The position numbers and the translations under genes are program-made. DNA of 64,000 nt from Paraescarpia echinospica (lineage: Eukaryota; Annelida; Polychaeta; Sabellida; Siboglinidae). The notes below the pieces were generated by a model. The model worked only from the letters and a program-made list of their open reading frames with translations, did not search any database and was not told the origin of the DNA. The DNA is taken from assembly GCA_020002185.1 (NCBI GenBank), contig CM034534.1, positions 67,445,256 through 67,509,255 of the forward strand. The letters are read 5' to 3'. Below are positions 1 to 64,000 of the stretch, piece after piece (positions within the stretch are counted from its first letter, which is position 1; the number at the start of each line of letters is the position of its first letter).

Positions 1-274
1 GAGTGAATTTAAAGTTGTAGTTTAAGATAAACTACCATTTGTTTTTAATAGTCCGTATCCATATAGCGTGACAACACCTGGCCGAGACAAATTTAGATGC
101 ATGAATTTTACATGAGCGTCACACCGCCTCTATCTAATGACATCAATGACGTGAAAGGTAATAAACAAAGGGCAATTCCCGACAGATACAACAACCTTTG
201 CTCAGGTGATCATTTAATCTCGCCCATAACATCGTGTCTTTTCTGGACTTGATAAATTTATCTCATCCACCACA

Positions 275-720
275 ACACGCCTTCTCTCTACTTGATCAGT
301 TCACCTCGCCTATGCCAGGAGACCTTCTCTCTACTTGATCAGTTCGCCTCGTCCACGACAGCACAACTTCTCTCTGCTTGATCAGTTCACCTCGTCTATG
401 GCAGCACGCCTTCTCTCTACTTGATCAGTTCACTTTGTCCACGACAACACACCTTCTGTCTACTTGACCAGTTCACCACGTCAACGACAGCACGCCTTCT
501 CTCTACTTGATTAGTTCACCTCGTCCATGCCAGTAGACCTTCTATTTATTTGATCAGTTCACCTCTTCCATGGCACCACGCCTTCTCTCTGGTTGATCAG
601 TTCACCTTGTTCACAACAGCACGCCTTCTCTCAACTTGATCAGTTCACCTCGTCCTTGACTGAACGTCTTCTCTCTACTTGACCAGTTCACCTTGTTCAC
701 AACAGCACGTATTCTCTCCA
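275..720. repeat. 43-bp minisatellite inside the 2-kb unit, copy 1
   Basis: About ten imperfect units, each with CTTCTCTCTACTTGATCAG followed by a TTCACCTCGTCC-like stretch. The same block recurs at about 7025-7485 in copy 2 with the same order of variants, so the array predates the 2-kb duplication. Confidence 0.85.
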
Positions 721-1192
721 TTTTCGGGAATGTGTGATTGAAATGGGAAATATATAATAATAATAATAATCTTTATTGATACATAATGTTAAGTATATCA
801 CAGATGTAGCAGTAATATGAAACATGTATACATTACGTATCAAATGGAACGAAGCAACACATTGCTTGTGTTCCTTACTCATGTCATATATGCAATGAAA
901 TATATGATTCGTGTAAAAAAAAAACAAAAAAAAACATCTTCATAATAAACTAACAATTTATTTAATAATGCATTATACGAGTACCGTAAGTCTGAACATC
1001 AGGTACATCTTAACATGACATCATTATGCGAGTACCGTAACACTGAACACCAGGTACATCTTGACATGACAACATTACACGAGTACCGTAACACTGAACA
1101 CCAGGTACATCTTAACACGACAACATTATACGAGTACCTAACACTGAACACCGGGTACATCTTAACATGACAAAATTACATTAAAGCAGCAT

Positions 1193-4100
1193 TTAGCATA
1201 TGTTTGCTAGAATTAGACGCTTGGTCCTTTGTTTGAACATATGAATAGATGTACAATATTGTAAATAGTTATTTGTAATAAATGTATTCCAGATTTTAGG
1301 ACCAACATAAGCCAAAGACAGTTGTCTACAATTAGTCTTGCAGTATGGTATTTTATATGTTACTTCCTGTCTTGTATTATATTTATGTGTGGATATTTGC
1401 AGGACAAATACATCATGATATATATCTGGCAACATACCCCTATTATGCTTGTACATTAGAATACAGCATAAATATTTATTTACGTCATAAATATTCATTA
1501 TTTGATAAGATGTAAATAAAGGCTGCGTATGTTCAATAAATCCTACATGACTTATTACACGCAAAACTCGTTTTTGGAGTAAATGAATTTTAGCAAGGTA
1601 TATATTCGGGGCCCTTCCCCAGACGACATTACAATAAGTAATATATGGGTATATAAACATGTAATACAGGTTTAACAATGATTTGTTATCTAATTTGTTT
1701 GTCACCTTTTTTATAATACCAATATTCTTAGAAATTTTATTTGATATATATTTAATGTGTGTGCTCCAATTCAATGTATTATTTATAAGCAAACCCAAAA
1801 ACTTTATCTCATGTACAGTGTTAATTTGTATGCCGTCTATGCAAATGTTATTACACCTCTCTCTTATACTGATCGTATTACTAAAGGTCACTGTGTGAGT
1901 TTTCTGTATATTCAAAGAAAGTTTATTAATGTTAAGCCATAAAGATAGTTTTTTTATTTCAGAGTTCAAAACATTTTCCATTTCATCTATATTGTTGCCT
2001 TGTATAAAGATGCTCGTGTCATCAGCAAACATAATGGTAAACGTTGTGTCAGATAAAGTAGATAAATCATTTATATAGATAAGAAAGAGTAAAGGTCCCA
2101 GAATTGAACCCTGCGGAACACCACATGTTATGTTTTTAAGGGAAGATTTTGTTCCATAGAATTTTACTCGTTGTTGTCTGTTACTTAAAAAGTTACGAAT
2201 CCATTGGAGTGTATTTCCTCTGATTCCATAATGTGTTAATTTTCTCAATAATATATTATGATTAACGGTATCAAAGGCTTTGGCTAAATCCAGAAATAAC
2301 CCAATTACGTGCTCTTTGGCATCAATTGCCTTACTAATTTTGTCAATTAGCAGTGAAATAGCCATATCAGTAGAATATCCTTTCCTAAATCCAAATTGGG
2401 AATTAGACAAGATGTTATGTTTCATTATGTAATTCATTAATCTATTGTACATTAATCTTTCAAAAACCTTTGAAAATACAGGCAAGACAGAAATAGGCCT
2501 GTAATTATTAATTAATGATGTATCGCCATTTTTTAAAACAAGAACTATATCAGCTATTTTTAGTTGATCGGGAACATATCCTTGATCAAATGATAAATTT
2601 ACAATGTAACTTAAAGGATCAAGTAGGTTGGAGAAGGCCTGTTTGACAATAATAGGTTTTATGCCATCCCATCCAGGACTAGAGTTTTTAAAATTCTTAA
2701 TAATTCCCTTTATCTCATCTGGTGTGGTTGGCGACAAATACATTGAATTTTTATAGACTCCTTGAAGGTAGTCATCAGGTCTCTCTGATATGACTGGTAT
2801 TTTATCAGCCAGTTCTGGACCTATACTTGTAAAATATTCATTAAATATATTAGCTATGCATTTTTTTTTGTTTTGTTAATTTACCGTCAATTAGTAATTT
2901 GTCATTAGATAAAAATGCTTCCTTCCTATAATACTCTTTAAGACTATCCAGGTTTTTTTTAAATTACCCTTGTGCTGTTGAAGCTCATGTCGATAGTATT
3001 CTCTTTCTGCTACAGTAATAAGACAATTTATTTTATTTCTATATCTTTTATAATTAGTTTCATTGAAGACAGTCGTTTTTTTCAAGTAATACATATACAA
3101 TTTGTTTTTAGTTCTAATGGAGTGTCGGAGTCCCATAGTAATCCACGGTTTTTGTTTTCTTTTCCTAATAGTTGTGTTAGCTAACGGAAATGAATTATTG
3201 TATGCAACTAATATCTCATTAATGAATACAGAATAATATTCTTGTGGATCTCTGCATGCATAAACGTCATCCCAGCATATTTTATCTATACTCTCTTTGA
3301 ATGTAGCAGTAGTCTGCGCATTATATATTCTAGTCGCTATTGTCATTTCTACCTTTGTGCTATCAGTATGTTTAGTGAGCAAAAATATTGGTAGGTGGTC
3401 AGAAATATCTGTATATATTATTCCATGCAATTGATAATTTGCACCAATTAAATCATTGCTGTATATATTATCGATGACAGTGGCAGTTGTTGCTGTTATT
3501 CTAGTAGGCTTGCTGATAAGGGGTATAAATGCCTGTTGGAACATTGCATCTATGTAATCTTGAGTTTCCGTGTGACTACCATAATTAAGTAGATTAATGT
3601 TAAAGTCACCCATTATGTAACACTGTTTATTATCAACCTTGAGAGTTTGTATAATATTGATAACATGTTCTGTGAAAGCAGTAATGTTTGTATTAGGTGG
3701 TCGATAGACAACACCTACAGTTGTTTTGTTATTGCATGTCTTAGACCGAGTCTTGATTTCAATAAAAACGCATTCCAGATATTCAGTTATGACACTCATT
3801 TCTGGTAATTCAGTACACTCAAGGGACTTACGAACATATAAGGATACACCACCTCCCTTCTTGGAGGGCCTAGTCAAATGTATACTTTTGTACTCTGGCA
3901 ATTCATACAGATCAAGATTGTCATTATGTAACAAAGTTTCGCTTAGACCGATGACCGAGAACCTGTTATCGATCAGTGACAAGAAATCACCCAATTTGCT
4001 AATGTTCTTTGGCAAGCTACGGATATTTAAATGCATAAGTGAAAACTCTTCATCAGAGATATTATTTCTTGTTATAACTTCATTTATATCATCCTCAAGA

Positions 4101-4252
4101 TAATATTTAGTATTTACAAAGCTATCTGTTGTGAGTAAATTACAATCGGGATCTATATTCCGCATTGCAGCATTGCCAGTTTCATAATCTTGTACATCAC
4201 CTAAGGTAGTATTACGTAATTGGCTCATAGCAATGAAATGCAGTATATACAT
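1193..4252 (-). pseudogene. LINE ORF2: AP-endonuclease and reverse transcriptase, frameshifted
   Basis: Two blocks. 4252-2891 codes the apurinic endonuclease (HLNIRSLPKN, SETLLHNDN, MGDFNINLL, DISDHLPIFL motifs). 2743-1193 codes the reverse transcriptase ([42 protein letters not shown] with catalytic FADD). Between them the frame is lost near ~2925 and again at a run of T (plus strand) around 2862-2870, so no continuous protein is made. The rest of the RT frame is open to its normal end. Confidence 0.85.
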
Positions 4253-4560
4253 ACATATTCACACGGTACACAATAATGCTTCTATAGCTGCATATAACAT
4301 TTACAGACCGTTTTATAAAAAACAACGTTATGTGACATCTGTTAAGTTGTAGTAGGTTAGTTAGAATACATGATATGTATCGATAACATATAATAATAAA
4401 GTATATATGAGTAATTAAATAAGACACGAACCATATGTAGAATACGAAGGTGTCCATGAATGAGTCCATGAATGGTACAGTCCCTATGTGAACAAGCACC
4501 ATGATAGGCCGACTAGAGATACAAAATATCCACCGTGACTTGGGCCAATGTCCAACGCAA

Positions 4561-5244
4561 TTACAGTGCATTTAGTTCATCATCTCGACTGACGGTTTTG
4601 ATTGTTCCCTTTAGGTCCTTTATGACAATCCTTCCATCATACGACCAACAGTCGAGAATCTTGTGCTGTTTCTTTAATGTCCGGCACAAGAACAGTAGTC
4701 TTGCTCTCTTCTGGGTGAGATCTTCCGATATGTAGACATTTGATCGTTTAGTGCGTAGCCGTTTTCGAGCTTTAATGAAGTCATTCTTCGATTTATAGTC
4801 TTTGAACTGGACTATTATTTGGCGCGAGTGGTTTTTGTTTGTGGCGGATTTTCTTGGCCCAATCCTATGGGCCCTGTTGATATGGTCCATTTTTAATGGC
4901 ACGTCCATATCGTTAAACAAGTCAGTGATAATCTTATCAATTTGTTCACCGTCTTTGTTTTCAACTATTCCTGTAATGCGCACCGAGGACCGACGGCTGT
5001 ACTGCTCCAGATTATCAACAGCTTGCTCAAGTTGTTCAATTCGTGCATCCTTGTCTGTCAACTCCTTTTCAAGATTTTCGAGCCTTCTATTTATTTTGTC
5101 AGCAACTATTGTAGCAATCCGGGTAGATAGGGCCGCGATTAGGTCATCGTCACTTAGCGCTAGCTTGATTTGTTCTACAAGTTCAACGGTGGTCGAGGTC
5201 GGTCTCTTCTTGCTCATTGTTGCTGGTGGTTGTCTGTTACGCAA
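4561..5244 (-). CDS. LINE ORF1: coiled-coil nucleic-acid-binding protein
   Basis: An open frame of 227 residues. A heptad-like region (~50-80, LEKELTDKDARIEQLEQAV) runs into EQYSRRSSVRITGI, the usual junction between coiled coil and RRM-like domain in LINE ORF1 proteins, then a basic domain with RAHRIGPRK and KKQHKILDCWSYDGRI. In the family this binds the element RNA and forms ribonucleoprotein particles. Intact here, unlike the ORF2 that follows ~310 nt downstream. Confidence 0.8.
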   Translation of the reverse strand: MRNRQPPATMSKKRPTSTTVELVEQIKLALSDDDLIAALSTRIATIVADKINRRLENLEKELTDKDARIEQLEQAVDNLEQYSRRSSVRITGIVENKDGEQIDKIITDLFNDMDVPLKMDHINRAHRIGPRKSATNKNHSRQIIVQFKDYKSKNDFIKARKRLRTKRSNVYISEDLTQKRARLLFLCRTLKKQHKILDCWSYDGRIVIKDLKGTIKTVSRDDELNAL

Positions 5245-7024
5245 TAGTAGGGTCTAATCACAGGCTAAGCAGCAAACGTTGGCGGTTTTGAGCGTGTCGT
5301 GGGCGACAATATGGTTGTTACACGATCCGATATATTTTACCGGCGTGCAAGCTCAAGAAAATATCACAATTTAACACCCACCGCGTTCCTGAGTGTCCAC
5401 TAGTCGACCTTGTTCACTTCAGCAAAAACACGGGACCTTTCAGAGCATTTCTCTTACATTCTCACCCCCAAATCGAGGAGTGCAAAGAAATCGTGCAGTC
5501 TGACCATGGCACTCCTCCAGTCATGTTTTCTTTCACTGCTTACTCAATATAACTTTTCGGTAATTGTCAGACAACTATGGCGTTCTTAAGTTTTAATAAT
5601 ATTTTAAACACTATTATCTATTCGCTCTTCCAAACTGAGGTGGAACGTGTTACTAAAAAGTTAATGATGTGGACACTTGTGTAATTATACAAACTGGAGA
5701 AGAGCTTTTCCGTGCGTCGCACCGGATTCCTTCCGTGTAACGACGTTTTAGTCTAGCACATTTCAGTTAGACCGTTTTAGTTAGAATCGTGCAAGTTTGG
5801 TCTGATATGTGTTGTGGAGCGGTTCCTATATTGTCCGAATCTAGATGCGTGGTTGCGTTTCCGGCTGACTCACAATTTGCGTGGGCCCGTTTCAATTTGG
5901 CCCCAAGTTTGAGTGCGACCGTTTAGATACAGCTGAATTTGTTTTATGTCCCACAGTGAGTTGGCGCATTGTCGTATGGTACCTATATATGTTATTGATT
6001 GGTGATATTCGTATTGGCCTAGGGATAGCTGTATTAGCACGGGGCAAAACGCAGGCCACAACGTAAGCTACACAAATATAATTAATTCATAACAAATAAT
6101 AACTGTACATTTTGCGTACGCTGTCACGAGTGTCTATTGGCGTTAAATTCACTCTCCACCGAAATTCGACATTTTGAGCTGACTATGTTGTGACTATATA
6201 TTCCCGCGTGGAAAGCTTAGTTAATTTCCACGTAATCTGTCGAGTTTTTTTAATCTCCTTCTATAGTCGGCGAAACAATGGCCACATGTTTCATGGCGGC
6301 CCGTCCAGGCCTAGAGCTAGACGGATGCATTTTATATGAGCGTTATTCTATATATGTCTTTCGGCACCTGGTGCACGAATCAACGTAACAAAATGTATCA
6401 GTTGACTGCGTAATTTATTGATTTAATACGGCGTAAAATGCTGATTAATAATGTCGTCGCTTTCCTTTTTTTCTTTTCACAGCAAATAATCATGAGAATT
6501 TATAGTCACATCATTGCCAGTTTCAAATGTAAAAGTTCAGCAAAGAGTGAATTCATTTCCACTTATATTCGTGATAGTGTACGCACAATTGTCAACTAAT
6601 AGAATGTTCATAAATGTATCTTATGTATTCGTATTGCCATCGCATTGGCGTTGGAGCATAGCGGCAGACTAACATCAGTCCAACATGAAGGCAACACCAA
6701 TTATATGAACAATCAATGCGATTATAATTAACTATGTAGTCTAAGAAAAATAAACTACTGATTAATAACAATTCGCTTTCCCGGTCGTGTTGCTGCACGG
6801 CGCTGTCAGAATACGTATATTGTGGCGAGTCCAAGCCGTACTACAGCGAGTTCATCAGTATAATGTGTGCGAAATTGGAAACGCACCAACACGCATTGGC
6901 ACAGACACACCGTTGGGTCGGCCAAAGAGTGAATTTAAAGTTGTAGTTTAAGATAAACTACCATTTGTTTTTAATAGTCCGTATCCATATAACAACGTGT
7001 CTTTTCTGGACTTGATAAATTTAT

Positions 7025-7485
7025 CTTATCCACCACAACACGCCTTCTCTCTACTTGATCAGTTCACCTCGCCTATGCCAGGAGACCTTCTCTCTACTTG
7101 AACAGTTCACCTCGTCCACGACAGCACAACTTCTCTCTGCTTGATCAGTTCACCTCGTCTATGGCAGCACGCCTTCTCTCTACTTGATCAGTTCACTTTG
7201 TCCACGACAACACACCTTCTGTCTACTTGACCAGTTCACCACGTCAACGACAGCACGCCTTCTCTCTACTTGATTAGTTCACCTCGTCCATGCCAGTAGA
7301 CCTTCTATCTACTTGATCAGATCACCTCGTCCATGGCACCACGCCTTCTCTCTGGTTGATCAGTTCACCTTGTTCACAACAGCACGCCTTCTCTCAACTT
7401 GATCAGTTCACCTCGTCCTTGACTGAACGTCTTCTCTCTACTTGACCAGTTCACCTTGTTCACAACAGCACGTATTCTCTCCATT
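7025..7485. repeat. 43-bp minisatellite inside the 2-kb unit, copy 2
   Basis: Duplicate of the array at 275-720; differs by a few substitutions (for example GAACAG for GATCAG near 7101). Confidence 0.85.
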
Positions 7486-8966
7486 TTCGGGAATGTGTGA
7501 TTGAAATGGGAAATATGTTTTCTTTCACTGCTTACTCAATATAACTTTTCGGAAATTGTCAGACAACTATGGCGTTCTTAAGTTTTAATAATATTTTAAA
7601 CACTATTATCTATTCGCTCTTCCAAATTGAGGTGGAACGTGTTACTAAAAAGTTAATGATGTGGACACTTGTGTAATTATACAAACTGAAGAAGAGCTTT
7701 TCCGTGCGTCGCACCGGATTCCTTCCGTGTAACGACGTTTTAGTCTAGCACATTTCAGTTAGACCGTTTTAGTTAGAATTGTGCAAGTTTGGTCTGATAT
7801 GTGTTGTGGAGCGGTTCCTATATTGTCCGAATCTAGATGCGTGGTAGCGTTTCCGGCTGACTCACAATTTGCGAGGGCCCGTTTCAATTTGGCCCCAAGT
7901 TTGAGTGCGACCGTTTAGATATAGCTGAATTTGTTTTATGTCCCACAGTGAGTTGGCGCATTCTCGTATGGTACCTATATATATTATTGATTGGTGATAT
8001 TCGTATTGGCCTAGGGGTAGCTGTATTAGCACGGGGCAAAACGCAGGCCACAACGTAAGCTACACAAATATAATTAATTCATAAAAAATAATAACTGTAC
8101 ATTTTGCGTACGCTGTCACGAGTGTCTATTGGCGTTAAATTCACTCTCCACCGAAATTCGACATTTTGAGCTGACTATGTTGTGACTATATATTCCCGCA
8201 TGGAAAGCTTAGTTAATTTCCACGTAATCTGTCGCGTTTTTTTAATCTCCTACTATAGTCGGCGAAACAATGGCCACATGTTTCATGGCGGCCCGTCCAG
8301 GCCTAGAGCTAGACGGATGCATTTTATATGAGCGTTATTCTATATATGTCTTTCGGCACCTGGTGCACGAATCAACGTAACAAAATGTATCAGTTGACTG
8401 CGTAATTTATTGATTTAATACGGCGTAAAATGCTGATTAATAATGTCGTCGCTTTCCTTTTTTTCTTTTCACAGCAACTAATCATGAGAATTTATAGTCA
8501 CATCATTGCCAGTTTCAAATGTAAAAGTTCAGCAAAGAGTGAATTCATTTACACTTATATTCGTGATAGTGTACGCACAATTGTCAACTAATAGAATGTT
8601 CATAAATGTATCTTATGTATTCGTATTGCCATCGCATTGGCGTTGGAGCATAGCGGCAGACTAACATCAGTCCAACATGAAGGCAACACCAATTATATGA
8701 ACAATCAATGCGATTATAATTAACTATGTAGTCTAAGAAAAATAAACTACTGATTAATAACAATTCGCTTTCCCGGTCGTGTTGCTGCACGGCGCTGTCA
8801 GAATACGTATATTGTGGCGAGTCCAAGCCGTACTACAGCGAGTTCATCAGTATAAGGTGTGCGAAATTGGAAACGCACCAACACGCATTGGCACAGACAA
8901 ACCGTTGGGTCGGCCAAAGAGTGAATTTAAAGTTGCAGTTTAAGTTAAACTACCATTTGTTTTTAA

Positions 8967-9440
<474 letters not shown>

Positions 9441-9449
9441 TTTGAGAAC

Positions 9450-10119
9450 AAATAGTATATGATGTATGGGACATGTTGATTGACTGGTTATATTTGCATA
9501 TATCCTATTCAAAACATGGAAAGTCTCACAATGTAATTTCTACGCTGTTAGATACTGGGGATATTGAAAGTAATAAAGATATGAATTGATCAGTATATTA
9601 TAATATATTCATATTTTATATTGTCTTCGTTTTCGAGTATTTCGCCTGCTATAACATTTCAATCTATCTAAAGACTGACAGACAGAATAGCGTCTTCCCA
9701 TACTCTTGTCACAAATGCGATTACCGTCAAGCTGGTAGTTTTTGTTGCAGTTTATATACGCCAATCCATATACGCAAACCACTGAAAGGATATGTGAGTG
9801 GCGCCACATGGTGAACTGGGCACCAGGCTGTTGCTTCAACGAAGGTCAGCGGCACGTAGCGGGTAGGCACGAATAAATACACCTAACATATGCCGGTAGG
9901 TGGCGCGTGTACTGAACTGTCGTCATCGCTTAAAATACATTGTGGGAAATACCACTGTCTGTTCGTGATGTCAACGTCAGTTTTTCACATTTCTGTTGTA
10001 GTTTACTGTGAATAAAAAACAAAACTGATAATATGCATTGTAATGTGTCTTTAAAGTCGTGCGTGTGTAATTCTATCAACTTATTATGCACACATTTTGT
10101 AAAAACTTGCTGCATGATC
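9450..10119. other. Upstream flank of the RLR gene
   Basis: About 670 bp of unique-looking sequence with no convincing coding potential. Probably distal promoter of the RLR gene. Short frames on the minus strand (9609-9839, 9930-10115) lack recognisable domains. Confidence 0.4.
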
Positions 10120-10223
10120 GTCCGAAACGAAAGATGATGGTGACGGGGAATCCCCCAGCATATTCCGGGAAATTGGCTTGTTGTTTGTTAACCGTGTTCT
10201 TTCGATTACCAAAAAACGAAACT
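10120..10223 (+). promoter_or_regulatory. Putative immune-inducible RLR promoter module (IRF, NF-kB and STAT-like motifs)
   Basis: Within ~100 bp I see AAACGAAA at 10125-10132 (IRF core AANNGAAA), GGGGAATCCCC at 10145-10155 (full NF-kB palindrome), TTCCGGGAA at 10163-10171 (STAT/GAS type TTCNNNGAA), TTTCGATT at 10200-10207 (IRF core on the minus strand), and AAAAAACGAAACT at 10211-10223 (near-ISRE). All lie 74-177 bp before the ATG. Motif matches are seen directly; their use in regulation is inferred from what these factors do in other animals. No TATA box is evident. Confidence 0.55.
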
Positions 10224-10296
10224 CGCCAACAATTGTGACTTTCTAAGCAAAGTAACAGTTCACAATCGGCGAGACAGCGCAGTGCGATGCAGTGAA

Positions 10297-10435
10297 ATGG
10301 CGGAACAGAAAGTTGTAACAGTTCAAAACCAAAGGCTGATCATTATAGCTTTTAGGGAGAGTATTGTGGACAAAATTAAACCATCGGAACTTCTGCCGTC
10401 TTTGGTCGCGTCGGTGTCTACATTAAAGCTACACG
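10297..10435 (+). CDS. RLR exon 1: start codon and first half of CARD1
   Basis: Codes residues 1-46 plus one base, beginning MAEQKVV. The ATG has G at -3 and G at +4, a good initiation context, and no upstream in-frame coding is apparent. The peptide is helical and includes [10 protein letters not shown], which resembles the same point in CARD2 ([10 protein letters not shown]), as expected for tandem CARDs. Donor ACACG/GTGAGA, phase 1. A 5' untranslated exon further upstream cannot be excluded. Confidence 0.82.
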
Positions 10436-13400
10436 GTGAGAACGGTATTTAATTAAGGTCGAGGGCCATAAACGAATGGACGAAAACAGCGCCAGATCAC
10501 CGCCCTGGCGGTCAACGCATCGTATACGTACGGGGTATGCATATCCGCAAAGCTGCTAAAAGTCGTCAACAGTGCAGTGAAAGGGGCGCAATTTTGGGAG
10601 CAGTTTGAAGTTTTTTGAGAGTGAAGATGTTTTTGGCAATCCTCAAGGGGTGTACCATTGAAAGGTTTTGGAGAGCTTGAAGGTGAATTTTTGGGTGAGC
10701 CTCAAGATGGGTGCAATTGGAGATTATTGATGAGCCTGGGGGTGCAGATGAGGCTAAAAAAATTAACGTAACCTTTTGAAAAATATTGAGCAGCCCCCTT
10801 CTTCTTTCGAGAGCATTTATTTAGTTACTATAATGTACTGTGGTTGTTAATTGGTACTCGAAAACATCACATTACAATCATAGCTGCTGATGTTATTGTT
10901 GTTGCCATTGAGAGTTCATGTTTCAAACCATTTTAACAAGATTTAACAAGATTGCCATCCAGAGAATTAACTCTAGATGGCAGGTGGACAAGGAAGCCCT
11001 TTGGCTTATCGAGAGTCCAACCCTTTTATCTACATATATCCAGCCCTTCTGAGATATGTGTCGATTTTATTTTTAAACATATTCACACTACTAGCACCCA
11101 CACAATCATCAGATAATCTGTTCCATTCATTCACAGTCCTTTGTGAAAATGAGAACTTTCTCACGTCTAATCTACACTGCTCCTTTACTAATGTAACTTC
11201 ATGTCCTCTAGTCTTTCTATCTTTCTTAACTGAAAAAAACATATTTCTATCAATATTTTCATAACCATTCAACATTTTAAACACTTCTATCTGATCTCCT
11301 CTCAATCTCCTGGTCTCTAGTGTTGTTAAACCACATTCTTTTAGGCGTTTTTCATAACTAAGATACCTCAGTTTTGGTATCATTTTAGTCGCTCTCCTCT
11401 GTACTCTTTCTAGCATATCTATGTCCTTCTTGCGGTATGGCCTCCACGTTTGTATACAATATTCTAAATGAGGCCTAACTATTGTTTTGTACAGTGGTAT
11501 TATTAGTTCTTTTTCTTTATATGCTATATTTCGCCTAATCAATCCAAGGATTTGATTTCCCTTTGAAGCTGCAATTCCACACTGCTCTGAAACCTTCAGG
11601 TCAGCACTAATTGTCAACCCTAAGTCTTTTTCTTTTACAGTAGTACTTAGTACAGTTCCCCCCATTGTATATTCTACATATTCGTTCCCATGTCCTGTGT
11701 GGAGGCATTTACATTTCCCAAAATTGAACAACATTTGCCACTTTTCAGACCATTTGATCAACCTGTCAATATCATCTTGTAAATGCTGTCTATCACCATC
11801 ACTTTCAATCCTTCTAAACACTTTTGTATCATCTGCAAATTTCAACACCTTGCTAGCTATATCATCGTCCAAATCGTTTATATATATTAAGAATAATATA
11901 GGTCCCAGTACTGATCCCTGTGGAACCCCACTCAAAACTGATTTCCAGTTTGAAGCCTCCCCATCAACAACTACCCGTTGTCTTCTGTCAATCAGCCATT
12001 TTTCTATCCAGTTAATTATACCATTTCCTATGCCATGGGCTTTTAGTTTAAGCAGTAATCTCTGATGTGGCACTTTGTCGAAAGCTTTTTGAAAATCTAA
12101 GTAGATGATATCTACTGGTGATCCATCATCTACCCACTTAGTGATATCTTCCAAAAAACATAACATATTTGTTAAGCATGACCTCGCTTTTAGAAACCCA
12201 TGTTGAGATGGGTTTATCAAGTTATGTTTAACAAGAAAATCCACCATGTGATCTTTAATTAGTCTTTCTAATAATTTACAAATCACCGATGTTAAACTAA
12301 CTGGTCTATAATTATTTGACTTGTTTCTCGAACCTTTTTTAAATAACGGTATAATGTTTGCTTCTTTCCATTCTAAAGGAACCACTCCCTCTTCTAATGA
12401 CAAGTTGAAAACTGTTGCAAGCGGTATGCTAATTTGTTCTACAATTTCCACTAGTAGTTTGGGTGGAATACCATCCACTCCAGGTGATTTATTTTCCTTC
12501 ATAGCCCTAATTTTCTTAGCTACCATTTCTGGGGTTACAATTAACTGTCTTAAATAGTCTGATTCTGCCCCCTTGAACTTAGCCTCTGGTACTGGCAGTG
12601 AACTAGTGTCTTCTCTGGTAAACACTGAACTAAAATACTCATTTAGGTCTTCTGCCATTAAGAATCCTTCTGATATTATATTTCCAGCACTATCTTCTAG
12701 AGGACCGACCTTATCCTGAACTTTCTGTTTGCTTCGAACATACGCATAAAAACTCTTGCTGTCATGTTTTATATTACAAGCTAATTTATGTTCATAGCTT
12801 CTCTTTGAATTTCTAATTTCAGCTGTAGCTTGGTTTAGTGCTTCTTTATAAATGTTGTAGTCTTCGTCATTGCCAGTACGTCTATATGACTTCCACATCA
12901 TTTGTTTATACTTAATTTTTCTAATGGCTTCTTTCGATAAGTATTTCTTTCTGGTCCGTTTCCCTTGTTTTTTGAAGGGAACAAATTTATCTACGATGCA
13001 CTCTATTTCATTCTTTAAGATATTCCATTTTACTCACAGCTGAAGAGATCCGAGTGAAAGAAAATACGCATGGACAAAAGAAGGCCGCCGAGCTGTTTGT
13101 AGATCAACTGTTGAAGAGTCATGATGCAGGATGGTTTCAGGCATTCATTGATTCACTTAGAGGAAAAGGTAAAATATTTCATGTCACACTGGTTCATCAA
13201 GTCAATGTCGAACACAATCATCGGTCATTCCGGTGTATATGTTTTGTTGACACTCTGGTTCTGAATGCATGTGTTCAGCAAACACATAGAGCAAAGTTAT
13301 TTAGGTGAGAACTTCGTGCAGGAAAGGTAGATTTAGCCAATGTGATGCTGCCTCTGTATTAACAGTATTTGTAACGCAAAGCTTGATAGTAAACTAACTT

Positions 13401-16400
13401 GATAGTAAACTTTTTTGTACACATTATTTTATGAAAAACTGTTAAAGACAAAATTGCATAATATGAAACACAAGTTTATAATAATATTGATATAGCATTA
13501 CTTATATTCATAAATACTGGCTCAGTCACGGAAATGAAGTGGTGCCATCTGGTGGTAAGACTCTGAAGCTTGACACTCTTCCCGGTTCACGCAATCGTCA
13601 TAGCACGAAAATTTCGCCTTTGCAGCTCTACGATTAAAACTTAACTATTTCTCTCTTACTGTGGTCCTATATACACCTCAAGTCTTTGGTGAAAATTTAA
13701 ACAACAGAGTTTGAAAGATATTACTGTTGCCTATAACAACAGTTTTAGAATTTTACACAATTTGTCATCACGCTGCAGTGCAAGTTTTATGTTTGCTACA
13801 AACTGTGTTAAATCGTTTAATGAACGTATGTGTTCATCCATATATAGCTTATTATGTCGTCTTGAACGGTCTGAAATTCCACTTTTTGTGAATTATTTTT
13901 ATACTGATATACATTTTAGAAGTCCTATGTTTAAATATTGGACTACCCAATTGTATACTTAAAGTTGAATGCACATTTTATATATATCTTATTAACCATC
14001 TATTTTTATTTCATGTGCATCTATATCTTTGTATTTTAGTTATTTATTACTTATTTTTTAATTTTTTTATTTACTTGTATTGTATGTACATATGGACTTT
14101 TGTCTGAAATAAAACATTATTATTATATTATTAATCGGCAAAGTGAGACTTGGTGCAGAAGCACTGTTTTAGTTGGTATATATTGCCACAGAGCTACCAA
14201 GCCTCATGTATTTTGCGTAAGACATTTAGGCATTTAGTGTTCATCTCACGTGGCTATCTGTAAATCTCATTTGTACTGGCCATTTAACAAATATCAATAC
14301 AAACAGGCTTAATTTCTTGCACATGTTGGCAGAGCAGCCATGAAATGTGCCAGATTGTTCTTATCATCTGTGACACATAAAATATTATCTTAGGGAAAAT
14401 ATAAATAACTAAAATTGCTGCCACCACATGTCCTGTATGGAAATTATGGTACTGCCACCTGGCGTCCTTTTATGGACAATAAAAAAGGTTTATCACATAT
14501 CATTATTTTAATTTTTTTCTTTATAAAACTTAGGATTAGAAACAAAATAAAGAATTTTTGTTTTGGGTGGCTCCTAAGATAGCGATCAACTGTGATCTCA
14601 GCAGGAGTCTCCCGCCCCACAGCGACTGTAATCTCAACAGGAGTCTCCCGTCTCACAGCAACTGTGATCTCAACAGGAGTCTCCCGTCCCACAGCAACTG
14701 TGATCTCAGCAGGAGTCTCCTGCCCCACATCGACTGTAATCTCAACAGGAGTCTCCTGTCCCACAGCAACTGTGATCTCAGCAGGAGTCTCCCGCCCCAC
14801 AGCAACTGTAATCTCAACAGGAGTCTCCCGTCCCACAGCAACTGTGATCTCAACAGGAGTCTCCCGCCCCACAGCGACTGTAATCTCAGCAGGAGTCTCC
14901 CGTCCCACAGGGACTGTGAACTCAGCAGGAGTCTCCCACCCCACAGCAACTGTAATCTCAACAGGAGTCTCCCGCCCCACAGCGACTGTAATCTCAACAG
15001 GAGTCTCCCACCCCACAGCAACTGTGATCTCAGCAGGAGTCTCCCGTCTCACAGCAACTGTGATCTCAACAGGAGTCTCCCATCTCACAGCAACTGTGAT
15101 CTCAGCAGGAGTCTCCCGTCCCACAGCAACTGTGATCTCAGCAGGAGTCTCCCATCCCACAGCAACTGTAATCTCAACAGGAGTCTCCCACCCCACAGCA
15201 ACTGTGATCTCAACAGGAGTCTCCCACCCCACAGCAACTGTGATCTCAGCAGGAGTCTCCCGTCCCACAGCAACTGTAATCTCAACAGAAGTCTCCCACC
15301 CCACAGCAACTGTGATCTCAGCAGTAGTCTCCCGCCCCACAGCAACTGTGATCTCAACAGGAGTCTCCCACCCCACAGCAACTGTAATCTCAGCAGTAGT
15401 CTCCCGCCCCACAGCAACTGTGATCTCAACAGGAGTCTCCCACCCCACAGCAACTGTGATCTCAGCAGTAGTCTCCCGTCTCACAGCAACTGTGATCTCA
15501 GCAGGAGTCTCCCACCCCACAGCAACTGTAATCTCAACAGGAGTCTCCCACCCCACAGCAACTGTGATCTCCGCAGGAGTCTCCCGTCTCACAGCAACTG
15601 TGATCTCAACAGGAGTCTCCCACCCCACAGCAACTGTGATCTCAGCAGGAGTCTCCCACCCCACAGCAACTGTGATCTCAGCAGGAGTCTCCCACCCCAC
15701 AGCAACTGTAATCTCAACAGGAGTCTACCACCCCACAGCAACTGTGATCTCAGCAGGAGTCTCCCACCCCACAGCAACTGTGATCTCAGTAGGAGTCTCC
15801 CACCCCACAGCAACTGTGATCTCAGCAGGAGTCTCCCACCCCACAGCAACTGTGATCTCAGCAGGAGTCTCTCACCCCACAGCAACTGTGATCTCAGCAG
15901 GAATCTCCCGCCCCACAGCAACTTTGATCTCTGCAGGAGTATCCCGTCCCACAGCAACTGTGATCTCAGCAGGAGTCTCCCATCCCACAGCAACTGTGAT
16001 CTCAGCAGGAGACTCCCACCCCACAGCAACTGTGATCTCAGCAGGAGACTCCCACCCCACAGCAACTGTGATCTCAGCAGGAATCTCCCGTCTCACAGCA
16101 ACTGTGATCTCAACAGGAGTATCCCACCCCCACAGCAACTGTGATCTCAGCAGGAGTCTCCCACCCCACAGCATCTGTGATCTCAGCAGGAGTCTCCCAC
16201 CCCACAGCAACTGTGATCTCAGCAGGAGTCTCCCGTCCCACAGCAACTGTGATCTCAGCAGGAGTCTCCCACCCCACAGAAACTGTAATCTCAACAGGAG
16301 TCTCCCATCCCACAGCAACTGTGATCTCAGCAGGAGTCTCCCGTCCCACAGCAACTGTGATCTCAGCAGGAGTCTCCCGTCTCACAGCAACTGTAATCTC

Positions 16401-19400
16401 AGCAGGAGTCTCCCACCCCACAGAAACTGTAATCTCAACAGGAGTCTCCCATCCCACAGCAACTGTGATCACAACAGGAGTCTCCCGTCTCACAGCAACT
16501 GTAATCTCAACAGGAGTCTCCCACCCCACAGCAACTGTAATCTCAACAGGAGTCTGCCATCCCACAGCAACTGTGATCTCAGCAGGGTCTCCCGTCTCAC
16601 AGCAACTGTGATCTCAGCAGGAGTCTCCCACCCCACAGCAACTGTGATCTCAGTAGGAGTCTCCCACCCCACAGCAACTGTAATCTCAACAGGAGTCTCC
16701 CACCCCACAGCAACTGTGATCTCAGCAGGAGTCTCCCACCCCACAGCAACTGTGGTCTCAACAGGAGTCTCCCATCCCACAGCAACTGTGATCTCAGCAG
16801 GAGTCTCCCGTCCCACAGCAACTGTGATCTCAGCAGGAGTCTCCCGTCCCACAGCAACTGTGATCTCAACAGGAGTCTCCCACCCCACAGCAACTGTGAT
16901 CTCAGCAGGAGTCTCCCACCCCACAGCAACTGTTATCTCAACAGGAGTCTCCCACCCCACAGCAACTGTGATCTCAGCAGGAGTCTCCCGTCCCACAGCA
17001 ACTGTGATCTTAGCAGGAGTCTCCCGTCTCACAGCAACTGTGATCTCAGCAGGAGTCTCCCACCCCACAGCAACTGTAATCTCAACAGGAGTCTCCCACC
17101 CCACAGCAACTGTGATCTCAGCAGGAGTCTCCCACCCCACAGCAACTGTGATCTCAGCAGGAGTCTCCCACCCCACAGCAACTGTGATCTCAGCAGGAGT
17201 CTCCCACCCCACAGCAACTGTGATCTCAGCAGGAGTCTCCCACCCCACAGCAACTGTGATCTCAGCAGGAGTCTCCCATCCCACAGCGACTGTGATCTCA
17301 GCAGGAGTCTCCCACCCCACAGCAACTGTAATCTCAACAGGAGTCTACCACCCCACAGCAACTGTGATCTCAGCAGGAGTCTCCCACCCCACAGCAACTG
17401 TGATCTCAGCAGGAGTCTCCCATCCCACAGCGACTGTGATCTCAGCAGGAGTCTCCCACCCCACAGCAACTGTAATCTCAGCAGGAGTCTCCCACCCCAC
17501 AGCAACTGTGATCTCAGCAGGAGTCTCCCACCCCACAGCAATTGTGATCTCAGCAGGAGTCTCCCGTCCCACAGCAACTGTAATCTCAACAGGAGTCTCC
17601 CGTCCCATTGCAACTGTGATCTCAGCAGGAGTCTCCCACCCCACAGCAACTGTGATCTCAGCAGGAGTCTCCCGTCCCACAGGGACTGTGAACTCAGCAG
17701 GAGTCTCCCACCCCACAGCAATTGTGATCTCAGCAGGAGTCTCCCGTCCCACAGGGACTGTGATCTCAGCAGGAGTCTCCCACCCCACAGCAACTGTAAT
17801 CTCAACAGGAGTCTCCCGCCCCACAGCAACTGTGATCTCAGCAGGAGTCTCCCGCCCCACAGCGACTGTAATCTCAACAGGAGTCTCCCGTCCCACAGCA
17901 ACTGTGATCTCAGCAGGAGTCTCCCACCCCACAGCAACTGTGATCTCAGCAGGAGTCTCCCATCCCACAGCAACTGTGATCTCAGCAGGAGTCTCCCATC
18001 CCACAGCAACTGTGATCTTAGCAGGAGTCTCCCACCCCACAGCAACTGTGATCTCAGCAGGGATCTCCCACCCCACAGCAACTGTGATCTCAGCAGGAGT
18101 CTCCCGCCCCACAGCAACTGTGATCTCAGCAGGGGTCTCCCACCCCACAGCAACTGTGATCTCAGCAGGGGTCTCCCACCCCACAGCAACTGTGATCTCA
18201 GCAGGAGTCTCCCACCCCACAGCAACTGTGATCTCAGCAGGGGTCTCCCGCCCCACAGCGACTGTAATCTCAACAGGAGTCTCCCGTCCCACAGCAACTG
18301 TGATCTCAGCAGGAGTCTCCCACCCCACAGCAACTGTGATCTCAGCAGGAGTCTCCCATCCCACAGCAACTGTGATCTCAGCAGGAGTCTCCCATCCCAC
18401 AGCAACTGTGATCTCAGCAGGGGTCTCCCACCCCACAGCCACTGTGATCTCAGCAGGAGTCTCCCACCCCACAGCAACAGTGATCTCAGCAGGGGTCTCC
18501 CGCCCCACTGCGACTGTGATCTCAGCAGGAGTCTCCCACCCCACAGCAACTGTGATCTCAGCAGGAGTCTCCCATCCCACAGCAACTGTGATCTCAGCAG
18601 GAGTCTCCCATCCCACAGCAACTGTGATCTTAGCAGGAGTCTCCCACCCCACAGCAACTGTGATCTCAGCAGGGGTCTCCCACCCCACAGCAACTGTGAT
18701 CTCAGCAGGAGTCTCCCGCCCCACAGCAACTGTGATCTCAGCAGGGGTCTCCCACCCCACAGCAACTGTGATCTCAGCAGGGGTCTCCCACCCCACAGCA
18801 ACTGTGATCTCAGCAGGAGTCTCCCACCCCACAGCAACTGTGATCTCAGCAGGGGTCTCCCGCCCCACAGCGACTGTGATCTCAGCAGGAGTCTCCCACC
18901 CCACAGCAACTGTGATCTCAGCAGGGGTCTCCCACCCCACAGCGACTGTGATCTCAGCAGGAGTCTCCCACCCCACAGCAACTGTGATCTCAGCAGGGAT
19001 CTCCCGCCCCACAGCAACTGTGATCTCAGCAGGGGTATCCCACCCCATAGCAACTGTGATCTCAGCAGGAGTCTCCCACCCCACAGCAACTGTGATCTCA
19101 GCAGGGGTCTCCCGCCCCACAGCAACTGTGATCTCAGCAGAAGTCTCCTGTCCCACAGCAACTGTGATCTCAGCAGAAGTCTCCTGTCCCACAGCAACTG
19201 TGATCTCAGCAAGAGTCTCCCACCCCACAGCAACTGTGATCTCAGCAGGAGTCTCCCACCCCACAGCAACTGTGATCTCAGCAGGGGTCTCCCACCCCAC
19301 AGCAACTGTGATCTCAGCAGAAGTCTCCTGTCCCACAGCAACTGTGATCTCAGCAGAAGTCTCCTGGCCCACAGCGACTGTGATCTCAGCAGGGGTCTCC

Positions 19401-22400
19401 TGGCCCACAGGAACTGTGATCTCAGCAGAAGTCTCCTGGCCCACAGCGACTGTGATCTCAGCAGGGGTCTCCTGTCCCACAGCAACTGTGATCTCAGCAG
19501 AAGTCTCCTGTCCCACAGCAACTGTGATCTCAGCAGAAGTCTCCTGTCCCACAGCAACTGTGATCTCAGCAGAAGTCTCCTGGCCCACAGCAACTGTGAT
19601 CTCTGCAGGGGTCTCCTGGCCCACAGCGACTGTGATCTCAGCAGAAGTCTCCTGGCCCACAGCAACTGTGATCTCAGCAGAAGTCTCCTGTCCCACAGCA
19701 ACTGTGATCTCAGCAGAAGTCTCCTGGCCCACAGCAACTGTGATCTCTGCAGGGGTCTCCTGGCCCACAGCGACTGTGATCTCAGCAGAAGTCTCCTGGC
19801 CCACAGCAACTGTGATCTCAGCAGAAGTCTCCTGTCCCACAGCAACTGTGATCTCAGCAGAAGTCTCCTGGCCCACAGCAACTGTGATCTCTGCAGGGGT
19901 CTCCTGGCCCACAGCGACTGTGATCTCTGCAGGGGTCTCCTGGCCCACAGCGACTGTGATCTCTGCAGGGGTCTCCTGGCCCACAGCGACTGTGATCTCT
20001 GCAGGGGTCTCCTGGCCCACAGCGACTGTGATCTCTGCAGGGGTCTCCTGGCCCACAGCGACTGTGATCTCTGCAGGGGTCTCCTGGCCCACAGCGACTG
20101 TGATCTCTGCAGGGGTCTCCTGGCCCACAGCGACTGTGATCTCTGCAGGGGTCTCCTGGCCCACAGCGACTGTGATCTCTGCAGGGGTCTCCCACCCCAC
20201 AGCATCTGTGATCTCAGCAGGAGTCTCCCACCCCACAGCAACTGTGATCTCAGCAGGAGTCTCCCGTCCCACAGCGACTGTTTCTTGCTATTTGTTTTCT
20301 GTCCTTTTATATATATATATATTCTGTTTATTTTATATAAATTTGCACTGTATGTTTTGCATTTCAACATTTGTGTGTGCAGCTAAATAATGTGTTGTCT
20401 TACTGTGCTGTTGGAAGTAATAAAAGTATCCTTATCCTTATGGAACTGGGTCTCATGAATATTTCCTTCCACAACTTTTCAGCTGCAATAGAGGAATCTG
20501 GCGGAATGTTAATTGGCGCGTGTCTATTTTGACAGAATATTACGACCTGGTGAGAAAGCTTGAGGGAACGGAAGCCACGGCGGGTGAGACAGATGACAGT
20601 CTCTTCCGCTCTCTACTTGATATCTTTCAACCAGCACTAATCAATATCAAGCCAAGTGAACTCATTCCATATCTCCTTTCAAAAAAGTGTCTCAGGTAAG
20701 TTTTGTATCTTTCTAACTGATATCTTCATGTTTCATTTAATTTCAGACCAGACACCGGATGGAATGTCGGAGGCTAAGTGAGAACTTTTATGAAGAATGG
20801 TGATTATTGAGAATCATTTTACTACTGTGACAGCTGTACAATCAAACTTCTGTAATGCAGCCACTACACAATTAAGGTCATCTTAGGGTAGGACAGTCCC
20901 AAATTATGTGTTAACAGAAGAGTGTAGGGAATTAGTCCTGCTAATATGGTCACCTTGCTATTGAAGTCACTTTGGGCAAGTTGTGAGGACACAACAGAGA
21001 GTTTCCACTGTGTCACTATTGCAATACTTCTGTGGTACTGTCATAGTATTGCAGTAGTATTGTGATAGTATCACGGAATGGTGTATACCCCAGAAAATAG
21101 TCCCAAGCCATAGTTAATACACAGGTGGCAGCATGGCCTAGCTTGCAGCAGTTGATTCTCAGATTGGTGAATCCAGAGTGACATTGTAGTGGCTAACGAG
21201 TGTCGATGTTATATTGATAACACAAGATTCTCAGATTGGTGAATCCAGAGTGACATTGTAGTGGCTAACAAGTGTTCATGTTATATTGATAACACAAGAT
21301 TCTCAGATTGGTGAATCCAGAGTGACATTGTAGTGGCTAACAAGTGTTCATGTTATATTGATAACACAAGATTCTCAGATTGGTGAATCCAGAGTGACAT
21401 TGTAGTGGCTAACGAGTGTTCATGTTATATTGATAACACAAGATTCTCAGATTGGTGAATCCAGAGTGACATTGTAGTGGCTAACAAGTGTTGATGTCAT
21501 ATTGATAACACAAGATTCTCAGATTGGTGAATCCAGAGTGACATTGTAGTGGCTAACGAGTGTTGATGTTATATTGATAACACAAGATTCTCAGATTGGT
21601 GAATCCAAAGTGACATTGTAGTGGCTAACAAGTGTTGATGTTATATTGATAACACAAGATTCTCAGATTGGTGAATCCAGAGTGACATTGTAGTGGCTAA
21701 CAAGTGTTGATGTTATATTGATAACACAAGATTCTCAGATTGGTGAATCCAGAGTGACATTGTAGTGGCTAACAATTGTTGATGTTATATTGATAACACA
21801 AGATTCTCAGATTGGTGAATCCAGAGTGACATTGTAGTGGCTAACAAGTGTTGATGTTATATTGATAACACAAGATTCTCAGATTGGTGAATCCAGAGTG
21901 ACATTGTAGTGGCTAACAAGTGTTGATGTTATATTGATAACACAAGATTCTCAGATTGGTGAATCCAGAGTGACATTGTAGTGGCTAACAAGTGTTGATG
22001 TTATATTGATAACACAAGATTCTCAGATTGGTGAATCCAGAGTGACATTGTAGTGGCTAACAAGTGTTGATGTTATATTGATAACACAAGATTCTCAGAT
22101 TGGTGAATCCAGAGTGACATTGTAGTGGCTAACAAGTGTTGATGTTATATTGATAACACAAGATTCTCAGATTGGTGAATCCAGAGTGACATTGTAGTGG
22201 CTAACAAGTGTTGATGTTATATTGATAACACAAGATTCTCAGATTGGTGAATCCAGAGTGACATTGTAGTGGCTAACAAGTGTTCATGTTATATTGATAA
22301 CACAAGATTCTCAGATTGGTGAATCCAGAGTGACATTGTAGTGGCTAACAAGTGTTCATGTTATATTGATAACACAAGATTCTCAGATTGGTGAATCCAG

Positions 22401-25400
22401 AGTGACATTGTAGTGGCTAACAAGTGTTCATGTTATATTGATAACACAAGATTCTCAGATTGGTGAATCCAGAGTGATATTGTAGTGGCTAACAAGTGTT
22501 CATGTTATATTGATAACACAAGATTCTCAGATTGGTGAATCCAGAGTGACATTGTAGTGGCTAACAAGTGTTGATGTTATATTGATAACACAAGATTCTC
22601 AGATTGGTGAATCCAGAGTGACATTGTAGTGGCTAACAAGTGTTCATGTTATATTGATAACACAAGATTCTCAGATTGGTGAATCCAGAGTGACATTGTA
22701 GTGGCAAACAAGTGTTGATGTTATATTGATAACACAAGATTCTCAGATTGGTGAATCCAGAGTGACATTGTAGTGGCTAACAAGTGTTGATGTTATATTG
22801 ATAACACAAGATTCTCAGATTGGTGAATCCAGAGTGACATTGTAGTGGCTAACAAGTGTTGATGTTATATTGATAACACAAGATTCTCAGATTGGTGAAT
22901 CCAGAGTGACATTGTAGTGGCTAACAAGTGTTCATGTTATATTGATAACACAAGATTCTCAGATTGGTGAATCCAGAGTGACATTGTAGTGGCTAACGAG
23001 TGTTGATGTTATATTGATAACACAAGATTCTCAGATTGGTGAATCCAGAGTGACATTGTAGTGGCTAACAAGTGTTCATGTTATATTGATAACACAAGAT
23101 TTATTGGTGAATCCAGAGTGACATTGTAGTGGCTAACAAGTGTTCAAGATTCTCAGATTGGTGAATCCAGAGTGACATTGTAGTGGCTAACGAGTGTTCA
23201 TGTTATATTGATAACACAAGATTCTCAGATTGGGGAATCCAGAGTGACATTGTAGTGGCTAACAAGTGTTGATGTTATATTGATAACACAAGATTCTCAG
23301 ATTGGTGAATCCAGAGTGACATTGTAGTGGCTAAAAAGTGTTCATGTTATATTGATAACACAAGATTCTCAGATTGGTGAATCCAGAGTGACATTGTAGT
23401 GGCTAACGAGTGTTCATGTTATATTGATAACACAAGATTCTCAGATTGGTGAATCCAGAGTGACATTGTAGTGGCTAACAAGTGTTGATGTCATATTGAT
23501 AACACAAGTTTCTCAGATTGGTGAATCCAGAGTGACATTGTAGTGGCTAACGAGTGTTCATGTTATATTGATAACACAAGTTTCTCAGATTGGTGAATCC
23601 AGAGTGACATTGTAGTGGCTAACAAGTGTTGATGTTATATTGATAACACAAGATTCTCAGATTGGTGAATCCAGAGTGACATTGTAGTGGCTAACAAGTG
23701 TTGATGTTATATTGATAACACAAGATTCTCAGATTGGTGAATCCAGAGTGACATTGTAGTGGCTAACAAGTGTTCATGTTATATTGATAACACAAGATTC
23801 TCAGATTGGTGAATCCAGAGTGACATTGTAGTGGCTAACGAGTGTTCATGTTATATTGATAACACAAGATTCTCAGATTGGTGAATCCAGAGTGACATTG
23901 TAGTGGCTAACAAGTGTTCATGTTATATTGATAACACAAGATTCTCAGATTGGTGAATCCAGAGTGACATTGTAGTGGCTAACAAGTGTTGATGTTATAT
24001 TGATAACACTAGATTCTCAGATTGGTGAATCCAGAGTGACGTTGTAGTGGCTAATAAAGTGTTGATGTTATATTGATAACACAAGATTCTCAGATTGGTG
24101 AATCCAGAGTGACATTGTAGTGGCTAACAAGTGTTCATGTTATATTGATAACACAAGATTCTCAGATTGGTGAATCCAGAGTGACATTGTAGTGGCTAAC
24201 AAGTGTTGATGTTATATTGATAACACAAGATTCTCAGATTGGTGAATCCAGAGTGACATTGTAGTGGCTAACAAGTGTTCATGTTATATTGATAACACAA
24301 GATTCTCAGATTGGTGAATCCAGAGTGACATTGTAGTGGCTAACAAGTGTTGATGTCATATTGATAACACAAGTTTCTCAGATTGGTGAATCCAGAGTGA
24401 CATTGTAGTGGCTAACGAGTGTTCATGTTATATTGATAACACAAGTTTCTCAGATTGGTGAATCCAGAGTGACATTGTAGTGGCTAACAAGTGTTGATGT
24501 TATATTGATAACACAAGATTCTCAGATTGGTGAATCCAGAGTGACATTGTAGTGGCTAACAAGTGTTGATGTTATATTGATAACACAAGATTCTCAGATT
24601 GGTGAATCCAGAGTGACATTGTAGTGGCTAACGAGTGTACATGTTATATTGATAACACAAGATTCTCAGATTGGTGAATCCAGAGTGACATTGTAGTGGC
24701 TAACGAGTGTTCATGTTATATTGATAACACAAGATTCTCAAATTGGTGAATCCAGAGTGACATTGTAGTGGCTAACGAGTGTTCATGTTATATTGATAAC
24801 ACAAGATTCTCAGATTGGTGAATCCAGAGTGACATTGTAGTGGCTAACGAGTGTTCATGTTATATTGATAACACAAGATTCTCAGATTGGTGAATCCAGA
24901 GTGACATTGTAGTGGCTAACAAGTGTTCATGTTATATTGATAACACAAGATTCTCAGATTGGTGAATCCAGAGTGACATTGTAGTGGCTAACGAGTGTTC
25001 ATGTTATATTGATAACACAAGATTCTCAGATTGGTGAATCCAGAGTGACATTGTAGTGGCTAACGAGTGTTCATGTTATATTGATAACACAAGATTCTCA
25101 GATTGGTGAATCCAGAGTGACATTGTAGTGGCTAACAAGTGTTGTTGTTATATTGATAACACAAGATTCTCAGATTGGTGAATCCAGAGTGACATTGTAG
25201 TGGCTAACAAGTGTTGATGTTATATTGATAACACAAGATTCTCAGATTGGTGAATCCAGAGTGACATTGTAGTGGCTAACAAGTGTTGATGTTATATTGA
25301 TAACACAAGATTCTCAGATTGGTGAATCCAGAGTGACATTGTAGTGGCTAACAAGTGTTGATGTTATATTGATAACACAAGATTCTCAGATTGGTGAATC

Positions 25401-28400
25401 CAGAGTGACATTGTAGTGGCTAACGAGTGTTCATGTTATATTGATAACACAAGATTCTCAGATTGGTGAATCCAGAGTGACATTGTAGTGGCTAACGAGT
25501 GTTGATGTTATATTGATAACACAAGATTCTCAGATTGGTGAATCCAGAGTGACATTGTAGTGGCTAACGAGTGTTCATGTTATATTGATAACACAAGATT
25601 CTCAGATTGGTGAATCCAGAGTGACATTGTAGTGGCTAACAAGTGTTCATGTTATATCGATAACACAACAAAGTACAGTTACAAAATGATATTGAACAAG
25701 CTTGTCTGAACACTGTTTTGTGTGGCACAATTAGATCTGTTGATCCGTTTACCAACTATAGTTGTGTGTACTATTGAAAATAACTATAATTATTAAATTA
25801 ATACACCATAATCATGTTGACTATAGTGATGCATTGATAGTTTGATGTATTGTTATGTCCGTATTGATGAAGGTAGGAAACAATGTCATTTGTAGTCAGA
25901 GCCCTAGTGCATATATTCTGCTTTATATATAATAAAAAACACTAAGTATAAAGCAAGTTTGTTTAGGAATCCTTAGATCATTAATGGAGACAGGAACAAA
26001 TAAACTAATAAATAAACATAATTACTCAGATACATGCCACAGTTAATATTTCTGCTAATTTTGTATCACAGTTGAACAAATAAAAGTTAAGTCATCCATT
26101 TAAAGTGCAGCAGGATGTGTAATTGTGGTCTGATCCCTTTTGATGTTGTGTTTTGTCTGAACTCTGTCATCTTCTGTAGCAATGAAGATGAAGAGCTGAT
26201 TCAGTGCAGAGAAAGAACGGAAGGTCCTACCAAGGCAGCTTACTTACTCCTTGAAAGAATCCATTGCAAGAAGGATGACTACTTTGTGCATTTCATGGAA
26301 GCGCTCAGACAAAATGGTTACGAAGATACTGTTATTCAAATTGAGCCAGCCTACATTAAGACATGTAAGGAAATACAAGTATCAGCATTGAAATAACGGC
26401 TTTTTGTGTTATTTCCCATGCTTGTAAATTACTTGATACCAGCCTTACCAGGTGCACTTAATGATTGTAGCTGCCCCCCCAGGAATTTTGCTGGAGGAGC
26501 AGACATATTGTACTTCCCCCAGTAGGAGTCTGAGCCTAAATGTGGGGTTTTTGGTAAGCCTCAGGGGGATGCAATGAAAGGTTTCTGGGGAGGTTCAAAA
26601 ATATTGAAAGTTGCCGCAGAATATAATCAACAGCATCCCGTCTTCTGATGTCATGATCCGACAGTGGAGTGGTGCTGATCAAAGCCCTGGCTCTTAGCTC
26701 CCCCAATATTAATTTCGTTCCCGCACCAGTATAGGGCATGTAACGGGACTGTGTTGCCATGAATGCCCTGTGGGTTAGACAGTGTAGTTTGATGGCCGGA
26801 CTTAGTTATCTGGCTGGATGGATTAGACTTGGTTGTTTGATGGAGCTTATAATGGCACAAAGCTAGAAGGCTCGGTGGATTAGAATGGGTAATTTGGTGT
26901 GTGGCCTTATAATTTGAGAAAGTGATCAGGCTGGGTGGGCTAGAATTGGTAGCTTTGTGGGGGGAGCTTATAATGACATATGTGAACGTCCAAATTATCA
27001 CGATCTTTGTTTCCTGTCTTATACTTTAACTTGTGTTATTATTTTTGTTTGTTTTTCGTATGATTTGTCAGTTATTACTCTATTACATTATGTACACAGA
27101 ACAAATAAATATGGTTTTTTTTTATTCTGTTGTTGTCTTGTATCGGTGTTTGCAGTGCATTATAAGCACTGATATTTGTATTTTATTTTCAGGCAATATC
27201 GAAGGAGGTAGGACTGTGATTGAACAGATTCCCCGTGTGTACAAAAAGGGTGAGTTTACTTATTGCTCAAACATGCTCTATTGGCAACATTGCGTGATTC
27301 ACACATCTATATCCTTGCAGGCCAGGGGTAGTAGTTGACTGCACTCCACCTGGCAGATATCCTGTGCTATGTACAGAAGTTCGTTGAATTAGTTCTACTT
27401 TGTGCTAGTAATTGACTGCGCCAGTTGCGACTGTAACCGGGAGAAACAACAGACGTCCACGCCCCCTATCAAAGGGTGACTCCCAACATAACTCTCAGTC
27501 CGACCACTCACATGGTGTGTGTTCTAATAATTACTTGTACTTCCCAAACATTACATGTAACATCAGCCATGATTGGCTAAGATCCAAATCGCTGATTGTA
27601 GAATAGCAATGAGATGATGAAATAACGGGCTCAGTTTAACTTCAGCATTTGGACAGTTTGACCTGTCCCTGGGTACTAAGAATATAGAGTAAACAACAGC
27701 GCCCCCTGGTGTGTGATAATGTACATTCAAAGCAACTGATTCAGTGAACTTCCTGTTAATAATTACCCCCTGGCTCATTGGACTGGTAATGAAACGGACA
27801 ACTTAACATACGTCCTACATATTGCAACTGTTTTATTTTATCTATTTCCTGTAGCCGTTTTCACAATTCGCACCCACAACATTATAAATTGTCATCTCAA
27901 CCTATGTGTAAATGTTCATAATTTTATCCAGTTGCAACTCACTATACAGTTGCTTCAGTAACACAGCCACCTCAGAATTAAGGTCACCAAAGGACTGCCA
28001 CAAGTTATATCAGTAACAGTGCAGTGCAGTGGTGCAGTGGCTACAGCTTCGGACTCTTAACTAAGAGAACCCGGGTTCGAATCCTGTGCTGCCATGTCGA
28101 ACCTTGGGCAAGTTCGTTCATTCTACATAGCACCAGTCCACTCAGCTGTATGAATGAGTACCTCACTATAAACAGTGGTGGATATTTGTTTACGAATAGT
28201 CTTCGCAGATTAATTGCAGCATGGCTGGATGCTTCCCAGAGAAGTCGAGATGGGGTTCGATTGAACAGGTCTGCCAGGGAGTTAAATGTAAAGCCCTTTG
28301 AGCAGTCTTGAGGACTGGATACTGCACTATATAAGAATGTACCTTTCTTAACACTAAAATATGGCAAATTAAACCTACTAATACGATCACCTCAGTATTG

Positions 28401-31400
28401 TGGTCATAGTAAGGTTCTGCTTTCCACTAATTTACTTGTTGTCCACTGTATTGATTACAGGTGGGTCAGCGCTCCCCACACCTGCATCAAATGTTGCTGT
28501 GGTGTTACCTCAAGTCTCCTCCATGGGTGAGTTAACTGACCACTGGTCAATTCTTCTCTGGGGTGATTTGACTGACCACTGGTAAAGTCTCCTCTATGGG
28601 TGAGCTAACTGACCACTGGTCAATTTTTCTCTGGGTGAGTTAACTGACCACTGATCAAATCTCCTCCGTGGGAGAGTGGTAAATGACCACTGGTGAAGTC
28701 TTCTCTGGGGTGAGTTGACTGACCACTGGTCAGGTCTTCTCTGTGGGGTGAGTTAACTGACCATTGGTCAAGTCTCGTGTGTGGGTGAGTTAACTGACCA
28801 GTCATGAAACCCAAATAATAAAAAACACCATTTAACTTGTATTGCATTGTTTAATTAGCAGTTCTGATAGTTTGGTCACATTACCAGATCAATTTAACAC
28901 CATGCACAATGTTGGTGATTGTTGAAATGTAATAAAACACCTTTAAAGGGAATAAAAACATCTATTGCTTGAATTTATGTTATATTACATCCTGCTATCT
29001 ATTTCCACGTCCACCAAGCAAAAATATCAAAAAAATTCAATGAATTAAAAATTCCACATTTTATGCTGTACATCCGGACATTTTCGAATATGCATATTTT
29101 TGGCGCGCTTTTCGGGATGCCGAGATGTGACGTCACTTATGACTCAAACTCGCATCAGGCCGACCCTTTCCATGCATTCAGAGCATGTTTACAAGTATAG
29201 CTTTTGGGTCGAAACGAGCGTCAGAATGAGTTATTGTGCAATTTTCCGACGTAATACAAACACTAGTCATCATAGAGGAACAAGCAGTTATCTTACGGTT
29301 CCACATTAATCCAATTTTATTCAAAACAACGTATGCGAATGGGCCTACAAGTCGACTAGGTTTCGCCGAGCTTGGGTTCGTTTTCAGAATAATTATATCG
29401 AATGCAACCAACGGGAGATAATCTACACCAATAAACATACATAGCAAACATATATTGTATCCAGCTACATAAAGTAACGTGTATAATCTCATAATATCAC
29501 ATATGTACAATTTACCATAACAACTTAAATCAGTTAGAGAGTTTCCGTTGGTCCCGCTAGCTCAGTGGGTAGGCGCGTTGGTTACTTGTCATTTGTTTTA
29601 CAATCGGGCGACGCCGGTTCAATCCTGACAGCATGCAAACTATTGATTTTCTTTACACTTTTGTTGTTGATATTTTCACGAAGTAATATAAACCAAATCA
29701 TTTAGTATACTATGATGCACTGTTTGTAAATAATTTTTATTTTGTAGTAATTATTTATTCGCCACAAAAATGAAAATATGGTCATTATATAACGATGTTT
29801 CTAAATTTTATTTATTCAAACAAATATAATGTAATGGATATCTAATTTATTAATTGTAAATATATTGTACAGTAATATATTGTAATTATATATGTGAAAA
29901 CAGATTGTGATCTGTCTGGATAAATACAATTTAGAAACATCGTTGTATATAATGACCATATTTTCATTTTTGTGGCGAATAAATAATTACTACAAAAATA
30001 TTTACAAACAGTGCATCATAGTATACTAAATGATTTGGTTTATATTACTCCGTGAAAACATCAACAACAAAAGAGTAAAGAAAATCAATAGTTTGCATGC
30101 TGTCAGGATTGAACCGGCGTCGCCCGATTGTAAAACAGACGCAAAGGAACCAACGCGTTTACCAACTGAGCTATCAAGGCCGACAGCAATTCGCTGACTG
30201 ATTTCAGTTGTTATGATAAATTGTACAACTCCTCCTTCATACATCGATATTCTAGTGATATTATGAGATTTTACACGTTACTTTCTGTAGCTGGATACGA
30301 TATATGTTTGCTATGTATGTACAGTCGCGCCTCGTTATAACGCGGTAGTCGGGGTCCACGAAATGAATCCGCGTTATAAACGAGGCGCGTTATAAACGTG
30401 GCGCGTTCCCATATCTGCCGTCAGGGGCGCTACGACGACGACCGACACCGCTGCTGCAAGAAGAACGCCATCGAAGCCAACCAAAGTGTGCACGTCGCGC
30501 AGTCTATACGCAGTTTATGAAGCTTATTAAACTGCCAGCCAATGTCAATGTGTATTCTGTTTAAATGTCGTACACTTTTGGACACTGCTGAACTGAATAA
30601 AATGAATGAATTGTGTACCGTTTTAAAATAAACGACAGACCAACAAGCCACATTCAACTGAACGATAATATGGTAGTGCTGACGTAAGATCTAAAATAAT
30701 GACCTGGCACTCAGTAGCCGAATACGCAAATGATTTGAGAAACGCTGTGTTAGAGTTTATTAAGGATTTAAAGCTATAAGTACGCTCACAATTGGCTTAA
30801 CTTCGTCTTTCAATCAAAATACCAATTTAGAAAGCACATTTACCGTGCCGAACAATATTACGATTCACCAATTCATATGCGGTTGACGAATTAATATTTT
30901 GGCGCACCAGTACAGGCAGTAGCTTTCCGTTCATCGCAGCGAAAAGCTAATATTTGTTACGCAATGTTAGCTTACTGATCTTGCCTACTAAGCTGTATTA
31001 AAACGTATTTAACCCATTCTTGAGCAAGGCGTATTTGTGAATTTCAATTGCACTTTACAAGCCGCCCGGCCCATGTTCCCCCTGGCGGCAGAAATTCGGG
31101 GTCCACGACCGACCGCGTTATAACCGAATCCGCGTTATAACGGGGCGCGTTATAACGAGGCGCGACTGTATATTGGTGTACATTATCTCCCGTTGGTTGC
31201 ATTCGATATAATTATTCTGAAAACGAGCCCAGGGCCAAGCTCGCCGAAACCTAGTCGACTTCTAGGCTCATTCGCATTCATTGTTTTGAATAAAATTGAA
31301 TTCATGTGGAACCGTAAGATAACTGCTTGTTCCTCTATGATGACTAGTGTTTGTATTACATCGGATTATTGCATAACAACTCATTCTGACGCTCGTTTCG

Positions 31401-34400
31401 ACCCCAACATTATCCATGTAAACATGCTCTGAATGCATAGAAAGGGTCGGCCTGCTGCGAGTGTGAGTCATGTGTGACGTTAAGATACCACGTGATCGCC
31501 TATCTCATTAAATTTTTATTTTCCGCGGGAATCGCTACACAGACGGGTTTAAAATCGAATTTATGCTACAAATGTATTTTTTTAATGTTCTCGAATGTTA
31601 CATGCAATATTAAACTTTATGTACACATGGAAAACGGATTTTAGCTAATGCCTTGTTTTTATTTCCTTTAATTGTTTCACCTGTTTGTAGTATTTTGTGT
31701 GATATGCAGTAGAACACCTGCAAACCTTAGCGAAAATTAACATAAAGTTGGAAAAATAATTTAGAACTATTATCTTAATGACACCACTATGAATTGAAAC
31801 TCACTTTCAACGTTTCAACCGCCACCTGCAGTCGGCATCAGGAACTAGTTTTGTTCTTCCTCTGCTCACCAGATGGTGTAGCAAGAAGGCTGTTTTGCCA
31901 CAAAGTAAACATAAAGGTGTAGTTGCAGCTCTTACAGGGGACTTGGTACACACATTGTATGTTCTTACAGTCTTCCACTTTCTCCTTTGGATGTACTAAT
32001 GCATTTTTTAGATTTAAATGTGGTCTGATAACTGACAGGATATTGTGATGTTTTAGAATCGATAAAAGTTAGTTTCAGTTTTTAGTTCAAGTTAGTTGTA
32101 TGTGTCAACGAAAACACCTACTCATAGTTCACTTGTTTTTTTATTTGTTTTTGTTACGTGCATTACAAAATCTGAAAACTTCACTTGTTTCTATTTGTTT
32201 TTGTGATGTGCCTTAAAACATCTGCAAACTGTTCATTTGTTTATGTTATATGCAACAAAACATTTGCAAACTGTTCACTTGTTTCTATTTGTTTTTGTTA
32301 TATGCAATCAAACATTTGCAAACTGTTCACTTGTTTCTATTCTACAGATATGGATGAAGCTGGAGCTAGCCAGATAGAGCAGGAGCATCAGATGCAGTAC
32401 GAATCAATGGGGGCAGATAGTGACATGGATGTGATGGCTGAGAATCGCCCCACAACATTAGAGGCCGAATGTGGTGAGAAGTAATCTGTGACAATGCAGT
32501 ATTAAATCCAACTAATCGTACAAGTGGCGTGTATGTGTGTGCGTGCACGCGTACATAATTCCTGATAGCTTCACAATAATAATATAGGGAAATACATATA
32601 TTATAATTGTATACATAACACAAAAAGTTGTGTTTTTTCCTTTAAAATAATGTGGTTTATCAAACGGAGCTAAAGAGGAGATGAAATAAAAGTGTAGATA
32701 GTTATTGAAAGGCATGCACACACATGCATGCACGCACGCACGCTTGGATGCAAACACACACACACCAGATAATATTAATTCTCACAAAGGACTATTCATC
32801 AACAGAAAAGAGTAAAGTATCCACCGATTATAGATTAAATTGGGCAACATGAACATGTTTAAAAACCCAAACTGACAAATATCTCAGAAGGGCAACAACA
32901 CTGGCCTCTCGATACGCCAAAGGGGCTTCCTTGTCCATCTGGACTTTTTTCTCTGTGAGGCAATCTTGTTGAATCTTGTCTTGTTAAATTTTGTTAAATC
33001 GTTTTACAATTACATAAAAAGAAGTACAATCTAGACTGTGTGTACTTGGACACCTAAATAGTATTTAAATTCTCTGCAGTAAAAAAACATACAGGACAAA
33101 ACCAGATTTTTGGTGTCTGAAAACATGCAGTTGTTATGGATTGACCATGTATTTGGACACGTAAAAATAATGGGTGACCGAAAACATCCAGTTATAAAAA
33201 TATGATTTGTGTACATTTTTAGGGTGTCCAAAACCTTGGTGTGTCTGATTTTTTGGGGGATTCCGAAAACAAAGTGTCCAATACATACAGTGCAGAATTT
33301 GTTTTAATTTATGTGGATTTTTAGGGTGTCCAAAAACAGTGTTCAAATATTTGCGGTGTCCAAATGTATACAGTGTACAGGCGTCATGGTAGATGTTTTG
33401 TAATAACAGATGAGACAGAGACACAGAGAAAGGACGAGACAGAGACAAGCAACTTGATCCACTTCCACGATAACATGGATATAAGTAGACCGTCCATCGA
33501 TTATTACCAAAATATCCCTATGACGAATAATCTCAACTTGCCAGAGAGGGGTGTGGCCGACGATGCAGAAAGTGTCGCGGACAACACAAGGATCCGTGAG
33601 TTGTATTTGTTTTGTAATTAAGATTTTAGCCAATGAAAATACTTTGTCAATATACTAATAAATAGTGAGATTTTGTTTAACTTGTGGACAATAAAAATGC
33701 CTACTGCATTTTTATAGTCAGAAACCCCTTTTTTCTCATATTTACGTTGTCACCACTTTATGTGGATTATATAAGTGAGTACAGCGGAACCCCACTATTA
33801 AGATCACTGCCTAAGTGCATGGAGAATGCCCCAATGCTCAGTGGGGTTACTGTCATAAACACCATGATGAACCAAAAATACTGGAAAGAACTAATATTGT
33901 CACCACTTTATGTGGATTATATAAGTGAGTACAGCGGAACCCTACTATTAAGATCACTCTCAGGATTGGACCAAAGTGACCATAATAGCAACACAACGTT
34001 ACTATTACTAATGTGACTGTTAAAATGAGGCCGTCTGTTCCTAGATTTGCATTTATTAATTAATATGATATTCTGAATACTATACTAATTATGTTGAAGG
34101 TATACTGCCCGCCAAATTGTGTTTAGTAAGCCCGTAACAACCGTTGTAATTTGAAAGCACAACCACGGGAACATGCTCAAATAGTAAACAAAACATCCAG
34201 TTTCAAAAGAAGCTTTATTGTCAGTATGGCCAAGTCGGGCTGAGGTAACTGCTATACCCTTTGATGTTCAACTGTTCCATGTTCAACACAGCAGACGTCT
34301 TGTTACAAATTACTACGCCTGCTGATTCCTGGTAGACGAATAGACCAAGTCCCTTTAAGCGAGGTTTGTCTGTAGTAAATAGAGATGCCTTGTTGACTTG

Positions 34401-37400
34401 AAGCGGGGGCAGAAGCAGCAAGAGGGGAGCCACTTGAACTGCGGAACTACCAGATAGAGCTGGCGCAAGACGCAGTTGAAGGGAAGAACACCATAGTCGT
34501 TGCGCCAACAGGAAGCGGCAAGACTCATGTTGCCTTGTACATCGCAGAGGTGAAATGTCACCACTACGTGTTATATTAACCAAGTGTGTATGTCATACCT
34601 CAGCTTAAACTGTCTGAATACCGGTAAAATCTGACCAACCCAGCGAACCTGGTATTAAGTCACACCAGCCTATTCTGCACACAAGTCAAAAATAGCTGTC
34701 CAGGTCATGTTCCATTAGTTTTGTGATTTTGGCAGAAATGCATAATTTATAATCTCACCTATCAATGTCCAGTTTTTTCCCCAACAGACAATCCAAAACT
34801 AATAAAATATCTGCATTTGCGAAGCCATATATCAAAAAACATTGGTCAATATGAGGCAAACTGACCTCGTTTCTCAAAATGTTACTTTTTACAAATTTGC
34901 TGTAAATAAAAAATACTGAAGATATTTAAACAAATGAGGTATCATTTTAAAACTCACGGTCTCTGGAATCCAAAATGGTGCAAAAGTCCATTTCACAATT
35001 TGGCATCTTAATACCAACTTTGCTGTGGCAGGTCAGAAATAATGTACGAGTGGTCGTGTCAGTGAGGCAATAAAGTGTTGCATCAATTGTTTGTGTAGTG
35101 GTCATATCAGTAAGGGGTGATGTGTTATCTCAGTGTTTGTGTAGTGGTCATATCAGTGAAGAGTGATGTGTTATCTCATTGTTTGTGTAGTGGTCATATC
35201 AGTGAGGGATGATGTGTTATCTCATTGTTTTTGTAGTGGTCATATCAGTGAAGGGTGATGAGTTATCTCATTGTTTGTGTAGTGGTCATATCAGTGAGGG
35301 ATGATGTGTTATCTCATTGTTTGTGTAGTGGTCATATCAGTGAAGGGTGATGTGTTATCTCATTGTTTGTGTAGTGGTCATATCAGTGAGGGATGATGTG
35401 TTATCTCATTGTTTGTGTAGTGGTCATATCAGTGAAGGGTGATGTGTTATCTCATTGTTTGTGTAGTGGTCATATCAGTGAGGGATGATGTGTTATCTCA
35501 TTGTTTGTGTAGTGGTCATATCAGTGAAGGGTGATGTGTTATCTCATTGTTTGTGTAGTGGTCATATTAGTGAGGGATGATGTGTTATCTCATTGTTTGT
35601 GTAGTGGTCATATCAGTGAAGGGTGATGTGTTATCTCATTGTTGCATGTATATGGACATATTAGTGATTTTGAATTTATTGTTGATTGGCTATATCAGTA
35701 GACATGAGATGACCATCACTTTCTTAATCTACTTAGATTTATTACAAGTTAGTTTTAATTACTTGTATATCATTATTATTACTATACAAGTACTATTTTA
35801 TTTTTATTAAGACATTGTGTTTTATAGTTACAACAGTCTGTAGCAAATTAATATTAAGGACGCCGACGATTACAAACTATCTCTCAAATATCAGTGATGT
35901 ATGACTGATCAAACATTCTATAAGTGGTGACCTTGACTAAGGGATCAAATCAGAACATCAGTGCTGATATCAGATGAAATTACCTTCATCTGGCCAAAAC
36001 CCACCAGATGAACGTTTTTAAACATTGATATGATGACATCAATATATTAACACTACCGGTCGGAAGCATACAATATCAATGTCCGACGCCAGACGAAACT
36101 GCCATGACCCCCCCTCCCCCAAATGAAAGTAATTTTGTCTGATGACTGATATCGGTCATAAACTTTCTGAGATGATCCTTAGTCACCTCCGAAATTGTAA
36201 GGTTGTCAATTTTTGCTGTTGCATTTCAGAACCACCTACGAGAGGCTGGTATGGAGGACGACGCCAAAGTGGCATTCATCGTGCCGACTGTGAGTCTGGT
36301 AAACCAACAGACGGAGATGTTTAAGAAATATCTCTCCAACAAAAGCACCGTAGGTGTGTGCGGTGATGCCACCAGTGCCAAAGTTTCTCTCGGTCGTCTT
36401 GTTCCCAACAATGACATCTTCGTTCTGACTCCACAAATCCTCGTGGATGCACTCGACAAGGATGAGGCAGAGATCGAGATCAGCAGTTTCTCACTGCTCA
36501 TCTTCGACGAGTGTCATCACACAGTCAAAGGTCACCCCTACAGCAAGGTGATGGCGCACTACCTGGATAAGAAACTGGAAGGGGACTGCAATCTCCCGCA
36601 GGTATGTCTTGCTCTTATTTGTTTTATATGTACATTCCTTGTGATAGGTTACAACCAAAAAATATAGAAGTGAGCAAAAAATGTACAGCTCAAAACGTGT
36701 TTCAAAACACTCATTTCAACAGTTGCTAGCACCCTTATGGGTTGTCTGATCCCATTGACCTTGATATGATGATATGTGAAAGCTTACTCTTTCGGCTATT
36801 CAAGATTATAAATTTCCTAATTATTCCTAAAATCACCTATAAACCATAATAATCGGACCTACTACCGTGACATTTCCAGTGTATTATAGACACAACGAAT
36901 GAATCTACCTACAGTTCGAGGCGCCACTTTCTGTTCTGATTTTATGCGTCATCTAGATTTATGCATAATGTGATATTAAATGATTTTATTATTAAAACGT
37001 GACATATACAATTCACGCCGTCACTCCACATAGCTGTCCATGCAGCAAGCTGGTACTGATTGGCTAAAAATGGATATAAAATCACAATTTGATAAAAAAA
37101 ATAATGTCAATTATCGTGTTTTGAAAACAAACATTCATTTGTGTATGTCGTTTAATGGGGATTTATTGCGTTTCTTGTATAAATTATATAGCATCCTAGC
37201 TCAACAAGAGTAAGCGAAAGTTTCACCCTTGTTTGGGCAAAATTTCAAAAATGGTGTTTATCATGTTTTGTCCTGAAGCCTGTCATATATTTGTTCCTAG
37301 GTAGTAGGATTGACAGCATCTGTTGGAGTAGGCAAAGCGAAGGATTTGCCAGATGCTGTGGACCACATCCTCAGGCTGTGTGCGAGTCTTGACGTTGAGA

Positions 37401-40400
37401 AACTGCGCACAGTCCAGGAACACAGACAGGAACTTTTGTCTCACACCCCTCGTGCCCACGAAGGTAGGTTATTCCATACCTCCATGCCCATAAATGTAGG
37501 TTATCCCCCACCCCTCGTGCCCACAAAGGTAGGTTATTCCATACTTCTGTGCCCATAAATGTAGGTTATCCCCCACCCCTCATGCTAATGAAGGTAGGCT
37601 ATTTCACAAGTCCATGAAGGTAACTTATTCCATACACTCCCATATCAGAGAATTTAATCCACACACCCCCATCAGTGAAGGTATATTATTCCACACCCCA
37701 TGTGTCCATGAAGGTAGGTTATTCCACACCCCTCATGCTCATTAAGGTAGGTTATTCCACACCCCTTTTGCCCACAAAGGTATATTATCCAATATAATAT
37801 ACCTCCAATATAGCTCTTTTTCATGAAGGTAGGTAATTGCACACCCAGTGTGCGCATGAAGGTTGGTTATTCCACACCCCATGTCCATGAAGGTAGGTTA
37901 TTCCACACACCTTTTGCCCATGATGGTAGGTTATTCCAAACCCATCATGTCCATGATGGTAGGTTATTCTGCATCTGCAATGCCATTATAGTGGTACATT
38001 ATTTTACCCCACTTCATGTGCTTAAATGTAGGTTATTTCACATCATTTCGCCCACAAACGTAGGTTATACTGCATCCGTCATGCCCATGAAGGTAGGTTA
38101 TACTGCATCCCTCATGCCCACGAAGGTAGGTTATACTGCATCCGTCATGCCCACGAAAGTAGGTTATACTGCATCCCTCATACCCACGAAGATAGGTTAT
38201 ACTGCATCCCTCATGCCCACGAAGGTAGGTTATACTGCATCCCTCATGCCCACGAAGGTATGTTATACTGCATCCGTCATGCCCATGAAGGTAGGTTATA
38301 CTGCATCCCTCATGCCCATGAAGGTAGGCTATACTGCATCCGTCATGCCCACGAAGGTAGGTTATACTGCATCCCTCATGCCCATGAAGGTAGGTTATAC
38401 TGCATCCGTCACGCCCATAAAGGTATTCCACAGAATGCCAATAACGCACAAAGTGCTACCGTCACTTAAAATGATAAAAGCAACACTAGTATTATAACCC
38501 CAACACATTATTGATAACAGCAACACTGTATTCATAGCACAAACACATGGTTGATAAGACCAACACAAGAATGATATGTGGTTATTATGTCATCAATGAC
38601 ATTAACACCATGGGGGAGGAAGAAACCAAATTTATTATGTTGCAAATGACATGATGGCTGCACCATGCTAGAACAACAGCAACAACACAACAGGGGTCTC
38701 CAGCCTCCAAAACAAACTGAAAAGACGCAGATCGCGTTTTAGGATCTGAAAGACACAACAGTGGTGTTTCCAGAGTTGGGCGTTTGCTTGTCACTCTACA
38801 CAACACCACTAAGCTCTGTTATTAACAGTCATAATCTAAACCATCATCTTTATGCAGATGATACCCAGATTTACATATCTTTATTTACATTTGGTGTCTC
38901 TTCTGAAGTCCTTGCACTGGCTTCCTGTACGATATCATATTATTTTTAAGATCTGTAGCATTACCCATCAGGCATTTTCCTGTAAGCAACAAGCATATTT
39001 ATATTCATTGCTTACTCTTATAAAACAGCCTATCCAGCTTCAATTATCTAGTTCTGATTTACTTTTGTTCCTAGAGTCAATACTAATATTGGAACTAGGG
39101 AATTTTCTGTTCCTGCACCGACTCTCTGGAATGTGCTCCCCCTTAGTGTTAGATCAGTTGAAAATATTATAAAATTTTGCCATCATTTAAAAACTTACCT
39201 TTATAACCTTGTGTATCCACCGTAGCTCCCTGGCATATCCACCTTAGCTCCCTGGCGTATCCACCTTAGCTCCCTGGAGTATCCACCTTAGCTCCCTGGA
39301 GTATCCACCTTAGCTCCCTGGCATATCCACCTTAGCTCCCTGGCATATCCACCGTAGCTCCCTGGCGTATCCACCTTAGCTCCCTGGAGTATCCACCTTA
39401 GCTCCCTGACATATCCACCTTAGCTCCCTGGCGTATCGATCCATCTGTTGGCGACTATAATATGGCTTATTGATTCTGACATTGACTATCCCTTTTGTAT
39501 TGATACACCTCTGAGCTTGGTTTATGAGGATTTAGGCGCAAAAGAAGTTGTTGTTCTCCTCATCATTCCTTCCTCAGGGGTGAGGCTGGCTTGGATACGT
39601 TGACATTTTCTTTTCTTTCTCCCTCTTCATTCTATCTCTTCCTCCTCATTGCACTACTTTCCTTGTCACCCTTCTCCATTCTCCTCGGTCTTTTGTTCTT
39701 TTTCCATTCCCCTTTCCATCCCTCCAGGTCTCTCTTCACGCAATCCTCCCACGTCAGTCTCGGTCGCCCTCGTCTTCTTTTTCCCTCCACTCTCTGGGCG
39801 TCTGCTTTCTTTGCCAACTGTTCTTCTCCCATCACATCTACTTTCCTCCAAGCATTTGTCCTGCTTGTATTCTGCAAATTTCAATCTTTGAGGAGCCGTC
39901 CCCACATACTGCTCCACCCAGGTATACAAATACAGGTAATGTTTGTGTTATTTCAGAGGAGACTAAGGAAGTTCCTGGCCGAATAGTTGACCCTTTCAAG
40001 GACGAGATAAATGAACTGATGCGGAGGATTGAAGAAAGACTGACCACAGGTATGTAACACAATAAGACTGACCACAGGTATGTAATACCATAAGACTGAC
40101 TACAGATATGTAATACAATAAGACTGACAACAGGTACATAACACAATAAGACTGACCACAGGTATGTAATACAATAAGACTGACTACAGGTATGTAATAC
40201 ACTAAGACTGACCACAGGTATGTAATACAGTAAGACTGACCACAGGTATGTAATACACCATATGACTGACCACAGGTACGTAATACAATAAGACTGACCA
40301 CAGGTACGTAATATAATAAGACTGACCACAGGTACGTAATGCAATAAGACTGCACATAGTTATGTAATACAACACGACTGACCACAGGTACGAAATACAA

Positions 40401-43400
40401 TAAGACTGACTACAGGTACATAATACAACACGACTGACAAAAGGTATGTAGTACAATGAAACTGACCACAGGTACATAATACAATAAGACTGACCACAGG
40501 TATGTAGTACAATGAAACTGACCACAAGTATGTAATGCAATAAGACTGACCACAGGTATGTAATACAACTCGACTGACCACAGGTATGTTGTACAATCAG
40601 ACTGACCACAGGTATGTAATACAATAAGACTGACTACAGGTATGTAATACAATGAGACTGACCACAGGTATGTAATACAATAAGACTGACTACAGGTATG
40701 TAATACAATGAGACTGACCACAGGTATGTAATACAATAAGACTGAGCACAGGTACGAAATGCAATAAGGCTGACCACAGGTATGTAGTACAATGAGACTG
40801 ACCACAGATACAATAAGACTGACCACAGGTATATAATACAATAAGACTGACCACAGTTACGTAATAGAATAAGAGTAACCACAGTTACATAATAGAATAA
40901 GACTGACCACAGGTATGTAATACAACTCGACTGACCACAGGTATGTTGTACAATCAGACTGACCACAGGTATGTAATACAATAAGACTGACTACAGGTAT
41001 GTAATACAATGAGACTGACCACAGGTATGTAATACAATAAGACTGACTACAGGTATGTAATACAATGAGACTGACCACAGGTATGTAATACAATAAGACT
41101 GAGCACAGGTACGAAATGCAATAAGGCTGACCACAGGTATGTAGTACAATGAGACTGACCACAGATACAATAAGACTGACCACAGGTATATAATACAATA
41201 AGACTGACCACAGTTACGTAATAGAATAAGAGTAACCACAGTTACATAATAGAATAAGACTGACCACAGGTATGTAATAGAATAAGACTGACCACAGGTA
41301 CATAATACGATAAGACTGACCACAGGTATGTAATACACAATAAGACTGACCACAGGTACATAATACGATAAGACTGACCAAAGGTATGTAACTCACAATA
41401 AGACTGACCACAGGTACATAATACAATAAGACTGACCACAGACATGTAATACAATAAGACTGACTACAGGTATGTAATACAATAAGACTGACCACAGGTA
41501 TGTAATACAATAAGACTGACCACAGGTACATAATACAATAAGGCTGACCACAGGTATGTAATACAATGAGACTGACCACAGATACAATAAGACTGACCAC
41601 AGGTATGTAATACAATAAGACTGACCACAGATATGTAATACAATAAGACTGACCACAGGTATGTAATACAATAAGACTGACCACAGGTACGTAATATAAT
41701 AAGACTGACCACAGGTACGTAATGCAATAAGACTGCACATAGTTATGTAATACAACACGACTGACCACAGGTACGAAATACAATAAGACTGACTACAGGT
41801 ACATAATACAACACGACTGACAAAAGGTATGTAGTACAATGAAACTGACCACAGGTACATAATACAATAAGACTGACCACAGGTATGTAGTACAATGAAA
41901 CTGACCACAAGTATGTAATGCAATAAGACTGACCACAGGTATGTAATACAACTCGACTGACCACAGGTATGTTGTACAATCAGACTGACCACAGGTATGT
42001 AATACAATAAGACTGACTACAGGTATGTAATACAATGAGACTGACCACAGGTATGTAATACAATAAGACTGACTACAGGTATGTAATACAATGAGACTGA
42101 CCACAGGTATGTAATACAATAAGACTGAGCACAGGTACGAAATGCAATAAGGCTGACCACAGGTATGTAGTACAATGAGACTGACCACAGATACAATAAG
42201 ACTGACCACAGGTATATAATACAATAAGACTGACCACAGTTACGTAATAGAATAAGAGTAACCACAGTTACATAATAGAATAAGACTGACCACAGGTATG
42301 TAATACAACTCGACTGACCACAGGTATGTTGTACAATCAGACTGACCACAGGTATGTAATACAATAAGACTGACTACAGGTATGTAATACAATGAGACTG
42401 ACCACAGGTATGTAATACAATAAGACTGACTACAGGTATGTAATACAATGAGACTGACCACAGGTATGTAATACAATAAGACTGAGCACAGGTACGAAAT
42501 GCAATAAGGCTGACCACAGGTATGTAGTACAATGAGACTGACCACAGATACAATAAGACTGACCACAGGTATATAATACAATAAGACTGACCACAGTTAC
42601 GTAATAGAATAAGAGTAACCACAGTTACATAATAGAATAAGACTGACCACAGGTATGTAATAGAATAAGACTGACCACAGGTACATAATACGATAAGACT
42701 GACCACAGGTATGTAATACACAATAAGACTGACCACAGGTACATAATACGATAAGACTGACCAAAGGTATGTAACTCACAATAAGACTGACCACAGGTAC
42801 ATAATACAATAAGACTGACCACAGACATGTAATACAATAAGACTGACTACAGGTATGTAATACAATAAGACTGACCACAGGTATGTAATACAATAAGACT
42901 GACCACAGGTACATAATACAATAAGGCTGACCACAGGTATGTAATACAATGAGACTGACCACAGATACAATAAGACTGACCACAGGTATGTAATACAATA
43001 AGACTGACCACAGATATGTAATACAATAAGACTGACCACAGGTATGTAATACAATAAGACTGACCACAGGTACGTCATAGAATAAGACTAACCACAGTTA
43101 CGTAATAGAATAAGACTGACCACAGGTACATAATACGATAAGACTGACCACAGGTATGTAATACACAATAAGACTGACCACAGGTACATAATACGATAAG
43201 ACTGACCAAAGGTATGTAACACACAATAAGACTGACCAGAGGTACAAAATACAATAAGACTGACCAGAGGTACAAAATACAATAAGACTGACCACAGGTA
43301 CATAATACAATAAGACTGACCACAGGTATTTAATACAATAAGACTGACTACAGGTATGTAATACAATGAGACTGACCACAGGTACGTAATACAATAAAGC

Positions 43401-46400
43401 TAACCACAGGTATGTAGTACAATGAGACTGACCACAGATACAATAAGACTGACCACAGGTATGTAGTACAATAAGACTGACCACAGATATGTAATACAAT
43501 AAGACTGACCAGAGGTATGTAATACAATAAGACTGACCAGAAGTATGTAATACAATAAGACTGACCACAGGTATGTAGTACAATGAATCTGACCACAGGT
43601 ACATAATACGATAAGACTGACCACAGGTACGTAATACATAATAAGACTGACCACAGGTACATAATACGATAAGACTGACCACAGGTACATAATACGATAA
43701 GACTGACCACAGGTACAAAATACAATAAGACTGACCACAGGTACATAATACAACAAGACTGACCACAGGTATGTAATACAATAAGACTGACTACAGGTAA
43801 GTAATACAATGAGACTGACCACAGGTATTTAATACAATAAGACTGACTACAGGTATGTAATAAAATGAGACTGACCACAGGTACGTAATACAATAAAGCT
43901 AACCACAGGTATGTAGTACAATGAGACTGACCACAGATACAATAAGACTGACCACAGGTATGTAGTACAATAAGACTGACCACAGATATGTAATACAATA
44001 AGACTGACCAGAGGTATGTAATACAATAAGACTGACCAGAGGTATGTAATACAATAAGACTGACCACAGGTATGTAGTACAATGAATCTGACCACAGGTA
44101 CATAATACGATAAGACTGACCACAGGTACGTAATACATAATAAGACTGACCACAGGTACATAATACGATAAGACTGACCACAGGTACAAAATACAATAAG
44201 ACTGACCACAGGTACATAATACAACAAGACTGACCACAGGTATGTAATACAATAAGACTGACTACAGGTAAGTAATACAATGAGACTGACCACAGGTACC
44301 AAATACAATAAGACTGACCACAGGTATGTAGAACAACGAGACTGACCACAGGTACAATAAGACTGACCACAGGTATGTAGTACAATAAGACTGACCACAG
44401 ATATGTAATACAATAAGACTGACCACAGATATGTAATACGATAAGACTGACCACAGGTATGTAATACGATAAGACTGACCACAGGCATGTAGTACAATGA
44501 ATCTGACCACAGGTTCATAATACGATAAGACTGACCACAGGTACAAAATACAATAAGACTGACCACAGGTACATAATACAACAAGACTGACCACAGGTAC
44601 CAAATACAATAAGACTGACCACAGGTATGTAGAACAACGAGACTGACCACAGGTACAATAAGACTGACCACAGATATGTAATACGATAAGACTGACCACA
44701 GGTATGTAATATGATAAAACTGACCACAGGCATGTAGTTCAATGAATCTGACCACAGATATGTAATACAATAAGACTGACCACAGATATGTAATACAATA
44801 AGACTGACCACAGGTACGTAATGCAATAAGACTGACTACAGCAGGGCATTTTATATTGAATTTTCACTGGGGGGCAATGTCTTTAAAAAAAAATGTAATG
44901 GTAAAAAGGGCAGTTTACGCATACATTAATGATTATGTTCATGCATGTATGAAAGCTTAATATAATGCGCTATTACCTTTGTATTCACATAGTTGTGGGG
45001 CCTACAGTGATGAGTGATGACTGCATCTTGGTATGAAAATAAATGTTACACATATATCCTAGAAACCTGTTTTATTATAACCAATACCTGCAGTAGTCAT
45101 ACAAACATGAGACGTATCCTGCAAGTCAGAACGTTTGACAGTTGTCTCTATTTGACTAGACGAGTTCTGTTTCTTGGGTGAATTTCCTAACGAATTCACG
45201 CTGTCCGTAGATGTCCCAGTACGGAGCTCAGCATCGATCTTCTTGTCTTCTCCAAGAATCCGACGACAGTGGGTCGAGGGTCATACTAGGTGGTGTCCAC
45301 ACTATTCAGTGCCACCATGAGTGGTGCATTTCTCCTGTCCTCATTCATACTGGTGCGGTGATTATCAACCACGTGGTTGTGGTGGCTCACATACGATCCT
45401 TTCGGTCTGCGTAGAGTGTGGACTCATACAAGCCAGAGATGCCAACACGTTCTGAACTGAACCTGTTGTGACTGGCAGAAGTTGGCGCAGTCTGACAGTC
45501 AACTTACAACCGAGATCACAGCCATCAGGCAGGAATGGCACATTCATCATGTTTTCCCACTACTCGGCTGCCCCTTCCGCAAAGTCAGATGCCTCATCGG
45601 GGAAAAGGCGCCTGACGACGCGCACATCATGCTCAATGAATGATCTTAGACTGTGTGACATCACTAACTCCTTCATGTCTTTGATGAAGTCCTCCTGCTT
45701 CGGGTGCATGCGTTCAGACATGTATTTGCAAGAAGCTTGCACGACCTCCAACTTGACTGCTCGTCTGTCGCAGCGGTTTGTACAAACGAACTGGTCATTA
45801 CACTTTCGTTGTGTTAAGTCCTCTTTTGTTTTATTGGTTGGACAACTCACTTTCTCCTCCCTTCTTGGGAATGGTCCACACCTCATTAGGTTCAACTTCT
45901 TGATTGCCGCATCAGTCACAGTGAGAAGATCGCTGATGATCAAATCACTCCATTGCAACTTCTTTTGGGGTTTTTCAAATATATCCAGGATGTCGCCCAT
46001 CAGTGCGGTGATCAACGTTTGTTGGTGGTTCCAGATTCTCAGGAACCCTTTGGCTTCAGCCTTCTCCTTTCTGTCACTGGTACTTTCTGGTGCCTTCATC
46101 TGTTCCCACACCATAATGCAATCTGATAGGTTATTCAGCACACCATCCACAAGCTGCAGCTCGTGCTGGGCAAACATGACATCGTGGTGCCGGGGGAACT
46201 GTTTGACATTCCCGGCCTGCGCTGACATCTTCATCCGTCTTGTTTTCTGGAAGAATCATACGAGTCCCGGTAGATTGGACTTCCTGATTCCCAACTAAGG
46301 TATGGTGCTGACGACCGACTCAATGGCTAGGTCAGATCGGTGTGCAGCACACCAGAATGTTGCTAAACCTCTCTGCATTTGGTCAGCAAGCAGACGCCAT

Positions 46401-49400
46401 GATCCACCTTGTCTGCCGATGTTTGCCGCTTCGCCGTCAGTGGTAACACCAATCAGCTTCGTGTCTTTACCTCCTATCAGATCCAGAGCTTTGTTCACCG
46501 TTTCAAGTAGTCCAGGGGCACCTTCTTCTCTGGCGAATGCATGACAACTGCTACTTGAGTTTTTTATTATACCCAAGTGCAAATTAAACCAAACACACTA
46601 AAACAAATAAAAAGTAAGCCCTACATGGGGCCGGTTTGGGAGAAGGGGACACACTGGGGGGAAAGTTGGTCTGACTGGGGGGGCAAATGAAAGGGCTGGG
46701 GGCGGGCAATGCCCCCCACTTTGTACATTAAAAACGCCCTGGACTACAGGTCCATAATACAACAAGACTGACCACAGGTATGTAATACAACATGACTGAC
46801 CACAGGTATGTAGTACAATGAGACTAACCACAGGTTTGTAATACACAATAAGACTGACTACAGGTACATAATACGATAAGACTGACCAAAGGTATGTAAC
46901 ACACAATAAGACTGACCACAAGTACCAAATACAATAAGACTGACCACAGGTATGTAGAACAACGATACTGACCACAGGTACAATAAGACTGACCACATGT
47001 ATGTAATACAATAAGACTGACCACAGATACGTAATATAATAAGACTGACCACAGGTAGGTAATAGAATAAGACTGACCACAGGTACGTAATAGAATAAGA
47101 CTGACCACAGGTACGTAATAGAATAAAACTGAACACAGGTACGTAATACAATAAGACTGACCACAGGTACGTAACACAGTAAGACTGACCACAGGTGCAT
47201 AATACGATACGACTGACCACAGGTGCATAATACAATAAGACTGACCACAGGTATGTGATACACAATAAGACTGACCACAGGTACGTAACACAATAAGACT
47301 GACCACAGGTACGTAACACAATAAGACTGACCACAGATAAGAAGGTATTGAAGATGTGCTTGCCACCAGTTCACATTTAATAGTTTGAAAATATTTTTCG
47401 CAGTTTGAAAATTTTTAACGCAAAATGTTCAAATTGTAAATATATACTCTGATGACGAATGCGTACACGCACCTGCGCACGCTCGCACGCATGCACACCC
47501 ACCCACACATTGAAGTAATTTTATACTGTTAAAGGACAAACACAAACCTTGTTCACAGATGTCAGGGAGAAAGGTCAACAAATTGGAGATTTATCCAAAC
47601 AACTTGTGGCGCCCTCTGACCGTGGAAGTGAGCGGTACACACAGTGGGTGAATTCGCTCAAACGTCCCATAGCAATGATCAGAGACTCGAACATGAAGCA
47701 GCTGGTTTTTGCATGCATCAGACATTTAAAGGTAAGTACCCTATGGTACATGCAAGTAATGGTGAAGCATTAATCATATGCCTGTAAGGACAATTACATT
47801 GTCGTTTGGACGGGCCCAGTGTATACAATATATATAAATACATATATATATATAATAACATAGGTAACAGCGTATTATTGGCTCACGTCATCAAGTCACA
47901 AAAAGAATGATTTATTACATGAACACGTGGAGTGCATTTCACACTTTAACCACTAAATATATAGAACATACACACACACTACATTGATTTCACAGGAATA
48001 AGAGTTCATAAGTGACGGGACGTTTGTGCTGCAAATTAGATCAAAGTAATTTATTAATTAGTTGACAACCATATGTATGGTGTGTTATTTTGACAGATGT
48101 ACAACGAAGCTGTACTCATCAACGCTGTATGTCAGTCGTTGGATGCTCTCAAATACGTACACGATGACATGGCACAGATAAAGCAGGCGTATCCAAATGA
48201 GACGGAAGTGTGGTTGGAAAACATCTTCAAAGGTTTGTTCTTGTTCATTTGCTGAACATTTCTCAGGGTAGATCATTTGTATGCAAATGAGTTTTTTTTA
48301 AGCATTTCCAACATGTGATGTGTTACCCTTTAGAGGCTTTCGTTGATGTGACACACTAACTTCTTCAGTACGCATTATCTCACTTGTATGATGACGGCAT
48401 ACGTCACATGTATGATGACGGCATACGTCACATGTATGATGACGGCATACGTCACATGTACTGAAGAATTTGGTGTCTTACATCGATGAAAGCCTCTACA
48501 AGGTAAAAAAGTCACATACTGGATATATTTAATTTCCATATATTTGTTCTTGTTCATTTACGTTTACAAGTAATTGGTATTTGCACGGCTACTAGTTAGA
48601 TTTTTAGTCAGTCCATATCTTCTCCAACACTGTGTTTATGATATTTAATTCTAATGTAGTATAATATGCTCTTACAAAACAAAATCCACATATACCCGAG
48701 ATGGGTGGGACAGATAATAGACACGTGAATCTGGGAAGTGCTGAGAGAGGAGGTTGGCTTGCCAGAATCTGAGATGAGTGTGGAGAGATTTGGTGGGATT
48801 AGGAGGGAGTGGAGAATGAAAGCAAGATACATGGGATGGTGGAGATGACAGTGTGAGAACAGCTACGGGAAAGGAATGGAAAAAGTCAAGGGTCAGTATC
48901 GATATCGACCTCACCCAGGAAAGAGTGGAACATTTCGCTGGTGATTTATCCAGTTGTATAACCCTTTTAATGATTTAGTATTAATGTTGTAACCTGTTCT
49001 ATCATCAATCTTTGCTACTTCTTGTACAACCAACTTTTTACCCCAAGATGTAACACTACAACCGAGAAGAACGCTGCTGTTTCATACATATTTCCTCCTT
49101 CTGGTGTCTAATTGAGCAACTGAAACTCTGGCTGAATGTGGCTGAATTAGGTTCAAGGAACATACAAATGTGGATAAGCCTTCATGAGGACGAGATCATT
49201 GTCTGGCCACAGGACACACCAAATAAGAGTTGTGACCCGAGAACAGAACTGGCATAAGTGGAAAGTAAAGAGGCTCTCTACATCCAACACAGAGCCCCTA
49301 CCATGAACCGCGATCAGGTATGCCACCTGCCCGCCATCTACAACCATACCATTCACTGAATCTGAGCTGCGTCATATGACATCAATGCGTGAATAAGATC

Positions 49401-52400
49401 CGCTGTAGACTGGTCGAAACATCACGCAAGTTTCAACATTTGCTCCAAAGCTTATTATTATATTTCTTGCTGTCTAACAATTACGTGTATGTAATTTGTG
49501 TTCTTCAGAAAGAGAAGAAGCTCTTCGGAAGATCAGCAGAGATGTTCGGTACAGTAACCCGAAACTGGAAAGATTACGGGAAGAAATCAGAAAATATTAT
49601 GAAGAAGACACCGACTCCCGTGGAATTGTATTCTGCAAGACACGTGCAATGACAGAGGCACTGGCTCGATGGATGAGAGAAACACCAGATCTAGAGTGGC
49701 TGAATCCAAAGCGGCTTGTTGCAGCCAATGCACCGACCGATAAAGGAGGTCTATTTGTATACATTCATACTTATTTTATTAGCAACAATGTAGCTAAATC
49801 CGCCCATGCTTATTGACATATTTTATGATTTGTTATTGTCCAAATTTTGTTTAATGTAACCATAATTTGCAAAGTTCCAAGCATTAATCAGCCCTACCAA
49901 ATATCAGAGAAATAGTAACTTAAATTCACGAAGGTCTTAAATCGGTTATTTGGGGAAGTTTAGTTGTTACAGTAATAATTCTTGGAGGTATTCAACACCA
50001 AGCCTTCATTTTTATAGATATAAATATCATATATATATATATATGTGTGTATGTTTCGTATCATATATGATTATTCATTATTCACGCACTTGCAGGAATG
50101 GAGCAAAGTGAGCAAGATGATGTTCTGCGATACTTCCGGGATGGTCATCACAAGATCATCATAGCGACATCAGTGGCGGAAGAAGGGCTGGACATACAAG
50201 CTTGCAACTTTGTCATCAGATACGAGCATGTCACCAATGAAACAGCCCGTATACAAGCGCGTGGTTAGTGACAACTACCCTTAAAATGTTATCACCTTCA
50301 CAAAATTTAAAGTGATCTTCTGGTGTAGAGCACTGTGTGTTTGGGTATCAATGAGAGCACTTTTGGGATGGTAGGAATACTAACTCCAACCAATGAGAAA
50401 AAGAATTACAACCAAAGATACACCGATAGTGCCAGTGAAGAGGAATGTCAGGTTTATCACAATTTATGGCAGTTATCTAGGCATTGTTAGCCAAGCCCAA
50501 GCCAACTAGTTCACGCTGATCGAGGTTGAAGTTACATGACTGCAACATATAACGTTTGCCTCTTCTCTCCACCTGTACATCTTATTCGCACATACAACCA
50601 TCTACCTTTAAACACACTCAATGCTAAGGTACGCAGGCTTCTAATGTTTTCAAAGTTAATACAAAACAGCTCTTTATTTATAAATCTTATACAAACTCAC
50701 ATTTAGCCATGCTGGCACAAACCACTCGAAGCGTAAGCCACTCAAACTCCCTACGTCATCATTAATGTTGTACTTCTGGGTGCTGACCTCTATTTCTAAC
50801 TAACAACATTACATCTCTTCTCTCTTTACAATATAATTAAACCGCTTAAAACAAAAATGCTTAAACTACAGTGATAACTAAACTATACAATGCACTGTCC
50901 AAACAAAAGTCTCTGATGTGACGTTCATCGTAAGTGCATCGGGAGCAGTCTTCAGGCTTCACTATGTGAACAAGTCCTATATATAACTCTGTGTCCAGCT
51001 CCCCGTTTCTGTCATTGCAGTTCAGATTGCCTTTCCAAGTGTCCTCATATATCGCTCCGCTTCTCCATTCGGGGCCACAGCGGCATTATTTTGTGATGTC
51101 GAAATCCTATGAACCTCGCCCAGTTGTCAAATTTCTCACTGTTGAAATGCGGACCGTTATCACACTGCACAACCTCAGGTATTCCCTGTCTTGCAAATAT
51201 TGCATCCAATTTAGGAATCATTGCCCTTGCAGACGTCGAGTGTAGTATCTCTATTTCAGGATACTGACTATAGTCATCAATGACTACAAGTATGTATTCA
51301 CCGGATTTGACAGGTCCACAGAAGTCGATGGACACTTCTTTCCATGGCTCCTTTGGAAACTCTGTCATCTTGAGTGGTTCTTTGTTCGTAGTTTCTATGC
51401 ATGCCTGACATGGCAAACAATTTTGAACAATCTTTTCCACACGCCTGTCAATGCCTGGAAATCATACGGTCTCTAGGAGTAGAGCTTTCGTCTTTACGAT
51501 GCCCTGATGGCTGGCATGGGCAATGTTCACAGCACGGTTCTGTAAAATCTCTGGGAGAATGATCCTTTTTTCTCTGAGAACTAATCCATCCAGTATTGAC
51601 TAATCGTCTTTGACACTCTTGTACGCAGCATATTTGGCATCTAATTCGTGCCACCTTCCTGAAACAATGCATTCCACTATGAGCTGCAGTTCCTCGACCC
51701 TTACTGTTTCATTCTCGAGCTTTTCTCGGAGAACACTCTTCTTTCCTTCATTCTGGTGGCTCTGAATCGCATTGATAATAAGTTGACTAGTCTGCAGATC
51801 TAGCCATGATTTGCTGTCTTGTTTTCCTTCAGATGGAGGATGTAGAGAAAGGTAGTTATTGAAATGATCACAACCCCAGCATATTGCCAATGCCTCTCTT
51901 TCAGTCTGGCTATACATCGACTGTCTGTTAGCACTCGACTGCCATATTCGATTATGGAAACCTCTCCATTTGCCTTCTTCTGTGTGAGAATTGCACCTAG
52001 ATCATGTGGGCTGGCGTCCATCACGAGTTCAGTGAGCAGCTTTTTATTGGATTAACTAAGCGTTTCCCAGTCTGCCATTCGGTCTTTCAGCTCATTGAAC
52101 GCTTGTCGTTGATCCTTTCGCCAATTCCAAGGACAATCGTGTTTCGTGAGGCGTTTAAACGGGTCTACTACAGTGCTGTACTCTGGAATGAATCTGGAGA
52201 CATATTGGGCCATTCCCAACATACTGCGCACCTCTTCAACATTCTGCGGCTTGCATGCGTGATAGCAGACACTTTATGTTCACTGGGACTAATTCCATCT
52301 TCACTGAAGACATGTCCATAGAACTGGATACTGCTCTTGAAGAATTCACATTTGTCTCTGTTGGCCGTGACATTGTATTCTCTCAATCGCTGGAGGACTT

Positions 52401-54085
52401 TCTTCACAATCTCGACGTGTTCCTCTGCTGCCGGACTATACATTATGATGTCGTCAGAGATGTTCTTTACCCCTGAAATTTAAACTAACATATCAGCAAC
52501 TGCCTTCTGAAACAATTCTGTGGCAGAGTTGATAACCAGACTTAGAGCCTTGAAAGGTGTTTACAAATTGCGCCAGTTTTATTAGCTCAATAACCTGGTT
52601 CTCCAGTTCTTCGTTTTATTTTCGTAACTTTTCCGTTTACACGAATGTAGAAATTGTCAAATGACTCACATGGTTTCTGTTGAAACTGATGCATCATGTT
52701 CATGGGGTTGACACGGTTTAACTTTGGCTTGAAATAACCATTTAGTGCTTTGAGGCCTAGTATAATCTCCATCTTCACCAATGTTCTCAAGACTCTTCAG
52801 CAATTTTCTTCCACCTGCACCTATGTAATGCATGAGCATGTTTCTCTTCTCCCCCGCGTCTATGACTTTCATAGAGCGTAACATTGCCTCTAACCCTTCC
52901 ACCCATTCCTCCGGCCACTTGGATGCAATAGCAGGTTCGTCTGTCACAGCAAACTCAGAGTAACGGGGTAGGTTAATGCTAGCTATTGTAGGATAATATC
53001 ATCCAGACAAAGCCAAATCGTAAGTCTTGCTGAGCTGGATGTGGTCTACACATAACCGCACTTGTGAGAACCACGTACTGCTGCTACCTTGCGCTCTCTG
53101 TGGCATTCCACTACATCTGTGGTGCCACCCGGCGAACAGTTATGCATACAATTTCTGTCCCTCATTTCTTCGTCCATAACAGTTTAAGATTTCTGCAGCG
53201 TTGTACTAAAGTGTTCATTTTCACAGATCGCGTGATTCGCCAACAATGTTTGCGTCATTCATGTTGGCATTGCGCGGTGCGCGGGAACGTTTTATACGTC
53301 TACTTGACTCATGAGTAATGTTCATCAAAACAATTAGTTACTCACACCATACCGAGTAAACGTTTATGGAATGAAACTAAAACTTGGTCACCGGCCCCTC
53401 CTGATTATATTGCACAGTTGTGTTGGTGGTTGTAGGTCGTGCCCGCAAGCGCGGAGCAGGGTATGTGTTGGTGACTGAAGAAGGAAGTGGAACAGCGGAA
53501 AAAGACGAACTCAACAAAATCCGGGAAGAAATGATGGATGATGCAATCCGCAGAATTGTCAACATGAACGCGGGCGACTTCGCCAAACGTGTGAAGGATT
53601 TCCAGAAAGAAGCCAAACAAAAACGAACTATGGATTTGCTCGGCAAACAAGCACAGATGACGATGAAACAGGCGAGGTTAGGAGGTGATGCTCACATTAT
53701 ACTGTGTATGAAGTGCGACGAATTTGTTTGTTTTTCTTCGGACATCCGTCGCATTGAGAAGAGTCATCACGTTGTCGTGGAGCCAACCTTCAAGGACCGT
53801 GCTCACGTCAAGAAGCACCATCGACCCGACGAGTACGACGGCATGAGCAAGATGGGAAAGCTGCACTGTGGCAAGTGTGACAAGGACTGGGGAGTCGTTG
53901 TTCGCTACAGGAGCGTCTACTTCCCAGTACTCAAACTCTCCGAATTTGCCGTCGAAAATCCCAATGGTCGGAGAACTTGGTACAAGAAGTGGAAAGACGT
54001 CCCATTCGTCGTGAATGTGTTGACAGCAGAAGAAATGAAATGTGTTGTCGGCGAGTGCAAGGAACTGGTTACTGTCAACTTTTAA
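10297..54085 (+). CDS. RIG-I-like receptor (CARD-CARD-DExD/H helicase-zinc C-terminal domain), 17 exons
   Basis: A cytosolic double-stranded RNA sensor by family: RLRs bind viral RNA with the helicase and C-terminal domain, then signal through CARD-CARD contacts with MAVS-type adaptors. Exons joined: 10297-10435, 13040-13168, 20536-20695, 26180-26364, 27193-27249, 28461-28526, 32348-32473, 33410-33595, 34413-34549, 36230-36601, 37301-37463, 39957-40049, 47559-47731, 48097-48232, 49509-49748, 50096-50263, 53436-54085. Total 3180 nt, 1059 residues, all junctions GT-AG and phase-consistent. CARD1 ~1-92, CARD2 ~111-203, polar linker ~204-349, motif I APTGSGKT 380-387, motif II DECH 488-491, motif III TAS 524-526, motif IV IVFCKTR 747-753, motif V ATSVAEEG 811-818, motif VI QARGRARK 841-848, zinc cysteines C934, C937, C988, C991. 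Motif II and III surroundings look RIG-I-like and motif V looks MDA5-like, so I give no vertebrate symbol. Length is close to vertebrate RIG-I and MDA5. Linker exons 5-8 are the least certain; a symmetric extra exon could be missed. Confidence 0.9.
10436..10930. repeat. RLR intron 1, 5' part, with a degenerate interspersed repeat
   Basis: Around 10600-10760 there are loosely repeated G-rich phrases (CCTCAAGGGGTGTACCATTG, GGTTTTGGAGAGCTTGAAG). Similar phrases occur in intron 4 (26500-26610), suggesting a diverged repeat family. No gene seen. Confidence 0.35.
10933..13034 (-). mobile_element. 5'-truncated CR1/Rex1-like LINE in RLR intron 1, antisense to the gene
   Basis: Carries a ~2-kb RT-containing frame; its low-coordinate end has the 3' tail with repeated GATTTAACAA motifs (10936-10960). 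The LINE sequence continues upstream of the open frame to at least 13034 (KWNIL and [16 protein letters not shown] are readable on the minus strand) and so abuts the acceptor of RLR exon 2 at 13040. A relative of its 3' end lies in intron 7 near 32880-33003. Confidence 0.85.
11030..12901 (-). CDS. LINE reverse transcriptase (5'-truncated ORF2)
   Basis: Open for 623 residues, a largely undamaged RT without its endonuclease. Motifs in order: [75 protein letters not shown] (catalytic FADD), then [14 protein letters not shown] and the C-terminal [13 protein letters not shown] and [12 protein letters not shown] of CR1-like elements. Still fully open despite truncation, so the insertion is young. 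It does not belong to the RLR mRNA. Confidence 0.88.
   Translation of the reverse strand: MMWKSYRRTGNDEDYNIYKEALNQATAEIRNSKRSYEHKLACNIKHDSKSFYAYVRSKQKVQDKVGPLEDSAGNIISEGFLMAEDLNEYFSSVFTREDTSSLPVPEAKFKGAESDYLRQLIVTPEMVAKKIRAMKENKSPGVDGIPPKLLVEIVEQISIPLATVFNLSLEEGVVPLEWKEANIIPLFKKGSRNKSNNYRPVSLTSVICKLLERLIKDHMVDFLVKHNLINPSQHGFLKARSCLTNMLCFLEDITKWVDDGSPVDIIYLDFQKAFDKVPHQRLLLKLKAHGIGNGIINWIEKWLIDRRQRVVVDGEASNWKSVLSGVPQGSVLGPILFLIYINDLDDDIASKVLKFADDTKVFRRIESDGDRQHLQDDIDRLIKWSEKWQMLFNFGKCKCLHTGHGNEYVEYTMGGTVLSTTVKEKDLGLTISADLKVSEQCGIAASKGNQILGLIRRNIAYKEKELIIPLYKTIVRPHLEYCIQTWRPYRKKDIDMLERVQRRATKMIPKLRYLSYEKRLKECGLTTLETRRLRGDQIEVFKMLNGYENIDRNMFFSVKKDRKTRGHEVTLVKEQCRLDVRKFSFSQRTVNEWNRLSDDCVGASSVNMFKNKIDTYLRRAGYM
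13040..13168 (+). CDS. RLR exon 2: second half of CARD1
   Basis: Codes residues 47-89 and completes CARD1 ([20 protein letters not shown]). The [10 protein letters not shown] segment is the usual last CARD helix with its conserved tryptophan. Acceptor CTCACAG/CTGAAG, donor AAAAG/GTAAAA. The acceptor's upstream pyrimidine-rich stretch is antisense LINE sequence that ends only a few bases before the exon. Confidence 0.85.
13640..14135 (+). mobile_element. LINE 3'-end fragment in RLR intron 2
   Basis: A short plus-strand frame (13711-13962) reads [20 protein letters not shown] and VNYFYTDIH, which fits the C-terminal tail of a widespread invertebrate LINE family, followed by an AT-rich 3' UTR ending GTCTGAAATAAAACATT and (ATT)n at 14108-14135. 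Only the last ~0.5 kb is present. Confidence 0.6.
14136..14587. other. Intron 2 spacer
   Basis: About 450 bp between the LINE fragment and the 36-bp array. AT-rich, no gene or repeat recognised apart from poly-T and short AT runs. Confidence 0.3.
14588..20281. repeat. 36-bp minisatellite, ~158 copies, RLR intron 2
   Basis: Unit built from GTCTCCCACCCCACAG, CAACTGTGATCTCAGC and AGGA. Since 36 is a multiple of three and the unit has no stop in several frames, both strands show very long open frames (up to ~1930 residues plus, ~1110 minus) that are not genes. Variants cluster: GAAGTCTCCTGT/GAAGTCTCCTGG types fill ~19130-19880, and ~19885-20190 holds nine or so nearly identical units with CTCTGCAGGGG. 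Each unit has a pyrimidine tract followed by CACAG, resembling a 3' splice site. One 3-bp shorter unit occurs near 16585. Confidence 0.97.
20282..20535. other. Intron 2, 3' end
   Basis: Contains a short (AT)n run (~20310-20322), an AATAAAAG motif and then the acceptor of exon 3. No other feature. Confidence 0.3.
20536..20695 (+). CDS. RLR exon 3: inter-CARD linker and first half of CARD2
   Basis: Codes residues 90-142. The first ~20 residues link the CARDs; CARD2 starts near residue 111 ([20 protein letters not shown]). Acceptor TTGACAG/AATAT, donor CTCAG/GTAAGT, a strong donor. The exon lies about 255 bp after the end of the 36-bp array and about 460 bp before the 72-bp array. Confidence 0.88.
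21154..25667. repeat. 72-bp satellite, ~63 copies, RLR intron 3
   Basis: Unit begins GATTCTCAGATTGGTGAATC and ends TGTTATATTGATAACACAA. Two hairpins per unit: GATTC/GAATC around a 10-nt loop, and TGTTAT/ATAACA around ATTG. Units are nearly identical but segregate at two sites: AACAAG or AACGAG, and TGTTGATG or TGTTCATG. One damaged short unit lies at ~23098-23150. Unit length is exactly twice that of the intron 2 array, but the sequences are unrelated. Confidence 0.97.
25668..26179. other. Intron 3, 3' part
   Basis: AT-rich unique sequence with no gene or repeat recognised, ending at the exon 4 acceptor. Confidence 0.3.
26180..26364 (+). CDS. RLR exon 4: second half of CARD2
   Basis: Codes residues 143-204. 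Contains AAYLLLERI and [14 protein letters not shown], the terminal CARD helices, then the start of the linker (EPAYIKT). Acceptor TCTGTAG/CAATG, donor ACAT/GTAAGG. Splits the second CARD at the same relative point as the intron that splits CARD1, consistent with an internal CARD duplication carrying its intron. Confidence 0.88.
26365..27192. repeat. RLR intron 4 with degenerate repeats
   Basis: 26460-26610 shares G-rich phrases with intron 1 (~10600-10760). 26740-26985 holds about three degenerate units of ~65 bp (GGATTAG then GGAGCTTATAATG). Remaining sequence is AT-rich. No gene recognised. Confidence 0.45.
27193..27249 (+). CDS. RLR exon 5: linker
   Basis: A 57-nt symmetric phase-1 exon coding residues 205-223 ([18 protein letters not shown]). 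Acceptor TTTTCAG/GCAAT, donor AAGG/GTGAGT. Supported by phase continuity and good splice sites rather than by homology. Confidence 0.7.
27250..28020. other. RLR intron 5, 5' part
   Basis: No tandem repeat or coding frame that I can support. Short frames at 27412-27606 (plus) and 27563-27778 (minus) lack recognisable domains. Confidence 0.3.
28021..28345 (+). mobile_element. tRNA-derived SINE in RLR intron 5
   Basis: The head has a Pol III A box (TGGTGCAGTGG, 28031-28041) and B box (GGTTCGAATCC, 28073-28083), and the region between (GGACTCTTAAC) resembles a tRNA-Lys anticodon arm. A ~200-bp body follows, ending in GCCCTTTGAGCAG and CACTATATAAGAA, a tail shared with L2-type LINEs. A second copy lies at 59686-59985. 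Confidence 0.8.
28461..28526 (+). CDS. RLR exon 6: linker
   Basis: A 66-nt symmetric phase-1 exon coding residues 224-245 ([20 protein letters not shown]). Acceptor TTACAG/GTGGG, donor ATGG/GTGAGT. Its final 16 nt together with the donor are the founder unit of the tandem array that fills the next 275 bp, which in turn supports this as a true exon end. Confidence 0.72.
28511..28803. repeat. 35-39 bp minisatellite made from exon 6's 3' end plus its splice donor
   Basis: Starts inside exon 6: CAAGTCTCCTCCATGG (last 16 exon nt) then GTGAGTTAACTGACCACTGG. The unit recurs about eight times with donors at 28527, 28563, 28600, 28635, 28710, 28748 and 28785; one unit near 28672 has lost it (GGGAGAG). 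Confidence 0.9.
28804..29119. other. Intron 6 spacer before the foldback
   Basis: AT-rich sequence, no feature recognised. Confidence 0.3.
29120..31480. mobile_element. Large foldback (inverted repeat) element, ~0.7-kb arms, intron 6
   Basis: Left arm ~29120-29815 and right arm ~29926-30321 plus 31169-31475 are reverse complements with modest divergence (for example GAGCGTCAGAATGAG against CTCATTCTGACGCTC, and CATCGTTGTATATAATGACC near the loop). The loop is ~110 bp. Each arm contains a tRNA-like head (29550-29640 plus; 30098-30185 minus), so it could be two SINE-like copies head to head or a foldback transposon. The right arm is interrupted by a Tigger-like element. Confidence 0.8.
30322..31168. 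mobile_element. Non-autonomous Tigger/pogo-like DNA transposon (847 bp)
   Basis: Terminal inverted repeats begin CAGTCGCGCCTCGTTATAAC and end with its complement, flanked by TA target duplications (30320-30321, 31169-31170). Sub-terminal copies of GCGTTATAA recur near both ends (for example 30371, 30389, 31108, 31131). CAGT...TCGTTATAAC with TA target sites is typical of Tigger-class elements. No transposase inside. It sits only in one arm of the foldback, so it inserted later. Confidence 0.88.
31481..32110. other. Intron 6, distal part
   Basis: AT-rich unique sequence; no gene, tandem repeat or transposon recognised. Confidence 0.3.
32115..32347. repeat. ~55-bp repeat of the intron 6 polypyrimidine tract, abutting the exon 7 acceptor
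   Basis: About four degenerate units with TTCACTTGTTTCTATTTG and a TTTTTGTTATATGCA-type stretch. The final unit reads straight into the splice site (TTCACTTGTTTCTATT then CTACAG), so the acceptor's pyrimidine tract is the last repeat. Confidence 0.75.
32348..32473 (+). CDS. RLR exon 7: acidic linker
   Basis: A 126-nt symmetric phase-1 exon coding residues 246-287, rich in Glu, Asp, Gln and Met ([20 protein letters not shown]). Acceptor CTACAG/ATATGG, donor TGTG/GTGAGA. Looks like a disordered linker between CARD2 and the helicase. The intron immediately upstream is a repeat of the polypyrimidine tract. Confidence 0.72.
32474..33409. repeat. RLR intron 7: LINE tail fragment and degenerate repeats
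   Basis: About 32880-33003 (plus) matches the 3' end of the intron 1 LINE (ATCTCAGAAGGGCAAC, CCAAAGGGGCTTCCTTGTCC, repeated GTTAAAT). 33020-33380 is a loose repeat of GGTGTCCAAAA-type phrases, five or more copies. A short GCACGC microsatellite is at 32720-32765. Confidence 0.6.
33410..33595 (+). CDS. RLR exon 8: polar linker
   Basis: A 186-nt symmetric phase-1 exon coding residues 288-349, charged and polar with [14 protein letters not shown] near its start. Acceptor AACAG/ATGAGA, donor ATCC/GTGAGT. An acceptor 29 nt upstream (TGTACAG at 33374-33380) would put a stop in frame, so I chose 33410. Confidence 0.7.
33596..34412. repeat. RLR intron 8 with a 149-bp duplication
   Basis: GTCACCACTTTATGTGGATT onward (~63 bp) occurs at 33749 and 33898. 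The rest is unique-looking, and the last 30 bp before exon 9 is G-rich rather than pyrimidine-rich. Confidence 0.55.
34413..34549 (+). CDS. RLR exon 9: helicase motifs Q and I
   Basis: Codes residues 350-395. [12 protein letters not shown] is the Q-like motif and APTGSGKT (380-387) is Walker A, which binds ATP phosphates. Donor AGAG/GTGAAA, phase 0. Acceptor GGCAG/AAGCAG is a tandem-type site: the next AG, 6 nt on (exon from 34419), keeps frame and would remove two residues. The upstream tract is G-rich rather than pyrimidine-rich, an odd acceptor. Confidence 0.88.
34550..35039. other. RLR intron 9, 5' part
   Basis: Unique-looking sequence, no feature recognised. Confidence 0.3.
35040..35645. 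repeat. 46-bp minisatellite, ~13 copies, intron 9
   Basis: Unit contains GTTATCTCATTGTTTGTGTA and GTGGTCATATCAGTGA. Alternate units end AAGGGTG or GGGATG, giving a 92-bp higher-order period over most of the array, a sign that it last grew by dimers. Confidence 0.93.
35646..36229. other. RLR intron 9, 3' part
   Basis: AT-rich unique sequence with short imperfect repeats of GACTGAT/GATATCAG type near 35890-36160, leading to the exon 10 acceptor. Confidence 0.3.
36230..36601 (+). CDS. RLR exon 10: helicase motifs Ia, Ib, II
   Basis: Codes residues 396-519 in phase 0 at both ends. Contains [12 protein letters not shown] (motif Ia), [11 protein letters not shown] (motif Ib) and [14 protein letters not shown] (motif II, Walker B, DECH 488-491, magnesium and catalytic water). 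Acceptor TTTCAG/AACCAC, donor GCAG/GTATGT. The surroundings of DECH look like vertebrate RIG-I. Confidence 0.95.
36655..36960. mobile_element. Fragment related to the inverted-repeat element at 60791-62585 (intron 10)
   Basis: The series AAAAATATAGAAGTGAGCAA, CAAAACGTGTTTCAAAAC, AACAGTTGCTAGCACCC and CGGACCTAC matches in order the left end of the downstream element (AGATAAGCGAGCGAAAAATG, CGTTCCAAAACG, CGATTGCTAGACCC, CGGACCTAC). A diverged copy of its terminal region. Confidence 0.5.
36961..37300. other. Intron 10, 3' part
   Basis: Probably the remainder of the diverged repeat or unique intron; no second terminus identified. Confidence 0.25.
37301..37463 (+). CDS. RLR exon 11: helicase motif III
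   Basis: Codes residues 520-573. [11 protein letters not shown] holds motif III (TAS), which couples ATP hydrolysis to RNA binding; [18 protein letters not shown] leads into the Hel2 insertion domain. Acceptor CCTAG/GTAGTA, donor GAAG/GTAGGT. The last ~20 nt of the exon and its donor seed the array that follows. Confidence 0.93.
37444..38425. repeat. 33-38 bp minisatellite made from exon 11's 3' end plus its splice donor, ~28 copies
   Basis: Starts inside exon 11: CACCCCTCGTGCCCACGAAG (last 20 exon nt) then GTAGGTTATTCC. Early units vary (33-38 bp); from ~38050 onward they settle at 33 bp with GCATCCCTCATGCCCACGAAG and GTAGGTTATACT. Because 33 is a multiple of three, a 224-residue open frame (37823-38497) arises by chance. 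Most units keep a usable AAG/GTAGGT donor. Confidence 0.93.
38426..38785. other. Intron 11 middle part
   Basis: Contains two or three loose repeats of AACACA/TTGATAA phrases (38470-38580); otherwise nothing recognised. Confidence 0.3.
38786..39205 (+). mobile_element. L2-like LINE fragment, internally deleted, intron 11
   Basis: Plus-strand readable motifs: [15 protein letters not shown] (RT active site), then with a frame change [14 protein letters not shown] and [16 protein letters not shown], near the C-terminus of L2 RT. A few hundred residues between are missing, and frames are broken. Confidence 0.75.
39205..39440. repeat. 22-bp minisatellite, ~10 copies
   Basis: Unit ATCCACCTTAGCTCCCTGGC plus GT. 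It begins at the end of the L2 fragment and may derive from its 3' tail. Confidence 0.93.
39590..39930 (-). mobile_element. LINE C-terminal fragment in intron 11
   Basis: The minus strand reads [20 protein letters not shown] near 39710-39775, the hallmark end of many non-LTR retrotransposon ORF2 proteins (RTE or related), with [10 protein letters not shown] before it. Short and without its 5' part. Confidence 0.65.
39957..40049 (+). CDS. RLR exon 12: Hel2 insertion domain, part
   Basis: Codes residues 574-604 ([19 protein letters not shown]), a helix of the RLR-specific insertion domain. Acceptor TTTCAG/AGGAGA, donor ACAG/GTATGT, phase 1. The final 14 exon bases are reiterated about 190 times in the downstream intron. 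Use of any later donor adds the in-frame codons GGT ATG TAA, so translation would stop within three codons. Confidence 0.9.
40036..44841. repeat. 28-bp splice-donor satellite, part 1 (~170 copies), intron 12
   Basis: Starts inside exon 12: AAGACTGACCACAG (last 14 exon nt) joined to GTATGTAATACAAT. Repeats with few changes; most units keep CAG/GTATGT, CAG/GTACGT or CAG/GTACAT. Higher-order structure: 40306-41688 is duplicated at 41689-43071 (1383 bp), a 357-bp duplication lies inside it (about 40634 and 40991), and ~0.5-kb blocks repeat near 43430 and 43930. Long minus-strand frames here are repeat artefacts. Interrupted at 44842 by an hAT transposon. Confidence 0.97.
44842..46741 (-). mobile_element. 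hAT-family DNA transposon inside the donor array (1900 bp)
   Basis: Inverted termini CAGGGCATTTT and AAAACGCCCTG; the subterminal regions also match (CACTGGGGGGCAATG against AGTGGGGGGCATTGCC in reverse). A perfect 8-bp target duplication GACTACAG lies at 44834-44841 and 46742-46749. Eight-base duplications and CAGGGC ends are hAT hallmarks. Coding remnants run on the minus strand. Confidence 0.93.
45560..46582 (-). pseudogene. hAT-like transposase fragment (KIAA1586/ZBED-like)
   Basis: Two minus-strand frames, 46582-46295 ([33 protein letters not shown]) and 46234-45560 ([40 protein letters not shown]). TDGEAAN and CAAHR are typical around the first catalytic residues of hAT-derived proteins. 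The frame is broken between the two parts and the N-terminal BED finger is missing, so it is a decayed, internally deleted copy. Confidence 0.75.
46742..47336. repeat. 28-bp splice-donor satellite, part 2 (~21 copies)
   Basis: Continuation of the intron 12 array beyond the hAT insertion, starting with the target duplication GACTACAG. Units here favour CAG/GTACGTAA. Together the two parts make ~5.4 kb, roughly 190 units by length. Confidence 0.96.
47337..47558. other. Intron 12, 3' end
   Basis: Unique sequence with a short CACGC/CACCC microsatellite (47465-47510), ending at the exon 13 acceptor. Confidence 0.3.
47559..47731 (+). CDS. RLR exon 13: Hel2 insertion domain, part
   Basis: Codes residues 605-662 ([20 protein letters not shown] among others). 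The helical pattern with W and basic residues fits the helicase insertion domain that grips double-stranded RNA. Acceptor CACAG/ATGTCA, donor AAAG/GTAAGT, ending in phase 0. Confidence 0.9.
47732..48096. other. RLR intron 13
   Basis: 365 bp, AT-rich with a (TA)n run at ~47828-47860. No other feature. Confidence 0.35.
48097..48232 (+). CDS. RLR exon 14: Hel2 insertion domain, end
   Basis: Codes residues 663-707 ([20 protein letters not shown]). RLRs have a matching helical stretch just before the second RecA-like domain. Acceptor GACAG/ATGTAC, donor AAAG/GTTTGT. Confidence 0.9.
48333..48496. mobile_element. Small MITE with TA target duplication, intron 14
   Basis: Inverted ends GAGGCTTTCGTTGATGT and ACATCGATGAAAGCCTC extend ~42 bp (ACTTCTTCAGTACG against TACTGAAGAATT). 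TA duplications at 48331-48332 and 48497-48498. The centre holds a 24-bp repeat x3 (ATGATGACGGCATACGTCAC). Also able to fold into a long hairpin. Confidence 0.75.
48497..49139. other. Intron 14 middle part
   Basis: A purine-rich stretch (48690-48900) with no recognised family; nothing coding supported. Confidence 0.3.
49140..49372 (+). mobile_element. Penelope-like retroelement 3' fragment (GIY-YIG endonuclease tail)
   Basis: The plus strand reads [10 protein letters not shown] then, after a frame change, [17 protein letters not shown] and a stop near 49358. A histidine-rich ATGH block followed by EA-YI-...-NRD is the usual C-terminus of Penelope GIY-YIG domains. Only the last ~75 codons remain and the frame is broken. 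Confidence 0.65.
49509..49748 (+). CDS. RLR exon 15: start of helicase domain 2, motif IV
   Basis: Codes residues 708-787. [11 protein letters not shown] leads into RGIVFCKTR (motif IV, 745-753), then a helix that ends in APTDKG. Acceptor TTCAG/AAAGAG. Donor GGAG/GTCTAT is weak, lacking the usual purine at +3. Confidence 0.92.
49749..50095. other. RLR intron 15
   Basis: 347 bp, AT-rich with an (AT)n run at ~50028-50045; nothing else seen. Confidence 0.35.
50096..50263 (+). CDS. RLR exon 16: helicase motif V and start of motif VI
   Basis: Codes residues 788-843. [19 protein letters not shown] is motif V; TARIQAR begins motif VI, whose arginines contact ATP. Acceptor TGCAG/GAATGG, donor CGTG/GTTAGT, so motif VI is split by an intron between QAR and GRARK. 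Motif V resembles MDA5/LGP2 more than RIG-I. Confidence 0.93.
50264..51040. other. RLR intron 16, 5' part
   Basis: May include the 3' flank or LTR of the Ty3/gypsy relic, but I could not match it to sequence on the other side. No gene recognised. Confidence 0.3.
51045..52950 (-). mobile_element. Decayed Ty3/gypsy retrotransposon in RLR intron 16
   Basis: On the minus strand, in element order: gag-like (52947-52590, [12 protein letters not shown] and [13 protein letters not shown] with a frame change), reverse transcriptase thumb region (52443-52168, [17 protein letters not shown]), RNase H (52024-51800, [13 protein letters not shown]), spacer (51917-51448), integrase (51440-51045, [11 protein letters not shown] zinc-finger end and [11 protein letters not shown]). 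Many frameshifts and deletions, with most of protease and RT palm missing. No LTR pair identified. Inactive. Confidence 0.78.
52951..53435. other. RLR intron 16, 3' part
   Basis: Unique-looking sequence up to the exon 17 acceptor; could hold the 5' flank of the gypsy relic. No feature supported. Confidence 0.3.
53436..54085 (+). CDS. RLR exon 17: motif VI, pincer helices, zinc-binding C-terminal domain
   Basis: Codes residues 844-1059 and the TAA stop at 54083-54085. GRARKR finishes motif VI; the charged helices ~865-920 ([14 protein letters not shown]) match the pincer that links helicase to C-terminal domain. C934, C937 (CMKC) and C988, C991 (CGKC) would bind one zinc; [11 protein letters not shown] and [11 protein letters not shown] are the RNA-facing beta strands, and [10 protein letters not shown] is near the end, as in RIG-I. 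Acceptor TGTAG/GTCGTG. A single large last exon holding the whole sensing domain. Confidence 0.95.
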
Positions 54086-54454
54086 TCAGCTTGCTTTAAA
54101 CGATGGGAACAAAGCATCATATATGTCTCTTGTATCAGAAATGAAATGTGTATTTTACTATGTTAAGGTAAAATAGTCGAAACATACTCCTGCCAACGGC
54201 TGCAACCTGTGCCTAAAAACACCCGCACGCACGCACGCACACACATATATGAGAACATAACATTATTATGTTGGTTTGATAATAGTTTTTTGGGGAATAT
54301 GAGTCATAATTTAATTTAATTATGTACACTGTATGTACATATTGCCTTATTGTGACTAAAACATATCGTTGACATATCTGCAGTTCTTGTTAATATTGTG
54401 CTTGACTTCAGCGTGTGCGTCTTTAACTATTTGATTGGTCAGAATTGTTATTGA

Positions 54455-54460
54455 AATAAA
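54455..54460 (+). terminator. Poly(A) signal AATAAA of the RLR gene
   Basis: A canonical AATAAA lies 370 nt after the stop, followed within ~25 nt by GT-rich sequence (TGTGTTCTAAAGTGG, TCTGTGTG). It gives a plausible 3' UTR of ~0.4 kb. The intervening sequence carries a short ACGC/ACAC microsatellite near 54225-54250 and nothing else recognisable. Confidence 0.6.
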
Positions 54461-54485
54461 TGTGTTCTAAAGTGGATCTGTGTGT

Positions 54486-55594
54486 TACCTCTTACTTTAT
54501 GCCAAGCCGTGCTTTACTAAAACAAAAATATAAATTTTGGGGGGCTGAAGGAGGACGAGGATGAACAGTTAGAGGTCTCAAGGGGATATCATGGGTGACT
54601 CGGGAGGGGTAGTTACAGACATTGAGGGGTTGCAACTGAATGTTTTCCAAATAATGTGAACATATGCTGTTGCTCGTATAATACCGAACGCCCTTTTGTA
54701 AACCCTGAGGAAAGGCCTGGGCCTCCCAATACTGAACAGCGTCCAACATCTATGATACACGGGTCTCTCGCGTATCTGTCGTTTTTGAGACTCCCACCTA
54801 ATTGTAATGCTTCTTAAAGGGAAACAAAAGGCATCGAATTGGGACTACGCATCTAAAAGAATTAATAAAAATTAGCAATTACTACCAGGACTATTTTGTT
54901 AGCAGTTTACTAGAATAATCTTGTTGAAGACCCAATTTAAACTGCACAAACAACGTCATCATGCCTAATCTTCTCAGTGCTCCAGCCCCCAAACTGAGAC
55001 TATTACCTTAGTTTGCGTCACCGAGTTTCTTTTTGCGCTATAATTACTAAAAATGTCACGTCTGCATTGTGCCTTGTGTGGTATTAATTGATAACAGTTG
55101 TCACAAATGTGACTCTTAATTGAAGAGAATACGAGAAATCAACATATAGGATTAAGGTTAAATCTTAATGTGCGACATCTTTGTGACTACTCAAAGCGCA
55201 AATCATCGGAAGCCTAACCCAAATCATGACTAACCATAACTAGTTTCTTCTACAAACGCTACCCAAAAGTGACTCCCAACCCTCCCAATTGGATCCAATG
55301 ATTACTCACTAGACCCTAGTGTACATCAGGACCGGGTAGCGTGGTGGGTAGTGCAAGGGCAACGATGTCACATCAGCTGACTCCGGCAGCTACTGTCGGT
55401 GGTGTCTGGCAGCCATGTTGGATCGACCGCTCTCTCACCACGAAGGCCTATGTCTTTTTGGGGGAGGGCAGTGATTAGAACCTACACTATCCGATTTTAG
55501 ATTGAGATGTCTCACATGACACCACCACTAAAGGATATTGACCCTTACCGTCCGTCGCTACGGTTTTGTATTATTATAGTATTCCAATATCATG
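54486..55594. other. Spacer downstream of the RLR gene
   Basis: No coding frame supported. 54540-54620 has G-rich phrases like those in introns 1 and 4. 55330-55360 (GGGTAGCGTGGTGGGTAGTGC) faintly resembles a tRNA-derived A box and could head a diverged SINE, but no B box was confirmed. Confidence 0.3.
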
Positions 55595-56055
55595 TAGAGT
55601 AAGGTGGGGTATAGCGCCCATGTTGGGGCATAGCGCCCATGCCACTATTTTGGCGAATATTGCATTTGATGGCTCCACATAGCGATCAAATGATTAATTA
55701 CTGAGTCCTGACGACACATCAACGTGCTATAGCTCTACAAAATAGAACACGATGTAAGTACAACCGATTTACCGTTTCTTTATTATTTGTTATAAGATCG
55801 CTTTCATATTAATCAATAAATTGCCCCTAAATGGTTACGAATTTTGAAACGCTTGGAATAGTTTTCTAAGCTATGTTGTATAACCTGCATTTTCATGCCT
55901 TCAGTTACAGTGAGCGATAAAAGAAAATGTCATGACTCGAACGTTCTCAGCATAGACGCCAGTGGGGCATAGCGCCACCTGTGAATTGGGGCAAAGCGCC
56001 CACGCCTGCGCGCTATGCCCCATCTGCAATTATTGATATAAAAGTAGCATTGTGA

Positions 56056-56060
<5 letters not shown>

Positions 56061-56134
<74 letters not shown>
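56061..56134. repeat. (TG)n microsatellite inside the pogo element
   Basis: About 37 uninterrupted GT dinucleotides directly upstream of the transposase frame. Confidence 0.97.
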
Positions 56135-56140
<6 letters not shown>

Positions 56141-56212
56141 TTTTATCAAACGTTCTTGTTATTATTATAATGATAACAGTTACAGCATGTTCGTTTCAGA
56201 TTGAGAGACAGC

Positions 56213-58111
56213 ATGGTTCGAACGTACAAAAGAAAGTCTACACAGGGGTCGTATGGGTCTGAACGACTGGCGTTAGCTGTAGCGGCTGTCCACGAAGGAC
56301 AGAGTATACGAGGTACAGGGGCAGATTATGTAATACCAAGGCGCACACTAAAGCGTCATTGCTCTGGTGTTGTACAGCTCCCTGGCGCTGTTGCTATGGG
56401 CAGCAAGCGTTGCGTATTCTCAAGTGCCTTTGAAGCACAATTGGTAGATTACGCAAAGGAGATGGCCAAGAGAATGTACGGATTGACAACTATTTATGTC
56501 AGGCGTTTGGCTTACGCTGTTGCCGCAAAATTGGGCATACAGCACAATTTTGTTGACGAGCGTGGGCTAGCAGGAAAGGACTGGCTGTCAAATTTCATGA
56601 AGCGCCACCCAGAGTTGTCGATTCGTGCGCTAATTTCCACTAGCCTGGCCCGTGTCGAAGGTTTCAACCGTGATGCAGTTATGGCGTTTTTTGCTTTGTA
56701 CAAAGATGTCCTGCAAGGAGGGGATCACAGACCTACTGCCATTTGGAACTGCGACGAAACTGGCTTCACGACGGTAGCGAAGGCGGGGAAGGTCGTATGC
56801 GAAACTGGAACAAGGCAGGTGCGAAAGGTTTCGATCGGTGAGCGTGGAAAGAACATTACCTCGCTGTGCTGTATAAGCGCTGCCGGTTCTTACATTCCTC
56901 CGCTGTTTGTGTTCCCTCGCAAGAGAATGGTGGAGGCCCTCATGGACGGTGCCCCTACTGGTTCGCTTGGTGCAGTGAATGATCGCGGTTCAGGCTATAT
57001 CGACTCAGCTCTGTTCATGAAGTGGCTCAAACACTTCGTCACGATTGCCGGCTGCACCAAAGACCACCCACACGTACTTCTGTTGGATGGACACGAAAGC
57101 CATAAAACGCTTGAGGCAATCGACTTCGCCCGGGAACATGGGGTCATATTGCTGACATTTCCACCACACTGCACACACCGGCTACAACCACTCAACCGGA
57201 CATTTTTTTAAGTCACTGAAGTCTGCGTTCATCCGTTCATGTGATAACTGGCTTACATCCAACAAGGGACGTGCCATCACCCAGTATTATGTGATGCCAT
57301 TGTTTGAGCAAGCATACAGTTCTACTGCTACATTACAGTCTGCCGTCAATGGATTTGCAACGTGCGGCTTATGGCCATTCAACGACAGCAAGTTCGATGC
57401 AGAATTCAATGTACTTGAATTACCGTTCATTCAGCCTGTCGATACTCCTCAAGTCACAACCCTGGATGTGGTCGTCACTGAGGTTGCCGGCACCCGAGTC
57501 ACCACCTCTCCAGCTACTGCCCCGGCAATCTCAGCACCACACCACCCCATAACAACCAGCTCTCGAAGCTCCAGTCTGCATGTCGCTGTCACCCATGTCG
57601 TCACCGAGCACGTTGCCCCCACTGAAGCAACCAGCGCTCCAGATATCGCCACTGGTGTATCTGCACCGGCAGTTTCTGCCGAACATCCTGCAAGTCCTGC
57701 AGGATCTGAAGGTGACATTCGCGCTATTATTATGAGCTGCTCGTCACCACCGCCGAACAAGAAGCGTAAACATGTAGCGAGAAGAACATCCAGTGTCGTG
57801 CTGACTTCTTCGCCATACAAGTTAATTGCTGAGAAGAAACGCGACATGAAGAAACCAAAACGTTCGCTGATGGTAAAGAAAATCAACGAGATCAAGCTGC
57901 CCAAGTCAGCACAAGAGCCTACTGCTGGTCCGTCGGGGGTGTCAAACCAAGAAAGGAACACCGACGAAGACACAGAATGCGTCGTTTGCTGCGAGCCTTA
58001 CGCCAACAGCAAGTCCAGAGAGGTGTGGCTTCAGTGTCTGAGCTGCAAGAAATCGGCACAGCAGGCGACCCATACTACATTTGCCACATCTGTGAATCAG
58101 ACTCAGACTAA
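56213..58111 (+). pseudogene. pogo-family DDE transposase with C-terminal PHD-like finger, frameshifted
   Basis: ATG at 56213 (MVRTYKRKS). N-terminal helix-turn-helix region (~1-70), CENP-B-like second DNA-binding domain (~75-150, WLSNFMKRHPEL), DDE core: first Asp in NCDETGF, second in LLLDGHESH, third position in HRLQPLN, where Asn replaces the usual Asp. Right after that a 7-T run (57204-57210) gives a frameshift and early stop. The distal frame continues (ATCGLWPFN, then a Ser/Thr/Pro-rich linker) to a cysteine-rich finger (ECVVCCEPY, REVWLQCLSCKK); a second shift near 58060 separates its last part (YYICHICESDSD, original stop 58109-58111). Not functional as it stands. Confidence 0.85.
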
Positions 58112-58574
58112 TTTGGATGAACAAATTCAACAACACGTCGTCATAGCACATGTCGCTACACTGAAGCCACCAGCGAACTGCATTCAGTTTCCTTGGTGCG
58201 ATATCGTTCTTTGTTCGTGTTTCATTTCGTTTGTAGGCTGCATTATGTATGTGCATTAAATAAAGTTCTGTATTCTTGTTATTAGATAATCATTTTGTAG
58301 CCTACTGATAACAAATACATGCAATTCCACATGGGGCATAGCGCCCATCCCATGTGCGCTTTGCCCCACCTACGGGCAAAGCGCCCAAATCGGGTGCACG
58401 CACATAATTAATTACACTACAAAAACATATTATTCGAATCATGTCAGATTTGTACGACATATACTCGATATAGTTACCGACATATTGTAGATATTTGTAA
58501 GTATATTGCATTAAATAGAACCAACCGTTATGACAATATTTGTTACACTGGGCGCTATGCCCCACCCTACTCTA

Positions 58575-59685
58575 CACATTTTTGTTTACGCTCTGAGGAT
58601 GAAGTGTAGCGGTGATATTTTATTAAACACACGCACACACACACACACGACACGTATTGCCCTGAAATTATTCATTATTTTTTATTTATTTATTATTATA
58701 ATTCGTCACGCTCTAACTAATCTCTTCAGACTACACCTGCAATACTGAGTATATCGTTCACATAGGCCGGACGCCCAGTATAATAAATGTGCCTCGAACG
58801 AACAGTCACACGTTATCATATTACCATTCGTTGGATTCATTATTACCACATCTTTATCATGGTGTAAAAAGGTTCCTACTAGACCGAATAATGTCGTCAC
58901 GAAATGACATTTTAAATAGGAAAATCTGCCACCATCATCGTTTGCATCAAGATATAGCACACTTAGAATGCAGTGATTCAGTAATGTTATACAGTATATA
59001 TATATACATATATATATATCTTGGTAAAGCATGATAGTTTACAAAGTTTATGAGAAGATATAATTGTCAAAATCAGTAGATTGAGACAACACTGCCTAGT
59101 TAAAGTTGGATCCTTTTTTTTTTCTCAAAAAACATTGATCTGACTGCGCAATTCACGGATCAAAATCAACAAGATATTAGCTCGTGGTTGGTATATATAT
59201 ATATATATATACTATATTCCGGTTAACAACACATCTACAATCTAATGATTACTTATGTTCATTAGGATTATAAGACATCTGTATAGTGGCATGTTGTCTG
59301 AGATCAAAATTAGGATGGGTGGGGGAAACATTCTATATTTGAGAACTGAACAGTGATATCACAATAACACATGACAATTAGTTAGATTTGCATTAACAAT
59401 AACTTATTTATGAATAAATAAAAGTAGGCTAACCATAGAAATTACTACACTTGAAGTAATATGATGATATCACTCTTTCCTTCCTTTTAAAGTCTGCCTT
59501 CACCATTTTAGCAGCACTATTATAGAAAGCTTAACATACATAGATTGACTCTGTTATCCTACACATACCCCGGGTGATCCTAAAACAGGATGCTTTGCAA
59601 CAGTGTTGAGTAATAAAAATATCATAAACAACAAATTGAGGCTACGTTTACCAAATTATGCTTACAGGCACACTTGTAGAGGGTA
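58575..59685. other. Spacer between pogo element and SINE
   Basis: AT-rich with (TA)n runs at ~58996-59020 and ~59192-59211. No gene recognised. Confidence 0.35.
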
Positions 59686-59985
59686 CTGGCGCAGTGGATA
59701 GAGCATCGGACTCTCAATCGAGAGAACCCTGATTCGAATCCTCTGCTGCAATGTCGAATCTTGGGCAAGTTCGTTCACTTCATGTTTCTCCAGTTTACTC
59801 AGCTATATGAATGAGTACCTGGCTATGGTGGATATTTGTGTACAAATAGTCACCACACATTAACTGCAGCATGGCTGAATGCCTCAGAGAAGTCGAGATG
59901 GTGGTCGATTGAACAGTAAAGTGTAACGTGCTTTGAGCAATCCTAGGAACTGAATTTTGTGCTCTATAAGAACTTACATTTACTA
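59686..59985 (+). mobile_element. tRNA-derived SINE, second copy
   Basis: A box TGGCGCAGTGG (59689-59699), B box GATTCGAATCC (59730-59740), then the same body as the copy at 28021-28345 (TTGGGCAAGTTCGTTCA, GAATGAGTACCT, TTAACTGCAGCATGGCTG) and the tail GTGCTTTGAGCA with CTCTATAAGAACTTAC. Confidence 0.8.
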
Positions 59986-60790
59986 TTTTCACATTCTTGG
60001 TTCTAGTTTAATAAATATTAACACCAGCAGGATTGCAGTGAGAATATTGTACGAGTAAGTGACTGATTTACAGAACTTATATAGACCAACTACACTTCTA
60101 CAGCTGTATTACCAAGCGACAACTTATGTTAACTAGGCAGAGTACTTAATGAGCAGTAAATGGACACTTACAAACATAATCAACATGGGCCTGTCTTATG
60201 TTGCTCGGACTGATGATCAGCACACATTTGTAACACCTGATACTCTCTGACGGTTCATATTGGTTAATTAGGTGACATGTTTAGTAAGCTTCGGCTAAAA
60301 TATCATACTAATGTGTACATAGCATTGGTTTGGCAATATTAGGAAACATTGTTGGTTGCATAGTAACTTTGCTCGTTGACTAAACGTTGCTTCCGATATA
60401 GCAATATTAAATCGGGCCTATATCAATAACGTGTAAATGGCACTAACATTACCCCTACCATCATCCAGTGTTTCCCTAACCTGTTAACATTGTTCCAACT
60501 CCCCACCAACACTGCCCTAACACTGTTACCTATCCTGTATTTCAGTGTTCCGTGGGCATAGAATACATTGCCAGTATACTATCCTTGATACGTTTTCAAA
60601 CTGACCCCATCAGTCTTCCAAACAAGATTTAGATTTATGTCAAAAGATGTTTTTCAATTGTGTGGATTGAAATATAACCATTTTGGACAAAAGTTACAAA
60701 TGATAAGTTAAACCCATTTCAGGATGATCGATTAATTCGAAGTGTATATCCTTTAGCATGTAAAATATGCATGTATGATATCCATGATAT
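59986..60790. other. Spacer
   Basis: No gene or repeat recognised. Confidence 0.3.
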
Positions 60791-62585
60791 CAAAAATAGA
60801 TAAGCGAGCGAAAAATGAACAACTGTCAAACACGTTCCAAAACGCTTTTTGAACGATTGCTAGACCCATTACTGTTCGTCGGATCTCAACAATCTTGGTA
60901 TCGTTTGAAAGTTGAAGCCTTCTTCTATTTAAACATGTAAATAGTTTCCTGGAAATCATTCATAAAATTAACTAAAGCGGACCTACATCCGTGCACGTAA
61001 CGGAGTCTTAGACACTTCGAACCACAAACCGTCTATCAATATAAGACGGTGCAGCGCGCGCTATTTACATTGTCTGAGAGAAGTACGCAAGCAGTTCCAA
61101 TCTGGCTTAGATCACACGCGCTCAGAAAATGCAGTTGTTTGTATTTATCATTGCTCAGTATTTTCAACGATAACTTCAATATTTTAATTATATATGAAGT
61201 GATACAGCCTGATGATTATTCTGACGAAACAGGACGAAGTTCAGATGGCTCAATAAATAATTGCAACATTTCTACATGATTTGTTTGCAAATTTCATTAT
61301 TTTGAATTGTGATAGGTAAATAAACTTCAACGATTATTTTAATACCGTTCATTTTATATGACAGCTTGGTGATTATTCTCATGATATGAGGTGACTGAAT
61401 AAATACGCTAACATCGCGCGCTGCCGGTCCCGCCTCCCACCTTCAGTGTAGACTGCCAAGCTCCATCCACTTTCAAACGGCTGCTAAAATGACATACGCG
61501 AAGAAGGCGTGACGTCACAATCACATATATCAACCAACGCAACGAATTTTGACCCATTCGTTGGCGTACGCTATTGTGACCAAAGACCGTATATCAATAC
61601 AAGACGGTGCAGCGCGCGCTATCAACATTGTTCGAGGAAAGTACGTAAGCAGTTCGTCCGCCATTCTGGAGTTGCGCCAAGCCAGACCATACACGTGCAG
61701 AAAATGCAGTTCTTTGCATTATCATTGCTCAACATTTTTTAACGATAACCTCACTATTTTAATTATGTAAGAAGTGGTACAGCCTGATGATTATTCTGAT
61801 GAAACACGACGAAGTTCAGTTGGCTCAATACATAAATGCAAAGTTTCTACGTGATTTGTTTGCATATTTCATTATTTTGAATTGTGATAGGTAAAAAACT
61901 TCAAGGATTATTTTAATATCTTTCATTTTATGTGACGCATTACAGCTTGGTAATTATTCTGATGAAATGAAGTGACTGGACAAAAACGCTAACATCGCGC
62001 GCTGCGGTCCCGCAGGCGCATGCGCTTGCCTCCCGAATGGCGGACAAAAACCTTCAGTGTAGACTGCCATTTTCTCGCTCAGTCACGCCTCCTGTCCAAA
62101 TAGAGGCTCCTTGATTGTGACGTCACGCCGACGTAAATTTATATATCGGTTTGACTGCGACCAAAGCACCAAAGACCATATATCAATAACAAATTCCTTG
62201 CAAAGCATATCAGTTTCGTCGCGGTTTAAAAGTGGGTGGAGCTTATAACATGAAATCAAGAAATGGTGAAGTGCGCATGTCTGAACCTACGCAAATGAGG
62301 AAAACAGCGCCGCAATCGGAAGATTATTGTACTGAGTACCCGCCGCCAACATCGTTCGGAACCGTACAGAACACCGAAAACAGCATGGTTGTAGGTCCAT
62401 TTTAGGTGTTCTTTGAACGGTTACCGGGAAATGTAGATGATGCTAGAATAACAAAAAAGTGCATCCTTTCAAATGATACAAAGATCGCCGGGATAGGACG
62501 AGCCGGGAGGGTGTTAGCGACCGTAGAATTTAATGTGTTGGACGTGCTCCGAGTTATTAATTTTTTGCTCGCTTATATATTTTTG
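60791..62585. mobile_element. Non-autonomous element with ~220-bp diverged inverted ends
   Basis: The left end (CAAAAATAGATAAGCGAGCG onward to GCGGACCTACAT, ~60993) matches the reverse complement of the right end (62390-62585; TTTTTTGCTCGCTTATATAT). Inside, a block of ~430-480 bp is directly repeated (61028-61460 and 61587-62070), each starting ACCGT-TATCAAT-AAGACGGT and GCAGCGCGCGCTA. No transposase. Target duplication not resolved. Confidence 0.6.
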
Positions 62586-63344
62586 TTGTCTTCCTTTGTG
62601 TGTGTGTGTGTGTGTGTATGTGCGTGCGTACGTGCGTGCGTGTGTATAGATATATATATAATATACACACACAAGAAAATACCATATGTATTAATCAGTA
62701 CATGGGTACATTTTAACAAGGGCAGTACTACAATATGCCTGTGCAGATCGTAGGATACCACCAGTGGAATAGTCCGATAGTGCATGTAAATGGTTTGTAA
62801 ATAATGTTATCGATACCTTAGATGCCTTGTTGCACAAGAATGTTGACGATGAATTGATAAAAATACAATTGTACAGATGATGTTAATGTGCCTATCCCAG
62901 CTTATAAAAACATGTTCCCAGAATGTTATTGTTATGTTATGATAACGTTAATGGTAAGGTTCTGAAAAGGTTTTTGTTTTAAAGTTTCTTAGCGATCCCA
63001 AAACGCTCTGAAAATATAGAACAATGAAACAATTACACATAGGTCTCTATTACTTTTATTACACATGCCAGTTATAAAAAATCTTCCTTGTCATCTTCTG
63101 AACCTGGGTGACCCCTGGCAACTGTTGAATATAAAAATGTATTCTAAATACCAATAGATGAATCAAACACAACATTTTTTTGCGAATTTAAAGGCTTTTT
63201 AAATACTGTGGTTTGATGATGCATTATTGAACAGTTAGCAGAGTTGACCAGCACTGCCCGGGGAAAATGGCAGTCTTATGTATGTGACCCTCACAAATTC
63301 AGAGCCCCCAGAAGAATTTAGAAAAAATCGAAATATTCGAACCA
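62586..63344. other. Spacer with short microsatellite
   Basis: (TG)n/(GTGC)n run at 62597-62645 followed by (TA)n; remainder unique-looking, no gene recognised. Confidence 0.35.
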
Positions 63345-63850
63345 TCCCAAAGGGCCCGCTAGATCGCACACAAATCTCAATCTATGATCCACCCCAATGG
63401 GCCCGCTAGATCGCACACAAATCTCAATGTATGATCCACCCCAATGGGCCCGCTAGATCGCACACAAATCTCAATCTATGATCCACCCCAATGGGCCCGC
63501 TAGATCGCACACAAATCTCAATCTATGATCCACCCCAATGGGCCCGCTAGATCGCACACAAATCTCAATCTATGATCCACCCCAATGGGCCCGCTAGATC
63601 GCACACAAATCTCAATCTATGATCCACCCCAATGGGCCCGCTAGATCGCACACAAATCTCAATCTATGATCCACCCCAATGGGCCCGCTAGATCGCACAC
63701 AAATCTCAATGTATGATCCACCCCAATGGGGCCGCTAGATCGCACACAAATCTCAATCTATGATCCACCCCAATGGGCCCGCTAGATCGCACACAAATCT
63801 CAATCTATGGTCCTCCCCAAAGGGCCCGCTAGATTGCAGACAAAGCTTCA
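63345..63850. repeat. 47-bp satellite, ~10 copies
   Basis: Unit GGGCCCGCTAGATCGCACAC plus AAATCTCAATCTATGATCCA and a CCCCAAT join. Central units are nearly identical and the flanking units diverged (GATTGCAGAC at 63833). Degraded relatives continue to the end of the window (CCCAAAGGACCCGGAAGATC near 63963). Confidence 0.95.
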
Positions 63851-64000
63851 GTAGCATACATGCAAAACTGACAGAAATTTATAGGTGCCATTTAAAAATT
63901 GTGACCCACCAAGGTCCCCACCCCACGGATGAATTTAAAAAAAAATCTAAATCTATTAATCACCCCAAAGGACCCGGAAGATCGCATACATTTCAGCACC

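Follow-up and report, generated by a model that had tools for sequence, protein, structure and literature searches.

Tandem arrays of exon-intron junctions, termed mirages, have been described in amphioxus, in Adh3, the globins BflGb6 and BflGb9, troponin C and PGBD5 (PMC3087553, PMC3902484); in the available accounts they are reported to leave regular splicing undisturbed (PMC3087553), and to differ in length between haplotypes (PMC3087553, PMC3902484). Dual-specific splice sites within tandem repeats are documented for UBC in the available sections of PMC10809524, and intron gain through tandem duplication of AGGT proto-splice sites is treated in those of PMC2891723, an idea of Rogers that is cited in PMC3087553. 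In earthworm metallothionein, the available text describes intronic minisatellites, and no junction copies (PMC12783039).

The window analyzed here, 64,000 nucleotides of contig CM034534.1 of the siboglinid annelid Paraescarpia echinospica, contains such an array within a RIG-I-like receptor (RLR) gene; positions below are those of the window, and all exons, introns and array blocks lie on the + strand. The identity of the gene, as proposed in the initial annotation, is supported by a profile match to Pfam RIG-I_C-RD (2.9e-34), together with helicase and CARD matches, and by RIG-I as the top PDB matches of its product. The best of 1056 homologs is from Lingula (46%), and the 120 listed, not all of which carry a name, include no lancelet; an amphioxus origin was accordingly rejected. 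A search of the assembly for COX1 gave no match. The exon of interest (39957-40049, 93 nt; "exon 12" in the initial annotation, a number that serves as a label only) ends in phase 1 at a 5' splice site, GTATGT (40050-40055), which phase, protein homology and a paralog indicate to be authentic. The array-bearing intron which follows (40050-47558, 7509 bp) leads to an exon at 47559-47731 with the acceptor TTCACAG/AT. Upstream, a 2493-bp intron separates the 93-nt exon from one of 163 nt (37301-37463), and the last exon of the frame (53436-54085) encodes the RIG-I C-terminal RNA-binding domain. Joining 40049 to 47559 preserves phase 1 and a frame that is open across eight exons, and an alignment to the Lingula RIG-I-like protein spans this join with 44% identity over 144 columns, 6 of them gapped, some of the gaps falling directly after the join. 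Further, a paralog on the same contig (L053) has both the array-bearing and the preceding intron at matching positions and in matching phases, with counterparts of 99 and 163 nt to the two exons. Frame, homology and paralog together suggest that position 40049 is an authentic exon end, and that the array overlaps an authentic exon-intron boundary.

The array itself was resolved by TRF, with a period of 28, into 40036-44841 (173.5 copies) and 46742-47336 (21.3 copies), and by unit-by-unit alignment into 174 and 22 units respectively, including partial ones. The 196 units, 182 of which have all 28 positions, agree well with the approximately 190 copies first claimed, as does the consensus unit with its claimed anatomy: 14 nt of exon end, AAGACTGACCACAG, joined to 14 nt of intron start, GTATGTAATACAAT. 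Since the array starts at 40036, 14 nt within the exon and thus at the real junction as proposed, its first unit consists of the actual exon end together with the true donor; the second block terminates in an exon-half, AAGACTGACCACAG. What did not hold is the continuity of the array from 40036 to 47336, as its two blocks are split by an insertion of approximately 1.9 kb (44842-46741) with CAGGGC/GCCCTG ends, flanked by an 8-bp duplication, GACTACAG, at 44834-44841 and 46742-46749. We call this insertion hAT-like on the basis of traits which we take to be those of hAT elements; the two reading-frame pieces tested from it matched nothing in Pfam above the cut-off. Together, the array and this insertion account for 97% of the intron, leaving a remainder of 222 bp. 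Adjacent units share a mean identity of 0.87, and a 1429-bp block (40264-41692) recurs at an offset of 1383 with one mismatch, reflecting either recent block duplication or assembly error. Given this near-identical repeat, polymorphism in array length is plausible. A search for copies of the array elsewhere in the assembly gave, among 23 matches, merely three weak ones at 70-71%, these inside other arrays.

The abundance of near-identical donors in the initial annotation was likewise confirmed. GT is retained in 157 of the 196 units, and CAG/GTATGT is exact in 74. Scored with a simple matrix of approximate animal frequencies, the intron contains 77 sites at least as strong as the authentic donor, including that donor, and all lie within the array, at a density of 10.25 per kb of intron compared with 0.30 per kb elsewhere on the + strand of the window. 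The 76 later copies are also consequential if used: reading through 40049 adds GGT ATG TAA, such that the translation ends ...TTGM at an immediate stop, as had been predicted. With 77 sites scoring equally well or better, splice-site strength alone cannot account for how a single donor would be selected. A consensus-unit donor score of at least 6 against shuffles was reached by none of 17 random arrays, 14 arrays of the window or 5 arrays of loci L009 and L010, but as the junction arrays themselves score 5.3-5.9, below this cut-off, the comparison was set aside. U1 'telescripting' by the array was set aside, hexamer counts being the sole evidence for it.

We consider the array to be a minisatellite of the exon-intron junction that probably grew neutrally, with the exon-abutting copy predicted to stay in use, and assign this reading a probability of roughly 0.7. 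It would have begun when a 28-bp segment spanning the 5' splice site was duplicated in tandem. Such a duplication, if neutral for splicing, may drift, and may grow through slippage, unequal exchange and block duplication, and the ~1.9-kb element would have been inserted into the array afterwards. Neutral growth is likely given the prediction that the spliceosome retains the copy abutting the exon, that is, the first in a donor array and the last in an acceptor array. This choice is expected because splice sites may pair across the exon when the flanking introns are long, as they are here, and exon definition of this kind, with exon-proximal pairing of splice sites, is described in the available text of PMC9225289. 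The same source gives the preference for the upstream of two sites of near-equal strength as modest, at 60% over all architectures (PMC9225289), so that 76 competitors of equal strength could, through leakage, give rise to RNA that contains the stop.

The wider genome is informative in this regard, as the array is real but not peculiar to the RLR gene. In the preceding intron of the same gene, a second donor-junction array (37442-38425) consists of ~33-bp units, which join the last 22 nt of the exon to GTAGGTTAT..., and which TRF splits into several overlapping pieces. In a zf-UBP (BRAP-like) gene (L009), one intron comprises two abutting arrays, of donor copies and then of acceptor copies. 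Among 37 kinase exons picked blind to their DNA, junction-spanning tandem copies occur at 6 of 62 junctions (L034, L059, L060, L064, L066 and L070). Acceptor arrays are found in L034, L059, L064 and L009, and donor arrays in the window, L066, L070 and L009, such that both 5' and 3' boundaries are affected in this genome; the junction in L070 has two copies and represents an early stage. Three further loci were excluded: L030 has an array of CAG/GTGGGT units and no exon evidence, the donor match in L057 is under the score cut (13), and the repeats in L056 lie chiefly on the intron side. The score used in the survey is reached by 3 of 4000 unrelated 40-bp/300-bp pairs from the genome. Self-copied junctions in other genes suggest that the RLR array is a neutral by-product. 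As the kinase frequency is near that of tandem copies at random genome positions (262/4000, 6.55%; P = 0.22), and sampled exon interiors have none in 390 tests, junctions resemble non-coding rather than coding DNA.

The strongest competitor, albeit an improbable one, is that junctions are mutational hotspots at which sequence is duplicated in tandem, with transcription-linked breaks and AG/GT microhomology as possible causes. Two of nine hand-listed arrays in the RLR gene straddle donors, against 0.09 by chance (P = 0.003, a post hoc figure for which some exon ends are approximate), and four of nine kinase-flank arrays with a period of at least 20 reach the junction (P = 0.004 against a guessed rate of 0.08), while both junctions of the zf-UBP intron are arrays. 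This excess in placement would fit a hotspot or selective retention, and neutral placement is consequently not secure. However, the kinase junctions do not exceed the genomic background, nor are they above intronic positions 120 bp off exon matches in the same loci, where tandem copies are at least as common (10/74), and the two striking genes, zf-UBP and RLR, were reached by routes other than random sampling.

It is less likely again that the array tunes antiviral sensing, with decoy donors shunting part of the transcripts to immediate-stop RNAs in a share set by copy number. The strength of the 76 competitors and the stop that follows their use would both serve such a device, and copies 2-8 would yield exons of 121-289 nt, which we judge to be within the reach of exon definition. 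The donor columns are not preferentially conserved, however: columns 12-20 of the unit average 0.890 compared with 0.938 for the others, and the donor G 0.872, which gives no sign of selection for working decoys. Similar arrays in unrelated genes, and the lack of a junction array at the two matching junctions of paralog L053, further leave tuning unsupported; the latter indicates that the array is derived.

Recursive splicing, whereby each CAG/GT is dual-specific and the intron is removed stepwise from copy to copy, appears very unlikely. The UBC arrays provide a precedent, and since most units keep GT after AG, a step onto such a copy would regenerate the same junction; but the sequence before unit AGs is pyrimidine-poor (0.41 on average and at most 0.59 across the 196 units) relative to seven acceptors of the gene (0.53-0.76), with slight overlap. 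Least probable of all is that an assembly artefact accounts for the array or for much of its length, as although the 1429-bp block is present twice with one mismatch, neighboring units differ in a manner unlike a simple assembly loop, and an insertion with a clean 8-bp duplication sits inside the array.

A bolder generalization of the neutral-minisatellite reading, to which we would give somewhat less than even odds, is that splice junctions duplicate about as freely as non-coding DNA, with around one in ten lying beside its own copies, whole introns built from their own ends, and the real site among dozens of equals picked by position alone, always nearest the exon. If the real site is indeed so chosen, this genome constitutes a natural experiment in how exons are defined: where one species has naturally occurring arrays of identical sites in several genes, at both donors and acceptors, RNA would give a direct measure of exon definition, proximity and leakage. 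Junction arrays further point to a straightforward way in which introns could grow longer out of their own ends.

Of the known systems, UBC shares with the RLR array tandem units with AG/GT (PMC10809524), but in UBC-type introns, as available sections describe them, a repeat unit forms each end and the length of the intron is a multiple of the unit, whereas the acceptor of the RLR intron is located beyond its array, which ends at 47336 in an intron that runs to 47558, and 7509 bp is not divisible by 28. With AGGT-mediated intron gain the array has in common a tandemly duplicated, splice-site-like sequence, tolerated as a copy is spliced out; the intron is not at a new position, being shared with paralog L053 in position and phase. 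The closest likeness is to the mirages, which, in the accounts available, are also tandem repeats across exon-intron boundaries, at donors or acceptors, with AG/GT in many but not all copies. Each consensus unit here likewise holds exon and intron sequence, and its 28 bp falls within the 10-72 bp of amphioxus Adh3 units, although the BflGb6 haplotypes have 3 and 6 units compared with 196. In our literature search junction arrays were found for amphioxus only; mirage-type arrays, already known from that lineage, are here extended to a distant animal group, in several genes and with a background control.

The gene that hosts the 28-bp junction array is, judging by its sequence, RIG-I-like: it matches the RIG-I_C-RD domain in Pfam (2.9e-34) together with helicase and CARD domains, its best-matching solved structures are those of RIG-I, and its best homolog, at 46% with 97% of the query covered, is a RIG-I-like protein of Lingula. 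Eight exons between 36230 and 54085 make up one open frame once spliced, and the join of exon 39957-40049 to 47559 aligns with the Lingula protein, with short gaps directly past the join. The exon end at 40049 is supported as a real junction by this frame, by the Lingula homology and by a paralog on the same contig, another RIG-I-like gene located 48 Mb from the first (G000:C4 19434730-19452628). In the paralog the two introns recur with identical phases, the preceding exon being 163 nt in both genes, and are shorter, at 554 and 1380 bp, than the 2493 and 7509 bp of the window gene; neither of the two corresponding donor junctions inspected in the paralog carries an array, and TA-rich repeats lie deeper within its first intron. 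Because the paralog has the same introns, with array-free junctions, the intron is on this comparison older than the array, which genes of the RIG-I-like kind would not require. Downstream of the gene lies a DDE_1 transposase-like open frame (56177-57208), which also gives a weak DNA-binding match of Tc5 type (pogo/Tc5-like).

The main array (40036-47336) comprises 196 units including partial ones, and all 28 positions are present in 182 of these; TRF reports copy numbers of 173.5 and 21.3. Its consensus, AAGACTGACCACAG followed by GTATGTAATACAAT, joins the last 14 nt of exon 39957-40049 to the first 14 nt of the intron, and unit 1 is the exon-intron junction itself; both the unit anatomy and the approximately 190 copies described in the initial annotation agree with these results. 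The array is not uninterrupted, as had been supposed, but is divided in two by an element of ~1.9 kb (44842-46741) that ends in CAGGGC/GCCCTG and is flanked by an 8-bp duplication, GACTACAG. By its ends and duplication length, which we take to be traits of the family, the element looks like a hAT; a Pfam search with two of its reading-frame pieces gave no match over the cut-off. Only 222 bp of the 7509-bp intron lie outside the array and the element. A 1429-bp block is present twice within the array, offset by 1383 bp and with one mismatch; either the array has expanded recently here or the assembly is at fault. At unit position 23, unit 1 and several units near the 3' end carry a C (8/196 overall) that is rare mid-array, as if the ends were older and the middle homogenised.

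A GT is present in 157 of the 196 units, and the exact CAG/GTATGT in 74. Under a simple donor matrix of approximate animal frequencies, 77 intron sites, the authentic donor counted, score at least as high as that donor, and all 77 lie inside the array (a density of 10.25 per kb across the intron, versus 0.30 per kb on the plus strand of the rest of the window). Column conservation across units showed no sign that decoy donors are retained, with a mean of 0.890 at donor columns against 0.938 elsewhere. Read-through beyond 40049 encodes Gly-Met-stop, bearing out the earlier expectation of an immediate stop if a later donor were used.

Other repeats are conspicuous in the window. A 36-bp array of 158 copies (14587-20281) has one frame per strand open for >1000 codons and adjoins no recognised exon, and a 72-bp array (21154-25668) has a 216-bp higher-order period with 96-98% matches. 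A stretch of ~2 kb seems to be duplicated at about 5743-9459, where one 14-bp repeat and near-identical reading frames return at 1992 bp spacing; the 43-bp array of 247-718 is found again at 7029-7481.

The preceding intron of the RIG-I-like gene opens with its own array, in which each ~33-bp unit combines the exon's final 22 nt with GTAGGTTAT. Through a weak DNA match to the main array we reached another locus, L009, whose gene has a zf-UBP domain match (2.1e-8) and is presumably BRAP. One of its introns holds two abutting arrays (L009 4185-4977; G000:C9 about 1374184-1374976), 34-bp donor-junction copies preceding 26-bp acceptor-junction copies, given where we take the next exon to start. 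As these cases were not random finds, kinase exons were sampled: 37 were drawn from 135 protein-kinase matches by match coordinates and frame data alone, with the DNA unseen, and 62 of the 74 possible junctions (34 donors, 28 acceptors) passed a splice-site filter. Six of the 62 (at loci L034, L059, L060, L064, L066 and L070) had a tandem copy covering the junction, at most 320 nt away and scoring at least 16. The weakest, L060, is a 22-nt match right at the cut-off (5/62 if dropped); the L034 copies have diverged from their junction; and in L064 and L066 the automatic pick was a neighbouring copy, the true junction lying within the array by eye. Acceptor-junction arrays in the kinase genes of L059 (1-385, reverse strand, 45 bp x 8.6) and L064 (1-402, 88 bp x 4.6) have copies 97-99% alike and end on the true acceptor as their final copy; in L064, use of an earlier copy would add an in-frame stop. 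L070 (reverse strand, locus ~370-295) has just two donor-junction copies, CTAGCAG/GTGGGTGGAACATTGG and CTAACAG/GTGGGTGGGATACTGG, as an early array stage would look. L056, where repeats are chiefly intron sequence, and L057, which scored under the cut-off, were not counted; L067, from outside the 37-exon set, had no junction array.

Unrelated sequence pairs reached the score cut-off in 3 of 4000 trials, whereas such a tandem copy was found at 262 of 4000 random positions in twenty 10-kb stretches of one contig (66 of the 262 being low-complexity), at 10 of 74 positions 120 bp outside kinase exon matches, and in none of 390 tests of exon interiors (two sides per position). The junction rate is far higher than that of exon interiors (P = 5e-6), but it is not higher than the random background (P = 0.22) and therefore counts against junctions being a hotspot for tandem arrays, which we consider unlikely. 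In its favour, two of nine hand-listed arrays in the RIG-I-like gene straddle donors versus 0.09 by random placement (P = 0.003), a post hoc comparison in which some upstream exon ends are approximate, and four of nine arrays of period at least 20 in kinase flanks reach the junction (P = 0.004 under a guessed rate of 0.08).

On the most likely reading, a tandem duplication over a junction would place a second junction copy inside the intron; were the exon-most copy always spliced, the mRNA would be unaltered and the duplication neutral, and it could then expand as any minisatellite would. Where long introns flank an exon, one study (PMC9225289) describes exon definition as favouring the sites nearest across the exon, and shorter exons too. 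Exon-most choice would fit this, the 93-nt exon being flanked by introns 2493 and 7509 bp long. Leakage to later donor copies is a real possibility, because that study puts the preference at near-equal site strength at only 60% over all architectures. Recursive use of the AG/GT copies is conceivable, but their pyrimidine tracts are poor.

Two reports (PMC3087553, PMC3902484) describe mirages, tandem repeats over exon-intron boundaries in the amphioxus genes for Adh3, globin, troponin C and PGBD5. These are said to lie at either kind of boundary, to go with regular splicing and to differ in length among haplotypes. In titles and abstracts, with subscription journals mostly outside coverage, we found no junction arrays beyond amphioxus. 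Since the main array has those mirage traits that could be tested, we file it as a member of this kind in a non-amphioxus animal, probably a lophotrochozoan. The present case is notable for its copy number, and the present genome for the seemingly high frequency of such arrays.
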